From assembly GCA_902168205.1 (NCBI GenBank), contig CABHOK010000003.1, positions 1,178,001 to 1,242,000 on the forward strand: a DNA stretch of 64,000 nucleotides, in the 5' to 3' direction. This DNA comes from an uncultured Chitinophaga sp. GTDB taxonomy: Bacteria; Bacteroidota; Bacteroidia; Cytophagales; Cyclobacteriaceae. Made by a program: the position numbers and the translations under genes. The notes under the pieces were generated by a model. That model was not told the origin of the DNA and made no database searches. It saw nothing but the letters and a program-made list of their open reading frames with translations. Positions 1-64,000 of the stretch are shown piece after piece. Each line of letters opens with the position of its first letter. Within the stretch, counting starts at the first letter, position 1.

Positions 1-58
1 AGCATTCTACAATAATAAGCAGACATTCGTAGAGTTATCTGTTCATGGCCGGGATGTT

Positions 59-424
59 ATGAATAAACCGAAGGCTGTGGGCCGTTATTTCGATCACGAC
101 AAGTTTGATAAGCTCACTGGTGGTTATGACAAGATACAGGCGGAACTGATCGAAGCGTTCTTGGAATTTACACCTGCGCTGCTGGAAGAACTTCGCACCA
201 TTGCTATGGCCGAGAACGTTGCTGATGTGGCGCGTATACTCCATAAACTGAAATCGTCAACATCTTTGTTGTGTTCAGACTCGCTATACTCTGAGATTAT
301 ACATCTGGAAGAAAATGCAAACCATGTAAGTGATCCTGACTATAAAAGCCGGATCGCTGCGCTCATTACTTCGCACGAAGTATTGATGGAAGAAACCGAG
401 ACCATTCTTAAAAAACTGACGTAA
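59..424 (+). CDS. Hpt (histidine phosphotransfer) domain protein
   Basis: This 121-residue protein probably carries phosphoryl groups between the receiver of a hybrid kinase and a response regulator in the cytoplasm. It is mostly helical and has the sequence ILHKLKSST at about residues 60-68, which matches the HxLKGss core of Hpt domains; the first H of HKLK is the likely phospho-acceptor. It ends 27 bp before a hybrid histidine kinase on the same strand, a common pairing. The reading frame stays open upstream to the left edge of the window, so the ATG at 59 is only the first one visible and the true start may lie further left, or this may be the C-terminal domain of a longer protein. Hpt assignment rests on motif and context. 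Confidence 0.75.
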   Translation: MNKPKAVGRYFDHDKFDKLTGGYDKIQAELIEAFLEFTPALLEELRTIAMAENVADVARILHKLKSSTSLLCSDSLYSEIIHLEENANHVSDPDYKSRIAALITSHEVLMEETETILKKLT

Positions 425-451
425 TCAAGACCCTCTCTATAACAATCCCCC

Positions 452-3367
452 ATGAACTGCTTTCTGCCTACAGCTTTTGAAGACAGTCGGTTGGAGACAC
501 TTCGCAAACTTGAGATACTGGATACGAGTGATGAGAAAGATCTGGATGATATAGTCCAATTGATCGCTACCATCTGTGATGTTCCTATAGCACTTATCAG
601 TTTAGTCGATGAACGCAGGCAATGGTTCAAAGCAAAAGTTGGCGTAGCTATATCAGAAACTCCGCGCGAACACGCTTTTTGCGCGCATGCTATATTACAA
701 AATGAATTGATGATTGTGCCGGATGCGCTGGCTGATGAACGATTCGCTGCGAGCCCGCTGGTTACAGGTTCTATGGGAATCCGGTTCTATGCCGGGATGC
801 CACTGATTACAACGGATGGCTACACGCTAGGTACGTTGTGCGTGATGGGCCGCAAGCCCGGAAATCTTACCGACTTTCAATGTCTCAGTTTGCGTACACT
901 CGCACGCAACGTCATTAAACAAATTGAGTTGAAATACATGGCGCGCCAGATGGATGAGCGCGCTCGCACGCTGGAAGAATCCAACATGAAGCTGGCTATA
1001 TTGAACCGCGAGAGTCGCGGTAACCTGGAGCATATCAAGTCGCTTCAGGACCAGCTCGAAATTCGCGAACGTCAATATCGCGAGATGGTGGAGAATGCCA
1101 CCGACCTTATATATGAACTTAACACAGAAGGATATTTTTCATTTGTAAACCCGGTAATGGAACGCGTATCCGGGTATACAAGAGAAGAGTTGTTTGCCAT
1201 GCGGTATTGGGAACTGGTATCTCCGGACCATCGTGATCGCATCGTCAACTTTTATAAAGAGCAGCGTAGGTCCGGTAAGCGTAATACTTACCTGGAATTT
1301 ACTATGCTTACAAAAAGCGGAGAAGGAATCTGGATCGGTCAGAATGTAAACATGCAGTTTACCGATGACTATAAAGTTATAAAAGTAAGTGTTATATCAC
1401 GCGATATAACAACATTGAAGAATACAGAGCTGAAGCGTATGGAGAGTGAAAATCGTTTTCGTACGCTGGCTGAAAATGCACCGGTCGGAATTTTTCAGAC
1501 TGATGCAACGGGTGTATGCACGTATGTGAATAAACGTGTCAGTGAAATTACAGGCATGCCGGAAGAAGATATGCTCCGGGAAGGCTGGATAAAAGCTGTA
1601 TACCCGGAAGATCTTTTGCGTGTAACCACTACGTTGCAACAGTCGGTTGAAGAAAAACACGGCTTCAAAATCGAGCTCCGTTTTGTAAATGATACACAGG
1701 GTATACGCTGGGTGATCAGCGAAGGTGTACCGGTGCTGGACGACAACGGGGTACTGACGGGCTATATTGGCACTACACACGATATAACCGAGCGCAAGCA
1801 AATGTTTCAGAAGCTGCGTGACAGTGAAGAGCTATACCGCCTGCTCTCCAGCAATACGCGCGACATGATTGCGCTTTACAAGATTGATGCGTCTGCAACA
1901 CGTACGTTTATATCACCTTCAGTAAACGATATACTGGGATATACTTCGGAAGAGTTGGTGGGAAGTTCTCCCTATGATAATATACACCCCGAAGATGAAG
2001 CACAAGTAAAGAAGATATTGAAGTCTGTTGTGTTTACCGGAAACTCCGCGACACTTGAATATCGCATGCGCAGGAAAGATGGTACCTATGTATGGCTGGA
2101 ATCTCATGCGCATCCGTTCTATGATGATAATGGAAACATGACCGGGTTTCAGAGTTCATCACGTGATATATCAAAACGAAAAGAGTTTGAAGCTTCGCTG
2201 AAGGTTGCCAAGGAGAAGGCCGAGGAAGCAACGCGCGCGAAAAGTTTATTCCTGTCGATGATGAGCCACGAGATACGCACACCAATGAACGCTATAGTCG
2301 GGCTCACCAATTTACTTTTGCAGAATGATCCGCGCGAAGATCAACGCGAGCGTCTCAACTTGTTGAAGTTTTCAGGGCATAACCTGTTAACGATTATCAA
2401 CGATATACTTGACTTTAGCAAGATTGAAGCTGGTAAACTGGTTCTCGAGTCTATCGATATAAACCTGAAGAAACTGCTTTCGGATACAAGACAAATGCTG
2501 GAGCAGCGCGCGCAGGAGAAAAATATATCGCTCTATATGAAGTATGATGCGAAGTTGCCTGAATTTTTAAAAGGCGATACGGTTCGTATTTCACAGATTG
2601 TTACCAACCTGCTGAGCAACGCTATTAAATTTACCGAGCGCGGTTATGTTGAGCTGTCTGTAAAATTACTGGGCGAAGAGAAAGGTAAATATAAAGTACA
2701 GTTCGCTGTAAAAGATACCGGTATCGGTATAGAAGCCGATAAGCTTGAGACAATCTTTGAACATTTTACCCAAGCTGATAATGATATTACCAGGAGGTTT
2801 GGCGGTACCGGTTTAGGACTTACCATTACCAAAGGTTTACTTCATCTCATGGGCAGCAAGATTGATCTGGAAAGCGTGCCCGGCTATGGTTCTACCTTCT
2901 CGTTTGTATTAACGATGGACAAAGGTAAAGATGAGCCTGTTGCCGAAACTAATTCCGTGCCCGGTAAACTTGTTAATGATGAAACGATCAGCGTGTTGCT
3001 GGTAGAAGATAATCGCATCAATCAGATTGTAGCACTTAACTTTTTACAGCAATGGGGTGTAGCGGTTGATATAGCGAATGATGGATTTGAAGCGCTCACC
3101 ATGATCAAACGCAAATCCTATAACATGATATTTATGGATCTGCAGATGCCGGGTATGGATGGCTATGAAGCTTCGCGAAAGATACGTGCCATGGAAGATC
3201 CGTATTTTAAAGAAGTACCTATCATTGCATTGACAGCCGCAGCCATGAGTGGTATGCGTGATAAAGTAATAGAAACCGGAATGAATGACTTTATCAGTAA
3301 ACCGTTTGATCCGGAAGAGCTGCGTCTTAAGGTGGCAAAATTTACACTCTGGCAACAGAGCGCGTGA
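452..3367 (+). CDS. Hybrid sensor histidine kinase, GAF-PAS-PAS-PAS-HisKA-HATPase-REC
   Basis: Cytoplasmic hybrid kinase of 971 residues with no clear transmembrane segment. A GAF domain (about 8-165) is followed by a short coiled coil, three PAS domains with PAC tails (about 210-335, 340-455, 465-585), a HisKA domain with H606 in SMMSHEIRTPMN, and an HATPase domain with N box (TNLLSNAIKF), G1 (DTGIGIE), F box (FEHFTQAD) and G2 (GGTGLGL). A C-terminal receiver (about 845-970) has its phospho-acceptor at D896 (FMDLQMPG) and a conserved lysine in ISKPF. All catalytic motifs are intact. It sits 27 bp after the Hpt gene, so an intramolecular kinase-receiver to Hpt relay is likely. Its signal is unknown; the GAF and PAS domains suggest an intracellular small molecule or redox cue. 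Confidence 0.93.
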   Translation: MNCFLPTAFEDSRLETLRKLEILDTSDEKDLDDIVQLIATICDVPIALISLVDERRQWFKAKVGVAISETPREHAFCAHAILQNELMIVPDALADERFAASPLVTGSMGIRFYAGMPLITTDGYTLGTLCVMGRKPGNLTDFQCLSLRTLARNVIKQIELKYMARQMDERARTLEESNMKLAILNRESRGNLEHIKSLQDQLEIRERQYREMVENATDLIYELNTEGYFSFVNPVMERVSGYTREELFAMRYWELVSPDHRDRIVNFYKEQRRSGKRNTYLEFTMLTKSGEGIWIGQNVNMQFTDDYKVIKVSVISRDITTLKNTELKRMESENRFRTLAENAPVGIFQTDATGVCTYVNKRVSEITGMPEEDMLREGWIKAVYPEDLLRVTTTLQQSVEEKHGFKIELRFVNDTQGIRWVISEGVPVLDDNGVLTGYIGTTHDITERKQMFQKLRDSEELYRLLSSNTRDMIALYKIDASATRTFISPSVNDILGYTSEELVGSSPYDNIHPEDEAQVKKILKSVVFTGNSATLEYRMRRKDGTYVWLESHAHPFYDDNGNMTGFQSSSRDISKRKEFEASLKVAKEKAEEATRAKSLFLSMMSHEIRTPMNAIVGLTNLLLQNDPREDQRERLNLLKFSGHNLLTIINDILDFSKIEAGKLVLESIDINLKKLLSDTRQMLEQRAQEKNISLYMKYDAKLPEFLKGDTVRISQIVTNLLSNAIKFTERGYVELSVKLLGEEKGKYKVQFAVKDTGIGIEADKLETIFEHFTQADNDITRRFGGTGLGLTITKGLLHLMGSKIDLESVPGYGSTFSFVLTMDKGKDEPVAETNSVPGKLVNDETISVLLVEDNRINQIVALNFLQQWGVAVDIANDGFEALTMIKRKSYNMIFMDLQMPGMDGYEASRKIRAMEDPYFKEVPIIALTAAAMSGMRDKVIETGMNDFISKPFDPEELRLKVAKFTLWQQSA

Positions 3368-3386
3368 TATAGCGCTGGGCGAATCG

Positions 3387-5288
3387 CTATACCGTTGCAG
3401 GTGCGTGAGAAGAGGTGAGTGGCAACCGTATCACCACAGTAGTGCCGGCATCCTTCTGACTGGATATACCTACAGTTCCATTTAGTTTTTCAACAATGTG
3501 TTTAACAATATAGAGACCCAGTCCCGGGCCTCTTGCTTTTTTATGTGCCCGGTAAAACATATCAAATACGCGCGGTAAAAACTCTGGTGGTATACCATCG
3601 CTATTGTCTGTTACTTCAATTTTGGCGCGGTTATTCTCTCGCGTTACCGTAATGTTGATCGCACATTCCTGTGTATCATCAGTATAGGTCATGGAATTTT
3701 TAATGAGACAATAAAATATAGGCTTGATGATAAACGGATCGCTGTAAAAATTTATATCATTGTCTTGACGTATCGAAAGTGTAGTGCGTTCGCTGTTGGG
3801 TAAATATTGAAGATCGCGGATAGCCTCGCGTGCTATTTCTTCAAAGTTGATTTTGTCGTTGATAATCGGGTTGTAATATAGCGTAGAGATGCGTGTCAGT
3901 TCTTCGAGAATTGTTATCATATCTACGTTGCAGTCGTCAAGCATTTTCAGAAAATCCTGCTCTTCGGTATCTTGTGAAATCATCTTCAGTACATTGATCA
4001 ATCCTCGTGCAGAAGATACCGGTCCGCGCAATACATGCGAAGTGTGGTATAGAAATGCATTCAACTCCGTAATCTTCGACTCGAGACTAAACTGTACAGT
4101 CTTAAGGGCTGTTATATCCGTTATCATTCCAAACGCACCGCTATAGCTGCTTTGGTTATCGTAGAGCGGGTTGCCGGATATAGAAGTCCACACTTTTTTA
4201 CCAGTCTTGGAGTTCAGTTTAATTTCGAGCGATATCTTTTTACCCTTGCCCAGTTTTTTGAAATGCTCAATGGAGCGGGCACGGTCATCGTGATCCATAA
4301 AACTGAAGAACGATCGCGTGATCATTTCTTTTTCAGAGTATTCCAGCATTTCAGCCAGGCGCCTGTTTACAAATATAGTCTGGTTGTGGGCGTTGAGTAC
4401 CCATATACCTTCCTGCGCTGTTTCGATAATCTTGCGATAGCGCTCCTCGCTTTCGCGCAGCATCTGCAGCGCGAGTTCTTTTTCATCTTCTGCTTTCTTT
4501 TTCCGCAGCATGTTGGTGAGGCTTATCGGAAAGCGCTTCAGGTTTGATTTCAGCAGGTAATCATCTATACCTTCGCTTAAACAACCTGCGGCAAATTCTT
4601 CCGTCAATCCTCCGGAGATAAGTATAAAAGGAACGCGTGCGTTCTTCTTTCGCAGTATACGTATAGCCTGTATGGCATCGAAATTGGGTGGAATATTAAA
4701 ATCTGCAATGACTACATCCGGATCGAAATTTTCTACCGCTGCTATATACTCCTCTTTATTGCTGGCAATTTTAGAGACCAGCTGAATGTTGAAGGAAGCG
4801 ATTTCGTATAGCAGCAACTCGGCATCGTCAGGGTTATCTTCCAATATTAAAATACGATAGGTTTTCAGGTATAGCTGTACCTGGAGCAGCGCTTCTTCGA
4901 ATTTTTCAAAATCGAGTTTCTTGTGGATATAGGCAGTAACACCCAGCTTGTACTTTTCGAAAACTTCATTCTCATTTTCATCTGATGTGAATACCATCAC
5001 TGGAATGTTGCGCGTTGATTTGTTGCTGCGCAGTTGCCTGAGTACCTCGAGTCCGCTGATGGTGGGAAGATTTACATCCATCAGAATTACTTTCGGTAAA
5101 TGTTTAACGGGTGTGTGTATATAGGGGCCGCGTGCAAATAGCATGTCCAGCAATTCATCGCCAGTCCGGAGGCGCACAGTATTATTGTGAATGCTGTTGC
5201 GCACCAGCAAATCCCTGATCATTTCGGAATCATGATCATTTTGCTCAACAAGAACAATCTCCGGGTGGGGGCTTTCGGTTGTGTTCAT
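3387..5288 (-). CDS. REC-REC-PAS-histidine kinase
   Basis: The 633-residue protein begins with two receiver domains (about 8-140 with D71 in LMDVNLP, and 144-265 with D196 in IADFNIP), then has a PAS domain (about 285-400) and a kinase core with H418 in HTSHVLRGP. The ATPase domain has an N box (IKNSMTY), a DNSDGIPP G1 box and a GPGLGLYIV G2 box. Placing receivers before the sensor and kinase suggests an intermediate node that is phosphorylated by other kinases and then modulates its own activity. It is the last gene of a three-gene minus-strand operon: its start lies one base after the stop of the receiver gene upstream. It converges with the hybrid kinase with only 19 bp between the stops. 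Confidence 0.9.
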   Translation of the reverse strand: MNTTESPHPEIVLVEQNDHDSEMIRDLLVRNSIHNNTVRLRTGDELLDMLFARGPYIHTPVKHLPKVILMDVNLPTISGLEVLRQLRSNKSTRNIPVMVFTSDENENEVFEKYKLGVTAYIHKKLDFEKFEEALLQVQLYLKTYRILILEDNPDDAELLLYEIASFNIQLVSKIASNKEEYIAAVENFDPDVVIADFNIPPNFDAIQAIRILRKKNARVPFILISGGLTEEFAAGCLSEGIDDYLLKSNLKRFPISLTNMLRKKKAEDEKELALQMLRESEERYRKIIETAQEGIWVLNAHNQTIFVNRRLAEMLEYSEKEMITRSFFSFMDHDDRARSIEHFKKLGKGKKISLEIKLNSKTGKKVWTSISGNPLYDNQSSYSGAFGMITDITALKTVQFSLESKITELNAFLYHTSHVLRGPVSSARGLINVLKMISQDTEEQDFLKMLDDCNVDMITILEELTRISTLYYNPIINDKINFEEIAREAIRDLQYLPNSERTTLSIRQDNDINFYSDPFIIKPIFYCLIKNSMTYTDDTQECAINITVTRENNRAKIEVTDNSDGIPPEFLPRVFDMFYRAHKKARGPGLGLYIVKHIVEKLNGTVGISSQKDAGTTVVIRLPLTSSHAPATV

Positions 5289-5289
5289 G

Positions 5290-5742
5290 CTAAATCTGTC
5301 CTATAGGCTTTTCATTTATAGTATTCCAGTATAGTGTAAGAGTCTTTACTACGTGTACATAAAATTCAAATTCTACGGGTTTCACTACATAGCTGTTGAC
5401 GCCCAGGTTATAGGCTGTTGCAATGTCTTTCTTTTCCCGCGAGGATGTGAGTATTACAACGGGTAGGGTACGCGTTCGTTCGTCTTCACGAATCCGCTTC
5501 AGTATTTCCAGTCCGTCTATTTTCGGCAGCTTCAGATCAAGCAATACAAGTTTGAGATCATTTTGAATGCGCTTGTTCTCAAAGCTTTTTTTGGCGAACA
5601 CAAAGTTGAGCGCTTCTGCGCCATCATTCAGGTGCAATAGATTTATTTTATTATCTCCGAGACGAAGCGCATGCATGGTTAGTTCTGCATCATCCGGATT
5701 ATCTTCTACCAATAATACTTCTACACGATCAGCTTGCTCCAT
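5290..5742 (-). CDS. Single-domain response regulator (Rcp1-like)
   Basis: A stand-alone receiver of 150 residues with acidic residues at VEDNPDDAE, phospho-acceptor D69 in LLDLKLPKIDG, a threonine/serine switch in LTSSREKKD and the lysine in VVKPVEF. There is no output domain. The long beta4/loop form (NLGVNSYVVKPVEFEFYV) is typical of the Rcp1-like receivers that pair with phytochrome-type PAS kinases. It overlaps the end of the upstream kinase gene by 14 bases and ends one base before the downstream kinase, so the three genes are almost certainly translationally coupled. It probably shuttles phosphate from the PAS kinase upstream to the kinase downstream or to an unknown partner. Confidence 0.92.
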   Translation of the reverse strand: MEQADRVEVLLVEDNPDDAELTMHALRLGDNKINLLHLNDGAEALNFVFAKKSFENKRIQNDLKLVLLDLKLPKIDGLEILKRIREDERTRTLPVVILTSSREKKDIATAYNLGVNSYVVKPVEFEFYVHVVKTLTLYWNTINEKPIGQI

Positions 5743-7570
5743 GAGTTGTTGTATTTAGTGAAAAATAAAAAGTAGCTCCTATACCTTCTTTGCCTTCTGC
5801 CCAAACCTGTCCGCCATGTCGTGTTATAACGCGCTTTACAATGGCCAGACCCACGCCCGTACCGTTGTAATCCTGCGGACTGTGCAGCCGTTGAAATACC
5901 CCAAACAGTTTGTTATAGTATTCCATATCGAAGCCAACGCCATTGTCCTTTACGTAATATTGAATTTCTCCCTTCTTTTCAATCGATCCGATTTCAATAT
6001 GCGGCTGTTCTCTTTTGGAAGAGTATTTAAAGGCATTGGAGACCAGGTTCAGAAAGACCTGTCTCATCAATGCTATATCTCCGGATGCCGGGTGCAAATC
6101 GCCTACCCGTACCGTTGCATGACTATGCGTCCCCTTGAATTCATCCAGTACTGAATTTACTAAAGTTTTCATATCTATGAACGTACGGTCTATATCTTTT
6201 GCACCAATGCGTGAAAGCATGAGCAGATCATTGATAAGGTTACTCATCTTGGTAACATTTCTGCGGATGTTGTCCAATAGTCGTTTGCCCTCCGGATCAA
6301 CCGTGTCCTGAAACTTGTCCATGAATATGGCGATAAACCCATCGATAGCACGCAGCGGTGCCCGCAGATCGTGTGATACGGAATAGGAAAAAGATTCCAG
6401 TTCTACGATATGTTCCTCCAGTTCGCGATTGAGTTGCTGGATCTGGTGTTCCGCTTTTTTTCGTTCGGTGATGTCGCGTATTGCTGCGAGCGCCAGGGTG
6501 CCGTCTTCCGTTTCCAACGGACTTAAACTGATCTCTACGGGAAATTCGGTTCCGTCTTTTCGTTTGCCGTACAACTCCAGCCCTATACCCATGCCCCGCA
6601 TACGGGGATCGTTGAAGAATCCATGCCGGTGATGTGGATGTGCATGATGAAAACGTTCCGGTATAAGAATCTCGATAGGCTGTCCTATAATCTCGCTGCG
6701 CTCAAACTGAAATATATTTCGCACCTGGGCATTTACCATTTGTATATTACCGTCTTGTCCTACAATAACCATGGCATCCGGGGCAGATTCAAGGAGTGCT
6801 TTGAATTTCTCTTCCGATTTTTTCCGGAGCGAGATATCGCGTATGGCTGCGAGTGCAACTATACCGGCTTCTGTTTCCAGTGGACTCAGACTGATCTCTA
6901 CCGGAAACTCCGTCTCATCTTTTCGTTTGCCATATAACTCCAGGTCTATACCCATCCCTCGCACACGCGGATCGTTAAAGAAACCTTTACGATGATCCGG
7001 ATGATTCTGGGTATATCGCTGCGGAATCAGTATTTCAACCTTATTACCAACAAGCTCTTCGCGTTTGTACAGGAAAAGTCTTTCAGTTTGTTCGTTGACC
7101 ATCTGAATCTTGCCGTCACGTCCTACAATTACCATGGCATCAGGAGCAGATTCGAGTAACGCTTTGAACGTTTCGCGCGATTTCCGTTGCTTGGTAAAGT
7201 CGCGCGCGATCTGTCCTATACCGGTAATGTTACCCGCTATATCCCGAAGAGGCGAAACCGTTAGTGATATATATACCGGTACACCGTCTTTTCGCAGCCG
7301 CTCTGTCTCAAAGTGATCAATGGACTCACCGTTCTTCAACCGCTCCAGTATAGTTTCAGCTTCAGCCGTGCGGTCGACAGGTAGTATAAATGTTATTGGT
7401 TTACCCAACGCTTCGTCACGGGTAAAACCAAAAAGTTTTTCGGCTCCCTTGTTCCAACTTGTAATAGATCCCGCCAGGGTAGTACTAAAGATGGCATCCT
7501 CCGTGCAATCAACTATTGAAGCTAAAATTGCTTGTGTGTGATCGGGCTTATTATTAGCGAACAGTTCCAT
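5729..7570 (-). CDS. PAS-PAS-PAS sensor histidine kinase
   Basis: A soluble kinase of 613 residues with three PAS domains (about 10-130, 131-252, 253-375), a coiled coil, a HisKA domain with H400 in YSVSHDLRAPLRA and an HATPase domain with NAFKYSSKRE (N box), DNGVGFDMEY (G1) and GTGVGLAIV (G2). The YSVSHDLRAPLRAI type of H box is the one found in bacteriophytochrome-like kinases. PAS2 and PAS3 are close copies, repeating with a period of 121 residues (both have FKALLESAPDAMVIVG), so the gene has undergone internal duplication. It is the first gene of the operon with the single receiver and the REC-REC-PAS kinase. Its promoter must lie in the 440 bp to its right. Confidence 0.92.
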   Translation of the reverse strand: MELFANNKPDHTQAILASIVDCTEDAIFSTTLAGSITSWNKGAEKLFGFTRDEALGKPITFILPVDRTAEAETILERLKNGESIDHFETERLRKDGVPVYISLTVSPLRDIAGNITGIGQIARDFTKQRKSRETFKALLESAPDAMVIVGRDGKIQMVNEQTERLFLYKREELVGNKVEILIPQRYTQNHPDHRKGFFNDPRVRGMGIDLELYGKRKDETEFPVEISLSPLETEAGIVALAAIRDISLRKKSEEKFKALLESAPDAMVIVGQDGNIQMVNAQVRNIFQFERSEIIGQPIEILIPERFHHAHPHHRHGFFNDPRMRGMGIGLELYGKRKDGTEFPVEISLSPLETEDGTLALAAIRDITERKKAEHQIQQLNRELEEHIVELESFSYSVSHDLRAPLRAIDGFIAIFMDKFQDTVDPEGKRLLDNIRRNVTKMSNLINDLLMLSRIGAKDIDRTFIDMKTLVNSVLDEFKGTHSHATVRVGDLHPASGDIALMRQVFLNLVSNAFKYSSKREQPHIEIGSIEKKGEIQYYVKDNGVGFDMEYYNKLFGVFQRLHSPQDYNGTGVGLAIVKRVITRHGGQVWAEGKEGIGATFYFSLNTTTHGAS

Positions 7571-7820
7571 TTAAAACAACAATATTAAGTATTCACTGTC
7601 TTGTAAAGGACAGGACTATGAAAACAGGTTATACATAATCGCACAAAACACACCTGCATCTGTGGCGAACAGGCTGACGATCAAATCTTAATAATAAGAT
7701 AAGCGTATTGATGGTCTAATCCAAATATAGTATTACCGTATTTTTTTAGCATGCAAGCCGCCATTGGTTTTGAGTTAAACTATAAACGACCGCAATAAAG
7801 CAGTTTAGTCTCTCGCTTGT

Positions 7821-7838
7821 ATCCGTATAATTACGGAT
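7821..7838 (+). promoter_or_regulatory. Perfect inverted repeat ATCCGTA-N4-TACGGAT, candidate operator
   Basis: The sequence is a perfect 7-bp inverted repeat with a four-base spacer (TAAT). It begins 87 bp before the TACTTTTG element of the propeller gene. An almost identical repeat (10797-10814) lies at the same relative place, 86 bp before a TACTTTTG element, in front of the GAF receptor gene at 11033. The repetition of both motif and spacing suggests a binding site for a common dimeric regulator; which one is unknown. Confidence 0.5.
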
Positions 7839-7907
7839 ATGAAACTCTATATTTTATGTACATACTCTTCCTGATCAATTAGGACAAGTGTATTTTTATA
7901 TATGCGC

Positions 7908-7915
7908 TACTTTTG
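7908..7915 (+). promoter_or_regulatory. Candidate -7 element TACTTTTG
   Basis: Matches the Bacteroidota vegetative -7 consensus TAnnTTTG. It lies 95 bp before the ATG of the propeller gene. No good -33 TTTG is present at the usual distance, so this is a weak prediction on its own; the matching layout at 10883 strengthens it. Confidence 0.4.
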
Positions 7916-8010
7916 ATCTTCAGAAACACCTGACTTGCTGTATGAGTTACCCGTATGGGGAGCTGGTGCTAAATCTATTCTGATTTCCGGAACGTAAAAA
8001 GAGGGTTGAG

Positions 8011-10767
8011 ATGAAGCTGCATATAGCATTGTTCCTACTGGTGTTTTTTCATTCGGCATGCCTGGCACAGGAAGGCGACTACTTTTTAACACATCACAAG
8101 TACGATGATGATCGCTACGATCCGGTAAATTTTGATGTAGCGCAAGACAGCAACGGTCTTATCTATATTGCCAACAAAGGGGGCATATTGCGTTATGATG
8201 GTCACAACTGGGACCTTGTTTCGTGCAACGGTTCCGTTTACGATGTTCACATCACACCACAGAACCGGGTATATGTAGCCGGTAAAACCGGTTTTGGTTA
8301 CCTGCAAAATGTTACAGGCTTGTCAAATGCATCCTATATCCCTATATTCAGTAAAGCTCCGGTAGAAGGCATTATTCGCATTGAGCAGCGCGCGGATAGT
8401 ATCCTGTTCCTCAGTAATAAGACACTCTATATATACCAGGAGTCGAAGAATACCACCAGCCAGGTTCAGGCTCCGGAGAATAATGATTTTACAAATATAT
8501 TTATCCTGTCAGGAAAGGTTCTGTTGCAGACACAGAACAAGAATATATATACGCTGCAAAATGGAAGGTTAAAGGAGGCGGTAACGGCATGCCCGCGAAA
8601 TGCGTGGATATTATTTGCGGCAGATCATCCGTCTAATAAATCAATCAGCCTCATTGGTACAGATCGTAATGAACTTTACTGGATACGTCAGGGTAAAGCA
8701 TCGCGAATATATCCGAAGGACGATGGGTATATCGAGCAATCTGAATTGACGGCGTGTAGCTGGGTAAGTAATAATCTGATCGCGATCGGTACATTGCGGG
8801 GTGGTGTTGTATTTCTCAATGCTACCACGGGCATGATCGATAAGATCGTTAATTACCATACCGGTTTACCGGATAATGAGGTATATGCGCTGGGCAGCGA
8901 TCGCGATAAAGGAGTATGGGTAGCACATGAGTATGGCTTCACACGCATAGCACCGGAACTTCCTTTTCGTTGCTTCTCTAATTTTCCGGGTATAGAAGGA
9001 AATCTGTTAGCGGTAATGCCTTTTGAAAATACAGTATATGCAGGTACCAGCACGGGCATGTACTACCTGGAAGAGACTAAAAATTTTCAGACAACACTGC
9101 AGCGTGTTGAGGTAAAAGGATCACCCCGACAAAACAGGAAAGAGCGTACCGAGAACAAAGTGTCCGTTAAGACAGAGGCGCAACCGGTAAAGACAATAAC
9201 GGAAGAGGCAAATACAAAAACAAAACGCAAGGCCTTTTCATTTCTGAAGTCGAAGAAAAAGAAAGCACGTGAAGAAGAAGTAAAAGAAGAAGAAAGTCGG
9301 CCGGAGGTTGAAGAAAAAACGGTCGAGCCTGCTAAACGAAAAAGTACGTTTATACAACGCATTTTTTCACGCAAGCCCAAGACTATTTTTGAACGTCATC
9401 GCCAATTAAAATCTGTGCGCTATATCTATAAGGCCGTAGCGGGTTTTACGGGCAAAAGCAGTAGCATAAGGCATCTTAAAAACAGCCTGCTGTCAGGTGG
9501 TACGGGTGGTTTATTTGAGATCAAAGAAAAAAAGGCAGTTCGCATTGATGACGATAACACACTGGTGTTTTCCTACGATGCGACTCTTAACGAGATATTC
9601 TCGTTTACGGGCGATCATATCTTAAAAGTATTCTCGCAGGAAAAAGACAAATGGTCAATGTCATCTTCGATAAAGATCGAGGATGATATAGTACATATTA
9701 ACCGTACGAGCCAGCAGGACATATGGCTGGCTGGTCGCAATGCTATATATCTGTTACAGCGCAATATTGCGGGTCAATTGCAGGTAGTGCGTACGTTGGG
9801 CATCAGCAATCCATTCAATGACGATGTATACTCGTTCGTGCATAATAATAAAACATATTTTATCACTTCGCACGATTGTTTCTATTACGATGCATCGCGT
9901 AAAGTTCTGTTGCACGATCGTGAATTCAAAAAGCAGTTCGGTAAAGCCGAGCGCGTTATCATGAGCAATGAGAGTATATGGATTTTCAACGGCACCCGAT
10001 GGATCTGTCTCACCGATAAAGACACACAGCATCGGGCATTAAATGTACTTGGATTCTTCAAGCAGGTAAAATCGCTGTACGCACAGCAAGGCGGAGAATG
10101 CTGGGTAACAACCAGTACCAACGAACTATACAAGGTTTCTTCTGCCGGGTATAACGAGTCTTCCATGATGCACAAGGTTTTGTTGCGTGAAGTCCGGAGT
10201 AAAGAAGGACAGCCGTTGCCACTCGAAGACCTTCATGTAGAGCAGGATAACAGTTCGCTTGCGTTTGAGTTTGTTCATCCGGATTACCTGGGATTAATCG
10301 GTGTTCAGTACCAGTATAAACTCAACGGACTTTCTGATGAGTGGACAGCCTGGACTCCCAACTCGTCACTTTCATACCAGTTGTTGCCCGCAGGTTCGTA
10401 CAATCTTCATGTGCGTATACGGGATACGTTGGGTAAAGTATCTGAAGAACAGGTAATCCATTTTAATGTAGTGCCTCCGTACTGGAAGACCTCGTGGTTT
10501 TACCTGTTGGAAATTATCTTCTTCGGTTCATTGTTGTGGGCAACCTTCAGACTTAATCGTAAAGAGAGTCGCTATGAGTTTATTACGCGTATACTTACGT
10601 TGCTAACGTTGGTGCTCATCATCGAGCTGATCCAAAACCTGGTAGAGAGTTACTGGGCTACCAACACATCTCCTGTTATCAACTTCTTTGTGCAGGCAGC
10701 CATCGCGTTGCTGGTATATCCCGTTGAAAAGATTCTTCGACAATTTCTATCCGGCAAACCAAGTTAG
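8011..10767 (+). CDS. Two-component-regulator-type propeller protein with Y_Y_Y domain, no kinase
   Basis: A signal peptide (MKLHIALFLLVFFHSACLAQ) is followed by a periplasmic beta-propeller region resembling Reg_prop repeats (for example GLIYIANKGGILRYDG and GVWVAHEYGFTRI). The propeller is interrupted at about residues 365-460 by a very lysine/glutamate-rich insert. A Y_Y_Y domain follows (QYQYKLNGLSDEWTAW, about 745-810), then one transmembrane helix (about 827-845) and two more hydrophobic helices near the C terminus. In family members this architecture continues into a histidine kinase and often an AraC domain; here the 918-residue protein stops after the membrane helices. It could sense a periplasmic glycan or other ligand and signal through a partner. 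The cluster that follows at 11033 has a matching upstream repeat. Confidence 0.82.
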   Translation: MKLHIALFLLVFFHSACLAQEGDYFLTHHKYDDDRYDPVNFDVAQDSNGLIYIANKGGILRYDGHNWDLVSCNGSVYDVHITPQNRVYVAGKTGFGYLQNVTGLSNASYIPIFSKAPVEGIIRIEQRADSILFLSNKTLYIYQESKNTTSQVQAPENNDFTNIFILSGKVLLQTQNKNIYTLQNGRLKEAVTACPRNAWILFAADHPSNKSISLIGTDRNELYWIRQGKASRIYPKDDGYIEQSELTACSWVSNNLIAIGTLRGGVVFLNATTGMIDKIVNYHTGLPDNEVYALGSDRDKGVWVAHEYGFTRIAPELPFRCFSNFPGIEGNLLAVMPFENTVYAGTSTGMYYLEETKNFQTTLQRVEVKGSPRQNRKERTENKVSVKTEAQPVKTITEEANTKTKRKAFSFLKSKKKKAREEEVKEEESRPEVEEKTVEPAKRKSTFIQRIFSRKPKTIFERHRQLKSVRYIYKAVAGFTGKSSSIRHLKNSLLSGGTGGLFEIKEKKAVRIDDDNTLVFSYDATLNEIFSFTGDHILKVFSQEKDKWSMSSSIKIEDDIVHINRTSQQDIWLAGRNAIYLLQRNIAGQLQVVRTLGISNPFNDDVYSFVHNNKTYFITSHDCFYYDASRKVLLHDREFKKQFGKAERVIMSNESIWIFNGTRWICLTDKDTQHRALNVLGFFKQVKSLYAQQGGECWVTTSTNELYKVSSAGYNESSMMHKVLLREVRSKEGQPLPLEDLHVEQDNSSLAFEFVHPDYLGLIGVQYQYKLNGLSDEWTAWTPNSSLSYQLLPAGSYNLHVRIRDTLGKVSEEQVIHFNVVPPYWKTSWFYLLEIIFFGSLLWATFRLNRKESRYEFITRILTLLTLVLIIELIQNLVESYWATNTSPVINFFVQAAIALLVYPVEKILRQFLSGKPS

Positions 10768-10796
10768 ATCCTTTCATTTCTTTAACGTATGATGAT

Positions 10797-10814
10797 ATCC
10801 GTAGAAATACGGAG
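10797..10814 (+). promoter_or_regulatory. Inverted repeat ATCCGTA-N4-TACGGAg, candidate operator
   Basis: Second copy of the repeat seen at 7821-7838, with spacer GAAA and one mismatch at the outermost base. It lies 86 bp before TACTTTTG at 10883 and 30 bp after the propeller gene stop. It could also act as a weak hairpin after that gene, but there is no T run directly after it, and the conserved distance to the -7 element favours an operator. Confidence 0.5.
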
Positions 10815-10882
10815 GTTGTTTTCGGTAATTATAGATTCTGAGTTAAGCATTAAACCAGACAACAGTTCCTTTGGGAAGAATA

Positions 10883-10890
10883 TACTTTTG
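10883..10890 (+). promoter_or_regulatory. Candidate -7 element TACTTTTG
   Basis: Exact match to TAnnTTTG, 143 bp before the ATG of the GAF receptor gene at 11033. The same octamer appears at 7908 at nearly the same distance from an identical type of inverted repeat. Confidence 0.45.
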
Positions 10891-11032
10891 CTTCTATAAA
10901 ATTGTCAACTATAAAACGAAAGTATATATATGAAATATCCGGCAAAAGAGAAGTCGATATGTCGGTAATACAACCAAACAGATACGACCCCTAAACCCAT
11001 TTCCCTTTATTAAGAAGAACATTGATCGAAAC

Positions 11033-13426
11033 ATGAAGCTGAAATTCAAACTTTCTTACCAGATATCTGCGGGATATCTGGTAATCGTACTGGTCGCTAT
11101 CATCGCTATAGTATCATGCTTTAGCGCGTTGGAAAGAAACAAGGATCTGGATACACGTATACAGCAAGTGTATATGCCATTTTACTTTTCCCTGAAGGAT
11201 CTTGATGCACTGCTGGCAAATTCATACAGACTAACCAGTCGTTGGGTGGCGCACGAAGACAGTAACCAGGAGAAACAGGAACTAAGAACTATTCATAAGA
11301 CACAATATTTCGAAGTAAAACAAAACCTGGATGAAATACTGAAGAACTCATCACTGGCGTCTGATCGCCAGGCAATTCAGGAGTTGTTTAGCGATTTTCA
11401 AACTGTAATTTCTGCGCAGAATGAATTGATGAGTTTACTCAAAAACGATTCGTCATACCTAAACACAGAATCTTTTGATCGCGCGCATCGCGTTTTTGAA
11501 CAAAAAGTTACCCCTCAAACCAGGCAGTTACGCGATAAACTCGACACACACATCCACAATCTTGATACTACCATCGATGAAGTACGAGCAGACAAACAGC
11601 ATGCCTATACGCGTGTAGTCATTACGTTGATTGTGATGCTTGCCATGTTTATAGGTATAGCGGGGATGGCGTATTTCTTTTCCATTACGCGCGTGGTAGA
11701 TCCCATCATTGAGTTGAAAAAAGTGATTCGCGAAGTAGGAGAGGGCAGTAAAGCAAAAGTAGCTTTTGAAAAGAGAAACGATGAGATAGGTCAGATCGGT
11801 CAGGCACTTGCTTCTCTTACAGAAGGTATGAATTCCAAGCTCGTATTTGCCGAGAAGATTGGTAAAGGCGAATACGATACGGATTTTGAATTACAAAGCG
11901 ATCGTGATGCTATGGGTAAGGCATTGCTCGATATGCGTGACAACCTGAAGCGAAATACAGAAACCGAGCGTCAGCGAAACTGGTCTATAGCAGGTCTTGC
12001 AGATTTTGCCGAGATCATTCGCAGTCAGGATGATTCTCAAACACTGGCCGATACCATCATCAGTAACATTGTACGGTATACTAACTCAAACCAAGGAAGT
12101 CTGTTTGTTGTGCAGGACAGTGCCGAAGGCGAAGAAGAGCACCTGCTGCTATATTCTTGTTATGCGTGGGATAAGAAGAAATTTGAGGAGAAGAAAATCT
12201 ATAAAGGACAAGGACTTGTAGGACAATGCTGGCAGGAGGGCAATCCTGTTTTTCTAACGCAGGTTCCGGCCAACTATGTGCACATTACTTCCGGTCTCGG
12301 CTATGCTACTCCGCGATCTATTTTTATTGTACCGCTCAAGATCAACGAAGCTATATATGGTGTGCTGGAACTCGCATCCTTCGAACCATACCCCCAACAC
12401 AAACAGGAATTTATAGTAAAGGTTTGTGAAAATATAGCGGCTGCTATAGCATCTGCAAAAAATGCCGAGCAGACCAGGCATCTGCTGGAGGTAAGCCGAC
12501 TTCAGACTGAAAATCTGCACGCACAGGAAGAAGAGATGCGGCAGAATATGGAAGAACTTGCAGCTACGCAAGAGGAGATGCAGCGTATTCTTACTGAAAC
12601 ACAGAATAAGGAGCGCTACTTGCGTGATCTCATGAATGCATCAACAGATGCGATTGTAACATTCGATCGCGAATACAGGGTTATACATTTCAACACGGCG
12701 ATGCAAAAGAGCTTTGAGGCAGAGGGCATAAGGCTGCAGGAGAAAAGTAATTTTCTTTTGCTGAGTAATAATACGAAAGATCCTGACTGGAAGAAAATAT
12801 ATGATCGTGCGCTGGCCGGAGAAACTATCCATAAAGAAATAACGCTCCGGGATAGACATTTTATAGTACAATATGTACCCATGCGTGATGATAGCAATCA
12901 TGTATTTGCTGTAGCACTTTTTTCGAAAGACGTAACTGACATCACAAAAGCTAAACTGGAAGTTGACAGGTTGTTAAATGAAAGCCGGCTGAAGGAAGTT
13001 GAATTGCGCGACACGATGGACAGACTGCAGGCTACGATGGAGAGTGATGCAAAACGTAGTCGCGAACTGGAACGCAATACTTCTCAATTGGAAGCGCAGA
13101 AGCAGATGATGCTAAAGGCTATTGAGAAGCTGAAAGAGAAGGAAAAGGAAACACAGGCGCAGGAGGAAGAACTTCGCCAAACGATGGAAGAACTGCAGTC
13201 TACTTTGGAAGGTGAAGCTAACCGAAGCAGAGAACTCGAGCGAAGCGCAGCTCAAATGAAAGCGCAGGAGCAGATGATGTTGAAAACGATTACCAAGCTG
13301 AAGGAGAAAGAAAACGAAACGCAGGCGCAGGCTGAGCAGATCCGGTTAAAGGAAGAACAACTGAAAGCGCAGGAAGATGTACTCCGACAGATGATGGAGG
13401 AACTGCAATCCGGTGGTGTAAAATAA
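11033..13426 (+). CDS. Membrane receptor HAMP-GAF-PAS-coiled coil, no output domain
   Basis: Two transmembrane helices (about 12-32 and 195-217) enclose a helical periplasmic domain like the four-helix-bundle sensors of chemoreceptors. A HAMP domain follows (VVDPIIELKKVI, about 217-270), then a GAF domain (about 316-480), a coiled coil with EEEMRQNMEELAATQEEM, a PAS domain (about 528-640) and a long coiled coil to residue 797. There is no HisKA, HATPase, GGDEF or MCP signalling tip that I can recognise, so output must go through partners. The last coiled coil contains a 56-residue tandem repeat (RSRELER at about 676 and 732). The STAS-like gene downstream, and the repetition of this gene pair at 13941-16177, suggest that receptor and STAS protein work together. 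Confidence 0.82.
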   Translation: MKLKFKLSYQISAGYLVIVLVAIIAIVSCFSALERNKDLDTRIQQVYMPFYFSLKDLDALLANSYRLTSRWVAHEDSNQEKQELRTIHKTQYFEVKQNLDEILKNSSLASDRQAIQELFSDFQTVISAQNELMSLLKNDSSYLNTESFDRAHRVFEQKVTPQTRQLRDKLDTHIHNLDTTIDEVRADKQHAYTRVVITLIVMLAMFIGIAGMAYFFSITRVVDPIIELKKVIREVGEGSKAKVAFEKRNDEIGQIGQALASLTEGMNSKLVFAEKIGKGEYDTDFELQSDRDAMGKALLDMRDNLKRNTETERQRNWSIAGLADFAEIIRSQDDSQTLADTIISNIVRYTNSNQGSLFVVQDSAEGEEEHLLLYSCYAWDKKKFEEKKIYKGQGLVGQCWQEGNPVFLTQVPANYVHITSGLGYATPRSIFIVPLKINEAIYGVLELASFEPYPQHKQEFIVKVCENIAAAIASAKNAEQTRHLLEVSRLQTENLHAQEEEMRQNMEELAATQEEMQRILTETQNKERYLRDLMNASTDAIVTFDREYRVIHFNTAMQKSFEAEGIRLQEKSNFLLLSNNTKDPDWKKIYDRALAGETIHKEITLRDRHFIVQYVPMRDDSNHVFAVALFSKDVTDITKAKLEVDRLLNESRLKEVELRDTMDRLQATMESDAKRSRELERNTSQLEAQKQMMLKAIEKLKEKEKETQAQEEELRQTMEELQSTLEGEANRSRELERSAAQMKAQEQMMLKTITKLKEKENETQAQAEQIRLKEEQLKAQEDVLRQMMEELQSGGVK

Positions 13427-13504
13427 CTGATAACGAGTTGAAGGGTGGCGGTTGGCAATCAACCGGATAAAAGTAAGGATATACTATATATAGTCTCGAT
13501 AAGC

Positions 13505-13909
13505 ATGCGCGTATATTTTGATAACGACTTTGTAAACATAGAGTATAATACAGACTATACATTCATTGTTTTGAAATGGAAGATAGCCCCCTGTTCAGAT
13601 GATTTCAGGCAAGGTCTGCATACGTTGCTTCTGGCGATGCAGCATTTTAAAACGGGAAAAGTTGTTGTTGATGCATCGCAGCTGGGGACGTTGTCTTCGG
13701 AAGACCAGGAATGGTCCGTTACATCATGGGCCAATAAAGCCGTTCGCGCGGGATACTCGCATCAGGCTACCGTTGTGTCCAAAGATATTTTTTCAAAAAT
13801 ACCTAAGAGTGAGAGACTCACGAATATTGGTATACTGACGTTTGCTGTTTTCGAATCATTTGAAGATGCTATTCGCTGGATGGAGCAGGCTACTCAAAGT
13901 TATCAATGA
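13505..13909 (+). CDS. STAS-like (SpoIIAA-like) small protein
   Basis: A cytoplasmic protein of 134 residues when started at the ATG at 13505 (MRVYFDND); an in-frame start at 13445 would add 20 residues of low plausibility. It shows the pattern of Bacteroidota STAS-like proteins: an N-terminal beta strand ending in VLKWK, a helix, a strand KVVVDASQLGTLSSEDQEW, a helix ending before a V-x-V strand, and a C-terminal helix SFEDAIRWMEQ. The protein at 31491 shares this layout (SDISNQGVISPDNRKW and EAIEWL), and the one at 15728 does so more weakly. Such proteins usually bind partner proteins rather than catalyse. It lies between two membrane GAF receptors and is 31 bp from the second, so a role in the same signalling chain is inferred. 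Confidence 0.65.
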   Translation: MRVYFDNDFVNIEYNTDYTFIVLKWKIAPCSDDFRQGLHTLLLAMQHFKTGKVVVDASQLGTLSSEDQEWSVTSWANKAVRAGYSHQATVVSKDIFSKIPKSERLTNIGILTFAVFESFEDAIRWMEQATQSYQ

Positions 13910-13940
13910 ATATACGCTAGATCCCAATCAGGTATAAAGG

Positions 13941-15626
13941 ATGAAAACCAAAGTAAAAAAATTTCTTACCCGAAATGCAATCACGGTAGCGATCATCATG
14001 ATCGTATTGTTGTTGGTAACAAACGTTGTGCTTATTCTTCAATATAAAGCAACGCTTGTAAAGAACACCGCCATTAAGCAAAAGGCTGAAGAGATTAAGT
14101 ATAAGTCTGGCCAATTGATTGACTACGTATTGCATAATATGGACCTCGGTATACGTGCGTATGGTGCAACCAAGAACAAGGATATGTTAGCTCCTTCGAT
14201 GACAGCCATTGAAAAAATAGATCAAGTGTTTGATGAACTGGAAGGCGGCCTGCAGGAGCAGGCACAACCATATGATGTGGCGGGATTGAAAGAGCTTCGC
14301 AAAACCTATATCGAGTACGGTAAGTTTATTCATGAGATGGCACGCATGATTGAGCTGGACAGTATGAATACATTTCGCGCAATGATGTCGGAAGATCGCG
14401 GATTGAAAGTGTTTATGCATTGGAACGATGTCGGGGTAAAGATCAGTATTCACGAAGATGTCATTAACGGGCAAGCCGAAGAGAGTTATCAGGCTGCCAT
14501 AAATAATAATATATACCTGCAGTTCTTTATATTGATTGTGAGTTTGCCGACACTCGGGTTTGTAATCTATAAAATTCGAAAAGATAACAACGAACGCTTT
14601 TCTTTGCTCACAGAACTCGAACAGAACAACCGTAAATATGTTTTCAATCCGGGAACGTCATCCTATTCCAACGATCAGAAACAGTTAATCGAACACTCAA
14701 TCAAAAATCTTCAACAGGCGAGTGAGTTCATTGAAAATATATCGGAAGGACGATATGATACCACGTGGACTGAGTTGAACGATGCCAATAAAGCACTCAA
14801 CGAAATGAACCTGGCCGGCAGACTTACGCGCATGCGCGATCAGCTAAAGCAAATGAAGAAAGAGGAGGAGCGCAGGCTGTGGAGTAACGAAGGTATAACG
14901 CTGTTTTCGGAAACCGTTCGCAATCACCAGAAGAACTTAACGGAGCTGTCGCTCGAAGTAGTGCGTTTCCTTACCAAGTATATGAATGCACAGCAGGGCG
15001 GCCTTTTTGTTTTGAAAGAAGATGAAAGTGAATCTTACCTGCAGCTTGCAGCGTGCTATGCCTTTGATCGCAAGAAATATATAGAGAAGAAAATAGAAAT
15101 AGGCGTGGGGCTCATCGGCCAGGTGTACCTCGAAGGACAAACCACCCTCATTACGAAAGTTCCACAAGGATATACCTATATAACATCCGGAATGGGAGAA
15201 GCTACACCAGAGTGCTTGTTGATTGTGCCGATGAAGTATAATGAGCGAACGGAAGCAATCATTGAGTTGGCGAGTCTGGAGAAATTTGAAGATTACCACG
15301 TAGCGTTTATAGAGAAAGCAGGGGAGTTTGTTGCTTCTGCATTGCAAAGCGTACGAACAACAGAGAAGATGCAGAACCTGCTTGATGCTTCACGACACCA
15401 GGCAGAAGAGATGCGATCTACGGAAGAAGAAATGCGCCAGAACCTGGAGGAGCTGCAGGCTACGCAGGAGGAAATGGTTCGCAAGCAAAAAGAGATTGAT
15501 CGCATACGCGAAGAAGAGGCCGAACGTGCGCGTAAAGTAGCTGAGAGCAATCGCCAGGCTACCAATAAAATTATAGAGAAGCTGAAAGTTACGGAAGAAG
15601 AGCTTCGGAGATTAAAGGAAGCCTGA
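13941..15626 (+). CDS. Membrane receptor with GAF domain and coiled coil, paralogue of the gene at 11033
   Basis: The 561-residue protein has a transmembrane helix at about 13-33, a helical periplasmic domain, a second membrane helix (FFILIVSLPTLGFVIY, about 192-208), a GAF domain (about 312-465) and a C-terminal coiled coil with EEEMRQNLEELQATQEEM. The GAF domain is clearly paralogous to that of the upstream receptor: both share GLVGQ/GLIGQ, the YxxITSGxGxATP segment and IELASLE/LELASFE. It lacks the PAS domain and a recognisable HAMP motif, and like its paralogue has no catalytic output domain. It is followed 101 bp later by another STAS-like gene, repeating the receptor-STAS order. Confidence 0.8.
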   Translation: MKTKVKKFLTRNAITVAIIMIVLLLVTNVVLILQYKATLVKNTAIKQKAEEIKYKSGQLIDYVLHNMDLGIRAYGATKNKDMLAPSMTAIEKIDQVFDELEGGLQEQAQPYDVAGLKELRKTYIEYGKFIHEMARMIELDSMNTFRAMMSEDRGLKVFMHWNDVGVKISIHEDVINGQAEESYQAAINNNIYLQFFILIVSLPTLGFVIYKIRKDNNERFSLLTELEQNNRKYVFNPGTSSYSNDQKQLIEHSIKNLQQASEFIENISEGRYDTTWTELNDANKALNEMNLAGRLTRMRDQLKQMKKEEERRLWSNEGITLFSETVRNHQKNLTELSLEVVRFLTKYMNAQQGGLFVLKEDESESYLQLAACYAFDRKKYIEKKIEIGVGLIGQVYLEGQTTLITKVPQGYTYITSGMGEATPECLLIVPMKYNERTEAIIELASLEKFEDYHVAFIEKAGEFVASALQSVRTTEKMQNLLDASRHQAEEMRSTEEEMRQNLEELQATQEEMVRKQKEIDRIREEEAERARKVAESNRQATNKIIEKLKVTEEELRRLKEA

Positions 15627-15727
15627 AAACTGATAACTACTTTGATACTATTATAAACAGTACTTACAGATATATACCATAAAAGACCTGGACATAATTA
15701 TTGCTTTTGGAGCTAAACAGAACTGAA

Positions 15728-16177
15728 ATGATATCTATGCGTGTGACGGAGTTGCTCAGGCTTACAACAACATCAGGAAGAACTTATCTGATCGTTAATC
15801 AGCTTGACACAGAGGGGTTGGAAGTGATCTGGAAAGGATTTACTCCCCAGGGAATTTTTAAGGCAGGTATAGATATGGTTGCGGAATTGATGGTAAAGCA
15901 TCGCCCCGCAATTTTGGTGTTTAACGTCCTGGAGCATAATACGAGCGAAGAGTTGCAGCGGTATGCTACTGCTGCGCTGCTTGAGTACGCCAAGAAGTAC
16001 TTTATGCGTACTTTCTCGGGGCAGAAATTCAAGCGTGTGATTGTAACGAATACGATTGGCCCGGAGGATGTTGAAGAACCCTCGAAGGGATATTTTGTGC
16101 GACTATCTGAGCCACGTGTAGAGACTGTATATACATCGAGTACAGAGGAAGCTTATCATATTGCCGGACTCCGGTAA
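15728..16177 (+). CDS. STAS-like small protein
   Basis: Started at the ATG at 15728 (MISMRVTE) this is a 149-residue soluble protein; a second ATG at 15737 and a TTG at 15701 are alternatives. The pattern is similar to the STAS-like protein at 13505: strand LEVIWKG, helix FKAGIDMVAELMVKH, strand AILVFNVLEHNTS, a long helix, strand FKRVIVTNT and a C-terminal STEEAYHIAG helix. Sequence similarity is low, so family membership is an inference from the predicted strand and helix order and from the position right after a GAF receptor. No catalytic motif is seen. Confidence 0.55.
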   Translation: MISMRVTELLRLTTTSGRTYLIVNQLDTEGLEVIWKGFTPQGIFKAGIDMVAELMVKHRPAILVFNVLEHNTSEELQRYATAALLEYAKKYFMRTFSGQKFKRVIVTNTIGPEDVEEPSKGYFVRLSEPRVETVYTSSTEEAYHIAGLR

Positions 16178-16255
16178 GAACCTTGATCAATGAAATATAC
16201 TGCGATGTATAGCGGGTGCCTGCCTGATAACCACATTGGATTGAACTGATTTCGG

Positions 16256-17224
16256 ATGATTTTTAATTACCCCCGGGAAGATCGATCACTGGAAGTGAAC
16301 ATTGTGCTTAGCTTCACCAAGAGCACAATGATCATTACGGCACTCTATGCAATTTATGATTTTTTTCAGAACGATTTTGATGCTGGTGTAAAGGCCGGTG
16401 TTACGATGATTGTATATAGCAGCCTGTATGTTCTCATTCTATATACGAGAGGTGCACGTGGCGTTATCAAACTTATCATGGGCATGTATATGCTCTCCGT
16501 TCTGGGAGGTTTCTTTTTTCAGGGTGGACTATTCAATGTCAATGGCTTTGATATGTTTGCACTTATTATTGCGCTTACGTTCGTGTTTAACGGGAGCGAA
16601 CGCGTTGTGTTTTTGTCGTTGTACACACTGCAGATTCTGACTGTGTCCTATATTCAGATTGCACATCCGGAGTGGATATCGAACGTGCGCGACAAAGATT
16701 CCGTGCTCGTGAATATAGCCGAGATATTTGCCCGCATTTTAAATGTACTCTACATAGTTTACCTCTATAAGAAAGAATTTGAGAAAGAGCGCGAGCGTGT
16801 ATTTGAGACCAACGAGAAACTAGAGGAAGCAAACGCAGAGGTATACGCGCAAAATGAAGTTATCGCGTCTTACAACCGATCACTCGAAGTACTGGTTGAA
16901 GAGCGAACCAAGGATATACAGTCGCTGAATCAGAAATTGATTGAATACGCTTTCTTCAACTCTCACAAAGTAAGAGGGCCGTTAGCCAGAATACTGGGGC
17001 TCATATACCTGATCCGGTTAACCTCCGCAGTTAATCAAAACGAGAGTATCCGTTCAATAGACGACCAGATTGAAATGCTGGAGAAAAGTGCCACCGAACT
17101 TGATGACGTAATCAAAGCCATTACCGTTCTGCTGGACGAAGAAACAAAAGATATACTTGAATATCGAACCGCACTCTCTGTAAGAAAGGGAGATGATCGT
17201 TCGTCAACACAATCCATTTCGTAA
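16256..17224 (+). CDS. Membrane protein with histidine-kinase DHp domain but no ATPase domain
   Basis: The first 175 residues contain about five or six hydrophobic helices, followed by a charged coiled coil (about 178-225) and a DHp-like helix hairpin with H237 in FFNSHKVRGPLARILGL. The protein ends about 85 residues later at residue 322, without N, G1 or G2 boxes. In related kinases from this phylum an HATPase domain follows. The stop overlaps the start of the next gene and the ORF is otherwise intact, so this looks like a designed short protein rather than a recent truncation. It may serve as a phosphotransfer or dimerisation partner that needs an external kinase. Confidence 0.75.
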   Translation: MIFNYPREDRSLEVNIVLSFTKSTMIITALYAIYDFFQNDFDAGVKAGVTMIVYSSLYVLILYTRGARGVIKLIMGMYMLSVLGGFFFQGGLFNVNGFDMFALIIALTFVFNGSERVVFLSLYTLQILTVSYIQIAHPEWISNVRDKDSVLVNIAEIFARILNVLYIVYLYKKEFEKERERVFETNEKLEEANAEVYAQNEVIASYNRSLEVLVEERTKDIQSLNQKLIEYAFFNSHKVRGPLARILGLIYLIRLTSAVNQNESIRSIDDQIEMLEKSATELDDVIKAITVLLDEETKDILEYRTALSVRKGDDRSSTQSIS

Positions 17225-17793
17225 TGCGTTTAGAGTTAGGAGGATTTTTTCAATGGACGCATCGTTGGAGAATCAAACTTCGGCCATCATTCATTTCTAC
17301 AAACATAATGATGCTTGCCCTATACGTGCATAGCTATGCACAACCTTCGATCCATTACTCGTATGCCGTGTTTGTTCAAAGCTTCGCCCGGTATAGTTCG
17401 TGGCCGGTATCACCCAGTGGTTTTAAAGTGGTGGTTGTAGGAAATACAAAGGCTTACGATGAAATCGTGAAGAGCGTTGCAGGTAAAGTGATAGCCGGGT
17501 CTGCCGCCACCGTTGTAAAGAACGATGATGATGATGCCAGTATAGAGGATGCGAGCATTATATATATAGCGGATGGTGCGAGTAATCAACTATCGCAGCT
17601 GTTGAAAGTAACAGATGGTAAACCTGTAATGATTATAGCGGAAAGGGAAGGACTTCATAAGAAAGGCGCTGCAATGAGTTTTATAGTGATCAACAGCAAA
17701 TTGAAGTTCGATATCAATATGAAGGAACTGGACAAACGCAATCTGAAAATTTCGGCACAACTAACAGCGTTAGCCAACAATATTCTTGAGTGA
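17224..17793 (+). CDS. YfiR/DUF4154 family periplasmic protein
   Basis: The 189-residue product has an N-terminal hydrophobic segment ending in SYAQ (about residue 40) that looks like a signal peptide. It then shows the DUF4154 (YfiR-type) pattern: HYSYAVFVQSFARYSSWP, a VVVVGN strand, VMIIAEREGLHKKGAAMSFIV and KLKFDINMKELDKRNLKISAQL. YfiR proteins are periplasmic repressors that hold a membrane signalling enzyme in check. The start codon overlaps the stop of the H-box membrane protein (TAATG), so translation is coupled and the two proteins probably act together. A later in-frame ATG at residue 29 is an alternative start that would shorten the leader. Confidence 0.8.
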   Translation: MRLELGGFFQWTHRWRIKLRPSFISTNIMMLALYVHSYAQPSIHYSYAVFVQSFARYSSWPVSPSGFKVVVVGNTKAYDEIVKSVAGKVIAGSAATVVKNDDDDASIEDASIIYIADGASNQLSQLLKVTDGKPVMIIAEREGLHKKGAAMSFIVINSKLKFDINMKELDKRNLKISAQLTALANNILE

Positions 17794-17846
17794 ATTCAAA
17801 TAATAAGAGAACTATACATGACAACCTTACTTTACCTGACAATTGT

Positions 17847-20800
17847 ATGAAAAAAGGACGCAACAGGCGACACTATTTGCTTTTTACTTGTTTTATACTC
17901 ATGGGAATTTCCAGCGCACTTGCTCAGAAGCAGGTGGTGAGTGGAGTTGTAACCGATCCATCACTGGGAGCACCGATTCATGGCGTAAGTGTCATGGTTA
18001 AGGATTCCCTCACCTTGACAACTACTGATGCCGAGGGTAAATATTCGATCCTGGTAAAATCAACCGACATACTGGTTTTTTCGATATCAGGGTATATATC
18101 TGCCGAACTCCCTGTAGGCAACAACACACACCTCGATGTTGCGCTTGAAGAAGATATACAGTCACTCGCAGAACTTATGGATGTTGTATTGGTTGGTTAC
18201 GGTGAATTGAAACGAACGGATCTTTCGAGTGCGCAGGTATCGTTGGATGACAAACAAGTTGACATGACATTGAATACTACGGTTGAGCAGGCGTTGCAGG
18301 GTCGTGCAGCCGGAGTATATATTACGCAGAACACGGGCCAGCCCGATGGATCAGTATCCGTAAACGTACGCGGTATAAATTCTGTAAACGGTACAAATGA
18401 TCCGCTCTATGTAATCGATGGTATACAGATTAATACCAGCGGAGCATTCGGCAGTAACAGTGCAGTATCTCCTTTGGCGGGATTGAATCCGGCAGATATT
18501 GAGACGATCGAAGTGTTGCAAGGACCTTCTGCCACGGCTATATATGGATCGCGTGCTACCAATGGTGTAATTCTCATCACAACCAAACGCGGCAAACAAG
18601 GTGATCTGAGTATACGATATGGATTTCAATATGGTATACAGAATACCCCAAAGCAACTTCCGGTGTTGAACCAGCAACAGTATGCTCAATTTACAAACGA
18701 ATTACATGCGAGCGCGGGGGGGACAAGTCCGGAAGAATTTCAGGACGTATCGTTATTGGGCAAAGGTACTGATTGGCAACGTGAACTGTTTACAACGGCC
18801 CCCCTGGTGAACCATCAGCTCAGCATCAGTGGTGGTAAAGAAGATACTCAATTCTATTTGTCGGGTGATTATTTCAAACAGGATGGTATTACTCCGGGAG
18901 CAGGCTTTGATCGCGGAAGCATTCGGTTAAATGTCGATAACCAGACGCGCTCTTGGTTAAAACTGAATGTGAATCTGAATGTTAACCAGACCGATGATAA
19001 ACTTACTGCACAAAGCGAAAATGTAATTGTAAATACACTTGCTATTGCTCCTAATATAGCAGTACGAAATCTCGATGGTAGCTGGGGCGGAGCAGATAAT
19101 GCCAACGGCAACAGCGTGCAGTATACGCCTTACAACCCGGTAGCCATTGCCAACCTCATCCAGAATAAATATAAACGCAGACAGTTACTGGGCGGTGTAG
19201 GTGCTGAGGTCAATCTTGCGAAGGAACTTACGTTCAAAACATCACTCAATACAAATATAGGTACAGCCAGCACGACATACTTTGTGCCGACCTATACGCT
19301 TGGGCAACAGGCAAACAATATAGCAAACCTTACCATAACAGAGACAAATTCTAGCTACTGGAGCTGGAACCAATTACTGCAATACAATAAAACAATAGGT
19401 GATCATGCTGTTGGCGTTATGGTGAGTCATGAAGCGCAGTACGGTCTCGTGAAGAATGTCTCCAGCGGACGCATGGGCTTTATTACTACCAATATACTCG
19501 ACCTGAATGCCGGTAACAGCAGTGAATCATCAAACAGTAGTACGCAATCGGATTGGGCGATGGAGTCTTACTTCAGCCGGGTAAACTATACATTTAGAAA
19601 TAAATATATAGTACAGGCAGCGATGCGTGCTGATGGATCATCAAACTTTGGTCGCGACCATCGTTGGGGAGTGTTCCCATCGGGTTCCGTAGCGTGGCGT
19701 ATTTCGCAGGAACCGTTCATGAAGAGTATAACTCCAATCAACGAATTGAAGCTCCGCGCTGAGGCCGGTGTTACGGGTAACCAGGGTAATGGCGGAGTAT
19801 ATAGCGCACTTACCCCGATCACTACTTCATGGGGAACAGGTTTCGTTACCAGCCAGTATGGAAATCATAATCTGAAGTGGGAGCAAACTACAACTTATAA
19901 TATAGGTTTCAACCTGGGACTGTTGCAGGATCATATTCATGTTGAAGGCGACTTCTATATCAAGAAGACTGATAACCTGATCATGAAAAGTCAGTTGCCT
20001 GATTATTTAGGAACGAACGGAAACGGTTCGATTGCTTCGCCAACGGAAAATATAAGTGCACTTGAAAATCGTGGCTATAGCATTACCGTAAGCACTGTAA
20101 ATCTCGATCGGAATAATTTTGTGTGGAATACCAATTTCAATATATCCGGGTTTAGAACGAAAGTTACCAGGCTATATTCCGAGTCCGCTATTATCGATCG
20201 CTCGGCCTGGTATATGAATAATTTTACACAGCGTTCTGTGGTGGGTAAAGCTCCATGGCAATTCTATGGTTACCAGGAAGAAGGACTGTTCAAGTCTGTT
20301 GATGAGATTAATGCGAGTGCGCTGCCGGTTGGCAGTGATGGAAAAGAGTTATCCGTTGGCGAGTATGGCGTATGGGTAGGCGATACCAAGTATAAAGATG
20401 TAAACCAGGATGGTGTTATTGATGAAAAAGATCGCACCTATATTGGTAATCCCTGGCCGAAATTTTTCTTCGGTATTACCAATACATTCGAGTATAAAGG
20501 TTTTGATCTCAACGTGCTGATCACCGGTTCGTATGGAAACGACATTTATAACTATATGCGTTATGCCAATTCATATCCCAACAATGTAAATCTGGGAATG
20601 AATGTTTTTGACGAAACGATGAGCTATGCACAGGTAGCAACTGATGCTCAGGGTAATCCTTATCTCTTAAATGCGGGCACACAGCAAGCCCGTCTTGTAG
20701 GTACGGCCAACGGTAACAATACACGCATCAGTAACCGGTTTGTAGAAGATGGATCTTACCTGCGGTTGAAAAATGTACAGCTTGGGTATACACTGCCGTC

Positions 20801-21014
20801 ATCACTGCTGTCCAAACAGAACCTGGTTAAAGATGTGCACATCGCAATAGGTGCACAGAACCTGGCCACACTTACGGGCTATAAAGGATATGACCCTGAA
20901 GTGGGAGCGTATGTAGGTAAATCGATGACGGCTAACAATCAGCCAATAGGTGTCGATTACGGACGATACCCATTGACACCGGTATATACCTTTAGTATCC
21001 ATGTTGAATTGTAA
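17847..21014 (+). CDS. SusC/RagA-type TonB-dependent outer membrane receptor
   Basis: From the ATG at 17847 the protein has 1055 residues: a signal peptide ending in SSALAQ, a carboxypeptidase-like CarbopepD_reg domain (VVSGVVTDPSLGAPIHGV), a plug domain with VLVGYGELKRTDLSSAQ and YGSRATNGVILITTK, and a long 22-stranded barrel ending in VYTFSIHVEL. The GTG-started frame from 17790 merely extends it into the upstream gene. It imports a ligand, usually an oligosaccharide, with the SusD protein encoded next. The gene follows the YfiR-like gene by about 50 bp, so it may be co-transcribed with the sensory block. Confidence 0.93.
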   Translation: MKKGRNRRHYLLFTCFILMGISSALAQKQVVSGVVTDPSLGAPIHGVSVMVKDSLTLTTTDAEGKYSILVKSTDILVFSISGYISAELPVGNNTHLDVALEEDIQSLAELMDVVLVGYGELKRTDLSSAQVSLDDKQVDMTLNTTVEQALQGRAAGVYITQNTGQPDGSVSVNVRGINSVNGTNDPLYVIDGIQINTSGAFGSNSAVSPLAGLNPADIETIEVLQGPSATAIYGSRATNGVILITTKRGKQGDLSIRYGFQYGIQNTPKQLPVLNQQQYAQFTNELHASAGGTSPEEFQDVSLLGKGTDWQRELFTTAPLVNHQLSISGGKEDTQFYLSGDYFKQDGITPGAGFDRGSIRLNVDNQTRSWLKLNVNLNVNQTDDKLTAQSENVIVNTLAIAPNIAVRNLDGSWGGADNANGNSVQYTPYNPVAIANLIQNKYKRRQLLGGVGAEVNLAKELTFKTSLNTNIGTASTTYFVPTYTLGQQANNIANLTITETNSSYWSWNQLLQYNKTIGDHAVGVMVSHEAQYGLVKNVSSGRMGFITTNILDLNAGNSSESSNSSTQSDWAMESYFSRVNYTFRNKYIVQAAMRADGSSNFGRDHRWGVFPSGSVAWRISQEPFMKSITPINELKLRAEAGVTGNQGNGGVYSALTPITTSWGTGFVTSQYGNHNLKWEQTTTYNIGFNLGLLQDHIHVEGDFYIKKTDNLIMKSQLPDYLGTNGNGSIASPTENISALENRGYSITVSTVNLDRNNFVWNTNFNISGFRTKVTRLYSESAIIDRSAWYMNNFTQRSVVGKAPWQFYGYQEEGLFKSVDEINASALPVGSDGKELSVGEYGVWVGDTKYKDVNQDGVIDEKDRTYIGNPWPKFFFGITNTFEYKGFDLNVLITGSYGNDIYNYMRYANSYPNNVNLGMNVFDETMSYAQVATDAQGNPYLLNAGTQQARLVGTANGNNTRISNRFVEDGSYLRLKNVQLGYTLPSSLLSKQNLVKDVHIAIGAQNLATLTGYKGYDPEVGAYVGKSMTANNQPIGVDYGRYPLTPVYTFSIHVEL

Positions 21015-21033
21015 GCCAATAAAGACTATCGAA

Positions 21034-22686
21034 ATGAAAAGAAATATTAATCGCCGATATTACCTTGGAGCTGCTGTTGGACTGTTGCTGTCACTGGCCA
21101 GTTGTCAGAGCGACTTTCTTGACCGTGAGCCATTGGATGCCCCGTTGAATGAGAACTTCTACCAGACTAAAGACCAGGTGCTGGCTGCAACGGCATCCCT
21201 ATACGGTTACGCATGGTTTGACTATAACACAACGCCATCGTATGGTATAGGCGATGCGCGAGGTGGAACACTTACCGGTACTGTTAACCAGATCGATAAT
21301 ATACTCTTTGAGACATCCGGTGCTTCATCGGATAACAGCAGTGCGTGGCGTGCTTTTTATAATGTGATAGGACAAGCCAACCGGGTTATGAGTGATGTAG
21401 AGAAATATACGGCATCAAGTGTTCCCGAAAGTACGAAGCTATACGCTATAGCAGAAGCGCGTTTTATGCGCGGTCTTGCCTATTCATACCTGGTTCAAAA
21501 CTGGGGTCCTGTTCCCATCATTACCGATAATGAGGCATCGCTTAGTGATACCGAAATAACGCGTAACACAGTTGAGTCGGTATGGGAGTTTGTTGTCCGC
21601 GATATCCGCTATGCAGCAAAAACGTTGTCAGCTACACCTATTCAGGATGGACGACTCACCAAGTATGCTGCGCAAGGCGTTCTGGCGAAAATGTTTCTTA
21701 CCCGTGCCGGTATATCCGGAACACGAAATCAATCGGATCTGGACAGCGCTGCTTACTATGCCAAATCCGTGATCGATAACAGTGGTGCTTCGTTGTTAGC
21801 AGACTATGAAGAGCTCTTCAAGATGAAAAATAACAACAACACGGAAAGTCTGTTCGCACTGCAGTGGATATACAACGGAACTTGGGGAACGCAGAACGCG
21901 ATGCAATCGTACCTGGCGTATAGTCCGGAAATTACCGGGTTCAACGATGGCTGGGGGGGCGATCTTGGCGCTTCTATGTTTATACTTGAAAAGTATGAAG
22001 CTGCTGATAAGCGCAGGAAGGGAACGTTCATGTTTCCGGGCGATCACTATAGCTATATACATCAATCGGTAACAAATGCCCAGACCGGTGAGAGTACCAT
22101 TCAGGAATTGAAAGTTCCTTTGAGCAACGGTTCTTTCGGAGCGCGGGCATGGGTAAAGAAATATGTAGTGGGCAGACCGGAAGATAATGATGGTAAAGTA
22201 TTGCAACAGCGTACAGGTATAAATACCTATATATTACGGTTGGCAGATGTATACCTCATCTATGCAGAAGCTATACTGGGGAATAATGCTTCTACGGCCA
22301 ATGCGGAAGCCTTGAAGTACTTCAATAAGGTTCGTGCACGTGCGGGACTCTCATCAAAAACCTCCATCACGTGGGATGATATCTATACCGAGCGCGTTCT
22401 CGAATTTGCTATGGAGGGACAACTCTGGTACGACTATGTTCGGTTGCATTACTATAGTCCTGCAAGAGCATACGATCTTCTCAGCGACCAGGAGCGCGGA
22501 CTATATACGATTACACCGGTATATACCGGTAATGATCTTTCGGCAGAGCCTACGAGCTGGACTATATCGTTGAGTTATTCCAGGAAGATCACAGCCAACT
22601 CCGGCAATTTTACAATGCCGATTCCTACCGTTGAATTAACACGTGCACCGAACCTGTTGAGGGATCCTGTGCCGTATAGTTTTTGA
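21034..22686 (+). CDS. SusD/RagB family surface lipoprotein
   Basis: Starting at the ATG at 21034, the 550-residue protein has a lipoprotein signal (LLSLASC|QSDFLD) and the SusD pattern: FLDREPLDAPLNENFYQTKDQ, ANRVMSDVEK, AEARFMRGLAYSYLVQNWGPVPI and, near the C terminus, VYLIYAEAILGN, YFNKVRARAGL and ERVLEFAMEGQLWYDYVR. It sits on the cell surface as the lid of the SusC pore and captures the substrate. The gene begins 19 bp after the susC-like stop. An ATG at 21001 inside the end of that gene is in frame but would spoil the signal peptide. Confidence 0.93.
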   Translation: MKRNINRRYYLGAAVGLLLSLASCQSDFLDREPLDAPLNENFYQTKDQVLAATASLYGYAWFDYNTTPSYGIGDARGGTLTGTVNQIDNILFETSGASSDNSSAWRAFYNVIGQANRVMSDVEKYTASSVPESTKLYAIAEARFMRGLAYSYLVQNWGPVPIITDNEASLSDTEITRNTVESVWEFVVRDIRYAAKTLSATPIQDGRLTKYAAQGVLAKMFLTRAGISGTRNQSDLDSAAYYAKSVIDNSGASLLADYEELFKMKNNNNTESLFALQWIYNGTWGTQNAMQSYLAYSPEITGFNDGWGGDLGASMFILEKYEAADKRRKGTFMFPGDHYSYIHQSVTNAQTGESTIQELKVPLSNGSFGARAWVKKYVVGRPEDNDGKVLQQRTGINTYILRLADVYLIYAEAILGNNASTANAEALKYFNKVRARAGLSSKTSITWDDIYTERVLEFAMEGQLWYDYVRLHYYSPARAYDLLSDQERGLYTITPVYTGNDLSAEPTSWTISLSYSRKITANSGNFTMPIPTVELTRAPNLLRDPVPYSF

Positions 22687-22717
22687 TTGATCATTAAAAA
22701 AGAAACATAAGAATTGT

Positions 22718-24148
22718 ATGAATAAGAATACTACAAGCACAGCGATAACAAGAGCTTTTCTGCTTCTTTTAATGGTGGCAGGTGGCTATAGTATGATATC
22801 CTGCAACGATGATGAAAAGATTGGTGCTCCCGTTATCACGCAAGTGCGACTGATTGACCCTGCTCATCAGGACAGTACATTTACTGAAGCTTTTCCTGGA
22901 ATAAAGGTTGTTGTGGAAGGACAGAATTTCATTGATGTGAAAAGCGTTGCCATGAACAACACGGTGGTGAGTATTAATCCTGCATACGTGCGGGACGGAA
23001 GTATAATAGTGGAGATTCCGGAAGACTTGCCGTTACATGGCACGGATGCTTCGTTGCCCAATCAGATAAAAATAACAACAGCGCATGGTGAAGCAGTATA
23101 TAGCTTTACCTTTCTGTCACCAGCACCAACCATTGCGCAGTTTAATTTTTCGCTCCCAGCTACCGCAGGGCAGACGCTGGACATAATCGGTACTAATTTT
23201 TACAACGTGCAGAACGTTATTTTTGCTACCGGTGGTCAGGCAATTGATGTGACTGCGTTCACGGTTAGCAGCACGTATGATACTATATATGTAACAATTC
23301 CCACGGGAGGCGATGCGGATGGTACCATCACCGTAGTAACGGAGAGCGGTGAGGCTTCAAAGATTTTCAGAGCAACCGTTACTCCTTTTATCACCGGTAT
23401 CAGTACGGATATGCCGGTGTGGGGCGATTCGCTTGTGATTAGCGGTGAGTATTTTATGGGTATTAAGAGAATTGTGCTGCCCGGTAATGTGGAAGTACCA
23501 GCAAGCGCTATTCACATCAATGCAAGTCAGACGCGCCTGTCTTTCATAACGCCAAGGCTACAGGCCGTAGGTATATTGAAAATTGTAACCAGCAGTACGG
23601 AAGTACCGGGTACAGTGGTGCTTAATGATACGACAAAAGATATATATAATCACGATGGTATCGGCAATTGGACATGGGCCAGCAGTGAATCGGTTAACGG
23701 TTCATCGCCGGCTGTAGCGCGCAGAAAGTTCACACGATTCTCGGGAACAATTCCTGCCTATACCGGTTGGGGCCAGGCCAACGGTTATGCTATCAATAGC
23801 TGGCCAACGTCAATTAGCGATGATACACCGATCAGCGATCTGGCGCTCAAGTTTAATTTTTATTCCGGCTATGAATGGAAAGATGCTGTATATATAGATG
23901 TACGCATTGCCAACAACGAAAATTATTCGGTAAAACTGGAGCCGTGGAAGACCGGAACAGTTCCTGTAGGACGCTGGTTTGAATTTTCGATATCATTAGC
24001 CGATTTCAATATCCCCGATAAAAACATCTACGCAGATTGGAAAAGTCTTCCGCTCGATAATGCTGTTGTGCTGGTTGTAGCCAATAACAATGAAAAGTCG
24101 CTGCAGATAAACTTTTGTGTAGATGATTTACGGATCGTAAAGAAATAG
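22718..24148 (+). CDS. IPT/TIG-domain surface glycan-binding lipoprotein
   Basis: A 476-residue lipoprotein (GGYSMISC|NDDEK) with three IPT/TIG-like Ig repeats (for example FPGIKVVVEGQNFIDVKSV, AGQTLDIIGTNFYNVQNV and WGDSLVISGEYFMGIKRIVL) and a C-terminal beta domain with several aromatic residues (YTGWGQANGYAINSW, FYSGYEWKDAVYIDVRI). This is the layout of the SusE-position surface glycan-binding proteins (SGBP-B type) of polysaccharide utilisation loci. It follows SusD by 31 bp as the third gene of the set. The ligand cannot be deduced; no glycoside hydrolase gene lies next to the triplet. Confidence 0.85.
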   Translation: MNKNTTSTAITRAFLLLLMVAGGYSMISCNDDEKIGAPVITQVRLIDPAHQDSTFTEAFPGIKVVVEGQNFIDVKSVAMNNTVVSINPAYVRDGSIIVEIPEDLPLHGTDASLPNQIKITTAHGEAVYSFTFLSPAPTIAQFNFSLPATAGQTLDIIGTNFYNVQNVIFATGGQAIDVTAFTVSSTYDTIYVTIPTGGDADGTITVVTESGEASKIFRATVTPFITGISTDMPVWGDSLVISGEYFMGIKRIVLPGNVEVPASAIHINASQTRLSFITPRLQAVGILKIVTSSTEVPGTVVLNDTTKDIYNHDGIGNWTWASSESVNGSSPAVARRKFTRFSGTIPAYTGWGQANGYAINSWPTSISDDTPISDLALKFNFYSGYEWKDAVYIDVRIANNENYSVKLEPWKTGTVPVGRWFEFSISLADFNIPDKNIYADWKSLPLDNAVVLVVANNNEKSLQINFCVDDLRIVKK

Positions 24149-24203
24149 GATAGTATATATATTACCTAAAGTATGGAGCGGTCTTTTGTTTTTTTTATAC
24201 TAC

Positions 24204-25424
24204 TCAATTTTGAGCAGGTAAGGAGAAATAGAAGGTCGCTCCTTCGTTTACAGACGCTTCAACCCAGATGGAGCCTCCGTGTTTACTAATGATGCGCTGT
24301 ACAAGTGCGAGCCCTATACCAATGCCTTCAAACTCAGTAGGCTTGTGCAATCGCTGAAATACACCGAATAATTTATCAGCGTAAGCCATGTCAAAACCAG
24401 CACCGTTGTCTTTAATGAAATATACGATATGGGTTTCGGTGGTATACGAACCCACCTCAATGAATGGAGATTCCTTTTTCGATGAAAACTTGATGGCGTT
24501 CAATAGCAAGTTTGTCCACACCTGGCTTAGCAAAGCATAATCTGCGAAAGAAGGTAACAACGCACCGATCTGAATTGTACTCTTGTGCGAGACAGAATTA
24601 TTGATTTCATTGATGGTGCTCTGTACCAATCTTGGAGTGTCGATAACAATCTTTATAATCTCTTTTCTGCCAACGCGCGAAAGCTTGAGCAATTCGTCAA
24701 TCAGATTCTCCATTTTATAGGCATTGCGCTGCACAACACCGAGTATGCGAGAGCCCTCGGTATTCAGCACATCGCGGTAATCTTCATCCAGCATCCTGGA
24801 AAAACCGACAATAGCACGTAAAGGGGCGCGCAGGTCGTGTGACATAGAGTAAGAGAAGGACTCGAACTCTTTATTTAAACTGTCGTATTCTTTTTTCAGA
24901 TGGTCCAGTTGTATTTCAGTCTGTTCCTGCTGGCGAAGTATATGAATATTCTCAAGCGCAGCAGTTGCTATACCAGCCAGTGATTGAAGCAGGGCAATTT
25001 CTTCATCAGAAGAACGATGTATATCAGGCCAATATATACCGATTGCTCCGGTTGATGAAGCACGATCAAATGGAACGACAGTAAGACTCCTGATAAATGT
25101 AGATCGGTATATTTCCGGTTCGATACGATCATCAGTATAAATATCTTCAACGCATAGCGTTTGTTTATTCTGTAGTGCTAAGCCTTCTATACGTTGATGG
25201 ATAGGGAAGTATAAATCTTTCCAGAGAGGTTGTGTTGCATCTTCATCTGCAAAAAAGCACTGCTCACCCTCATATACGATAAAGACAGCACCTTGCGCAC
25301 CGGTAATTTTTCGGGCAACGGAGAGTACAGTTGCCATCACGCGATCGTTGTCGCGGGCCTGCAGCAAGGTTTGCGTGGCTTGTAACAGGAGTGTGGTGCC
25401 GGATGGTGTGGAGAGATTATTCAT
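24204..25424 (-). CDS. GAF-domain sensor histidine kinase
   Basis: A soluble kinase of 406 residues: a GAF domain (about 20-165), a coiled coil, a HisKA domain with H196 in YSMSHDLRAPLRA, and an HATPase domain with NAIKFSSKKE (N box), DNGAGFDMAY (G1) and GIGIGLALVQ (G2). The kinase core is closely similar to that of the PAS kinase at 5729-7570. There is no receiver next to it, so its response regulator must be encoded elsewhere. It converges with the glycan-binding lipoprotein gene with 55 bp between the stops. Confidence 0.92.
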   Translation of the reverse strand: MNNLSTPSGTTLLLQATQTLLQARDNDRVMATVLSVARKITGAQGAVFIVYEGEQCFFADEDATQPLWKDLYFPIHQRIEGLALQNKQTLCVEDIYTDDRIEPEIYRSTFIRSLTVVPFDRASSTGAIGIYWPDIHRSSDEEIALLQSLAGIATAALENIHILRQQEQTEIQLDHLKKEYDSLNKEFESFSYSMSHDLRAPLRAIVGFSRMLDEDYRDVLNTEGSRILGVVQRNAYKMENLIDELLKLSRVGRKEIIKIVIDTPRLVQSTINEINNSVSHKSTIQIGALLPSFADYALLSQVWTNLLLNAIKFSSKKESPFIEVGSYTTETHIVYFIKDNGAGFDMAYADKLFGVFQRLHKPTEFEGIGIGLALVQRIISKHGGSIWVEASVNEGATFYFSLPAQN

Positions 25425-25845
25425 ATGCCGAGTAGCAGTTAAAAAGATGTGTGCACGTGGTGATTAAATAAAAGTATCGAAATTCCCCAGTACATTAAAG
25501 CGTTGCCGGATGAGCGTTACCTGTGGACGGCTGCTGGTTTTATAATCTGTTGAATTTTTAAATATGTATTTTTTAGATCATACTTTTTGTCTTGATAAAA
25601 TAACATTTTAGTAGTTATTAATATATTGTTTACATACCCAATATAGATGTATGTTAATAGTTTGGTGAACTCTTTTTTGGATGAACGGACATTTAAGTAG
25701 ACATAAGCGATAAAAAGGATTACTTTTGAATTCGGTAATGCAGCTATACATAGGGAGATGTGTTCTGAATTATACCTGTATATTCTTTAGCGATACCTGT
25801 GAACCAAAGACCCGGCCTATGGTTTACTGAAAAGAGAATCAATAG
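25425..25845. other. AT-rich divergent intergenic region
   Basis: 421 bp between the divergent GAF kinase and the first TPR-HTH gene, without a plausible gene. It is very AT-rich. An inverted repeat ACATAC-N11-GTATGT lies at 25632-25654 and a TACTTTTG element at 25721-25728. No riboswitch-like structure was recognised. Confidence 0.5.
25721..25728 (+). promoter_or_regulatory. Candidate -7 element TACTTTTG
   Basis: Exact match to TAnnTTTG, 117 bp before the first TPR-HTH gene. No -33 TTTG stands at the normal distance. An inverted repeat begins 89 bp upstream, a spacing like that of the two promoters at 7908 and 10883 although the repeat sequence differs. Confidence 0.4.
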
Positions 25846-27039
25846 ATGAAGAAGGTCATTTTTGTTATTCTATGGGCGATTGTCGGTAGCTCGGTGCAAA
25901 TTTCGTTTGCCCAATCCAGCATCCTGTATAATTTTAATTCAACAGAAACGTTTGAAAAAATCGCGGATCGTTTTCGGCAAAAAGCCAATGATTCGCTTGC
26001 ACTATATTTTTACCACCAGTCACTCGCCAGTGCAACAAGGGAAGGTGACAGCGTTCGTATGGTTCATTTGCTCAGTAACATCGGAGCGATATACCTGCAT
26101 CTTGAAAATTATACTACCGCCATGAAATATCAGCAAGATGCCATGCAACGGGCGTCCTACACGCATGATACCGTTGCCGTGGCGACTATATACATGCGAC
26201 AGTGTGCAATACAGCAGGCACAAGGACATTGTAGCGATGCATTGATAACTGCTAATAAGGCACTGATGTTCAAAAAAAAGCAAATGCGCGCGGAAGATGT
26301 CGCAGAGCTATATTTCGAAATGTATAAGGTATATGCGTGTTTATCTGATTTTAAACAGGCCTATGATTTTCAGGCGAGGTACGTGCGGTTGAACGATAGC
26401 CTGCAGCGCGCAATCAGCCACCATGAAGCAGCCCGACTGCACTTTAATTACGAGTTGGATAAAGAAGAAGCAGCTATAGCTTCCATTCAGCATCAACGCG
26501 ATGGCGAAGTGTTTCGCAGAAATGCGTTTATCGGCGCACTGGTCGCTTTTCTTGCTATTGGCGGGCTGCTTTATAATCGACAAAAAATTATTTTCGATAA
26601 GAAGCTGATGCTGAAAAGGCAACGGCTTGATAATTATACACAAAGTCTGGTGGAGAAATCCGAAATGATACGCCAGGTGAATGAGGAGCTTGCTACATTA
26701 CGAAACTCGTTGTCAACTGAAGATATACACATTCGGAAGTTTAACGAAGTATTGAACCTGCAGATATTAACAGAAGACGACTGGGAGAGTTTCAAGATTG
26801 CGTTTGAGGGCGTGCATCCGGGGTTCTTTGCTAAATTGCGATATCATTATCCGGGCATAACCGTTTCGGAACTTCGCCTCGCAGCGCTCATCAAATTAAA
26901 ACTCTCCTTGAAAGAATCAGCAGCCATGCTGGGTATATCTCCTGAGAGTGTAAAGAAATCGCGGTACCGTTTAAAGAAGAAGCTGGAAGTCCCCGATTCA
27001 GAAAATGTAGATGAATTCATTATTCGGCTTACTGCATAA
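25846..27039 (+). CDS. TPR-transmembrane-HTH regulatory protein (first of tandem pair)
   Basis: A signal peptide or signal anchor (VILWAIVGSSVQISFAQ) leads into TPR-like helix pairs (about 35-200), a single transmembrane helix (IGALVAFLAIGGLLY, about 228-243), a coiled coil and a C-terminal domain (about 300-397) with the helix-turn-helix pattern SELRLAALIKLKLSLKES and AAMLGISPESVKKSRYRLKKK, similar to the LuxR/sigma-4 type HTH. The topology puts the TPRs outside the cytoplasmic membrane and the HTH inside, so it could be a one-component membrane-bound transcription factor that senses in the periplasm. The next gene is a paralogue. Ligand and targets are unknown. Confidence 0.8.
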   Translation: MKKVIFVILWAIVGSSVQISFAQSSILYNFNSTETFEKIADRFRQKANDSLALYFYHQSLASATREGDSVRMVHLLSNIGAIYLHLENYTTAMKYQQDAMQRASYTHDTVAVATIYMRQCAIQQAQGHCSDALITANKALMFKKKQMRAEDVAELYFEMYKVYACLSDFKQAYDFQARYVRLNDSLQRAISHHEAARLHFNYELDKEEAAIASIQHQRDGEVFRRNAFIGALVAFLAIGGLLYNRQKIIFDKKLMLKRQRLDNYTQSLVEKSEMIRQVNEELATLRNSLSTEDIHIRKFNEVLNLQILTEDDWESFKIAFEGVHPGFFAKLRYHYPGITVSELRLAALIKLKLSLKESAAMLGISPESVKKSRYRLKKKLEVPDSENVDEFIIRLTA

Positions 27040-27085
27040 TATTAGGAGTGGTTGAGAATACGCGCAGAAGAAATATTGAGTTGAA

Positions 27086-28666
27086 ATGAAGCACCTGAGT
27101 TTAAGCATTGTATTGTTTGTATTCTACAACGGCATGGCTACGGCACAGACACACGCTATAGACAGCCTGATTCATGTATTGAAGGAGATTCCGAAAGATT
27201 CAAACTACGTTCATGCCCTGGTCGACCTGAGTCTCGAATATCAATATACCAATCGGGGTGAAGCGTTATTGACAGCAGATCAGGCGCAGCGCCTGGCGAA
27301 AGATATAGGGTATAGCAAAGGCGAAGCCATGGCTTACAACAGTGAGGCATGGACGTATGTGTTGATGAACGACCCGGTAAAAGCTATAGAGCATTACCTC
27401 TATTGTCTCCGGATATATGAAGGGATCGATGACCAGGACGGTGTTGCATGTTCCTACAGCAACATAGGAGGCGTATACATGGATGTGAATAATTTTCCGA
27501 TGGCGCACGAATACTATGGGAAAGCATTGGCGATATGGCACAAGCTGGGATGCAAAGGTTGCGTTATGAACACCTGGTTTAATATAGGATTGATCTGTCA
27601 GAAGCAGGAAGATTATACGAGGGCGCAACGTTTATACGAGCGGTCACTATCCATGGCCGAAAATCTGAAAGACACGGCTTTAATGGTATACACGCTGTTG
27701 AATACAAGTGAAATATACCAGGCTCAAAAGGACTATGCGCGTGCCTTTACGTTACGTCAACGTGCTTTTGTGTTTGCTGAGGCAACCCATAACGATGAGA
27801 TCATTTCTGAAATATACGGTTCGATGAGCGAACTCTACGTGATTAAGCAGGATGTTAAGCAAGCCCTATATCTGGCAGGCAGGGGGCTTGAATTAAGCCA
27901 ACGTACGCAGTCAACTATATATATAATGAACAACTATAATCGCATGGCCCAGGCACTCTACCTGGCGCGCGATTATAAAAAAGCATTTTATTATCAATCG
28001 CTCTATAATACCATGCGCGATTCGCTCAACCACGCAGAGGGCGGGCAAAAGCTCGTACAACTGGAAGCCGCATACCAATTGGAGAAGAAGCAAGCGCGAC
28101 TAACAACGGCAACGCAGCAGTATGAACATCAGCGGTTCAGGCGCAATGTTGTGGTGATTGCCATAGTAGGGATTCTGATCATCGGACTATTACTGTATAG
28201 TCAACGGCTTGCGTCTGTATCGAGGCAACTGGAGTTCAATACACAGCAATTGAACCTGCAGGTTCAAAATTTGAAAGAGAAGTCAGAACTGTTGGAAAGA
28301 ATAACACAGGATGCTGAAGAGCTGAAGAAAACAATACCGCTGCAGAACGAGGCCAAGCTCACCGAGGTTCACACTATTTTACTGAGCAACATTATAACGG
28401 AAGATCATTGGGATCGTTTTAAGAAATCATTTGAGGAAGTATATCCCGGCTTCTTCGGTCGCATACGATACTTCTATCCCGATATTACCGCTTCAGAGCT
28501 CCGGTTGGCTGCCTTTATACGCTTAGGCATAACGTTGCAGGATGCAGCAACCATCCTGGGCATCTCCACCGACAGCATTAAGAAATCACGATACAGGCTG
28601 AAGAAGAAGCTCAATATACCGGATGGAGAGGGGCTTGACGAATTCATTCTTCGCCTTACAACCTGA
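27086..28666 (+). CDS. TPR-transmembrane-HTH regulatory protein (second of tandem pair)
   Basis: Paralogue of the upstream gene, 526 residues: signal peptide ending in GMATAQ, five or more clear TPR units (for example CSYSNIGGVYMDVNNFPMAH and TWFNIGLICQKQEDYTRA), a transmembrane helix (VVVIAIVGILIIGLLLYS, about 354-371), a coiled coil and the C-terminal HTH (ELRLAAFIRLGITLQDA and ATILGISTDSIKKSRYRL). The last 100 residues are strongly conserved with the first protein while the TPR part is longer, so the pair likely arose by duplication with divergence of the sensing part. The two genes are 46 bp apart on the same strand and probably co-transcribed. Confidence 0.8.
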   Translation: MKHLSLSIVLFVFYNGMATAQTHAIDSLIHVLKEIPKDSNYVHALVDLSLEYQYTNRGEALLTADQAQRLAKDIGYSKGEAMAYNSEAWTYVLMNDPVKAIEHYLYCLRIYEGIDDQDGVACSYSNIGGVYMDVNNFPMAHEYYGKALAIWHKLGCKGCVMNTWFNIGLICQKQEDYTRAQRLYERSLSMAENLKDTALMVYTLLNTSEIYQAQKDYARAFTLRQRAFVFAEATHNDEIISEIYGSMSELYVIKQDVKQALYLAGRGLELSQRTQSTIYIMNNYNRMAQALYLARDYKKAFYYQSLYNTMRDSLNHAEGGQKLVQLEAAYQLEKKQARLTTATQQYEHQRFRRNVVVIAIVGILIIGLLLYSQRLASVSRQLEFNTQQLNLQVQNLKEKSELLERITQDAEELKKTIPLQNEAKLTEVHTILLSNIITEDHWDRFKKSFEEVYPGFFGRIRYFYPDITASELRLAAFIRLGITLQDAATILGISTDSIKKSRYRLKKKLNIPDGEGLDEFILRLTT

Positions 28667-28881
28667 TTTGCTGGTGCTTATGTAATCGAGTAACATATTA
28701 TTATATGCGTAAAGGATGGCTTTACACCTAGCCTGTGACGGTCTTGGCGACTTCATAGGGACGTTTATCCATGTTGCCGGATTGCTTCGAGTTTAGAAAA
28801 ATATGACCTTCCATGCCCGGTCAGGGAAAAATGTCCAATTCTTGTAGAAAAATGTCTATCCCGCAGGTTAGCCCGTTGCTA

Positions 28882-28889
28882 TACTTTTG
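28882..28889 (+). promoter_or_regulatory. Candidate -7 element TACTTTTG
   Basis: Matches TAnnTTTG, 36 bp before the ATG of the hydrolase gene, a normal distance for a transcription start with a short leader. No -33 TTTG at the usual spacing. Confidence 0.45.
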
Positions 28890-28925
28890 TGTCGTTGAAC
28901 ATTAAATAAAAAAACAACACAAACT

Positions 28926-29846
28926 ATGAAAACGATAAATAAAATGATTGACGCGAAATCAGTGCTTATCGCTGTTTTTGCTCTGGTAAGTTTTGCTCAA
29001 GCCTGGGCACAACCTCGTGTAAATGCTTCTGCCGGACGCAGTGAGTATATAGAAGTGGAACCCAACGTTAAGCTGCATGTTACAGACCTCGGCGAAGGTA
29101 AGCCCGTAGTATTGATCCACGGCTGGCCATTAAGCGATGCGATGTACGAATATCAATACAGCGAACTTGTTAAAAACGGTTTCCGCGTAATAGGCATCAC
29201 GTTGCGTGGCTTTGGTAAATCCGATAAGCCTTATGGTAAATATAACTATGATGTATATGCCGATGACATTAAAGTTGTATTGGACAAACTGAAGATCGAG
29301 AAAGCAACGCTGGGAGGTTTCTCCATGGGTGGTGCCATCTCCATTCATTATGTAGCCCGTCACAACAGTGCACACGTTGCTAAACTTGTACTCTTTGGTG
29401 CTGCCGCTCCGGTGTGGACACAACGCAATGACTATCCGTATGGATTCTCTGTAGAAAGTGTAAACGAACTGATCGCGTTAAGCGAAACCAACCGCCCGCA
29501 GCTACTGGAAAACTTCGGTACCATCTTCGCAGCTTCTGAAACCTCTGTATCCAAAGGACTTGCAAACTGGTTAGGTGAAATCAACCTGTCGGCTTCACCG
29601 TATGCTACCACACAAAGTCTCATTGCATTGCGTGATACAGACCTTCGTCCGGAGCTTGCTAAAATAAAAATACCTACTGCTATATTTCACGGTCTCAAAG
29701 ACAAGATCTGTTCATACGACCTGGCAAAACAAATGAATGCCGGCATCAAAGGTTCAGTGATCGTACCTTTTGAAAATAGCGGACACGGCCTCTTCATCGA
29801 AGAACGCGAAAAGTTCAATGCTGAACTAATCAAGTTTGCCAGGTAA
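28926..29846 (+). CDS. Secreted alpha/beta-hydrolase
   Basis: A 306-residue alpha/beta-hydrolase with a signal peptide (LIAVFALVSFAQAWAQ). The core shows the oxyanion HGWPLSD, the nucleophile elbow GGFSMGG with S133, an acidic residue in HGLKDKI and H287 in NSGHGLF, so the catalytic triad is complete. It resembles the non-haem chloroperoxidase/arylesterase group of hydrolases, whose true substrates are often esters. The OsmC gene follows 46 bp downstream and a strong terminator comes after that, so the two form a transcription unit. The signal peptide is unusual for that group and points to a periplasmic role. Confidence 0.85.
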   Translation: MKTINKMIDAKSVLIAVFALVSFAQAWAQPRVNASAGRSEYIEVEPNVKLHVTDLGEGKPVVLIHGWPLSDAMYEYQYSELVKNGFRVIGITLRGFGKSDKPYGKYNYDVYADDIKVVLDKLKIEKATLGGFSMGGAISIHYVARHNSAHVAKLVLFGAAAPVWTQRNDYPYGFSVESVNELIALSETNRPQLLENFGTIFAASETSVSKGLANWLGEINLSASPYATTQSLIALRDTDLRPELAKIKIPTAIFHGLKDKICSYDLAKQMNAGIKGSVIVPFENSGHGLFIEEREKFNAELIKFAR

Positions 29847-29892
29847 TCACAATTCATTAAAAAATAAAGTATAATTATAACCTATATATAGT

Positions 29893-30303
29893 ATGAAAAG
29901 AAAAGCAACAGCCGTATGGAACGGTTCAGGTAAAGATGGTAACGGTAATTTAACAACACAAAGTACCGTACTGAACGCCACTCAATATTCTTTCAACTCA
30001 CGTTTTGCAGAAGGAATCGGAACAAATCCGGAAGAACTTATAGCAGCTGCGCATGCCGGATGCTTCACTATGAAACTCAGCTTTGTATTGGGTGAAGCAG
30101 GTTTCACCCCGGAGAAACTTACCACAGATTGCAGCATTACATTCGAGAATGGTGTTATTACTCAATCGCACCTTACGTTAGTGGCAAAGGTGCCCGGCAT
30201 AACGCCCGATAAATTCAAGGCATGTACCGAAGATGCCAAGGAAAATTGTCCTATATCAAAATTACTGAACACATCCATCACACTGGACGCATCGCTCATC
30301 TGA
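29893..30303 (+). CDS. OsmC family peroxiredoxin
   Basis: The 136-residue protein shows the OsmC pattern: FNSRFAEGIGTNPEELIAAAHAGCFTMKL with C57 and AKENCPISKLL with C119, the pair of reactive cysteines that reduces organic hydroperoxides, and an N-terminal WNGSGKDGNG strand. It belongs to the OsmC rather than the Ohr branch by the AAHAGC motif. The gene directly follows the alpha/beta-hydrolase and precedes a strong terminator, so both could respond to oxidative or organic stress. Cytoplasmic, no signal peptide. Confidence 0.92.
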   Translation: MKRKATAVWNGSGKDGNGNLTTQSTVLNATQYSFNSRFAEGIGTNPEELIAAAHAGCFTMKLSFVLGEAGFTPEKLTTDCSITFENGVITQSHLTLVAKVPGITPDKFKACTEDAKENCPISKLLNTSITLDASLI

Positions 30304-30329
30304 AGCAGGTCGGTCCTATAGTATAACTG

Positions 30330-30364
30330 AAGTGGACAACAGTAATGTTGCCCACTTTTTTTAT
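30330..30364 (+). terminator. Intrinsic terminator after the OsmC gene
   Basis: An AAGTGG-A-CAACA arm pairs with TGTTG-C-CCACTT across a GTAA loop, with a single A/C mismatch, and the right arm runs into an uninterrupted T tract (30356-30363). It lies 27 bp after the OsmC stop. Confidence 0.85.
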
Positions 30365-30418
30365 GGATATATGGCAAGAGCTTTTTGCTTTACGTTTAAC
30401 TTTTTACTTTTAAAGTAT

Positions 30419-31399
30419 ATGAAAGCCATCGTTATCGAGAAGCCCGGGGCTCCGGACGTGTTACAATATAAAGAGCGCCCACAACCCGAACCACAGGCGC
30501 ATGAACTATTGGTGAAAGTAGCTGCGGCAGGAGTGAACCGTCCGGATGTTGCGCAGCGCAAAGGACACTATCCGCCACCACCCGGAGCTTCACCGGATAT
30601 ACCGGGTCTCGAAATAGCCGGTACTGTAGTAACAACCGGGACGAACTGTTCGCGATTCAAGGTTGGTGATAGAGTATGTGCATTGGTAATGGGTGGCGGT
30701 TATGCTGAGTATTGTGTAGTACCCGAAGGACAGGCGCTGCCCGTGCCTGCTAATCTTTCGCTCGCGGAAGCGGCATCTTTACCCGAAACATTTTTTACCG
30801 TATGGAGCAATGTATTTGACAGAGGCAGACTGCAACCCGGAGAGTCTTTACTGATCCACGGAGGATCAAGCGGTATAGGAGTAGCCGCTATACAAATGGC
30901 GCACACGTGGGGAGCCACAGTATATGTAACCGCGGGTACGGATGATAAATGTATATATTGTGAAAAGCTGGGAGCAACGAAGGCCGTGAACTATAAAACC
31001 GAAAAGTTTGGTGACGTATTGCGACAGGCCACCCATGGTAAAGGTATAGATGTTATCCTGGATATGATCGGAGGCGACTATACACCTGTAAACCTGGAGC
31101 TATTGGCAGAAGAAGGCAGGCTGGTCTTAATAAACGTTATGCGTGGCGATGAAACTCCTGTGAAACTTTCAGCTGTTATGCGAAAACGACTTACCATTAC
31201 GGGCTCAACACTTCGCGCGCGCGACACTGCATTTAAGACTGCCATTGCCCGGCAACTTGAAACTCACGTATGGCCTTGGCTCGCATCAGGCAAGGTTAAG
31301 CCGATCATCTATAAAACATTCCCGATGGAGGCTGCAGCGGAAGCACATACTCTGATGGAAAGCAGTGAGCATATCGGTAAGATCATTTTGTTAACATAA
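30419..31399 (+). CDS. NAD(P)H quinone oxidoreductase (zinc-less medium-chain dehydrogenase family)
   Basis: From the ATG at 30419 (MKAIVIEKPGAPDVLQYKE) the protein has 326 residues, the usual length for QOR/PIG3-like enzymes; an in-frame ATG at 30332 lies inside the terminator hairpin and is unlikely. It has the VAAAGVNRPDVAQRKGHYPPPPG segment, GLEIAGTVV, the nucleotide-binding motif LLIHGGSSGIGVAAIQMA (AxxGxG-like) and a C-terminal EAAAEAHTLMESSEHIGKIIL tail. The structural and catalytic zinc ligands of alcohol dehydrogenases are missing. It reduces quinones or other activated carbonyls with NADPH. It starts a new unit after the terminator. Confidence 0.9.
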   Translation: MKAIVIEKPGAPDVLQYKERPQPEPQAHELLVKVAAAGVNRPDVAQRKGHYPPPPGASPDIPGLEIAGTVVTTGTNCSRFKVGDRVCALVMGGGYAEYCVVPEGQALPVPANLSLAEAASLPETFFTVWSNVFDRGRLQPGESLLIHGGSSGIGVAAIQMAHTWGATVYVTAGTDDKCIYCEKLGATKAVNYKTEKFGDVLRQATHGKGIDVILDMIGGDYTPVNLELLAEEGRLVLINVMRGDETPVKLSAVMRKRLTITGSTLRARDTAFKTAIARQLETHVWPWLASGKVKPIIYKTFPMEAAAEAHTLMESSEHIGKIILLT

Positions 31400-31490
31400 C
31401 CTAAATATACCCGTAAGTATAGTCTGGTATATAACGTTGATAATCTATAGCAGTGGTATAGCATTTGAATTTATTTCGTAGCTTAGAGTA

Positions 31491-31892
31491 ATGAATCCGA
31501 AAGTATTTGAAGCACCCTATGCTTCAGTAACCTACTACCCTGAAAAGCGTTTGCTGGTACTGGTATGGAACGGAAGTCCGACCAAGGAAGAATACCAGGT
31601 GCCATTTGTTACCATGTTGGAGTATAGCAAAACACATCCTGTTGACAGCATGTTGTCTGATATTTCGAATCAGGGTGTGATCAGTCCTGATAACCGGAAA
31701 TGGTTTGAAAAGGAAATGATGCCCCGCGCAGTAGCAGCCGGACTGAAACGTGCAGCCATTGTTACAAACGGAAACGCCTTCAAGCTATACTATATTAACC
31801 TGATCCTCTCTGCAGTAAATAAATTCCCCATCGTAACAAAACTATTCAACAAACAAAACGAAGCGATTGAATGGCTTGAACATGGGAAATAG
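31491..31892 (+). CDS. STAS-like (SpoIIAA-like) protein
   Basis: The 133-residue product has the order strand (LLVLVWNGSP), helix, strand with SDISNQGVISPDNRKWFEKE, helix, strand AAIVTNG and C-terminal helix NEAIEWLEHG. It is the best match in the window to the STAS-like protein at 13505, which has DASQLGTLSSEDQEW and EDAIRWMEQ in the same places. No catalytic residues are evident. It stands alone between the quinone oxidoreductase and a lipid kinase on the other strand, without a neighbouring receptor. Confidence 0.65.
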   Translation: MNPKVFEAPYASVTYYPEKRLLVLVWNGSPTKEEYQVPFVTMLEYSKTHPVDSMLSDISNQGVISPDNRKWFEKEMMPRAVAAGLKRAAIVTNGNAFKLYYINLILSAVNKFPIVTKLFNKQNEAIEWLEHGK

Positions 31893-31996
31893 CCGTGAGC
31901 TTTGAGCTGCGAGCTACGAGAGAAAAAAGCCGCTGGTTTCAGCTGCTGGCTACAGGAAGTTACTGCTTCTTCGAAGTTATATGCTTCCGGCAGCAG
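31893..31996. repeat. AGCT-rich palindromic intergenic element, copy 1
   Basis: This short gap between two convergent genes is built of repeated AGCT words and contains an imperfect inverted repeat: GCTGCTGGCTACAGGAAG pairs with CTTCCGGCAGCAGC at 31983-31996. The 17-mer AGCTGCTGGCTACAGGA (31941-31957) recurs in inverted orientation at 46620-46636 inside a larger palindromic element that also lies between convergent genes. This points to an interspersed repeat family that may serve as a transcription terminator. Confidence 0.6.
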
Positions 31997-32887
31997 CTAC
32001 GCTGTTTCGTGGCTCAAAAAGTGCACTGCGTCTTCCTGTAGTTCGATCTTGATTTCGGTTTCTTTGTCAAACTTGATATACTCATCGTCTACGTGAAGGT
32101 GTACACCCTGCCAGTTGATCTTGATGTTTTTGCCTTTTAGTATATTAAAGAAGGCGGGCTCTTCCTTGCCCATAATTTTGTTTAGTATATAATTAGCGAA
32201 CTGCTCGCGTTGAGATTCGGATATCAATACAATTTCAAACTCACCGTCCCCGGGATCAGCGAACGGAACGAGGTTCAGGTTTGGACCTATCGAACGTGTA
32301 TTCATCACTTCCGCCATCAGGTAATTTCCGGAGTGTTCGGCATCATCAATTTGAATGGAACATTTACGTGCTTCGTAGTTCAATACTATATCGTGGAGAA
32401 TCTCCAGGGCCGTCCGTAGTTTTTTATCGGGCGAATGATCCTTCTTGCTTTCCTTCCGCATCTCCTTCATCAGCCTTGGAAAAACTCCGAAGCCCAATCC
32501 TTCAATAAAAAATTTTTGATCTTTCAGATTATAGATGCGTCCTACATCAAAGCGTTTTATTTTGTTGAGATTCCATTCTTTAATAATTTTTTGTGGATCG
32601 TCCGGGAGATCGAGTGTTCGCGCTATATTATTGGCAGTGCCCATCGGTATAAGTCCAATCGGTAGTCGTTTATTTAATAATTCAAAGACAACTTTTCGCA
32701 CCGTACCATCACCACCGGCTATCACAATCAGTTCAGTTCCTTTCGAATCCAGTTTTCCCCAGTCGTCTTCTTTTGTAGATGAGCTGCTACATTCGTAGCC
32801 TGCCTTGTTTAAAAGAGAAACAATGTTTTGAGTAGTATCCACCCCTTCTCCGGCCGTAGGGTTGTAAATAAGCTTGGCTAGTTTCAT
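31997..32887 (-). CDS. Diacylglycerol kinase-family lipid kinase
   Basis: From the ATG at 32887 (MKLAKLIYNPTAGEG) the protein has 296 residues, the normal size for the YegS/DgkB group. It has the nucleotide-binding GGDGT (58-62), PMGTANNIARTL, and RFDVGRIYN; the fold is that of lipid kinases acting on diacylglycerol, sphingoid bases or similar lipids at the inner face of the membrane. An open frame continues 72 codons upstream, but this extension overlaps the surE start region and is not conserved-looking. It is divergent from surE with about 87 bp between the chosen starts. Confidence 0.88.
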   Translation of the reverse strand: MKLAKLIYNPTAGEGVDTTQNIVSLLNKAGYECSSSSTKEDDWGKLDSKGTELIVIAGGDGTVRKVVFELLNKRLPIGLIPMGTANNIARTLDLPDDPQKIIKEWNLNKIKRFDVGRIYNLKDQKFFIEGLGFGVFPRLMKEMRKESKKDHSPDKKLRTALEILHDIVLNYEARKCSIQIDDAEHSGNYLMAEVMNTRSIGPNLNLVPFADPGDGEFEIVLISESQREQFANYILNKIMGKEEPAFFNILKGKNIKINWQGVHLHVDDEYIKFDKETEIKIELQEDAVHFLSHETA

Positions 32888-32974
32888 ATAAAGTATTTTC
32901 CTGTTGGCATGTAGGCTAATTATATGCCTGGTATGAATATTAACATGGAATAAATGAAAACAACGAAGTGGCGT

Positions 32975-33721
32975 ATGAGAATTCTGGTAACAAATGATGA
33001 TGGAATATATAGCCCGGGCATAGCGTGCCTGGCTAAAATAGCTGCACGTTTTGGTGAAGTGAAAGTAGTAGCTCCCGATGTTGAACAATCTTCTATGGGA
33101 CATGCCATTACAGCTTCACGACCACTTTTCTATAAGAAGTCTCCTATAAATTTTGGAAATATAGAAGCATACCGTGTGAACGGAACACCAGCAGATTGTG
33201 TAGCCTTGGGATCGCACCTGTGGGCGCAGACGGATGTTGTGCTCTCCGGTATAAATATGGGTTCGAACTTGGGTAACTCCATGTGGCACTCCGGTACATT
33301 GGCAGGAGCGAAGCAGGCCGTGCTGATGGGTATGCGTGGCATAGCGTTGAGTACACCGGCCGGTAAATCCGAACCAGACTTCAATGCAATCGAACCTTTT
33401 GTTGAGAAGACTCTCTCTGTATTATTAGAGCATCCTGATCTTTCGTTGATCAATGTAAATTTTCCTCCTAAACCTGAGGGTATAAAATGGACACGTCAAG
33501 CTGTGCAGCAGTATGATGGTAAGATTGTACCAGGTACCGATCCGCTTGGTCGCAAACATTACTGGTTTACTGTTACGACACTCGAGCCAGCACAGGAAGG
33601 AACTGACCGATGGGCTGTTGAGAACGGATATGTATCCATAACGCCATTACGTCTTGATCTTACCAATGAAAATGAATTAATGAAGGCACTGCAGAAAACC
33701 CCTGAGCCGGCAGTAGGATAA
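32975..33721 (+). CDS. surE: 5'/3'-nucleotidase SurE
   Basis: SurE removes phosphate from nucleoside monophosphates and is a survival protein in stationary phase. The ATG at 32975 gives the canonical start MRILVTNDDGIYSPG with the metal-binding DD pair at residues 8-9; an ATG seven codons upstream (32954) is possible. Other conserved parts are APDVEQSSMGHAI, YRVNGTPADCVALG and LSGINMGSNLGNSMWHSGTLAGA. Length (248 residues) is typical. The start of the divergent lipid kinase is close, so the two may share regulatory sequence. Confidence 0.95.
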   Translation: MRILVTNDDGIYSPGIACLAKIAARFGEVKVVAPDVEQSSMGHAITASRPLFYKKSPINFGNIEAYRVNGTPADCVALGSHLWAQTDVVLSGINMGSNLGNSMWHSGTLAGAKQAVLMGMRGIALSTPAGKSEPDFNAIEPFVEKTLSVLLEHPDLSLINVNFPPKPEGIKWTRQAVQQYDGKIVPGTDPLGRKHYWFTVTTLEPAQEGTDRWAVENGYVSITPLRLDLTNENELMKALQKTPEPAVG

Positions 33722-33736
33722 TACTAAAATTAGTAT
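33721..33736 (+). terminator. Weak hairpin at the end of surE
   Basis: ATACTAA pairs with TTAGTAT around a two-base centre, directly at the surE stop, followed by a T-rich stretch up to 33755. The stem is all A/T except one pair and the loop is very tight, so it is at best a weak terminator. Confidence 0.25.
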
Positions 33737-34081
33737 ACTATATTCTTTACTTTTTATCCGTTTCGGGAAGGCTATACTTGTGGGTTAAATTTATACCTGT
33801 AGATAGCTTGTTCCTTATCAAAAAAAATCGGAATTTATCAGAGCGGTATATATAAGTTGGCTTGATCGGTGTGACGTATATGTTGGCACAAAGAAGTTTC
33901 TCTGAATAAAGATCGTCACGCAAAAATTATTCCACCGTGTTATCATAATGTTACCAGGCAGCATTGCAATGCTTTGCCCAAAGTGTGGAGCATAAGCTGG
34001 CATAAATTTTAGATAAAGGTATGCGGTCGTATACTTATCCGGATATATGACTTGTTATCGTAAAATCTTGAGGGGCACACT
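33737..34081. other. Intergenic region before the glycogen/trehalose operon
   Basis: About 345 bp without a plausible gene. It must hold the promoter of the glycosyltransferase operon, but I found no good TAnnTTTG element. A 10-bp palindrome TATCCGGATA lies at about 34037-34046, 36 bp before the start codon, and could be an operator; evidence is weak. Confidence 0.35.
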
Positions 34082-35425
34082 ATGAGAGTATTAATGTTTG
34101 GCTGGGAATTTCCTCCACATATTTCGGGAGGATTGGGAACGGCTTGCTATGGACTTACTAAATCACTAACGAAAGAAAATGTAGACATCCTTTTTGTTGT
34201 ACCCAAACTGCATGGAGGTGAAGATGTTCCGCGTGTTGATTTTATTGATGCGGGAAAAGTGCCGATTAAAATTGGCAGTCATAAAGAATACACGACCCAC
34301 CGTATCGAGGAGCCGGGAGAAGAAGTGAGTGGTGTTAACATCAGTATCACAACAATAGAAGTGGAGTCTGTTCTTTCGCCATACCGCTCGTCCCGGTATC
34401 ATGCTCCGGTTACGCACATGGAGAGCTGGAGTTATACGTTGGAACCTACGACACATGAGGTTACACAAGAAGTAGAAGTTATCGACACCTTTACGCATCT
34501 GTTCTCGGGCACATACGGTCCTGACCTCATTGAAGAAACAAACCGGTATGCGGAAGTAGCAACCGAGATCGCTCGTAATTTTTCATTCGATATTATTCAC
34601 GCGCACGATTGGATGACTTTCCCGGCCGGTATAGCAGCACAACGGGCAAGCAACAAACCCCTGATTGTTCATGTACATTCTACCGAGTTTGACCGCTCCG
34701 GTGAATATGTAGATCCGAAAGTGTATGCCATTGAACGGGAAGGTGTGGAGAAGGCCGATCATATACTGGCTGTCAGTAAATGGACAAAAGATATACTGGT
34801 ATACCGGTATAGTATTGATGCTGCTAAAATCAGTGTGTCCTATAACGGCATCATGCCGAAAGACTTGAAAACAACATCGGTGATGCCTTCTATCGGTTCA
34901 CATGTTGTCACATTCCTTGGCAGACTTACCTATCAGAAAGGTCCGTTTTACTTCGTGGAAGCTGCGCGAAAAGTATTGGAAAAATTTCCGGATGCGCATT
35001 TTGTTGTGGCGGGTTCCGGGGACCTATTTCCTCAGGTTGTTGAAAGAGTCGCCCAGTTAAAACTTTCATCAAGATTTCATTTTACCGGATTTCTGAAGGG
35101 CGAAAATATAGATAAAGTCTGGTCTGTATCCAGTGTATATGTTATGCCTTCGGTTTCCGAACCATTCGGAATTACCCCGTTGGAAGCCATCCAGGCGGGT
35201 GTACCGGTTATTGTCTCAAATCAATCCGGTGTGGCCGAAGTAATGCCACATGCCATCAAGGTTGATTTCTGGAAAACGGATGATCTGGCAGATGCGATCT
35301 GCAACGTGTTAGCGTACGAAAGTTTATCAACTACTTTAAAAAAGAACAGCTTGAAAGAGATCAAGAATATAACGTGGGATAAAGCTGCAAAAAAAATAAA
35401 AACTATATATCATGAACTTATCTGA
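34082..35425 (+). CDS. Glycogen synthase-like glycosyltransferase
   Basis: The 447-residue enzyme begins MRVLMFGWEFPPHISGGLGTACYGL, the donor-binding N terminus of GT4/GT5 starch and glycogen synthases, and has HAHDWMTFPAG, VHSTEFDRSGE, a C-terminal GT-B half with VTFLGRLTYQKGP and the EPFGITPLEAIQAG motif whose two glutamates fit the E-x7-E pattern. It probably elongates alpha-1,4-glucan from ADP- or UDP-glucose in the cytoplasm. In Bacteroidota this type is often paired with a GH57 enzyme, as here: the stop overlaps the GH57 start by 14 bp. It is the first gene of the glycogen/trehalose operon. Confidence 0.85.
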   Translation: MRVLMFGWEFPPHISGGLGTACYGLTKSLTKENVDILFVVPKLHGGEDVPRVDFIDAGKVPIKIGSHKEYTTHRIEEPGEEVSGVNISITTIEVESVLSPYRSSRYHAPVTHMESWSYTLEPTTHEVTQEVEVIDTFTHLFSGTYGPDLIEETNRYAEVATEIARNFSFDIIHAHDWMTFPAGIAAQRASNKPLIVHVHSTEFDRSGEYVDPKVYAIEREGVEKADHILAVSKWTKDILVYRYSIDAAKISVSYNGIMPKDLKTTSVMPSIGSHVVTFLGRLTYQKGPFYFVEAARKVLEKFPDAHFVVAGSGDLFPQVVERVAQLKLSSRFHFTGFLKGENIDKVWSVSSVYVMPSVSEPFGITPLEAIQAGVPVIVSNQSGVAEVMPHAIKVDFWKTDDLADAICNVLAYESLSTTLKKNSLKEIKNITWDKAAKKIKTIYHELI

Positions 35426-36713
35426 CACCACAACCAAACAGCACATCGTGCTATATTTTCAGGTACATCAACCCAGAAGACTGCGCCCGTTCCGTTTCTT
35501 TGATATAGGAACATGCGGAGAGTACTTTGACGATAAGCAGAACAAAGCTATAGCAGAGCGTGTAGCCCGACAGAGTTACCTGCCTACGAACGCCTTGTTA
35601 TTGCAACTCATTCGCAAGTACCCGAAGATAAAGGTGGTGTTCTCGGTATCTGGCGTGGCGATCGATCAGTTCAAAGAATATACTCCGGAAGTATTAGACA
35701 GCTTCCGTGCTTTGGCGGATACAGGGTGCGTTGAATTCCTCTCGGAAACAGACCATCACTCACTGGCTTGCATGATGCCAGGCGATGAGTTTGAGTTACA
35801 GATACTCGATCACACTGCGAAGTTGCACGAACACTTCAACGTTAGGCCTACTGTTTTTCGTAACACCGAACTGATCTATAGCGATGAGATTGGCAGACGT
35901 GTAGAAGCGCTGGGTTTCAACGGTATATTTACCGATGGCATCGAGCGTATACTGCATGGTCGCAGTCCGCATCATTTATACCAGCATTCCGACCTGGGAG
36001 GATTAAAGATATTTTTACGCAACTATCACTTAAGCGATGATATAGCATTTCGCTTCTCGCATCACGGGCTTACCGTGGAAAAGTATATGGCGTGGCTCAA
36101 CGGTATACCGCACCATGAAAATGTGGTGACGCTGGCGATGGACTATGAGACATTTGGTGAACACCAGAAAGCCAACACCGGCATTGTAAAATTCCTGGAA
36201 GGATTGCTTACCGCGATAGCAAAACAAAAACGCTTCGTGATGGCAACGGCATCGGAAGTGATTCGCACGGTGAAGCCGCACGATACCCTTTCTGTGCCCC
36301 ACTATATTTCATGGGCCGACCAGGAACGCGATTTGTCGGCATGGCTGGGCAACGATATGCAGCGCGATGCATTTGACTGCATGGTGCGAATGGAACGCGA
36401 TATCAAAAGTATAGATGATCCGGATTTGCTCGAGCGCTGGCGCTGGCTGCAAACCAGTGATCACTTCTACTATATGTCTACCAAGAAGAACGATGATGGA
36501 AATGTACATGCATACTTTAGTCCATATCCATCACCATACGAAGCTTTCATGAACTATATGAACGTGTTAAACGATTTCTCATACCAGGTAAGTGAACACG
36601 AGCGTCACCCGCTGAACAAACAGAAAGCCGGTGCAATACGCTCAGAAGCGGAGCGAAGAGAACTACAAGTGCCTACGTGGGCCATGAATTTACAAAACAG
36701 TTATGAGCACTAA
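35412..36713 (+). CDS. Glycoside hydrolase family 57 (alpha-amylase or branching type)
   Basis: The 433-residue protein starts with the GH57 signature YFQVHQPRRLRPF and carries the nucleophile E153 in FRNTELIYSD and the proton donor D244 in LAMDYETFGEH, each in the expected conserved block. Family members act on alpha-1,4-glucan as amylase, 4-alpha-glucanotransferase or branching enzyme; the length fits the short amylase-like type and the exact reaction cannot be decided from sequence alone. No other branching enzyme (GlgB) is present in the cluster, so a branching role is worth considering. Overlaps its neighbours on both sides (14 and 11 bp). Confidence 0.88.
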   Translation: MNLSDTTTKQHIVLYFQVHQPRRLRPFRFFDIGTCGEYFDDKQNKAIAERVARQSYLPTNALLLQLIRKYPKIKVVFSVSGVAIDQFKEYTPEVLDSFRALADTGCVEFLSETDHHSLACMMPGDEFELQILDHTAKLHEHFNVRPTVFRNTELIYSDEIGRRVEALGFNGIFTDGIERILHGRSPHHLYQHSDLGGLKIFLRNYHLSDDIAFRFSHHGLTVEKYMAWLNGIPHHENVVTLAMDYETFGEHQKANTGIVKFLEGLLTAIAKQKRFVMATASEVIRTVKPHDTLSVPHYISWADQERDLSAWLGNDMQRDAFDCMVRMERDIKSIDDPDLLERWRWLQTSDHFYYMSTKKNDDGNVHAYFSPYPSPYEAFMNYMNVLNDFSYQVSEHERHPLNKQKAGAIRSEAERRELQVPTWAMNLQNSYEH

Positions 36714-38889
36714 GGAATTAGAAATTGAACCCATTGTCACACCCAAGATAAAGTCATACCCCGGTAGTCCCTATCCCCTCGGAGCTACCTGGGACGGTAA
36801 CGGAGTAAATTTTGCGCTCTATGCAGATAAAGCAACTGGTGTAGAACTCTGTCTCTTCAAATCAACCACAGACGAAAAAGAGTTTGTGAAATTGAAGATG
36901 AACGAACGCTCACACCAGGTATGGCACATCTATATACCCGGCCTGAAACCAGGACAACTCTATGGTTACCGGGTACACGGTGCGTATGAACCGAATAACG
37001 GACAGCGATTCAATCCCCATAAACTTTTACTGGATCCATATGCGAAAGCTATAGCTGGTAAAATTGAATGGAGCGATTCGCTTTTCGGATACGAAGTAGG
37101 AAGCGAAGAAGAAGATCTCAGTTTGAGCGAACAAGACAGTGCCGCGTTTTTACCGAAGTGCGTAGTGATTGATCCGACTTTTGACTGGGAGAGCGACACA
37201 CCTCCGCGTATACCGTATCACAAAAGTATAATTTATGAAGCACATGTGCGTGGCTTCACCATGCTGCATCCGGATATACCGAAAGATATACGCGGCAGTT
37301 ATTCCGCGCTCGCACATCCGGTAACAATAGAGTATTTGAAGAAACTTGGCATTACTGCGATCGAGTTAATGCCCGTACATCATTTTATTGCAGACCGTCA
37401 TCTTGTAGAAAAAGGACTTACCAATTACTGGGGCTATAACACGATCGGGTTCTTTGCACCTGAAGTTCGCTACTCCAGCAGTGGCGTGTTAGGCGAGCAG
37501 GTGAATGAGTTCAAGAACATGGTGAAGGAACTCCACAAGGCAGGTATTGAAGTTATCCTCGATGTAGTATATAATCATACAGCAGAGGGTAACCACATGG
37601 GACCAACGCTGTGTTTCCGTGGTATCGATAATGAATCCTATTACCGATTGGTATCCGATGATAAGCGATACTATATGGACTACACCGGCACCGGTAATAC
37701 ACTCAATGCAAATCTTCCGAATGTATTACGCCTGATGATGGACAGCCTGCGATACTGGATACAGGACATGCATGTAGATGGTTTTCGTTTTGATCTTGCA
37801 TCTACGTTAGCCCGCGAGCTGCATGAAGTAAATAAACTGAGTGCCTTCTTTGATATTATACATCAGGATCCGGTGATCTCGCAGGTAAAACTCATTGCAG
37901 AGCCATGGGATATAGGAGAGGGCGGATACCAGGTTGGTAAATTTCCTCCCGGCTGGGCCGAGTGGAATGGTAAATATAGGGACTGCATCCGCGATTTCTG
38001 GCGCGGGGCCGACAGTATGCTCGGTGAGTTTGCCTTGAGACTCACCGGAAGCTCTGACTTATACGAAGGAGACTATAGGAGTCCGACAGCCAGTATAAAT
38101 TTCATTACAGCCCACGATGGTTTTACATTGAATGACCTCGTGTCCTACAATGAAAAGCATAATGATGCGAACGGAGAGAACAATAATGATGGCGAGAGTC
38201 ATAATCGTTCTTGGAATTGTGGTGAAGAAGGAGAGACTGATAAGCAGGACGTAATTGAATTACGCAAGCGTCAGAAACGTAATCTGCTTACCACACTTTT
38301 CCTTTCGCAAGGTGTACCGATGTTATTATCCGGTGATGAGATTAGTCGCACACAGCAAGGAAATAATAACGCATACTGCCAGGACAACGAGATATCGTGG
38401 ACCGACTGGAAGGATGCCGATGATGAACTGCTGGCATTCACACAACAGTTGATTGCGTTACGTAAAGATCACCCGGTGTTTTGCAGAAGACGCTGGTTCC
38501 AGGGACAACCGATAAAAGGCATAGGACTTGAAGATATAGCATGGTTTCAGCCTGACGGAGAGGAGATGACTGAAGAGCACTGGACGAAAGATTTCGCCAA
38601 ATCGATGGCTGTATTTCTGAATGGCCGCGGTATACACACCCCCGGACCACAAGGTGAGCAGATTATTGATGATGATTTTTACCTGATCTTTAATGCGCAT
38701 CACGAAGCACTTGAGTTTAAGCTGCCAGGCGCAAAATATGCCAGGAGCTGGACACGGTTGTTAAGTACTGCAGATGGTAAAATAGAACCCGGTGAAGTAT
38801 ATCCAGCAGAGAGTGTTATACAAGTAGAAGGCCGCTCCATCCTTTTACTGCAACAACCCACTGCCTATGGTAAATCCACTAAACATTAA
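36703..38889 (+). CDS. glgX: Glycogen debranching enzyme GlgX (GH13, isoamylase type)
   Basis: Of 728 residues, the N-terminal CBM48 (about 18-120, GSPYPLGATWDGNGVNFALYAD) precedes a GH13 barrel with YEAHVRGFT, VVYNHTAEGNHMGPTL, the nucleophile D364 in VDGFRFDLA, the acid E400 in LIAEPWD and the third acid in ITAHDGFTLNDL. It hydrolyses alpha-1,6 branches of glycogen, giving linear maltodextrins that feed TreY and MalQ. It overlaps the GH57 gene by 11 bp and the TreZ gene by 23 bp, which implies translational coupling. Length and motifs are as in characterised GlgX proteins. Confidence 0.94.
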   Translation: MSTKELEIEPIVTPKIKSYPGSPYPLGATWDGNGVNFALYADKATGVELCLFKSTTDEKEFVKLKMNERSHQVWHIYIPGLKPGQLYGYRVHGAYEPNNGQRFNPHKLLLDPYAKAIAGKIEWSDSLFGYEVGSEEEDLSLSEQDSAAFLPKCVVIDPTFDWESDTPPRIPYHKSIIYEAHVRGFTMLHPDIPKDIRGSYSALAHPVTIEYLKKLGITAIELMPVHHFIADRHLVEKGLTNYWGYNTIGFFAPEVRYSSSGVLGEQVNEFKNMVKELHKAGIEVILDVVYNHTAEGNHMGPTLCFRGIDNESYYRLVSDDKRYYMDYTGTGNTLNANLPNVLRLMMDSLRYWIQDMHVDGFRFDLASTLARELHEVNKLSAFFDIIHQDPVISQVKLIAEPWDIGEGGYQVGKFPPGWAEWNGKYRDCIRDFWRGADSMLGEFALRLTGSSDLYEGDYRSPTASINFITAHDGFTLNDLVSYNEKHNDANGENNNDGESHNRSWNCGEEGETDKQDVIELRKRQKRNLLTTLFLSQGVPMLLSGDEISRTQQGNNNAYCQDNEISWTDWKDADDELLAFTQQLIALRKDHPVFCRRRWFQGQPIKGIGLEDIAWFQPDGEEMTEEHWTKDFAKSMAVFLNGRGIHTPGPQGEQIIDDDFYLIFNAHHEALEFKLPGAKYARSWTRLLSTADGKIEPGEVYPAESVIQVEGRSILLLQQPTAYGKSTKH

Positions 38890-40714
38890 CCGAAGATCTA
38901 TTGGTGTAAACTTTACAGCAAATAACGAAGCGGAAATCCTGTTATGGGCACCCATGGCAAATAAAGCATGCATCCGTTTACTCGATAGTAATCGGATGCT
39001 TGCTTTAAAGAAACAGGAGTTTGGTTATTGGCATCTCCATACCACACAACTGCAGCCCGGAGAACTGTATAGTTTTGTATTGGATGAAAAACTGGAATTG
39101 CCCGACCCCGCATCGCTCGCACAACCGGGTGGCGTACATGGACCGTCACAAGCTGTAAACCTCAACGAATTTCAATGGACCGACCAGGCGTGGATAAATC
39201 CACCGCTGGAAGAGTATATATTTTACGAAGTACACATCGGTACATTTTCAGAGCGCGGTACATTTCGCGGTCTCGAAAAGAAAATTCCGCATTTAAAATC
39301 CCTCGGCATTAATGCGATCGAGATTATGCCGGTAGCCCAATTTCCGGGTGAACGCAACTGGGGATATGATGGTGTATTTCCTTTCGCAGTGCAACATTCC
39401 TACGGTGGCGCGAAAGATCTCCAACACTTGGTAAATGTTTGCCACAATCAGGGGATAGCCGTGGTGCTCGATGTAGTGTACAACCACTTTGGTCCGGAAG
39501 GTAATTATGTGCATCAATATGCCCCATACTTTACCGACAAGTATAAAACACCTTGGGGCATGGCTGTAAATTTTGATGATGCGTGGTGCGATGGTGTCCG
39601 GCATTATTTTATTGAGAATGCATTGATGTGGTTTCGTGATTTTCATGTTGATGCTTTGCGACTGGATGCCGTGCATGCCATCAAGGATTTTAGTCCGGTG
39701 CATATACTGCGTGAAATACACAGTTATACTGACAGCCTGATCCGGCAACAACAACGCAATCACTATATGATTGTAGAACTCGACCTGAATGATACACGCT
39801 ATATTAATTCAGTCGATAAAGGTGGTTACGGTATGGATGCACAGTGGATCGATGAATTTCATCACGCGCTGCGCGTAACAGCAGGCGGGGAGGGAACCGG
39901 GTACTACTCCGACTTCGAAGGTGTAAAACACCTGGCAAAAGCATATTGCGATGCCTATGTATACGATGGTATATATTCTACACATCGGCACCGGAAGTTT
40001 GGTGTAAAAGCAGCCGAGCACCCCGGTAGTCAATTTATAGTCTTCTCACAGAATCACGATCACATCGGTAACCGGATGCTGGGCGAGCGTACCAGCGTAT
40101 TGGTAAGTTTTGAAATGCAGAAGTTGCTGGCCGGTGCAGTATTGGTAAGTCCATATATACCCTTGTTGTTTATGGGAGAAGAGTATGGCGAGACCAATCC
40201 GTTTCTATACTTTGTAAGCCATGGTGATCCGGAACTGGTGGAAAATGTTCGCAAAGGGCGCAAAGCTGAGTTTGCAGCGTTTCATATAGCAGATGAAGCC
40301 CCGGATCCGCAAGCCGAAGAGACGTTTGCCAAATCAAAACTTCAATGGGATTTACCGGAGAAAGATCATCATAAAATATTATTTGACTATTACCGGGCAT
40401 TGATTGCATTACGCAGACAACTCCCCGCGTTGCATCGGCTTGATCGAAAACAATTGGAAGTCTCGCATAGTGAAGCCAATAAGACATTGCAGTTGCATCG
40501 TAGGCACAATAATCAGCATGTGTTGTGTCTGATGAATTTTTCAAATGCACCACAGACTATATCTGTAACAATCGGGCAGCGTTGGAAACGAGTATTCGAC
40601 TCTGCTGATCCACAATGGAGCGGCCCCGCAGCATCCGCTGATCTGCTTACCAATATTTCTGTACTAACGCTTCAGCCTGAATCGATCGTTATTTATACCA
40701 GTAACTATGTTTAA
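38867..40714 (+). CDS. treZ: Malto-oligosyltrehalose trehalohydrolase TreZ
   Basis: This 615-residue GH13 enzyme releases free trehalose from maltooligosyl trehalose made by TreY. It has the TreZ-specific PDPASLAQPGGVHGPSQ segment, an N-terminal CBM48-like domain, FYEVHIGTFSERGTFRGL, the nucleophile D267 in ALRLDAVHAI, the acid E304 in VELDLND and D398 in NHDHIGNRM. The usual IAESDLND reads IVELDLND here, a mild deviation that keeps the glutamate. It overlaps glgX and the next gene (8 bp), consistent with one operon. Confidence 0.93.
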   Translation: MVNPLNINRRSIGVNFTANNEAEILLWAPMANKACIRLLDSNRMLALKKQEFGYWHLHTTQLQPGELYSFVLDEKLELPDPASLAQPGGVHGPSQAVNLNEFQWTDQAWINPPLEEYIFYEVHIGTFSERGTFRGLEKKIPHLKSLGINAIEIMPVAQFPGERNWGYDGVFPFAVQHSYGGAKDLQHLVNVCHNQGIAVVLDVVYNHFGPEGNYVHQYAPYFTDKYKTPWGMAVNFDDAWCDGVRHYFIENALMWFRDFHVDALRLDAVHAIKDFSPVHILREIHSYTDSLIRQQQRNHYMIVELDLNDTRYINSVDKGGYGMDAQWIDEFHHALRVTAGGEGTGYYSDFEGVKHLAKAYCDAYVYDGIYSTHRHRKFGVKAAEHPGSQFIVFSQNHDHIGNRMLGERTSVLVSFEMQKLLAGAVLVSPYIPLLFMGEEYGETNPFLYFVSHGDPELVENVRKGRKAEFAAFHIADEAPDPQAEETFAKSKLQWDLPEKDHHKILFDYYRALIALRRQLPALHRLDRKQLEVSHSEANKTLQLHRRHNNQHVLCLMNFSNAPQTISVTIGQRWKRVFDSADPQWSGPAASADLLTNISVLTLQPESIVIYTSNYV

Positions 40715-43700
40715 TCCCGTATCAACATATCGCATTCAGTTTCATAAGGATTTTAACTTTAGTGATTTTGAAGAAAGTATACCGTATCTGCAAAAGCTCG
40801 GTGTACATACTATATATGCATCGCCTGTATTCGAAGCCGTGCCGGGTAGCACACATGGTTATGATGTAGTGAATCCGCTTCGCATTAACCCGGAGATCGG
40901 CACCGAAGAACAACTACGTAACATCAGCAATAAACTGAAGCAGGCCGGTATAAAATGGATACAGGATATAGTGCCCAACCACATGGCCTTTCATTCCAAC
41001 AATATATGGCTGATGGATGTGTTGGAGAAAGGACAAAACTCGGTGTATGCTTCGTTCTTTGACCTGGCCTGGACGAGCGATCTTTTTCAGGGCAGACTTG
41101 TCGTTCCATTTTTAGGGGGATCTGTTGAAGATATACTTTTCAATAAAGAGATTACCATTGAGTACTTTCAGCAACGCCTGGTGTTCCGGTATTTTGAAAG
41201 CACCTATCCTATACATCCGCGTTCGTATGCTACCATTCTTCAAATGGATGATGCACCGGAATCTATACAGGTTTTTACAAAGCAGATCGGTGAGTTGCAC
41301 TCGCTCGATGACGCGATGAATTATACCATGCGCTGGCATGAGCTGTTGCTTCAGTTCGGAGCGCTGATGAACAACACCGACATCCGGAATTATATAGAGA
41401 ATCGGTTGCAGGTCATGAATGATACTGGCGAACAACTGAAAGCTATACTGGATGAGCAGAAGTATAAGCTTTGTGAGTGGCAGCGATCGGATGAGCAGAT
41501 AAATTTCAGGCGGTTCTTTACCATAACCAATCTCATCGGTCTGAATGTCCGGAACGAAAAGGTGTTTGATCATTACCATTGCTTCATCAAGACATTGGTA
41601 GACGATGGTATATTTAATGGCTTGCGCATTGATCACATTGACGGGTTGTACGACCCCACGCAATACCTGGAGCGACTTCGTAACCTGGTGGGGCCGGAAG
41701 TATATATAGTAGTTGAAAAGATATTGCAAGTTGATGAAAAATTACCGGCATGGCCCGTGCAGGGAACAACTGGTTACGACTTTCTTGCGTATGTCAATAA
41801 CCTGATTACGTGGAATGAATCCGAAGGGAAACTCTCATCTTTCTATAACGCGCTGTTAAAAGATCGTCAACCGGCTGATGAAAAGATATGGGACAAGAAG
41901 TCACATATCCTGCATCGGCACATGGCAGGGGAGTTGGAGAACCTGAAACATTTTCTGCTCGACCTGAATATACTTGACGATGCTACTTTGCAGCAGATCG
42001 ATCCGGAAAGTATAAAAGCAACCATTGCCGAATTTCTCATCCGCTGTCCGGTATACCGCTACTATGGCAACCAGATGCCGCTGGAGAATGATGAAGCTGA
42101 AGCTATACGGACGATATTTAAAAATATTCGGGAATATAAACCGGAACTTGAAATCGTTGCGAATGCCCTGGAAGATATACTGCTGAATAGAACACAGCAG
42201 GATGATGTTGCTTATAATGACCGTGTGCTTCGCTTCTATATGCGGTGCATGCAATTTACTGGACCGCTCATGGCGAAAGGCGTGGAGGACACGCTCATGT
42301 ATACCTATAATCGTTTTGTAGGACACAATGAAGTGGGAGATTCGCCTGTGTTCTTCGGTATTACAACGGAAGAATTTCACAAGCGTATGAAAGACCGGCA
42401 ACAGCAATGGCCGCTCGCCATGAATGCCACCGCTACGCACGATACCAAGCGGGGGGAGGATGTGCGTACACGACTGAATGTTTTACCGGAACTGGCAGAC
42501 GAGTGGATCTCCACCGTAAAACAATGGCAAAAACTGAACGCATCCAAAAAGATATTGGGAATGCCCGATACCAACGATGAATACTTTATATACCAGACAC
42601 TCATCGGAGTATATCCTGCCAATGATGATCGGTTCGCACAACGACTGGAAGAATATATAGTGAAGTCTCTACGGGAGTCTAAAAGGAATTCCGATTGGGC
42701 ATCGCCAAACGATGCGTACGAAAAATCCACGACCGATTTTGCACTTCAACTGCTCGAAAGAGAGGGGCGTTTCTGGAAGAGCTTCGAAAAATTTCACAAG
42801 ACTATAGCTGACTTCGGCATTGTTAATTCGCTGGCACAGGTATTACTCAAATTTACCTGTCCCGGTATACCCGATCTATACCAGGGGTGTGAGCTTTGGG
42901 ACTTCAGTATGGTAGACCCGGATAACAGGCGCCCTGTAGATTATCAACAGCGCATGCAATGGCTCACCGAGATGGAAGCCCTTGCGAGCGAAGATGCTCC
43001 CGCATTGTTGGAGGAGCTTTGGCAGCAGCGTAACAATGCCAGGATCAAGGAATGGATAACCTATACCTTGCTGCATGCGCGCAAAGAAAATCCCGAAGCC
43101 TTTACAGAAGGAGAATATATACCGCTGTTGGTCGAAGGCGAGTATAAAGATTATGTTGTTGCCTATGCCCGCCGGTATAAGAAGACGTGGTATATTACGG
43201 TAGCTCCGTTGCATTTGGCATCGCTTGGTAAAATGCAGAAGAAAGGTCCGCTGGATATACGGTGGAAAGATACTCACATCGTGTTGCCACCCGAAGTGCC
43301 TGGCGATGTAACGGATATACTGGTGAACAAATCAGGCAAGCACACCGGTACGCTCGCTGTAAAAGATCTATTCAGCCATGTGCCGATTGCCTTTTTGAAG
43401 CTGGAGCATGTTTCGCAAAATCGCGGTGCCGGTATATTGATGCACATCACTTCACTTCCGTCAACGTATGGTATTGGTGATCTGGGGCCGGAAGCCTATA
43501 GCTTTGCTGATTTCTTATACCGCAGTCATCAGGCTTACTGGCAGTTATTGCCGCTGGGCCCTACCGATGCCGGAACGCAGTATTCCCCGTATAGTGCATA
43601 CTCAAGCATGGCAGGTAATGCGATGTTGATCAGTCCGGAGTTGCTGGTGAAAGATAATCTGCTTACCCGTGAAGATGCATCAACTTATATATTGCCGGCC

Positions 43701-44921
43701 TCGGATAAGGTAAATTTCGAAACGCTGCAAAAGCAGAAAGAGAAGTTGCTGGAAGCAGCCTGGCAGAATTTTAACCGGAATAAAAGAGATCCGTTGCAGT
43801 CTTCGTTTCGGCGATTTGTTGAGACAGAGTCCTATTGGCTTCATGACTTCGCTTTGTATGTTGTGTTGAAGCGCCACCATGAAAACCACTGCTGGTGCGA
43901 CTGGCCGGAAGTATACCGAAACCGGAATGCTGCTGCGCTGGAAAAATTTGCAGATGAACATGAAGAAGCTATACTATATGTACAATGGCTGCAGTTTATC
44001 TTTACACGTCAGTGGAAAAAACTGAAAACCTATTGCGCCAGCCTTGATATCCAATTGTTTGGTGATTTGCCATTTTACATGTGTTACGACTCCGTGGATG
44101 TGTGGGCGCATCGGGATATATTTTGTCTCAATGCCGAGGGAAAGATGCAATGTATAGCCGGTGTTCCTCCCGATTACTTTAATGCCAGCGGGCAACTCTG
44201 GGGCATGCCCGTATACCGGTGGGATGTGCTGAAGAAGCAGAGATATCAATGGTGGATACAGCGTCTTCGCAAAAACATGGAACTCTATGATTTGTTGCGC
44301 CTGGATCACTTCCGCGCATTTGCCGGTTATTGGGAAGTACCTGCCGGTGAGGAGACTGCCATCCATGGGAAATGGCAGCGCGGTCCGGGTGCTGACTTCT
44401 TTAAAATACTTCGCGATGAATTTAGCGAACTTCCCTTTGTAGCAGAAGATTTAGGAGAGATAACGGAAGATGTATACCAGCTACGCGATGCATTTGGTTT
44501 GCCCGGTATGAAAGTGTTGCAGTTTGCCGTGACAGATGATATCGGTAAATCCATGTATAGCCCGCATAACTTCAGTTCGGATAACTTTATAGCCTATACC
44601 GGTACCCACGATAACAACACGACAGCCGGATGGTTCAAGAGCGATTTGAAGAAAGAGCATATCCGGAATTTAACGCTCTATGCCGGCACATCGGTTCGTG
44701 AAAATAATATACATGATGTATTGATCAGGCTCGCGTATAGCTCCATCGCGAAGATCGTCATCGTTCCGATACAGGATATACTCGGCTTAGACGATAAGGC
44801 CCGGATGAACATGCCCGGCTCGGTAAACGGCAACTGGCGCTGGCGTTTACTGCCCGGTAAAATCACGTCCGCTACCGAAGAACAACTACGCCATTGGACA
44901 AAGGTTTTTAACCGAAGCTGA
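40707..44921 (+). CDS. TreY-MalQ fusion: malto-oligosyltrehalose synthase / 4-alpha-glucanotransferase
   Basis: Residues 1 to about 860 form maltooligosyl trehalose synthase (TreY, GH13), recognisable by STYRIQFHKDFNFSDFEE, HGYDVVNPLRINPEIGTEE, DIVPNHMAFHS, GLRIDHIDGLYDP and VVEKIL, which turns the reducing end of a maltodextrin into trehalose. From about residue 908 a complete amylomaltase (MalQ, GH77) follows: RGAGILMHITSLPSTYGIGDLG, DLLRLDHFRAFAGYW with the nucleophile, FVAEDLGEIT with the acid and THDNNTTAGW. At 1404 residues the protein equals the sum of both enzymes. Coupling them lets MalQ lengthen short acceptors for TreY. The linker (about 860-905) shows no extra domain. The cluster has no separate treY or malQ. 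Confidence 0.92.
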   Translation: MFNPVSTYRIQFHKDFNFSDFEESIPYLQKLGVHTIYASPVFEAVPGSTHGYDVVNPLRINPEIGTEEQLRNISNKLKQAGIKWIQDIVPNHMAFHSNNIWLMDVLEKGQNSVYASFFDLAWTSDLFQGRLVVPFLGGSVEDILFNKEITIEYFQQRLVFRYFESTYPIHPRSYATILQMDDAPESIQVFTKQIGELHSLDDAMNYTMRWHELLLQFGALMNNTDIRNYIENRLQVMNDTGEQLKAILDEQKYKLCEWQRSDEQINFRRFFTITNLIGLNVRNEKVFDHYHCFIKTLVDDGIFNGLRIDHIDGLYDPTQYLERLRNLVGPEVYIVVEKILQVDEKLPAWPVQGTTGYDFLAYVNNLITWNESEGKLSSFYNALLKDRQPADEKIWDKKSHILHRHMAGELENLKHFLLDLNILDDATLQQIDPESIKATIAEFLIRCPVYRYYGNQMPLENDEAEAIRTIFKNIREYKPELEIVANALEDILLNRTQQDDVAYNDRVLRFYMRCMQFTGPLMAKGVEDTLMYTYNRFVGHNEVGDSPVFFGITTEEFHKRMKDRQQQWPLAMNATATHDTKRGEDVRTRLNVLPELADEWISTVKQWQKLNASKKILGMPDTNDEYFIYQTLIGVYPANDDRFAQRLEEYIVKSLRESKRNSDWASPNDAYEKSTTDFALQLLEREGRFWKSFEKFHKTIADFGIVNSLAQVLLKFTCPGIPDLYQGCELWDFSMVDPDNRRPVDYQQRMQWLTEMEALASEDAPALLEELWQQRNNARIKEWITYTLLHARKENPEAFTEGEYIPLLVEGEYKDYVVAYARRYKKTWYITVAPLHLASLGKMQKKGPLDIRWKDTHIVLPPEVPGDVTDILVNKSGKHTGTLAVKDLFSHVPIAFLKLEHVSQNRGAGILMHITSLPSTYGIGDLGPEAYSFADFLYRSHQAYWQLLPLGPTDAGTQYSPYSAYSSMAGNAMLISPELLVKDNLLTREDASTYILPASDKVNFETLQKQKEKLLEAAWQNFNRNKRDPLQSSFRRFVETESYWLHDFALYVVLKRHHENHCWCDWPEVYRNRNAAALEKFADEHEEAILYVQWLQFIFTRQWKKLKTYCASLDIQLFGDLPFYMCYDSVDVWAHRDIFCLNAEGKMQCIAGVPPDYFNASGQLWGMPVYRWDVLKKQRYQWWIQRLRKNMELYDLLRLDHFRAFAGYWEVPAGEETAIHGKWQRGPGADFFKILRDEFSELPFVAEDLGEITEDVYQLRDAFGLPGMKVLQFAVTDDIGKSMYSPHNFSSDNFIAYTGTHDNNTTAGWFKSDLKKEHIRNLTLYAGTSVRENNIHDVLIRLAYSSIAKIVIVPIQDILGLDDKARMNMPGSVNGNWRWRLLPGKITSATEEQLRHWTKVFNRS

Positions 44922-44974
44922 TCGGAGACATTCGTTGTATAATTTTATTTTACTATATATATAGCACAGAAAAA

Positions 44975-45000
44975 AGGAGTGTCCTTGCGGAAACACTCCT
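44975..45000 (-). terminator. Intrinsic terminator of the DUF4142 gene
   Basis: On the minus strand an 8-bp perfect stem (AGGAGTGT / ACACTCCT, 10-base loop) is followed directly by six T residues. It lies 28 bp after the stop of the minus-strand DUF4142 gene. On the + strand there is no T run after the stem, so it probably does not stop the treY-malQ transcript efficiently. Confidence 0.75.
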
Positions 45001-45028
45001 GAACAGACGTATATGAGGGGTCTGTTTT

Positions 45029-45619
45029 TTATTTCTTAGCCTTGTCGTCTTTGCGTTCAGCATTTTCTTTTGCCTGCTTTGCCATCTCCAGGTGGTGTGT
45101 CAGGATCGGTAATTTTGCTGCAGCCCAGGATTTCAATTCCGGATCTTTTCCGTTTTCAGATTCATCCTTGAATTCAGATATATCTTTTTCATGATCATCC
45201 ACCATGTGCTTGATATAGGCTTCGTCAAAATCTTTACCTGATTTGGCCGCGAGGTCGTCAAATTTCTTTTTGTGCTCTTCGCTGAGTGAATCAGGTATAG
45301 ATATATTCTTTTGTTGTGCCAGCGATTTTAGTTCTTCGTTAGCTTTACCATGGTCGGTTACCATGCTTTCACCAAACGCCTTCACTTGCGGATCCGTGGC
45401 TTTGCTCTGTGCGAGCTTGCCCAGTTCAACTTCCATTAAACCACCGGCAGCAGCTTTTACGGCAAACTCCCAATCGGCTTTCAGATCGGTTTCGGCAAAC
45501 TTGTCTTTATTTTCTTCAACAGCTTCTTCTTTACTGTCTTGTTCTTTCGGTTTATTACACGAAATGGCTATCAGGGTCATGGTGATGAGCAGGAGCGTGA
45601 TGTGTGCATACTTTTTCAT
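45029..45619 (-). CDS. DUF4142 lipoprotein
   Basis: A 196-residue protein with a lipoprotein signal (LIAISC|NKPKE), a charged linker rich in glutamate and lysine, and an all-helical DUF4142 domain: WEFAVKAAAGGLMEVELGKLAQSKATDPQVKAFGESMVTDHGKANEELK and the later FDEAYIKHMVDDHEKDI. The DH and HH pairs are typical of this ferritin-like family of unknown function, common in stress-related settings. It stands alone with its own terminator in the middle of the glycogen/trehalose cluster. Confidence 0.88.
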   Translation of the reverse strand: MKKYAHITLLLITMTLIAISCNKPKEQDSKEEAVEENKDKFAETDLKADWEFAVKAAAGGLMEVELGKLAQSKATDPQVKAFGESMVTDHGKANEELKSLAQQKNISIPDSLSEEHKKKFDDLAAKSGKDFDEAYIKHMVDDHEKDISEFKDESENGKDPELKSWAAAKLPILTHHLEMAKQAKENAERKDDKAKK

Positions 45620-45739
45620 ATCGTTTGTTTTTTGGTCTGACCAACAAGTGGAAAAAAGTATGCCCGATATATAATTTGAGTAAAATGATGGGCACGAGAT
45701 TTATATAGGTTCGGTGAAACTCTATTAATCACTGTCGAT

Positions 45740-46468
45740 ATGCGTTTGCTTTTTTTTATTCTGCTGAGCTCTGTCCTGATGATACGGTCAGACCCGAGAA
45801 TGAATCCGCAGTCCGATGATCTATACTATGCTTCCCTCAATGAAGCGATACACCAGGGACAATATGATGGTGTTATAACAGTTAACGAACTGAAGACTCA
45901 TGGTAACTTTGGACTAGGCAGTGAAGAACGGCTTGCCGGTGAACTGGTATTGCTGAACGGAATTGCCTATAGTATACCGGCTAGTGGTAAAGCTCATGTT
46001 ATGCCTAAAACAAACAAGATCGCTTTCGCTGCTGTCAAGTTTTTTACCAGTGATAAAAAGCTGTTTGTAAAACGATCGCTTACCATGGCGGAACTTGAAT
46101 CGTTACTTGATTCGGTAATTACCCAGAATTCTTTTGCCGCCATACGCATCCGCGCACATTTTGCTTCCATACAATACCGATCGTTCGAAGTGCAGGAACA
46201 ACCGTATAAGCCCATTAAGGATGTAAAAGAGATTCCATTTGCCGGTGCCGATGTACAGGGAACGCTCGTAGGATTCTTTACACCTAGGGCAGCCGAAGTT
46301 CTGAATAGTCCGGTATATCATTTTCACTATATCGACAACAATAAAACCACAGGTGGACATTTACTGGATTGCAAGATCAGCAAAGCCGAGATTGATATAG
46401 ACTATACATCTGAGTTTACTACGAAGCTTGCCAATCCTTCGCTACTACAACATGTGGATTTGAATTAG
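45740..46468 (+). CDS. Acetolactate decarboxylase homologue with export signal
   Basis: The 242-residue protein matches alpha-acetolactate decarboxylase (BudA/AlsD): NFGLGSEERLAGELVLLNGIAYSI, VQGTLVGFFTPRAAEVLNSPVYHFHYIDNN and TGGHLLDC. H194, H196 and H207 have the H-x-H-x10-H spacing of the zinc site. Such enzymes convert acetolactate to acetoin. The N terminus (MRLLFFILLSSVLMI) looks like a signal peptide, so the enzyme may act outside the cytoplasm. No acetolactate synthase or butanediol dehydrogenase gene is nearby, so its metabolic context is unclear. Confidence 0.85.
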   Translation: MRLLFFILLSSVLMIRSDPRMNPQSDDLYYASLNEAIHQGQYDGVITVNELKTHGNFGLGSEERLAGELVLLNGIAYSIPASGKAHVMPKTNKIAFAAVKFFTSDKKLFVKRSLTMAELESLLDSVITQNSFAAIRIRAHFASIQYRSFEVQEQPYKPIKDVKEIPFAGADVQGTLVGFFTPRAAEVLNSPVYHFHYIDNNKTTGGHLLDCKISKAEIDIDYTSEFTTKLANPSLLQHVDLN

Positions 46469-46670
46469 CTACTGGTCGCTAGCTTTAAGCTGCTGGCCGT
46501 TTATCTTGTAGTCTGTAGTTTTAAGCTGGTAGCTATATAAAAAATAAAGGGAAAACGATTCATGATCTGCTTCCCTTTATTTTAGGACCTGAACTAGCTA
46601 CTAGCTTCAGACTGGTAAATCCTGTAGCCAGCAGCTTGAAGCCAGTATCCTTTTGAGCGTGCACGTTCTG
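46469..46670. repeat. Palindromic AGCT-type intergenic element, copy 2, with central terminator
   Basis: The whole gap between two convergent genes folds on itself. Outer arms at 46482-46497 and 46627-46642 are complementary with one mismatch over 16 bp, an inner pair of AGCT-rich arms is partly complementary, and the centre is a perfect 13-bp terminator stem. The word AGCTGCTGGCTACAGGA on the minus strand (46620-46636) is identical to 31941-31957. Two copies in one window suggest a dispersed repeat that has settled between convergent genes. Confidence 0.7.
46541..46583. terminator. Bidirectional intrinsic terminator at the centre of the palindromic element
   Basis: AAAATAAAGGGAA (46541-46553) pairs perfectly with TTCCCTTTATTTT (46571-46583) around a 17-base loop. 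T-rich tails at the right and A-rich at the left make it usable in both directions, for the acetolactate decarboxylase gene and the TreS-maltokinase gene. Confidence 0.8.
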
Positions 46671-49600
46671 CTATACCGTGGCAAGTTCTTCCAGTTCGTG
46701 GTATTCTTCGTAGTGCATGATGGCCTTGATGCCACGCAGCGGTATAATTACCCAGTCCGGACGATTGTTCAGCTCATAGTTCAATTCATATATAGCTTTC
46801 TCCAACAGGAATGTATTCATGAGTATATCCATGTCTTCTTTGTTTTTCGGAATGAACGCACTTCCCTGTACCGTTTCCAGGTACGCTTTAACAAAGAAGC
46901 CGCTCATGTAGTGATACCATTGTTCAACGTACGGTATCAGGTTGCTATAGTCTTCTTTCCGGATCTGGTTGTCGAGGAACAAACTCGCATAGGCAGCATA
47001 GTGGAAAGAACGTACCATTCCGGCTATATCCCGTAACGGAGAACGTTTCAATCTGCGTTCGCTATAGCTGCGGGCCGGTTCGCCTTCAAAATCTGTGATC
47101 ACAAAATCTTTACCGGTAAATAAGACTTGTCCTAAATGATAATCACCATGGATTCGGATCTTGACCACATCGATCTTACGCTTATATATATTGCGGAATG
47201 TTTTTAGTATATCATCCTTCATCGAAAGTACTTCTTCCGCTTCATGCCTTACTTCGCTGGACAGTCGCGATAATGTTCGTGTCTGATTCTGAAATGTACC
47301 CCGCACGAGCGACTGTAATCCGGAGAATAAAGATCGTTGATAATGCAATGAATATTCTTCAGATGAAAATGCCGGCAGCGAACTTCCGGAAGCGAGTGCC
47401 AGGTGCATTTCCCCGGTGCGTATACCGAGTTGTCGTGCACGCTCCGCCAATGTAGCATCGATCAGTTCTTTCAAAGACTCCGGCATCTGGTCGTAACCAA
47501 CCGGATCTGTTATGGTTCCGTGCAGTGAAGGTAAATTCGGTACATCCGCGAGCGACAATACTTTTTCGTTGAAATCATCGAGGCGATCCAGCATGTAAGT
47601 CCAGGCATCGCTGCTGCTTTCTACCATCTCCTGCATCATGCCCAGCACAATGGCATCATTGCCCAATCGCCATTCGATCGCTCCTACAAAAGGAGGCACA
47701 TGCTGGAAGTGCGCATGTTCTGTAAGGAAATGTGAAATTTCAAGATCAGGATTAATGATGCGATCTACCTTGCGGTATAGCTTCAGGAAAAATTTATTGT
47801 CGAACGTAAGCGATGTATTGCTTTGTTCTCCTCCCAATACCCGAGGCTTTATTGCTTCCTGCTCCTCTATATATTTACTCAACGTGCGACTTGCCTGGAA
47901 GCGTATTTCACTGTCGCGTAAGCCTATAGTTTGGTTGGCAGCCATACCGGTTATTAATGCCAGCTGATATTCTATACCGTAGAGCGCATCGTATAGTATA
48001 CCTTGTTCTTCGCCAATCGTGAGGTTACAGATAACCGACTGCGGACAGCTCTCGCGCAGTTTGGTGGCCAGTGTATCTTTACCGAATGCTACCGGCAACT
48101 GGTATATCTCCGATAAACCACTTTGATAGTGTACTTCAACAAGCAGAATAACCGTAGTGCTGGTTTCGTGCGGTATGGTGGCATGCTGAATGATCTGCAT
48201 GTTTTCAATCACGCGGCCCTTTCCTCCAAACCAGCGCAGGTTCAGCATATAGTTAGGGAGTACATTTTGAGACAACGTCTCCAATATGCGCTTGCTGGTA
48301 ATTTCTTTCCAATCGCGGATAGCCAGGTGTGGCAATTCTTTGGCGCGATCTATTTCCGGGTGCACTTTGTCCAATACAAACCACTGGCAGCCGTGTGCAC
48401 TCAGCGTGAAGAAATATATACCATCGTCTTTGATGATCGGGAATTTGTTATTGCTGAATATCTCTTTCGGTACATAACCCAGGAACTCACGAAGATCAAG
48501 TTCGGCTGGCTGCGTATAGCGCGAAAGGTTTACAATCACCAGGATGCTTTCCTCTTTATAGTTGCGTGTAAACGCGAGTATCTTCGGATTCTCGCATGCT
48601 ATGAATTTCATGTCGCCCCGACTGAAAGCTTTATATTGTTTGCGCTTGTTAATGAGCCGCTTCATCCACCACAACAACGATGACGTGTTGCGTCCCTGAA
48701 TCTCAACGTTAACAGATTCGTAATGATAATCCGGATCGAGTATCACTGGCAGGTATAGCTTATGCGGATTGCATTCTGAAAAACCAGCGTTACGATTTGA
48801 TGACCACTGCATAGGCGTACGAACACCATCGCGATCGCCCAGGTAAAAATTATCGCCCATGCCAATCTCATCACCATAATATAGCACCGGTGTGCCGGGT
48901 AGTGAGAACAACAGGTAATTGAGTAACTCTATTTTATTCCGGTTGTTCCCCATCAGTGGAGCGAGCCGGTGTCGTATACCCAGGTTGATGCGTGCTTTTG
49001 GATCTTTAACATATACCCGGTACATATAGTCTCGTTCCTCATCCGTTACCATTTCGAGGGTTAGTTCATCGTGGTTGCGCAGAAATATAGCCCACTGACA
49101 TGTTTCCGGTATAGGAGGAGTCTGATCAAATATATCCGTGATGGGGTAGCGGTCTTCCGTCTGCAACGCCATGAACATACGCGGCATCACCGGGAAGTGA
49201 TAGTTCATGTGGCATTCATCGCCATCGCCAAAGTAAGAAGCTGAATCTTCCGGCCACATGTTGGCTTCTGCCAGTAACATGGTGCCGGGGTAATTTTCAT
49301 CAATATGTTTACGAAGCTCCTTTAGAAAATCGTGTGTCTCCGGAAGGTTCTCTCCGTTGGTACCTTCACGTTCGAAGAGATAGGGAACAGCATCAAGTCT
49401 GAACCCATCTACACCCATCTCGCACCAGTAATCCAGGATCTTGAAAACTTCCTGTTGCACGAGCGGGTTATCATAGTTAAGATCGGGTTGATGATAGAAG
49501 AAACGATGCCAGTAAAACTGTTGTGCTACGGGGTCCCATGTCCAATTAGATGCTTCAAAATCCTGGAAGATGATGCGTACATCTTTATACTGTTTCGGAT

Positions 49601-50021
49601 CATCCGTCCATACATAGTAATTCCTATAGTCTGAACCCTTCGGAGATTTTCGCGCCCGTTGAAACCACGGATGCTGGTCGGAAGTATGATTGATAACAAG
49701 CTCGGTAATTACTTTCAGGTTCCGGTCATGCGCTTCTTTCAGGAACTGTTTGAATTGGTAAATATTGCCATAAGCCGGGTTAATGCTATAGTAATCGGCA
49801 ATGTCGTAACCATCATCCTTGAGCGGCGATGGGTAGAACGGCAGCACCCATATAGCTGTAACCCCGAGGTCTTTGAGGTAATCGAGTTTCTCCAGCAAGC
49901 CATCGAAGTCACCAATGCCATCGCCATTCCCATCGCGAAAGGCTTTAATGTGCAATTCATAGATCACAGCATCCTTGTACCAGTGAATCTTGTCATCCAG
50001 TTCAGTTCTATTTACGGGCAT
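46671..50021 (-). CDS. treS: TreS-maltokinase fusion: maltose alpha-D-glucosyltransferase / maltokinase
   Basis: Residues 1 to about 550 are trehalose synthase (TreS, GH13): HWYKDAVIYELHIKAFRDGNGDGIGDF, nucleophile D210 in GFRLDAVPYLFE, acid E252 in LLAEANMWPED and D318 in RNHDELTLE. It interconverts maltose and trehalose. From about residue 580 the protein has a maltokinase (Mak/Pep2) domain with NLRWFGGKGR, LGGEQSNTSLTF, the catalytic HGDYHLGQVLF and the metal-binding ITDFEGEPARS, which phosphorylates maltose to maltose 1-phosphate with ATP. The fusion is known in many bacteria and there feeds GlgE; no glgE is in this window. The gene faces the TreYZ operon, so both trehalose routes are clustered. 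Confidence 0.95.
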   Translation of the reverse strand: MPVNRTELDDKIHWYKDAVIYELHIKAFRDGNGDGIGDFDGLLEKLDYLKDLGVTAIWVLPFYPSPLKDDGYDIADYYSINPAYGNIYQFKQFLKEAHDRNLKVITELVINHTSDQHPWFQRARKSPKGSDYRNYYVWTDDPKQYKDVRIIFQDFEASNWTWDPVAQQFYWHRFFYHQPDLNYDNPLVQQEVFKILDYWCEMGVDGFRLDAVPYLFEREGTNGENLPETHDFLKELRKHIDENYPGTMLLAEANMWPEDSASYFGDGDECHMNYHFPVMPRMFMALQTEDRYPITDIFDQTPPIPETCQWAIFLRNHDELTLEMVTDEERDYMYRVYVKDPKARINLGIRHRLAPLMGNNRNKIELLNYLLFSLPGTPVLYYGDEIGMGDNFYLGDRDGVRTPMQWSSNRNAGFSECNPHKLYLPVILDPDYHYESVNVEIQGRNTSSLLWWMKRLINKRKQYKAFSRGDMKFIACENPKILAFTRNYKEESILVIVNLSRYTQPAELDLREFLGYVPKEIFSNNKFPIIKDDGIYFFTLSAHGCQWFVLDKVHPEIDRAKELPHLAIRDWKEITSKRILETLSQNVLPNYMLNLRWFGGKGRVIENMQIIQHATIPHETSTTVILLVEVHYQSGLSEIYQLPVAFGKDTLATKLRESCPQSVICNLTIGEEQGILYDALYGIEYQLALITGMAANQTIGLRDSEIRFQASRTLSKYIEEQEAIKPRVLGGEQSNTSLTFDNKFFLKLYRKVDRIINPDLEISHFLTEHAHFQHVPPFVGAIEWRLGNDAIVLGMMQEMVESSSDAWTYMLDRLDDFNEKVLSLADVPNLPSLHGTITDPVGYDQMPESLKELIDATLAERARQLGIRTGEMHLALASGSSLPAFSSEEYSLHYQRSLFSGLQSLVRGTFQNQTRTLSRLSSEVRHEAEEVLSMKDDILKTFRNIYKRKIDVVKIRIHGDYHLGQVLFTGKDFVITDFEGEPARSYSERRLKRSPLRDIAGMVRSFHYAAYASLFLDNQIRKEDYSNLIPYVEQWYHYMSGFFVKAYLETVQGSAFIPKNKEDMDILMNTFLLEKAIYELNYELNNRPDWVIIPLRGIKAIMHYEEYHELEELATV

Positions 50022-50254
50022 AATCGTAAGAATTTATAGTCTGCGTATAGTCTTACAAGAAATCCGATTAAAATAGTGTACCAGCCTTTACACAATAGAA
50101 TGTAGACAAATCGGGTCTTCACTGGCCTTACACCAACTATTTGTATCACTTTTTGCCCGCTTTATATGCCGCTCGCCAGACGAGGTGTAATATTTAGCGG
50201 TAACTTCCATTTCTATACTCTTACTTTTTCGACACTTTTGGAGAAAATCTGCTA
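50022..50254. other. Divergent intergenic region
   Basis: 233 bp between the start of treS and the TPR kinase. No gene, no clear TAnnTTTG element and no strong hairpin were seen. Confidence 0.3.
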
Positions 50255-52267
50255 ATGCCCTTTTCGATACGTTTTTTTTCAGGATGCATTATGCTCTGCA
50301 TGCTCAGTCTGCAACAGGTAACGGCACAGGATGCTCCCGGTAGTTCAATTGACTGGTATGAGAGTTTTTTTCAACCGCGCAAGCGTAAACCTGTTGAGAA
50401 AGAACTGGAACAAGCCACTATTAAGTTACGAGAATCAAAACGTACTGGCAACAAGACAGCCGAAGTAAAAGCGCTGATGGAAACGGGGTTGCTACATTTG
50501 ACGGGCGCACACAATGTAGATCGGGCTATGGATTTCTTCATACAGGCGCTTGCGCTGGAAGACTCATTGAACCTGAACCATGAAAAAATATTTACGTATC
50601 TGGCGATGGCTGAGGTTTCACAGGAGGTAGACTCTCACCAGGAAAGTGCTGCTTTTTTAAACGATGCCTTTGCAATCAGCGAGCCTTTCAAAGATCCCCA
50701 AATTTTTGTATTGATCCTGAACAAACTCGGACGCGTAAATGCGAAGCGTGGAAAGATTGATGACGCGTTCGAGAACTATGAGATGGTGTTGAAATATGAA
50801 GATCAACTGAACCAGCCAAGCATAGAAGCCGAGGCATTGTTTAACCTGGGACATCTCTTTTCACAACAAGGTAAATATACCGAAGCATTGCAGACGCATA
50901 AACGAGCTTTGGCGATTAGCCGATCTATTCGCGATAAAAAAAGTGAAGCAACATCGTTGAATGACATCGGTGAATTATACCACCTGATGAAGAACGATGA
51001 AAAGGCGCTGGCCAATCATATAGTAGCCCTTGAAATACGGCAGGCGTTAAAAGACAAGCGTACTATTGCCGAATCGTACAATAACATTGGTGTTCTATAC
51101 TACCGGAAGAAAAATTACCAGCGCGCTGCTGCCAATTTGCAGTTAGCGCTGGAAGCCGCGCGTGCAGCGCAGGCACAGGAGCAGATACAAAAAAGTTATG
51201 AATACCTGAGCTTCTGCTACCAGGCTGTAGGTGATTTTAAAAAAGCACTGAACTATAAAGATGAATACTTAAGTATACACGATTTTATAGTGAATGAGCG
51301 TAATGAACAGCAGGCGCTTGCAACGGCAAATCGTTATGCGCTGAAAAAGAGAGAATCACAGATCGATAAACTTGAAATTGATCGCATCCAACGCGAGAAA
51401 GAAATCGCAGCGCAGAAGAAATTCAGAAATGTACTTTTCGGTCTTATCGGGCTTGGCTGTATCATTGTTATACTCGTAACCTATCTTTATATCGTTAAGA
51501 AGCGATCGAATAAAGTTTTACAGGAGGCGAATGATAAAGTGCAATTGCAAAATATAGCATTGCAGGATTTGAATGCTACAAAGGATAAATTCTTCTCGAT
51601 CATTAGTCACGATCTAAAAGGGCCGCTGAATTCGCTTACATCTTTTTCGGGCTTGCTGATTAACCACACCGACAGTTTGAGTAAAGATGAAATCAAGATG
51701 CTGGCAAAAGATCTTGATAAATCATTGAAGAATCTCTTCGCGCTACTCGAAAATCTGCTGGAGTGGTCGCGCTCGCAAACCGGCAAGATTGAATTTAAAC
51801 CGGAGGCTTTTGATGTACACAAGTTGCTGGAAGAGAATAAAGATTTACTCACCGCACAGGCACAGAATAAAAAGATAACATTGGAAAACGGAAGTACACA
51901 ACAGCAGATGATCTATGCGCATAAGAACTCCGTTAACACCGTGGTGCGTAACCTCATTGCCAATGCTATCAAATTTACTCCGGAAGGAGGGAAGATTACC
52001 GTGAGCGCACAGCAGCAGGCAGATTCAGTAGTTATCTCGATTGCCGATACAGGTGTGGGGATGAGCAAAGATGTAATGAATAAACTTTTCCGCATCGACA
52101 CCAAGCACACTACCAAAGGTACTGCCGATGAAAAAGGTACCGGCCTCGGACTCATTTTGTGTAAAGAGTTCGTTGAAAAGAATGGCGGACACATCTGGGT
52201 TGAAAGTGAAGAAGGCAAGGGTTCTGTATTCAGATTTACTGTGCCTCGAAATTCACAAGCGAATTAA
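50255..52267 (+). CDS. TPR sensor histidine kinase, membrane-bound
   Basis: A signal peptide (CMLSLQQVTAQ) leads into six or seven TPR units (about 60-350, for example LFNLGHLFSQQGKYTEALQ, SYNNIGVLYYRKKNYQRAA), a coiled coil, one transmembrane helix (FGLIGLGCIIVILVTYLYIV, about 394-413) and a kinase core with H452 in FSIISHDLKGPLNS, the N box NLIANAIKFTPEGG, DTGVGMS and GTGLGLILCK. The TPRs face the periplasm and probably bind a peptide or protein partner. No cognate regulator lies next to it. Length is 670 residues and all kinase boxes are intact. Confidence 0.92.
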   Translation: MPFSIRFFSGCIMLCMLSLQQVTAQDAPGSSIDWYESFFQPRKRKPVEKELEQATIKLRESKRTGNKTAEVKALMETGLLHLTGAHNVDRAMDFFIQALALEDSLNLNHEKIFTYLAMAEVSQEVDSHQESAAFLNDAFAISEPFKDPQIFVLILNKLGRVNAKRGKIDDAFENYEMVLKYEDQLNQPSIEAEALFNLGHLFSQQGKYTEALQTHKRALAISRSIRDKKSEATSLNDIGELYHLMKNDEKALANHIVALEIRQALKDKRTIAESYNNIGVLYYRKKNYQRAAANLQLALEAARAAQAQEQIQKSYEYLSFCYQAVGDFKKALNYKDEYLSIHDFIVNERNEQQALATANRYALKKRESQIDKLEIDRIQREKEIAAQKKFRNVLFGLIGLGCIIVILVTYLYIVKKRSNKVLQEANDKVQLQNIALQDLNATKDKFFSIISHDLKGPLNSLTSFSGLLINHTDSLSKDEIKMLAKDLDKSLKNLFALLENLLEWSRSQTGKIEFKPEAFDVHKLLEENKDLLTAQAQNKKITLENGSTQQQMIYAHKNSVNTVVRNLIANAIKFTPEGGKITVSAQQQADSVVISIADTGVGMSKDVMNKLFRIDTKHTTKGTADEKGTGLGLILCKEFVEKNGGHIWVESEEGKGSVFRFTVPRNSQAN

Positions 52268-52278
52268 TATATACTCTT

Positions 52279-52387
52279 TTTTAAATCCAATTTCACAAAG
52301 AACGAAGGAGGCACAAAGGTAGACAGAGGTATAAATCTTTGTGCCCCTTTAAGCCTCTTTTGTGTACTCCGTGCAATGGATTTAAAG
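52279..52387. repeat. Nested inverted repeat between convergent genes
   Basis: The outer arms TTTAAATCCA (52280-52289) and TGGATTTAAA (52377-52386) are perfectly complementary, and inside them GGCACAAAG (52310-52318) pairs with CTTTGTGCC (52337-52345). The intervening arms are partly complementary as well, so about 108 bp form one long imperfect hairpin. Its position between two convergent stops suggests a terminator role or a small non-autonomous repeat. The CTTTGTGCC-like wording resembles intergenic repeats common in Bacteroidota genomes; that comparison is from memory. Confidence 0.65.
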
Positions 52388-52768
52388 TTAATGTTTATGA
52401 AAACCTTTACTCACCATATTTAGTATATGTCCCGAAGCGATGAGCAATCCTGATAGGATGCGGATCAGGATCATACCATAAAGATGTGTATACTCGCAAA
52501 GTATAAATAACAGCCAGCCGGAGATAAAGGAAGCAATGACTGCCGGTTTGAATTTCATATCAGTATTATTTCGCAGCGTAAGAAAAGACAGCCCGATACC
52601 TGCACCGAGTACAGCGAGGTGAAAGTAATGATCGTGATGTTCGTGTGGGTAAAACACAAGCAGCGTACCTGCCAACGAAGTGGCTATGCAGTGAATCATG
52701 CAGAGAAACGAAAAGCAAATCCCGGAGAGGTCCGGGAGTTTGCCTGCTATTAAACGAAGCGTCTTCAT
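52388..52768 (-). CDS. MerC-domain membrane protein
   Basis: From the ATG at 52768 this is a 126-residue protein with about four membrane helices; an ATG at 52792, inside the methyltransferase gene, would add eight residues. The FSFLCMIHCIATSL segment in the first helix matches the paired cysteines of MerC-like proteins, which transport mercuric ions in mer operons but in Bacteroidota are mostly housekeeping proteins of unknown role. A histidine-rich loop (PHEHHDHYFH) follows the second helix and may bind metal. It lies directly after the methyltransferase gene on the same strand and probably shares its transcript. No merR or merA is nearby. Confidence 0.78.
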   Translation of the reverse strand: MKTLRLIAGKLPDLSGICFSFLCMIHCIATSLAGTLLVFYPHEHHDHYFHLAVLGAGIGLSFLTLRNNTDMKFKPAVIASFISGWLLFILCEYTHLYGMILIRILSGLLIASGHILNMVSKGFHKH

Positions 52769-52775
52769 GTATATA

Positions 52776-53852
52776 TCAACGTTTGGCTTCAATAACCATA
52801 TTTACCTGCGACTTTATAGCCGTGCGTACATTTTTGAATCCAGCCTTGTGCAGTACGTCAAAAAGTTTCGCACCACCCGCCTGAGCTCCGAGACATTCAC
52901 CACCATCGTGTTGTGAGTGAGGTACGCAAAGCGCAGTGGACCCCGCATAGTACATGCGACCGATCGGGTTGAGGTTGTCTTCTACGCGATCACCGGCAAG
53001 TGGCTCTACGAGCATCACGGAACCTGATTTACTCAATGCACGTAACGCATATATAGCCGCACGGCTGGGATGACCGAGATCGTGAAAGGCATCCATAAAA
53101 CAAATAAGGTCATACCCGATAGCCGGGTAATTTTCCGCGGTACAATTCTCGAACGTAACGTTGCTGATACCTTGCTCGTGTGCACGCTGCCGCGCAACCA
53201 GTATAGATTCTTTGTGATAGTCGAACCCGAATACATGACTGTTGGGAAATGCTTTTGCCAAAAGCAACGAAGATGCCCCGTGTCCACAACCTATATCGGC
53301 AATATTTCCGCCGGCCGTGAGTATTTCTTTTATACCATCCAGTGCCGGAATCCAAGCATCCACGAGATGTGCTTTATAGCCTGTTCGAAAAAATGCTTCT
53401 GTCCCGAAGAAAAGTTTATGAGCATGCTGGTGCCATCCCAAACCTTTACCGCTTTTAAACTCCGCTACAAGTTTTTCTTCTTCAGCCCATACAGTAGCCG
53501 GTATATCTAAACCCGCTGTGAGGTATGCAGGGCTTTCAGGTTCTGCCAATACCAGGCCATGTTCAAAAGGAAGTTGGTATGTCTTGGATTCCGGGTTATA
53601 GTATATATACTTTCCGGCAGCCATACAGTTGAGCCATTCCTGCACATAACGTTCATGTGTTCCGGTTTTGTCAGCAAGGTGCCGCGGTGTGATCCATCCC
53701 GCACCATGCATCGCGGTGAACAAACCGAGCTTATGGCCGAGCTGCGTCATGGCAGAACCCATGGTAGCAGACATGTCCATAATAACCTGTCCTGCGAAAG
53801 CTTCTACTTTGGACAGGTCGATTGAAGGGAGGTTTTCAGTTGTTGTTGTCAT
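52776..53852 (-). CDS. SAM-dependent methyltransferase (class I, winged-helix N terminus)
   Basis: The 358-residue protein has an N-terminal helical/winged-helix region (LGLFTAMHGAGWITPRHLADKTGTHERYVQEWL) of the kind used for dimerisation by O-methyltransferase-like enzymes, followed by a Rossmann fold with the SAM-binding motif ADIGCGHGASSLLLAKAF (about 184-200), FGFDYHKESI and FMDAFHDLGHP. It resembles the Rv2258c-like family of unknown substrate. A -7 element lies just upstream (53874-53881). It is divergent from the AraC regulator gene at 54018, which may control it. Confidence 0.88.
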   Translation of the reverse strand: MTTTTENLPSIDLSKVEAFAGQVIMDMSATMGSAMTQLGHKLGLFTAMHGAGWITPRHLADKTGTHERYVQEWLNCMAAGKYIYYNPESKTYQLPFEHGLVLAEPESPAYLTAGLDIPATVWAEEEKLVAEFKSGKGLGWHQHAHKLFFGTEAFFRTGYKAHLVDAWIPALDGIKEILTAGGNIADIGCGHGASSLLLAKAFPNSHVFGFDYHKESILVARQRAHEQGISNVTFENCTAENYPAIGYDLICFMDAFHDLGHPSRAAIYALRALSKSGSVMLVEPLAGDRVEDNLNPIGRMYYAGSTALCVPHSQHDGGECLGAQAGGAKLFDVLHKAGFKNVRTAIKSQVNMVIEAKR

Positions 53853-53873
53853 TTGAGGTTAATTTTTTTTTGA

Positions 53874-53881
53874 CAAAACTA
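53874..53881 (-). promoter_or_regulatory. Candidate -7 element TAGTTTTG (minus strand)
   Basis: On the minus strand this reads TAGTTTTG, matching TAnnTTTG, 21 bp before the methyltransferase ATG. A TTTCG about 28 bp upstream is only a poor -33 match. Confidence 0.4.
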
Positions 53882-54017
53882 TGTATACCGAAAACCTTCA
53901 GCCTATGCGAAACGGATGAAAGCTTATGCGGGAAGTATTTTGTGTTTACCTGCCAAGTGTCGTTAAATAGTTGACACTTGATGATGAACCCATACCGAGT
54001 CGATTCGTTTAACACGA

Positions 54018-55004
54018 ATGATCATGATGGAGGCTATTAAAACAAAAGGAGAACTGGAGCATGCGCTAAGTACAGTTCTGATGAATGGTAAAACCGATCA
54101 GCTCCGGGTACAAAATGAGCTGGGAAAATTCGAATGCCGGGTGACGCGTCATCAGCACTTCTCGTTGTTGCAGCATGAGTATACCAATGAAGGTCCGTTA
54201 TTAACAATTCCGATTACTCGCAAGACACCTTGCATTACCATGATCTTTCAGTTTGGTGGTTACTCTGCATACCGTGATAAGCATAATCCGTTTTTACTGC
54301 CATGCTATCACCAGTCTATTAACTATTTTAATATGTATGATTGTCGCAGCCTGGTGGATGAACGCATGCGACAACATGACATCACATTTGTACTGGACGA
54401 TACATTCTATAACACGTTGTTACACGATGGTGTTATGGAAGGAAATTTACTGACTGAAAAAATTCTGAATCGCGAAGAGTTCAATACCATCAATGCTCGT
54501 CAACCGATCGATGCCGGTGTTCAGGGAGTGCTGCATAATATACTCCATTGTCCTTTCAAGAACGGCATGCGCGACATGTATATAACCGCTCAACTCAAAG
54601 CGCTTATGATGCTGCAATGCTGTCAGTTCCATTATGCGGTAAGTGATAAACCTGCACCTAAAGACGCCAAACTCACGAGTCGTGATCGCGATACATTGAT
54701 GGCTATATATGATTTTCTCACCGAACGTTATCACGATGAGACAACGCTCACGGACCTCTCGCGCAGGTTTGGTATAAACGAATTTAAACTGAAATACGGT
54801 TTCCGGAAACTATTCGATACATCTCCCATAAAATATATACAAGATCGAAGACTTCAATTCGCAGGTCTCCTGCTACGCAATACAAACAAATCCATAACTG
54901 AAGTGGCAGATGAAATCGGCTACGAACACGCTAATAATTTTTCGATAGCCTTTCGAAAAAAGTTTGGCGTGGCACCTCAGGTTTACCGGAATGGGCTCGG
55001 TTAA
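54018..55004 (+). CDS. AraC-family transcriptional regulator
   Basis: The 328-residue protein has a 220-residue N-terminal domain of unknown ligand and a C-terminal AraC DNA-binding domain (about 228-326): LTDLSRRFGINEFKLKYGFRKLFDTSPIKYIQDRRLQFAGLLL and SITEVADEIGYEHANNFSIAFRKKFGVAPQVYR, both HTH motifs intact. The size fits the PchR-like subgroup. Divergent from the methyltransferase gene with 165 bp in between, so it is a candidate regulator of that gene. ATGs at 54024 and 54027 are equally possible starts. Confidence 0.92.
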   Translation: MIMMEAIKTKGELEHALSTVLMNGKTDQLRVQNELGKFECRVTRHQHFSLLQHEYTNEGPLLTIPITRKTPCITMIFQFGGYSAYRDKHNPFLLPCYHQSINYFNMYDCRSLVDERMRQHDITFVLDDTFYNTLLHDGVMEGNLLTEKILNREEFNTINARQPIDAGVQGVLHNILHCPFKNGMRDMYITAQLKALMMLQCCQFHYAVSDKPAPKDAKLTSRDRDTLMAIYDFLTERYHDETTLTDLSRRFGINEFKLKYGFRKLFDTSPIKYIQDRRLQFAGLLLRNTNKSITEVADEIGYEHANNFSIAFRKKFGVAPQVYRNGLG

Positions 55005-55055
55005 TTTTTAGCCCGCAGAGAGCGCTGATAGACGCAGAATGATTTTGCTTTGGCG

Positions 55056-55072
55056 TCAGTATAGTTTACTGA
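55056..55072. terminator. Short hairpin between convergent genes
   Basis: TCAGTA and TACTGA form a perfect 6-bp stem with a five-base loop about 50 bp after the AraC stop. There is no T run, so this is a weak call. Confidence 0.25.
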
Positions 55073-55112
55073 TAGGTACTAGTTGTTATATATATCAGGA
55101 GATTTTACTCTT

Positions 55113-55406
55113 TCAGGAAACATCCCAGTCGTCATCCATATTGTCTACGGATTTCATGTATATTTCCCGGTATTGATTTTGAAGGCGTTCGCGGAGTCCG
55201 TCTTCTTTTGTATACCCGGGTACTTTAACCAATTCTTTGCTGGAGTTTTTATTCGTGATCGGAGGTGTGATACAGCTAACATTCATCCCAGCTCGTTGCA
55301 TGGCAATGGTGTTGTTATAAAACAAATTGCCATCCGGAGATTGACCGCAAACCTCGTACGTTCTTTTCGCGTCATCTTTTATTATCAACCAACAGCCGGT
55401 GTACAT
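55113..55406 (-). CDS. Small hypothetical protein
   Basis: A 97-residue soluble protein (MYTGCWLIIKDDAKRTYEVCG at the start, DNMDDDWDVS at the end) with normal amino-acid composition, many charged residues and no recognised domain. An antisense frame covers the same region, but the minus-strand reading is favoured because a TATCTTTG element lies 26 bp upstream of its ATG and because the product is hydrophilic and protein-like. Function unknown; it lies at the left edge of the accessory island. Confidence 0.6.
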   Translation of the reverse strand: MYTGCWLIIKDDAKRTYEVCGQSPDGNLFYNNTIAMQRAGMNVSCITPPITNKNSSKELVKVPGYTKEDGLRERLQNQYREIYMKSVDNMDDDWDVS

Positions 55407-55432
55407 CGATCAATTTTTTTAGTTCTAGATTG

Positions 55433-55440
55433 CAAAGATA
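55433..55440 (-). promoter_or_regulatory. Candidate -7 element TATCTTTG (minus strand)
   Basis: Reads TATCTTTG on the minus strand, followed by CAATCTA and an A-rich leader, the most typical Bacteroidota promoter form in the window. A TTTG lies about 15 bp upstream. It supports the minus-strand hypothetical gene. Confidence 0.5.
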
Positions 55441-55450
55441 TAAGTACTGT

Positions 55451-55738
55451 ATGAACAAAAAAGCATTTTATGACTCGCTATTGGCATCCTTTTTATACGT
55501 TGGTTTGGGAACCATTAGCGTGATGTCTATCTATCCCGGATCATTATTTCATGGAGGTTGGGCCTTTGTTGGCGTTCTTTTGACTTTACCAGTATCTTTT
55601 GTCGGTTTTGGTATTATGTATGCCGATTCGGATGGATATTGGTACACACTACTTGCTCAAGTATGTGTTTTCTTTGTTGCATGGTTTGTTACCTATCAAT
55701 ATTATGAGAAGAAATATAGGAACGATGATTTTGACTAG
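55451..55738 (+). CDS. Small membrane protein, unknown function
   Basis: From the ATG at 55451 (MNKKAFYDSLLASFLYVGLG) the protein has 95 residues and three hydrophobic helices, ending with a charged tail (YYEKKYRNDDFD). No family is recognised. An upstream in-frame ATG at 55430 would add MQRYKYC and overlaps the promoter of the divergent gene. It lies 32 bp before a lipoprotein gene in an accessory island and may be an orphan immunity or accessory protein, but this is a guess from position only. Confidence 0.55.
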   Translation: MNKKAFYDSLLASFLYVGLGTISVMSIYPGSLFHGGWAFVGVLLTLPVSFVGFGIMYADSDGYWYTLLAQVCVFFVAWFVTYQYYEKKYRNDDFD

Positions 55739-55770
55739 ATTGGATATAAAAATCACTGGAAAGTAAAAAT

Positions 55771-56525
55771 ATGTCAAAGTGTGTTGCTTTAGTTGTGTTA
55801 ATGGTCGTGGTAGCTCAATGTACCGTGAAAGACAAGAGGAGTAATCAAGTGACAATCCTGCCACCTGAATTAAGCGATCCTTACCTGCAATCTTTTCGAA
55901 ACAAGAATATTAGGTTTATTGTATTTGAACGAATCGGAGAAATAGATCCGCGTCCTGACACAATTGAGTTAGATGTTCATGGCAATGTCGTTAGCATAAC
56001 CGGGCCGTATGAACGAGAGAAGAGAGCCTATGATGCAAGGGATTTTCTTGTGAAACGAATGATGTTTTCTGACTTTTCTGTGCAATATATAGCCCGGTAC
56101 TCGGTTCGAGGAGATACGTTAATTCAAACGATGAGAGAATGTAATTCTCGTGATTGGAATTTGCACGGTGATACAACAACAAGACCTTATAAAGTAAATT
56201 TTTTGTTCTTGACAGCGAAGGAAAAGTTACGCAGGAATTTGATGATGGCTTTGGCCCACTCATGTATATTTATTCAGAAAGTAAACTAGTTCGTAAGGAA
56301 ATTGAAGTGTCGCTAAACAGCGATGATGAATATCATTGGGAAACAACCGCAGAATATAAGTACTATGAAAACGGAGAAATTAAGGATATAAAAGAATTTG
56401 ATCGGCTGAAGAAGGAATTTTTATTCTTTTTTTCTAAGGGCTTACTAGATTCTTCCCGAGTTACGCGGTATATACAGGATATGGCATCCCATAATCGATA
56501 TAAATATCGATATATCTACTATTAG
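55771..56525 (+). pseudogene. Lipoprotein gene split by a -1 frameshift
   Basis: The first part (55771 to about 56203) encodes a lipoprotein with signal VVLMVVVAQC|TVKD and a soluble domain. At a run of six T (56199-56204) the sensible reading moves one base back: the original frame continues as a basic, unconvincing tail, whereas the other frame reads FFVLDSEGKVTQEFDDGFG and continues into a hydrophilic domain to 56525. Joined, the product would be about 251 residues. The site reads T TTT TTG in frame, which is a slippery heptamer, so programmed frameshifting is conceivable, but a mutation or a sequencing error in the homopolymer is more likely. Function unknown. Confidence 0.6.
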
Positions 56526-56569
56526 TACTACCACTTTTTGTCGGTATCGGATTGGTGTATAAAACTACA

Positions 56570-56690
56570 ATTTCTGCACCCAACTTTCTGTTCTGCCTCG
56601 TGCTCCAGCCAGGTATATCCCTACATAACTCCGGCCATCCGGCTTTGATATACCTATGTCCGCAGCTTGTGTACCTGGAAGCAAAATAAC
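56570..56690 (-). pseudogene. Remnant of a nitrilase-gene 3' end
   Basis: On the minus strand this stretch aligns with the last 115 bp of the intact nitrilase gene at 59739: it reads GHRYIKA, PEL, RDI and, after a one-base shift, EHEAEQKV, as the intact gene has GYRYIKARRPELYKDI and EHEAEQKVVW. By eye roughly 70 percent of the bases agree. Frameshifts show that it is not functional. It lies immediately before the RHS gene, while the intact gene lies immediately after the RHS/immunity pair, in the same orientation. Confidence 0.65.
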
Positions 56691-56756
56691 ATTGTTGTGG
56701 GAAGCGGTGCTACCTTGAATGTAAGTGAACCCGGTTCTTATGTTGTAGTTGCAACG
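56685..56756 (+). pseudogene. Out-of-frame remnant of an RHS-protein N-terminal part
   Basis: Reads NNIVVGSGATLNVSEPGSYVVVAT, a beta-rich text like that found in the N-terminal part of Bacteroidota RHS and PKD-type surface proteins. At about 56756 it joins, in another frame, to DYTYDVNGNM, a typical RHS repeat. The join is best explained by a large internal deletion of the RHS gene. Confidence 0.45.
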
Positions 56757-56770
56757 ACTATACCTATGAT

Positions 56771-59140
56771 GTGAATGGCAATATGACCGTTGATCTTAAT
56801 AAGGGATTGAGTACACCAATAACCTATAATTATCTTAATCTTCCGGAGGTTGTTACCAAGAGCGTGAACAATATCCGCTATATATATGACGCTGCGGGCC
56901 GCAAACTTTCTCAGGTTGTACGGACTGGGTTGGCAGTGAGTCAGACTGACTACTCTGGAGAATTTATTTATGAAAATGACTTCCTGCGATTTGTAAATCA
57001 TGGGGAAGGCAGAATTGCGGTCTCATCTGAAAAGCTCTTGTATAAGCATGATGGGGATGTGATTGACGGACTCACCGCTTTAAATACTACGCTTACCCCG
57101 ATGACAATAAACGGGGAGAAGTATATTAGCGCTTCTTCCAGTGGCTCGGGTTCTGGTATTTTTCCTATAGGCAATGCTATCAGTGTTGTTCCGGGAGAAA
57201 AGTACCTGATCAGGGTTAAGGGTTACAGAAGTGACTACAATGTAGCTATTATGGTCAGACGTAATAATTCAACGATAACGTATGGTAGTTATTTGCCTGC
57301 GCTAGTTGCAAACGAGTCGTGGATAGAACAGATTTATGTAGTGCCTGCTAATACAACGACAATGGAAGTCGGAATAGGTTGGAATTCCCCCACAGGCACG
57401 GCTCATCTATTTTTGAATGCATTTGAGTTAATCAAGTTGGAAAGCTCTACTCCGGAGTATCAGTATAATTTGAAAGATCATTTAGGCAACGTAAGGTTGA
57501 CGTTTACCACAAAACAAGATATAGATAGCAGTACCGCGACACTGGAAGATGAAAATGCACAAGAGGAGCAAGGGAAGTTTTTGCGATACGACAATACGCG
57601 AATTGTAAATCACTTCTTGTTCGATCATACGAAAGGTTCGAAGCCAACACAAGTAGAAGGAGGAGCGCAGCGTTTAAGTGGACAGGGTAATGAAATATAT
57701 GCCTTAGCAAAATCGTTAAGTGTAATGCCGGGTGATGTTATAAACATGGAAGTATACGCGAAGTATATAGATCCGAATGAATCGAACCGGACAGCGGCCT
57801 TGAATACACTTATCATGCAGATTGCTGCCGGTACAGCCCCTGGCGGTACAGTGATAGACGGGGGAAGCTATGCGGCAAGCACAAGTTCGTTTCCATTCCC
57901 TGCTGATGCAACACAAAATACATCGAGCAGCAGTGAGGCTAGCCCGAAGGCGTTCTTGAGCTGGTTGGTATATGATCGTAATTATACTTTGATAGCATCA
58001 AAGAGTGGCTTCAGACAGATGAGTTCTGTTGCCAAAGAGGATGGTAGTGATGTGGCGCATGAGCTGTTATCGGGTACCGTCACTATTACCGAGCCAGGGT
58101 ATATATATGTATTCCTTTCCAATGAACAGGGTACAAATCCTTATGAAGTATATTTTGATGACTTTAACGTTGAGCAGGTTAAGTCGCCTGTTACTCAAAC
58201 TCAGGATTATTATTCTTTTGGACTAGAATTCAATAGTTCTCAGAGAGAAAATAGTTTGTCGCAGGATTATAAATACAACGGTAAAGAGGATCAAACAGCG
58301 CTTGGCTTAGGTTGGTTGGATTATAACGCACGAAAGTATATGCCAGAGATCGGTAGATGGAACGCGATTGATTATATGTCTGAAAAGTATAATTCACATA
58401 GTCCATATGCATACGTTCTAAATAATCCGATTGCACTCGTAGATCCTGATGGAAATGATGTTTATTTGATTGTTTATTACACAAAGTCAGGCGAAATTGG
58501 ACATGCTTCGATAGCTTTTGATAATTATAAAACGGAGGAGGTGAAAGATAAAAATGGCGAAACCGTTTATAAAGACGGCAAAGCTCAAACTCGTCAGGTA
58601 AAGGATGGAACAGTAACGGTTTACAGTTTTACGGGAAGCGGTAGCCCACAAAATCCTGATCGAGATGTCGAAGGAACCCTTCGTAAATTTGAAAATGTTA
58701 AGATCAAAGATTTAAAGCGCTTTTCTCATGAAGGAAATGCACCTGATGCATTGATCCAAGTACACACTACACCGTACATTACTCAATCGATTGAACAGGA
58801 AAATGCCAGGTTGTACGAACAGTACGAACAAGGAAGTGGAATGACATATAACGCGGAAAAGTTCAATTGCAGTGATTTTGCAAAAGCCTCCTTAAACAGA
58901 ATTCCTGGCTTTATGTATTTAAATGGAACCGAAAAGGTGAATGCTCCACCCAATCCATTTAGGGCTGTGCGATATGATGCTAATGTAACAACTCCCAATT
59001 TTTTGTTTAGTAATCTTAAAAAAGTTGTCCAGGCTGGTACGCCGAGAGGGGCTGTCTTAAAAGAAAACCATATGCCTAGTAAAGATTATGTTAACGCTTA
59101 CTCGAATAATGCAGTTAAGGATGAATCTCCCAATGAGTAA
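56771..59140 (+). CDS. 5'-truncated RHS protein with C-terminal putative permuted papain-like toxin domain
   Basis: The 789-residue frame starts inside an RHS/YD repeat (YDVNGNMTVDLNKG, IRYIYDAAGRKL) and has no signal peptide; the GTG at 56771 is arbitrary. It contains YNLKDHLGNVRLTF, a carbohydrate-binding-like insert and the RHS-associated core (about 500-563: YKYNGKEDQTALGLGWLDYNARKYMPEIGRW, then SPYAYVLNNPIALVDPDGND). After this border the C-terminal domain (564-789) has H578 in GEIGHASIAF and C700 in KFNCSDFAKASL. The order His before Cys is that of circularly permuted NlpC/P60, PPPDE or LRAT-type papain folds, so a peptidase, amidase or acyltransferase toxin is inferred. The overlapping lipoprotein gene fits as immunity. 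Loss of the N terminus may leave it undelivered. Confidence 0.75.
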   Translation: MNGNMTVDLNKGLSTPITYNYLNLPEVVTKSVNNIRYIYDAAGRKLSQVVRTGLAVSQTDYSGEFIYENDFLRFVNHGEGRIAVSSEKLLYKHDGDVIDGLTALNTTLTPMTINGEKYISASSSGSGSGIFPIGNAISVVPGEKYLIRVKGYRSDYNVAIMVRRNNSTITYGSYLPALVANESWIEQIYVVPANTTTMEVGIGWNSPTGTAHLFLNAFELIKLESSTPEYQYNLKDHLGNVRLTFTTKQDIDSSTATLEDENAQEEQGKFLRYDNTRIVNHFLFDHTKGSKPTQVEGGAQRLSGQGNEIYALAKSLSVMPGDVINMEVYAKYIDPNESNRTAALNTLIMQIAAGTAPGGTVIDGGSYAASTSSFPFPADATQNTSSSSEASPKAFLSWLVYDRNYTLIASKSGFRQMSSVAKEDGSDVAHELLSGTVTITEPGYIYVFLSNEQGTNPYEVYFDDFNVEQVKSPVTQTQDYYSFGLEFNSSQRENSLSQDYKYNGKEDQTALGLGWLDYNARKYMPEIGRWNAIDYMSEKYNSHSPYAYVLNNPIALVDPDGNDVYLIVYYTKSGEIGHASIAFDNYKTEEVKDKNGETVYKDGKAQTRQVKDGTVTVYSFTGSGSPQNPDRDVEGTLRKFENVKIKDLKRFSHEGNAPDALIQVHTTPYITQSIEQENARLYEQYEQGSGMTYNAEKFNCSDFAKASLNRIPGFMYLNGTEKVNAPPNPFRAVRYDANVTTPNFLFSNLKKVVQAGTPRGAVLKENHMPSKDYVNAYSNNAVKDESPNE

Positions 59141-59642
59141 ACCAGGTATAATCGCTATGCTCATTGTCGTTTTGACAGCGTGCTCAAAATGCAATAACAG
59201 ACAGGTTATTGATGAAAGTCCTGTGGCCATCACCTATAAGCTTATAAAGTCTTTTGTTATAAATGATACCACTTTGTTCTACGCTGCGGTTGATGTAGAC
59301 AGCTTGGTTCATCATATGAATAAAAAGGTTGGGTACGAAAACTATGATCCTTACTCTGTACGCCGTGTCCTTTTTTTTAAATGTGGACCTTTTAAGCTAC
59401 CTGAAGGACAATTGGAGGCAGCGAAAAATCATTCCTTCCCATTTTCTCACTTCGAACTTAACCAAATAAAAAGTAACAAAGGGGTTATCCATGCTACTGT
59501 AACTTGGGAAGAAATATATTACCAAAAGTATAACGAGAAGTATCATGACCCTCTAAAAAGGCTACATGTTACACTATATGAACAGCAGCGGGGAGTTTGG
59601 AAGATTAAAGCAATCGATTTTCCTAGTGATTCATGTCAGTAA
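59133..59642 (+). CDS. Lipoprotein, probable immunity protein to the RHS toxin
   Basis: The ATG at 59133 overlaps the RHS stop (ATGAGTAA) and gives a 169-residue lipoprotein with signal IAMLIVVLTAC|SKCNNR; an upstream in-frame ATG would lie deep in the RHS gene. The mature part looks like a small NTF2-like or alpha+beta fold (VAITYKLIKSFVINDTTLFYAAVDVDSLVHHM and GVWKIKAIDF near the end), common among polymorphic-toxin immunity proteins, but no family is certain. The overlap with the toxin gene and its periplasmic location suggest that it neutralises an envelope-acting toxin. Confidence 0.65.
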   Translation: MSKPGIIAMLIVVLTACSKCNNRQVIDESPVAITYKLIKSFVINDTTLFYAAVDVDSLVHHMNKKVGYENYDPYSVRRVLFFKCGPFKLPEGQLEAAKNHSFPFSHFELNQIKSNKGVIHATVTWEEIYYQKYNEKYHDPLKRLHVTLYEQQRGVWKIKAIDFPSDSCQ

Positions 59643-59738
59643 GAGGGATTAAGATTATGGCCAATGGCGTGTGCGAATGGCTAAGAGTTACCGGTATATG
59701 AAGAACTTTGCGTTTGACTTGCTGCAATGAATATACCT

Positions 59739-60680
59739 CTACATCCAAACAACCTTCTGCTCCGCCTCATGCTCCTTTCCAAGTATATCTTTATACAACT
59801 CCGGTCGTCTGGCTTTGATATACCTATAACCACCTGCTTGGGTAAGCTTTTCAGGTGTTAGTGTGGCAATAACAAAGTCGTCACCTAACGTACGGCATTC
59901 TGCGAGTATATCTCCGAAGGGATCGATAATCATGGAGCAGCCGTTTTTGAGTTGGTCATCGTCCATGCCGATGGGGTTAGAAAATATAGCGTAGATAGCA
60001 TTGTCGTATGCGCGTGCGGGTAGCCACTTCATGAGCCAGTCTCGGCCTTTCATGCCATCGAACTCCAAACGTAAGGATGTGGGATCTGCTTCTCTGTTCT
60101 TCCATAATGCCGGATCAACGAAGCCAGCACCCGGGCGTGTTGAGGGGGTACACATCGTTACGTGCGGCATAAATATAGCATTGGCACCGAGCAAGGTAGT
60201 GGCGCGTACATTTTCAATGACGTTGTTATCGTAACAGATGAGTATACCAAATTTCCATCCGTATAGTTCGAAGACACAATATTGGTCGCCCGGTGTTAAA
60301 TGTGGATTGATAAACGGATGCAGCTTTCTATACTTTGCCACTAGTCCATCTTTAGTCACACATATATAGGCTTTGTATAATTTATCATCGCTGTCTTTCT
60401 CAAAAAGACCCGCGAGTATAGCAATGTTATTTTTACGGGCCAGTGCAATAAGTTTGTTTGTACTCTCGCTATCCGGTATATATTCAGCCAGATCTAGCAT
60501 CTGTTGTTTGTTAAGATGACGCGCAAACGTATAGCCGGTTATGGAACATTCATGAAAAGCGATCATATGTGCACCTTGAGAGGCCGCTTGTTGAGACAGC
60601 CGATCTATTACGGACAAATTATAGGCTTTATCGCCACTTCTGTTCTCAAACTGAGCGGAGGCAATTTTAATGGGCTGCAT
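59739..60680 (-). CDS. Carbon-nitrogen hydrolase (nitrilase superfamily)
   Basis: A cytoplasmic 313-residue amidase/nitrilase-family enzyme with the complete Glu-Lys-Cys triad: E44 in FHECSITGY, K119 in KYRKLHPF and C149 in ILICYDNNV. It also has the family's MIIDPFGDIL motif and a C-terminal tail GYRYIKARRPELYKDILG. Members hydrolyse amides or N-carbamoyl compounds; the substrate is not evident. Convergent with the lipoprotein gene (96 bp between stops). A decayed copy of its 3' end lies 3 kb to the left on the other side of the RHS locus. Confidence 0.9.
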   Translation of the reverse strand: MQPIKIASAQFENRSGDKAYNLSVIDRLSQQAASQGAHMIAFHECSITGYTFARHLNKQQMLDLAEYIPDSESTNKLIALARKNNIAILAGLFEKDSDDKLYKAYICVTKDGLVAKYRKLHPFINPHLTPGDQYCVFELYGWKFGILICYDNNVIENVRATTLLGANAIFMPHVTMCTPSTRPGAGFVDPALWKNREADPTSLRLEFDGMKGRDWLMKWLPARAYDNAIYAIFSNPIGMDDDQLKNGCSMIIDPFGDILAECRTLGDDFVIATLTPEKLTQAGGYRYIKARRPELYKDILGKEHEAEQKVVWM

Positions 60681-60812
60681 ACGACTGGTTATTTTTTGCA
60701 GTTAACGTAGCCTACAGGTCGAAGGCTGCGAATTGTGTATGAAAATAAAAATAAAATGACGGTCGAAGTATATTCGTTATAAACAGTTTAGTTCAGTAGA
60801 AACGGCATGGCG

Positions 60813-61092
60813 TTATCGTATGGTTGCCTGTGGGGTAGTGAGGTTGTATGTCTTTGAAAGATTTTCGATGATTACCCTGGCATCGCCTTCATTAAAATAG
60901 CGGTTAATATTCTGTAGGTAATTGATGGCGTTTTCTATTTCGTCTACGGTCCAGTTCTTAGCGTTGCCATCCTGGTTTGTCTTGTAGATGAGGTCTTTGA
61001 TGAGCGAGCTTCCGCCAGCTTTGCTGATGAGTGTAAAGAGTTGATTTTATGAGTAACTGTTCCATAGCATACACTTTGTTAAAGTTACTCAT
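60813..61092 (-). pseudogene. Small gene with a one-base frameshift, unknown function
   Basis: From the ATG at 61092 the frame reads MSNFNKVYAMEQLLIKS and then loses sense; a frame shifted by one base continues as LFTLISKAGGSSLIKDL, passes through KNWTVDEIENAINYLQNINR and ends in SKTYNLTTPQATIR with a stop at 60813. Joined, this would be a helical protein of about 93 residues. The composition of the second part is strongly protein-like, which is why I consider this a real but broken gene. No family is recognised. Confidence 0.5.
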
Positions 61093-61142
61093 TAAAATTT
61101 ATGCCTGCACGGCACTTGCAATATTAGGAGAGAGGGGTGGCA

Positions 61143-61188
61143 AGCTATGTATAGTGTTGAAGGTTGTTACGCAGCACTATACATAGCT
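61143..61188. repeat. Perfect 14-bp inverted repeat after the LacI gene
   Basis: AGCTATGTATAGTG (61143-61156) and CACTATACATAGCT (61175-61188) are exactly complementary, with an 18-base loop; three further pairs including one G-T extend the stem inward. It starts 20 bp after the LacI stop on the minus strand. No T run follows on either strand, so it may be a factor-assisted terminator, an RNA stabiliser or the trace of a small mobile element. Confidence 0.7.
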
Positions 61189-61208
61189 ACATATATTACC
61201 GACACTTA

Positions 61209-62276
61209 TCAATGTTGTTTTGAATTCAGATATGAATTCACATTCTGCCGGCTAATGATTTCCAATGGAAATAAGTAAGACGCTGTTGCCTGTTTCTTAA
61301 ATAGCAAATGATTGGACAATTGACTTATGCCTATAAACGCCTGACGTTTTGAATTCTGGTTGATCAGGAAATCAATGATGCCATTGTTGAGGTAGTGGAG
61401 GTTTTCAGCCAAGAGGTCGTACGCTACCAGGCGAACGCCATTCTTTCCTTTCTTTTCCAATAATTTGGATACCGTGTAGGCTCCTTTGGAAGTTGTTACC
61501 AATATACCTTTCAAGGTGGATTCGTTGAGCAGGTCAGAGAGTTCTTTTTCGAGTGTTGACTCGTGTGTATAGTTAAGGTCGCGACTCAATACGTTATACG
61601 TATGGCCGTTGTTCTGCTCCACAAAGTAGTCTTTGAATCCCTTTTCTTTTTCATTCAAGTGCGTAGAGTTGTGAATGTCATCATATATATGAAGAATAGC
61701 ATAGGTGCCGTTCTCTTTTTCGTTGAGGTGTAACAACTCGGCCCCTACACGCCCGCTTTGATAAAGGTCTTGTCCCACAAAACTTAATGGTCCTGCCTGT
61801 TCAATATTATTGTTGATTAACACGAAGGGAATATTCTTTTCCTTGCACGTATTAATAAAATGGAGTGCTTCATTATAGAATATAGGAGCCATAAGCACAC
61901 CGTCCGGATTGCTTTCACAAACTGTCTCGGCAAGTTTTATGAATGACTCTTTATCATAAAGATCGAAGTATAAGGTTTGCAGTTGCACGCCATATTGCGT
62001 CCATTCTTCTTTTGCCTGCTTGATACCTTCTATAGACTGGTTCCAGTATTCGTCTTGTTCCGGATTAGGCATCAGGGCTGCAATCTTATAAGTTTTATTA
62101 GAGCCCAATGTTTTGGCAATGAGGTTGGGTTTGTAGCCAGTCTTTTCAAGAATGGCCATCACCTTGCTATAGGATTCTTTGGCAACCTCTCCTCGGTTAT
62201 GGATGACCCGATCGACTGTTCCAACTGATACCTGGGCCATCTGCGCGATGTCTTTGATTCTGATTTTTTTGTCCAT
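61209..62276 (-). CDS. LacI-family transcriptional regulator
   Basis: The 355-residue protein has the N-terminal LacI HTH and hinge (IRIKDIAQMAQVSVGTVDRVIHNRGEVAKESYSKV, then GYKPNLIAKTL) and a periplasmic-binding-protein-like effector domain (KIAALMPNPEQDEYWNQSIEGI, DGVLMAPIFYNEAL, PFVLINNNIE, FVGQDLYQSGRVGAELL). Such regulators bind sugars or sugar-related ligands. It is divergent from a SusC gene 268 bp away and is the obvious candidate to control it. The start is the first ATG before the HTH and needs no adjustment. Confidence 0.93.
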   Translation of the reverse strand: MDKKIRIKDIAQMAQVSVGTVDRVIHNRGEVAKESYSKVMAILEKTGYKPNLIAKTLGSNKTYKIAALMPNPEQDEYWNQSIEGIKQAKEEWTQYGVQLQTLYFDLYDKESFIKLAETVCESNPDGVLMAPIFYNEALHFINTCKEKNIPFVLINNNIEQAGPLSFVGQDLYQSGRVGAELLHLNEKENGTYAILHIYDDIHNSTHLNEKEKGFKDYFVEQNNGHTYNVLSRDLNYTHESTLEKELSDLLNESTLKGILVTTSKGAYTVSKLLEKKGKNGVRLVAYDLLAENLHYLNNGIIDFLINQNSKRQAFIGISQLSNHLLFKKQATASYLFPLEIISRQNVNSYLNSKQH

Positions 62277-62387
62277 TGGTGCTAATGTTAAGGGATATTT
62301 CGGAGGTAAAAAACATCTTTCTTAGGTACGGTTACCCGGTTTTAGTGTCGTGTATATACCCCTTCATACGTTATATGTTGATATTTC

Positions 62388-62425
62388 GTTTGCGTGCACG
62401 TTTTCCCCGTGCGCGGAAACGAAGT
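62388..62425. promoter_or_regulatory. Candidate LacI-type operator region
   Basis: The gap between the LacI gene and susC contains CGTGCACG, an 8-bp palindrome centred on the G-C step (62393-62400) within TTTGCGTGCACGTTTT, and right after it an imperfect inverted repeat of CGTTTTCC with GGAAACG. CG-centred palindromes flanked by A/T-rich arms are typical of LacI-family sites. There is no second site in the window to compare, so this is tentative. Confidence 0.3.
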
Positions 62426-62544
62426 TATGTTTTTCTTGGAGTTTAACAAATACCTTCCTACCTTTTGGTCGGAAATTCATTTTTCGATAGAATATTCTGT
62501 TGATTATATGGTTTCTGAAATTTTAATCTCTAACCCAAATTTTC

Positions 62545-64000
62545 ATGAAGAAACGTTTACAATTCCTGTCAGTCGTGTTTACACTGGCGGCATTGACTGC
62601 TTATGGGCAGACAGTGAAAGGCCGGGTCACGGCAGCACAAGACAACTCCGCCCTTCCGGGAGTGTCTGTAGTTCTGAAGGGTACCAGCGTTGGTACCACG
62701 ACCGATGCTGATGGTAATTACTCTATCGCAGTAGGTACGAACGACAATGCTATCTTGTCGTTTTCATTTATTGGTTTTACAACCCAGGAAGTACCCGTTG
62801 GCGGACGCACTGCTATTGATGTTGTGTTGGTTGAAGATGCGATGCAGTTAAGTGAAGTAGTCGTAACAGCTTTCGGTGAAAAGAAGGAAGTAGGAAAAAT
62901 TGCCTACGCTGTTCAGGAAGTTAAAGGCGGTGAACTTACACGTGCCAATAACGCGAACGTTGTAAACGCGCTTCAAGGTAAAATTGCCGGTGTACAAATC
63001 GACCAGGGTACTGGTGGTCCGATGTCTTCTTCACGTATTCGTATCCGTGGTAACTCTTCATTAAGTAACAACACACAACCTTTGTTTGTTGTTGATGGAG
63101 TTTTGATCAGACCTACAGTAACTGGTGCTGACTCTTGGGGAGCGACTCAGGACTTCGGAAATATCATGAAGAACCTGAACCCGGATAACATTGAGTCAAT
63201 GACTGTGTTGAAAGGTTCTGCAGCAAGTTCTCTCTACGGATCAGACGCATTGAACGGTGTTATTATCATCACTACTAAAAAAGGTTATGAGCGTCCAGGT
63301 TTAGGTGTAACCTATAGCCATACTTCATCTTTCGAGAAAGCTTATAAGTTTATTGATGTTCAAAACGAATTCGGTGGTGGTAACGCTGCTACGTTTGCTA
63401 AAGGATCTGACGGTGTAGAAGAAGTTGATCCTGCTTTATTTTTCTATAGCTACGGTCCGAAGTTTGACGGACGCATGGTGCGTGACGTTGACGGTCGTAT
63501 GATCAAGTGGGAAGCGAATGACCCGCTCAGCCTTTTCCAAACGGGTAAATTCATTAACAATAACGTGGTGATTGAGGGCGGTAGCGATCGCACTACATTC
63601 CGTATTTCTTATTCACACCTTGACAACTCTACCATCATGCCTGGTGGTACTGAAATGGTGCGTAATAACTTCAATGCAAATGCTTCTCAAAAAATCGGAA
63701 AGCTGTTTGATATTGGTGTAAATGTAGATTATACCAACAACGATCTGGTAAACCCTATTCGTCAAGGTGGTAACTACAACCCTGTATTTGCCTTAGTATA
63801 TTTCCAGCCAAGACACTTTGATATAGACTACTGGAGAAATAATTATAAAGATCCGGTAAATGGCGGAAGACTTGCTGATGCTAACGATCCATATGGTATT
63901 ACAGGTTTCCTTTGGGATACATTTGAAGACAGAACAGAGCGCACAGAAAATGTATTCAGAGCAAACCTCGATATAACAACGCATGTGAGACCTTGGTTGA
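62545..64000 (+). CDS. SusC/RagA-type TonB-dependent receptor, partial (runs off the window)
   Basis: The frame opens at the ATG at 62545 and is still open at the window end (485 codons seen). It has a signal peptide (LSVVFTLAALTAYGQ), the CarbopepD_reg domain (TVKGRVTAAQDNSALPGVSVVLKG), the plug with VVVTAFGEKKEVGKIAYAVQ, LQGKIAGVQI, IRIRGNSSLSNNTQPLFVVDGVLI and YGSDALNGVIIITTKKG, and the start of the barrel. It transports an unknown ligand with a SusD partner expected downstream. Codon choice here is cleaner than in most of the window and TATA words are rarer, as expected of a highly expressed gene. Probably regulated by the divergent LacI protein. Confidence 0.93.
   Translation, partial: MKKRLQFLSVVFTLAALTAYGQTVKGRVTAAQDNSALPGVSVVLKGTSVGTTTDADGNYSIAVGTNDNAILSFSFIGFTTQEVPVGGRTAIDVVLVEDAMQLSEVVVTAFGEKKEVGKIAYAVQEVKGGELTRANNANVVNALQGKIAGVQIDQGTGGPMSSSRIRIRGNSSLSNNTQPLFVVDGVLIRPTVTGADSWGATQDFGNIMKNLNPDNIESMTVLKGSAASSLYGSDALNGVIIITTKKGYERPGLGVTYSHTSSFEKAYKFIDVQNEFGGGNAATFAKGSDGVEEVDPALFFYSYGPKFDGRMVRDVDGRMIKWEANDPLSLFQTGKFINNNVVIEGGSDRTTFRISYSHLDNSTIMPGGTEMVRNNFNANASQKIGKLFDIGVNVDYTNNDLVNPIRQGGNYNPVFALVYFQPRHFDIDYWRNNYKDPVNGGRLADANDPYGITGFLWDTFEDRTERTENVFRANLDITTHVRPWL

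Follow-up and report, generated by a model that had tools for sequence, protein, structure and literature searches.

An inherited Cytophagales-type module of kinase-less receptors, STAS-like proteins and a membrane DHp protein without a CA domain

A kinase-less receptor, one or more small STAS-like proteins and a membrane DHp protein without a CA domain (HBOX) form an inherited module rather than a chance cluster, because the combination recurs at eight loci in three genera and its receptor RecA falls into a single clade. In the window, the whole 64-kb stretch of DNA analysed here, the conserved core reads propeller–RecA–STAS1–RecB–STAS2–HBOX and spans 8011–17224. Our best explanation, held tentatively and with less than even confidence, is that the module divides the work of a histidine kinase over separate proteins. 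Sensing would be carried out by the kinase-less receptors, RecA and here also RecB, and probably by the propeller protein, and one or more SpoIIAA-like STAS proteins would couple the receptors to HBOX. The conserved His of HBOX would exchange phosphate with complete kinases and receivers, or its DHp bundle would dock onto them; in the genus of the window these partners would be the ones encoded next to the module. For this scheme we infer all physical contacts, which way phosphate flows and what the output is.

An earlier note on this DNA had described a tightly spaced six-gene sensory cluster, from RecA to a YfiR-like gene, without any of the usual output domains. All six open reading frames were confirmed where it placed them, on the plus strand and closely spaced, and Pfam and profile searches of the cluster proteins tried found none of the six to match a HATPase, GGDEF or MCP domain. 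RecA (11033..13426, plus strand) is a TM-HAMP-GAF-PAS-coiled-coil receptor by Pfam, without an output domain, and RecB (13941..15626, plus strand) is a membrane GAF-coiled-coil receptor (GAF_2, 2.8e-10); neither has a Pfam match to an MCP signalling tip or to a STAS domain. The repeated order described there does not reflect a duplicated unit. The two receptors fall into different subfamilies in the tree, which rules out that a receptor–STAS pair was doubled within the cluster, and the relationship between STAS1 and STAS2 shows only at the profile level. RecB appears to be a later recruit, its paralogue family otherwise standing alone. The borders of the cluster also had to be moved: the YfiR gene lies outside the conserved unit, and an upstream gene (8011..10767, plus strand) has to be added. 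It encodes a propeller (Reg_prop)-Y_Y_Y membrane protein by Pfam, without kinase, HTH or output domain, and its place upstream of RecA is kept in 4/4 same-genus clusters. This gene is possibly transcribed separately from RecA onward, given a terminator-like hairpin at 10798 (one of 24 such matches, with 14.4 expected by chance). A Bacteroidetes-type promoter pattern had 0 matches in the 64-kb window. A defence system and a phage origin were both rejected: none of the six proteins had a PADLOC match at E<=0.01, and for three of them, compared with PHROG, no match went below E 0.028.

The gene order is kept in four of seven same-genus genomes, and four genomes from two additional genera (three Fulvivirga and G275) have the receptor–STAS–HBOX form, so the clustering that the earlier note described does recur, in surroundings that differ among the three genera. 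The eight RecA cluster orthologues form one clade (support 100/99) in a receptor tree whose bootstrap had not settled (0.987). The HBOX tree is compatible with it: the eight cluster rows group with one stand-alone row at 99/97, and the eight alone at 70/52. Comparison with UBA5867 gave dN/dS values of 0.04-0.08 over RecA, STAS1, STAS2 and HBOX (0.07 for STAS1), the mark of purifying selection. In the fetched loci the gene calls come from a plain longest-ORF script, and where Pfam is not named a HATPase, H-box or SpoIIE label stands for a motif pattern. The literature searched, mostly outside subscription papers, contained no account of such a set of genes.

The YfiR/HmsC-like periplasmic protein (17224..17793, plus strand; PF13689 (DUF4154), E 3.8e-27) had been counted as a cluster member, a role ruled out by its absence from two of the four clusters of the genus, those of O. 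koreensis and G151. It goes instead with the TonB/Sus module, here the genes for SusC, SusD and a surface glycan-binding-like protein (17790..24148, plus strand; Pfam), because two relatives have the core without SusC/SusD (loci L114 and L115; both genes are present in L094/L113) and because 6/10 YfiR genes of this genome adjoin a TonB receptor.

HBOX (16256..17224, plus strand) consists of a membrane domain, read as six spans, a signalling helix and a DHp hairpin with a weak HisKA match (E 0.088) and no CA. The predicted model shows a long helix, a turn, a second helix and then nothing, the tail beyond the DHp match being 24 residues; its best Foldseek match was no better than E 1.6. Among PDB sequences, the HBOX profile matched DHp regions of histidine kinases, including RetS and ZraS. 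The candidate phospho-acceptor is a His at residue 237, in the sequence H-K-V-R-G. This His is present in 29/29 CA-less rows passing the DHp profile, all eight module members included, and 17 of the 29 have Lys at His+1, where HBOX lacks a carboxylate; the loci counted were mostly picked by HBOX, STAS, YfiR or receptor similarity, with identical proteins dropped and near-copies kept. Across 16/16 chosen diverse CA-less homologues seven residues never vary, His237 among them. HBOX is not a truncated, decaying kinase, because its coding sequence is under purifying selection (dN/dS 0.08 against UBA5867); CA is absent from 8/8 cluster orthologues. The earlier note had suggested either partner switching or a distributed phosphotransfer. 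Because no module member has lost the His, phosphotransfer from a receiver to the His, as with Spo0B, seems somewhat more likely than purely allosteric docking.

HBOX could instead be a pseudokinase whose DHp forms heterodimers that activate or inhibit complete kinases, the receptors and STAS proteins setting its state and the His being structural. This is possible, though we consider it rather doubtful; it is modelled on the action of RetS on GacS or of CA-truncated ChrS on HrrS. RetS modulates GacS and retains its CA domain, and the PDB matches of the HBOX profile include the RetS entries 6dk7/6dk8 and 7n0e, the last of which we take to be a GacS/RetS complex. The lack of both CA and a His+1 carboxylate in HBOX also fits a pseudokinase, as do tandem pairs of His-bearing and His-less proteins at three loci (L162, L164, L174). 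The His-less member of each pair adjoins a His-bearing paralogue and counts against our best explanation; all three fall below the DHp profile cut-off and hence outside the 29-row set. Within that set, a His in every row is more than structure alone predicts. The H-box of the flanking kinases, compared by eye, differs from that of HBOX, a further point against this reading. For ChrS, one study points both ways: the CA-truncated protein alters HrrS signalling without need of its own His, but showed no heterodimerisation in a two-hybrid assay (PMC9491836).

HBOX-type proteins do not need STAS or receptor neighbours, since 16 of 20 HBOX-type loci have neither within ~6.5 kb. This counts against the divided-kinase explanation and suits another one, in which loosely collected sensory genes are held together by shared synteny and share no joint pathway, and YfiR would work on the receptors in the way that it does on YfiN. 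In the sampled genomes STAS and HBOX-type genes do lie mostly apart from each other and from receptors, and at one locus (L036) a YfiR gene lies 9 bases before a RecA-like receptor gene. We nevertheless judge a mere collection unlikely: receptor, STAS and HBOX are co-inherited in three genera with differing surroundings, and YfiR is missing from half of the genus clusters. In favour of the divided-kinase explanation, DHp and a C-terminal STAS domain occur in one protein in six cases: L034 has a Pfam-confirmed HATPase, L223-L226 show its motif, and in L227 none was seen. A 141-aa DHp-only gene also adjoins a STAS gene in L029.

STAS1 (13505..13909, plus strand) is SpoIIAA-like; the listed frame opens at 13445, and the start near 13505 was placed by homology. 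Its PF11964 match (E 0.001) is below cut-off, though 8/16 members of its family match at E<=0.01 (best 1.8e-5), and its profile matched no PDB sequence at E<=1. STAS2 (15728..16177, plus strand; listed frame from 15701) has a close homologue that starts at the place of 15728. Profile comparison with the STAS1 family (hhalign probability 93.2, E 3e-7) suggests a divergent STAS-like protein; a low-confidence model gave nothing in Foldseek at E<=0.001 (RsbS came 48th, E 0.27), and the STAS fold of STAS2 is putative, a point against our best explanation. In a sample of 148 family genomes, three of them from the genus, STAS2 was found in two alone, that of the window and that of O. koreensis; it also occurs in UBA5867 and G151. 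SpoIIAA-like proteins as such are found in 75/118 genomes of the order (E<=1e-8). STAS proteins mostly appear to work elsewhere, because 0/40 STAS genes adjoin a GAF receptor in eight module-less genomes, another count against our best explanation. These genomes were hand-picked, two from within the genus and six that had given HBOX-type matches, and are silent on module-bearing ones; adjacency was judged by coordinates, and the four closest cases, when inspected, were not adjacent. Among STAS loci from another search, a receptor was adjacent in 2/17 and a SpoIIE-type motif nearby in 3/17; the 17 are those judged of 20, L178, L190 and L192 being left out because the STAS frame there escaped the ORF script.

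Partner switching, or a divergent stressosome, would have the receptors steer STAS phosphorylation, with a Ser/Thr kinase and a PP2C encoded elsewhere and HBOX as one target downstream. The SpoIIAA-like character of STAS1 speaks for it, as do SpoIIE-type phosphatases near STAS genes in L087 (Pfam) and in L187, L189 and L194 (motif only), and a G127 locus in which a TPR-SpoIIE gene is followed, all in the same orientation, by RecB-like, STAS and GAF-DHp genes. However, the SpoIIAA phosphosite position, which we take to be two residues after the conserved Asp, holds Ser/Thr in 40/84 STAS proteins and Arg in 30/84 (84 being 89 rows minus five dropped beforehand), and neither an RsbW/RsbT-type kinase nor a PP2C was found among the cluster genes and the flanking genes scanned. 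We therefore regard this reading as improbable, and in its canonical form the partner switching suggested by the earlier note finds no support.

Complete kinases near the module favour the divided-kinase explanation. The earlier note's statement that no complete kinase is present holds inside the cluster but not for its flanks, where complete kinases lie on both sides of the core on the minus strand, in places that are kept in same-genus relatives. The divergent flank encodes a REC-REC-PAS-HisKA-HATPase protein (3387..5288, minus strand; Pfam, HisKA slightly under cut-off), a single-domain response regulator (5290..5742, minus strand; Response_reg 7e-19) and a complete PAS x3-HisKA-HATPase kinase (5729..7570, minus strand; Pfam). 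All three have homologues in L113-L115, that of the first lying upstream of the cluster and cut by the locus ends. The convergent flank encodes a complete GAF-HisKA-HATPase kinase (24204..25424, minus strand; Pfam), whose homologue in O. koreensis is convergent and lies 13 bases past HBOX. Each of the three flanking HATPase proteins thus has its own HisKA match, one of them slightly under cut-off. In G275 the second gene past HBOX encodes a complete propeller kinase. Around the three Fulvivirga modules, however, none of the genes listed showed a kinase motif, so that neighbouring kinases are no constant part of the module. This counts against our explanation, and the conserved flanking genes may reflect plain synteny within the genus.

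The module is no stressosome, canonical partner-switching system or YfiBNR system, though it resembles parts of each of several known systems. Spo0B and ChpT are soluble and carry a CA-like C-terminal domain, whereas HBOX is membrane-seated and has nothing after the DHp; the likeness lies in the conserved His of the DHp hairpin, which is predicted to be phosphorylatable. With RetS/GacS and ChrS, HBOX shares the character of a kinase-inactive DHp protein, and we know of no STAS partners for either. Published work lists Spo0B and ChpT among DHp proteins trading phosphate with receivers (PMC5231405), and the pseudokinase ChrS, though inactive itself, acts on a second kinase through its DHp protein (PMC9491836). 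In split histidine kinases such as CheA3/CheA4, and in the HATPase-less HisKA proteins of one survey (PMC3591291), the phospho-acceptor domain likewise sits on a protein without its ATPase, but the kinases near HBOX are complete, so a reciprocal half is missing. That survey gives 1556 of 42417 HisKA proteins as lacking a HATPase and picks out 711 candidate bifunctional split kinases by an HE/DxxN/T motif (PMC3591291); HBOX, with HKVRG in the window, does not have this motif. A stressosome of the RsbRSTX type also combines sensor proteins with small STAS proteins, but the genes scanned here include no sensor-STAS fusion, RsbT or RsbX, and the receptors are membrane GAF proteins. Gram-negative stressosomes are adjoined by downstream signalling modules, HisKA/HATPase ones among them, according to one study (PMC9237108). 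YfiBNR shares a YfiR/DUF4154 protein with this region, but the six products gave no GGDEF match and YfiR here travels with SusC/SusD.

It is conceivable, if still doubtful, that the module represents a new class of distributed histidine-kinase signalling, in which kinase-less membrane receptors act through exchangeable STAS adaptors on an ATPase-less membrane DHp protein with an altered H-box (His-Lys-x-Arg-Gly/Ala-Pro), powered by separate complete kinases. If so, membrane DHp proteins without CA would form a larger family, some of them paired with His-less partners, and the module would be its representative in a gene cluster. Surveys have counted HisKA proteins that lack a HATPase (PMC3591291); their roles are poorly known. 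HBOX belongs to this group. It is conserved, evolves under purifying selection and retains its His, and a particular receptor and STAS proteins are inherited along with it. The module thereby opens a direct experimental route to the function of a DHp domain that has no kinase engine, and it places some of the order's many SpoIIAA-like proteins in a genetic setting.

The window comes from a 7.3-Mb genome, from a contig 2.27 Mb long. All six open reading frames that the earlier note proposed as a sensory cluster were present on the forward strand: two membrane-bound GAF receptors (RecA, 11033-13426; RecB, 13941-15626), two STAS-like genes (STAS1, 13505-13909; STAS2, 15728-16177), a membrane protein with an H-box (HBOX, 16256-17224), and a YfiR gene (17224-17793). 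Pfam identified HAMP, GAF, and PAS domains in RecA, GAF in RecB, a sub-threshold SpoIIAA-like match in STAS1, a very weak HisKA match in HBOX, and a strong DUF4154 match in YfiR; the search with STAS2 gave no useful match. No Pfam match to HATPase, GGDEF, or MCP was found in any of the six products, and the claim of missing output domains therefore holds. The cluster was also said to lack a complete kinase, which is true of its interior but not of its surroundings within the genus, where complete kinases flank both sides. A PAS-PAS-PAS-HisKA-HATPase kinase (5729-7570), a single-domain receiver (5290-5742), and a REC-REC-PAS-HisKA-HATPase protein (3387-5288) are upstream and divergent, and a GAF-HisKA-HATPase kinase (24204-25424) is downstream and convergent, all on the reverse strand. 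Homologues of the upstream trio are in place at L113, L114, and L115, the same-genus loci, and of the downstream kinase at L114 and L115; L094 has a frame of equal length and similar start in its place. In G275, from outside the genus, HBOX is followed, two genes on and in the same orientation, by a gene for a complete propeller–Y_Y_Y kinase. The genes examined around three Fulvivirga copies of the receptor–STAS–HBOX module showed no kinase motif, so adjacent kinases are not a constant part of it.

HBOX is 322 aa long. Its AlphaFold model (mean pLDDT 70, built from 6 sequences) has a helix at 150-259, a turn, a helix at 265-315, and nothing further C-terminal. The model's helices may represent six membrane spans, of which the sixth continues into helix 150-259, and the long helix–turn–helix without further domain marks the predicted C-terminus as a DHp hairpin without a catalytic ATPase (CA) domain. 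The solved structures matched by the HBOX profile were mostly histidine-kinase DHp regions, with RetS and ZraS named (sequence-profile match). His237 and six more residues are invariant across 16 diverse members, and the histidine is kept in 29 of 29 CA-less DHp-type frames passing the profile, all of which end soon after the DHp. The residue at His+1 in these frames is Lys (17), Glu (4), Leu (4), His (2), Asn (1), or Ile (1). In ten relatives with a catalytic domain it is Asn (7) or Asp (3), so a carboxylate here is not absolute in this class; one further profile-passing frame has a long tail, no ATPase motif, and Asp at His+1. The lack of both catalytic domain and His+1 carboxylate in HBOX argues against autophosphorylation. 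The main rival explanation is that HBOX would be a pseudokinase, by analogy with the CA-truncated ChrS (PMC9491836). For the wider family it gains support from His-less paralogues, three more distant relatives (L162, L164, and L174), each directly beside a His-bearing one. Retention of the histidine in all eight module HBOX proteins favours chemistry over pure scaffolding. The three loci carry tandem pairs of ATPase-less membrane proteins (L162:8878-10660, reverse strand; L164:7984-9763; L174:7696-9424), one partner HBOX-type and the other similar in layout without the H-box His. Two proteins that by eye are TPR-like and membrane-spanning, of 486 aa (L043:7473-8933, reverse strand) and 501 aa (L044:6288-7793), also end right after a DHp hairpin and are ATPase-less.

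The cluster is present in 4 of 7 genomes of the genus, and a receptor–STAS–HBOX module at four loci beyond it (L155-L158). The HBOX profile matched 62 of 390 family genomes (E<=1e-20), some matches spanning the whole protein and many covering the DHp end only. Twenty HBOX-type loci were fetched from the family, and neighbourhoods were judged within ~6.5 kb: four carried the module (Fulvivirga kasyanovii, L155; F. marina, L156; G361, L157; G275, L158), and 16 had neither STAS nor receptor gene. The order at L155, L156, and L157 is receptor–(STAS2-position gene)–STAS–STAS–HBOX. In the G275 cluster, a single frame (L158:6678-8978) appears by eye to be a degenerate STAS start followed by a TonB-dependent-receptor-like remainder. 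In a phylum sample, a broader HBOX profile matched 14 of 392 genomes, in 9 of 179 genera (E<=1e-20), some over part of the profile. Against UBA5867 (G150), dN/dS was 0.08 for HBOX and 0.04-0.07 for RecA, STAS1, and STAS2, at dS of 1.0-2.1.

In a tree of 43 receptors, whose bootstrap is not fully settled, RecA of the eight clusters formed one clade (100/99) spanning three genera, and RecB grouped with same-genus paralogues that stand alone. In the tree of 25 HBOX-type proteins, the eight cluster proteins grouped with one stand-alone row at 99/97, and alone at 70/52. Taken together, the two trees make common inheritance of RecA, STAS, and HBOX as one unit the most likely history, with RecB a later addition. 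The order described as internally repeated would thus reflect recruitment; duplication of a receptor–STAS unit is ruled out by the grouping of RecB with lone paralogues, apart from the RecA clade.

The gene orders of relatives redraw the borders first proposed. UBA5867 (L094/L113) has the window's order, with YfiR, SusC, SusD, and a glycan-binding-like protein after HBOX. Ohtaekwangia koreensis (L056/L114) and MAG G151 (L093/L115) have propeller–RecA–STAS1–RecB–four STAS genes–STAS2–HBOX and then the convergent GAF kinase, with no YfiR, SusC, or SusD between HBOX and that kinase. YfiR, counted as a cluster member in the earlier note, thus belongs with TonB receptors: 6 of the 10 YfiR genes in the window's genome adjoin a TonB-dependent receptor (L037, L038, L039, two in L040, and the window), and one in L040 repeats the YfiR–SusC–SusD order. 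At L036:8430-10997, 9 bases separate a YfiR gene from the RecA-like GAF receptor downstream of it; the two may form a YfiR-receptor pair without GGDEF motif, so YfiR may also have a link to receptors. Upstream, the propeller/Y_Y_Y gene (8011-10767) is kept in 4 of 4 same-genus clusters; it has no output domain and, by eye, C-terminal hydrophobic helices. A terminator-like hairpin follows it (10798-10813), and it is possibly a separate transcript. In G151, STAS2 and HBOX are ~1.1 kb apart (L115:14748-15868), and an open frame of 109 aa in this gap resembles part of a second HBOX.

A search with STAS1 gave 25 matches in the window's genome (E<=0.01), and relatives were found in 75 of 118 genomes of the order (E<=1e-8); a SpoIIAA-like match was obtained for 8 of 16 family members (E<=0.01). 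STAS2 resembled this family in profile comparison (probability 93.2, E 3e-7); its model is poor (pLDDT 63) and had no significant Foldseek match. Only 40 of 84 STAS rows have Ser or Thr at the position that we take, by analogy, to be the SpoIIAA phosphosite; 76 of 84 keep the Asp preceding it. Six frames from two genera join a DHp to a C-terminal SpoIIAA-like STAS: HATPase was confirmed by Pfam in one (L034:7612-9633, reverse strand), and its motif was seen in four (L223:1282-3267; L224:3234-5222 and L225:2427-4442, both reverse; L226:1629-3512) and not seen in L227:1781-3751. Such fusions demonstrate that a STAS domain can function alongside a DHp of this type within one polypeptide, and are the best argument for a putative STAS–HBOX contact. 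Receptor–STAS pairs without HBOX occur at L119, L176, and L179. In eight genomes without the module, none of 40 STAS genes directly adjoined any of 108 GAF matches, which counts against such pairing as a general rule. Genes for SpoIIE-type phosphatases are found close to STAS genes at L087 (Pfam) and, judged by motif, at L187, L189, and L194.

Other STAS neighbourhoods vary. A 141-aa DHp-only gene directly precedes a STAS1-family gene (L029:8169-9039). An additional STAS-family gene in the window (31491-31892) adjoins a diacylglycerol-kinase-type gene, and a STAS gene downstream of the O. koreensis cluster adjoins a gene that looks similar to this kinase-type gene (L056:16325-17689). A chorismate-lyase domain (Pfam) is fused to STAS at L189:7597-8637 (reverse strand), beside a gene with a SpoIIE-like motif. 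At 3 of 17 judged loci (L184, L186, and L187), the STAS gene adjoins a presumably patatin-like protein with a near-N-terminal GGGALGA motif.

HisKA proteins that lack HATPase form a recognised class, numbering 1556 of 42417 in PMC3591291; the HBOX motif is unlike that of the bifunctional candidates named there. Minimal stressosomes with downstream signalling modules have also been described (PMC9237108); the window's system, by comparison, has no sensor-STAS fusion, RsbT, or RsbX. Among the papers listed in our literature search, none described receptor, STAS, and HBOX genes together. As a working order, the signal most likely runs from receptor to STAS to HBOX to receivers or complete kinases: the output-less receptors would alter a STAS-bound state, the STAS proteins would act upon the HBOX DHp hairpin, and HBOX may pass phosphate to or from receivers, or gate complete kinases such as the adjacent ones of this genus.
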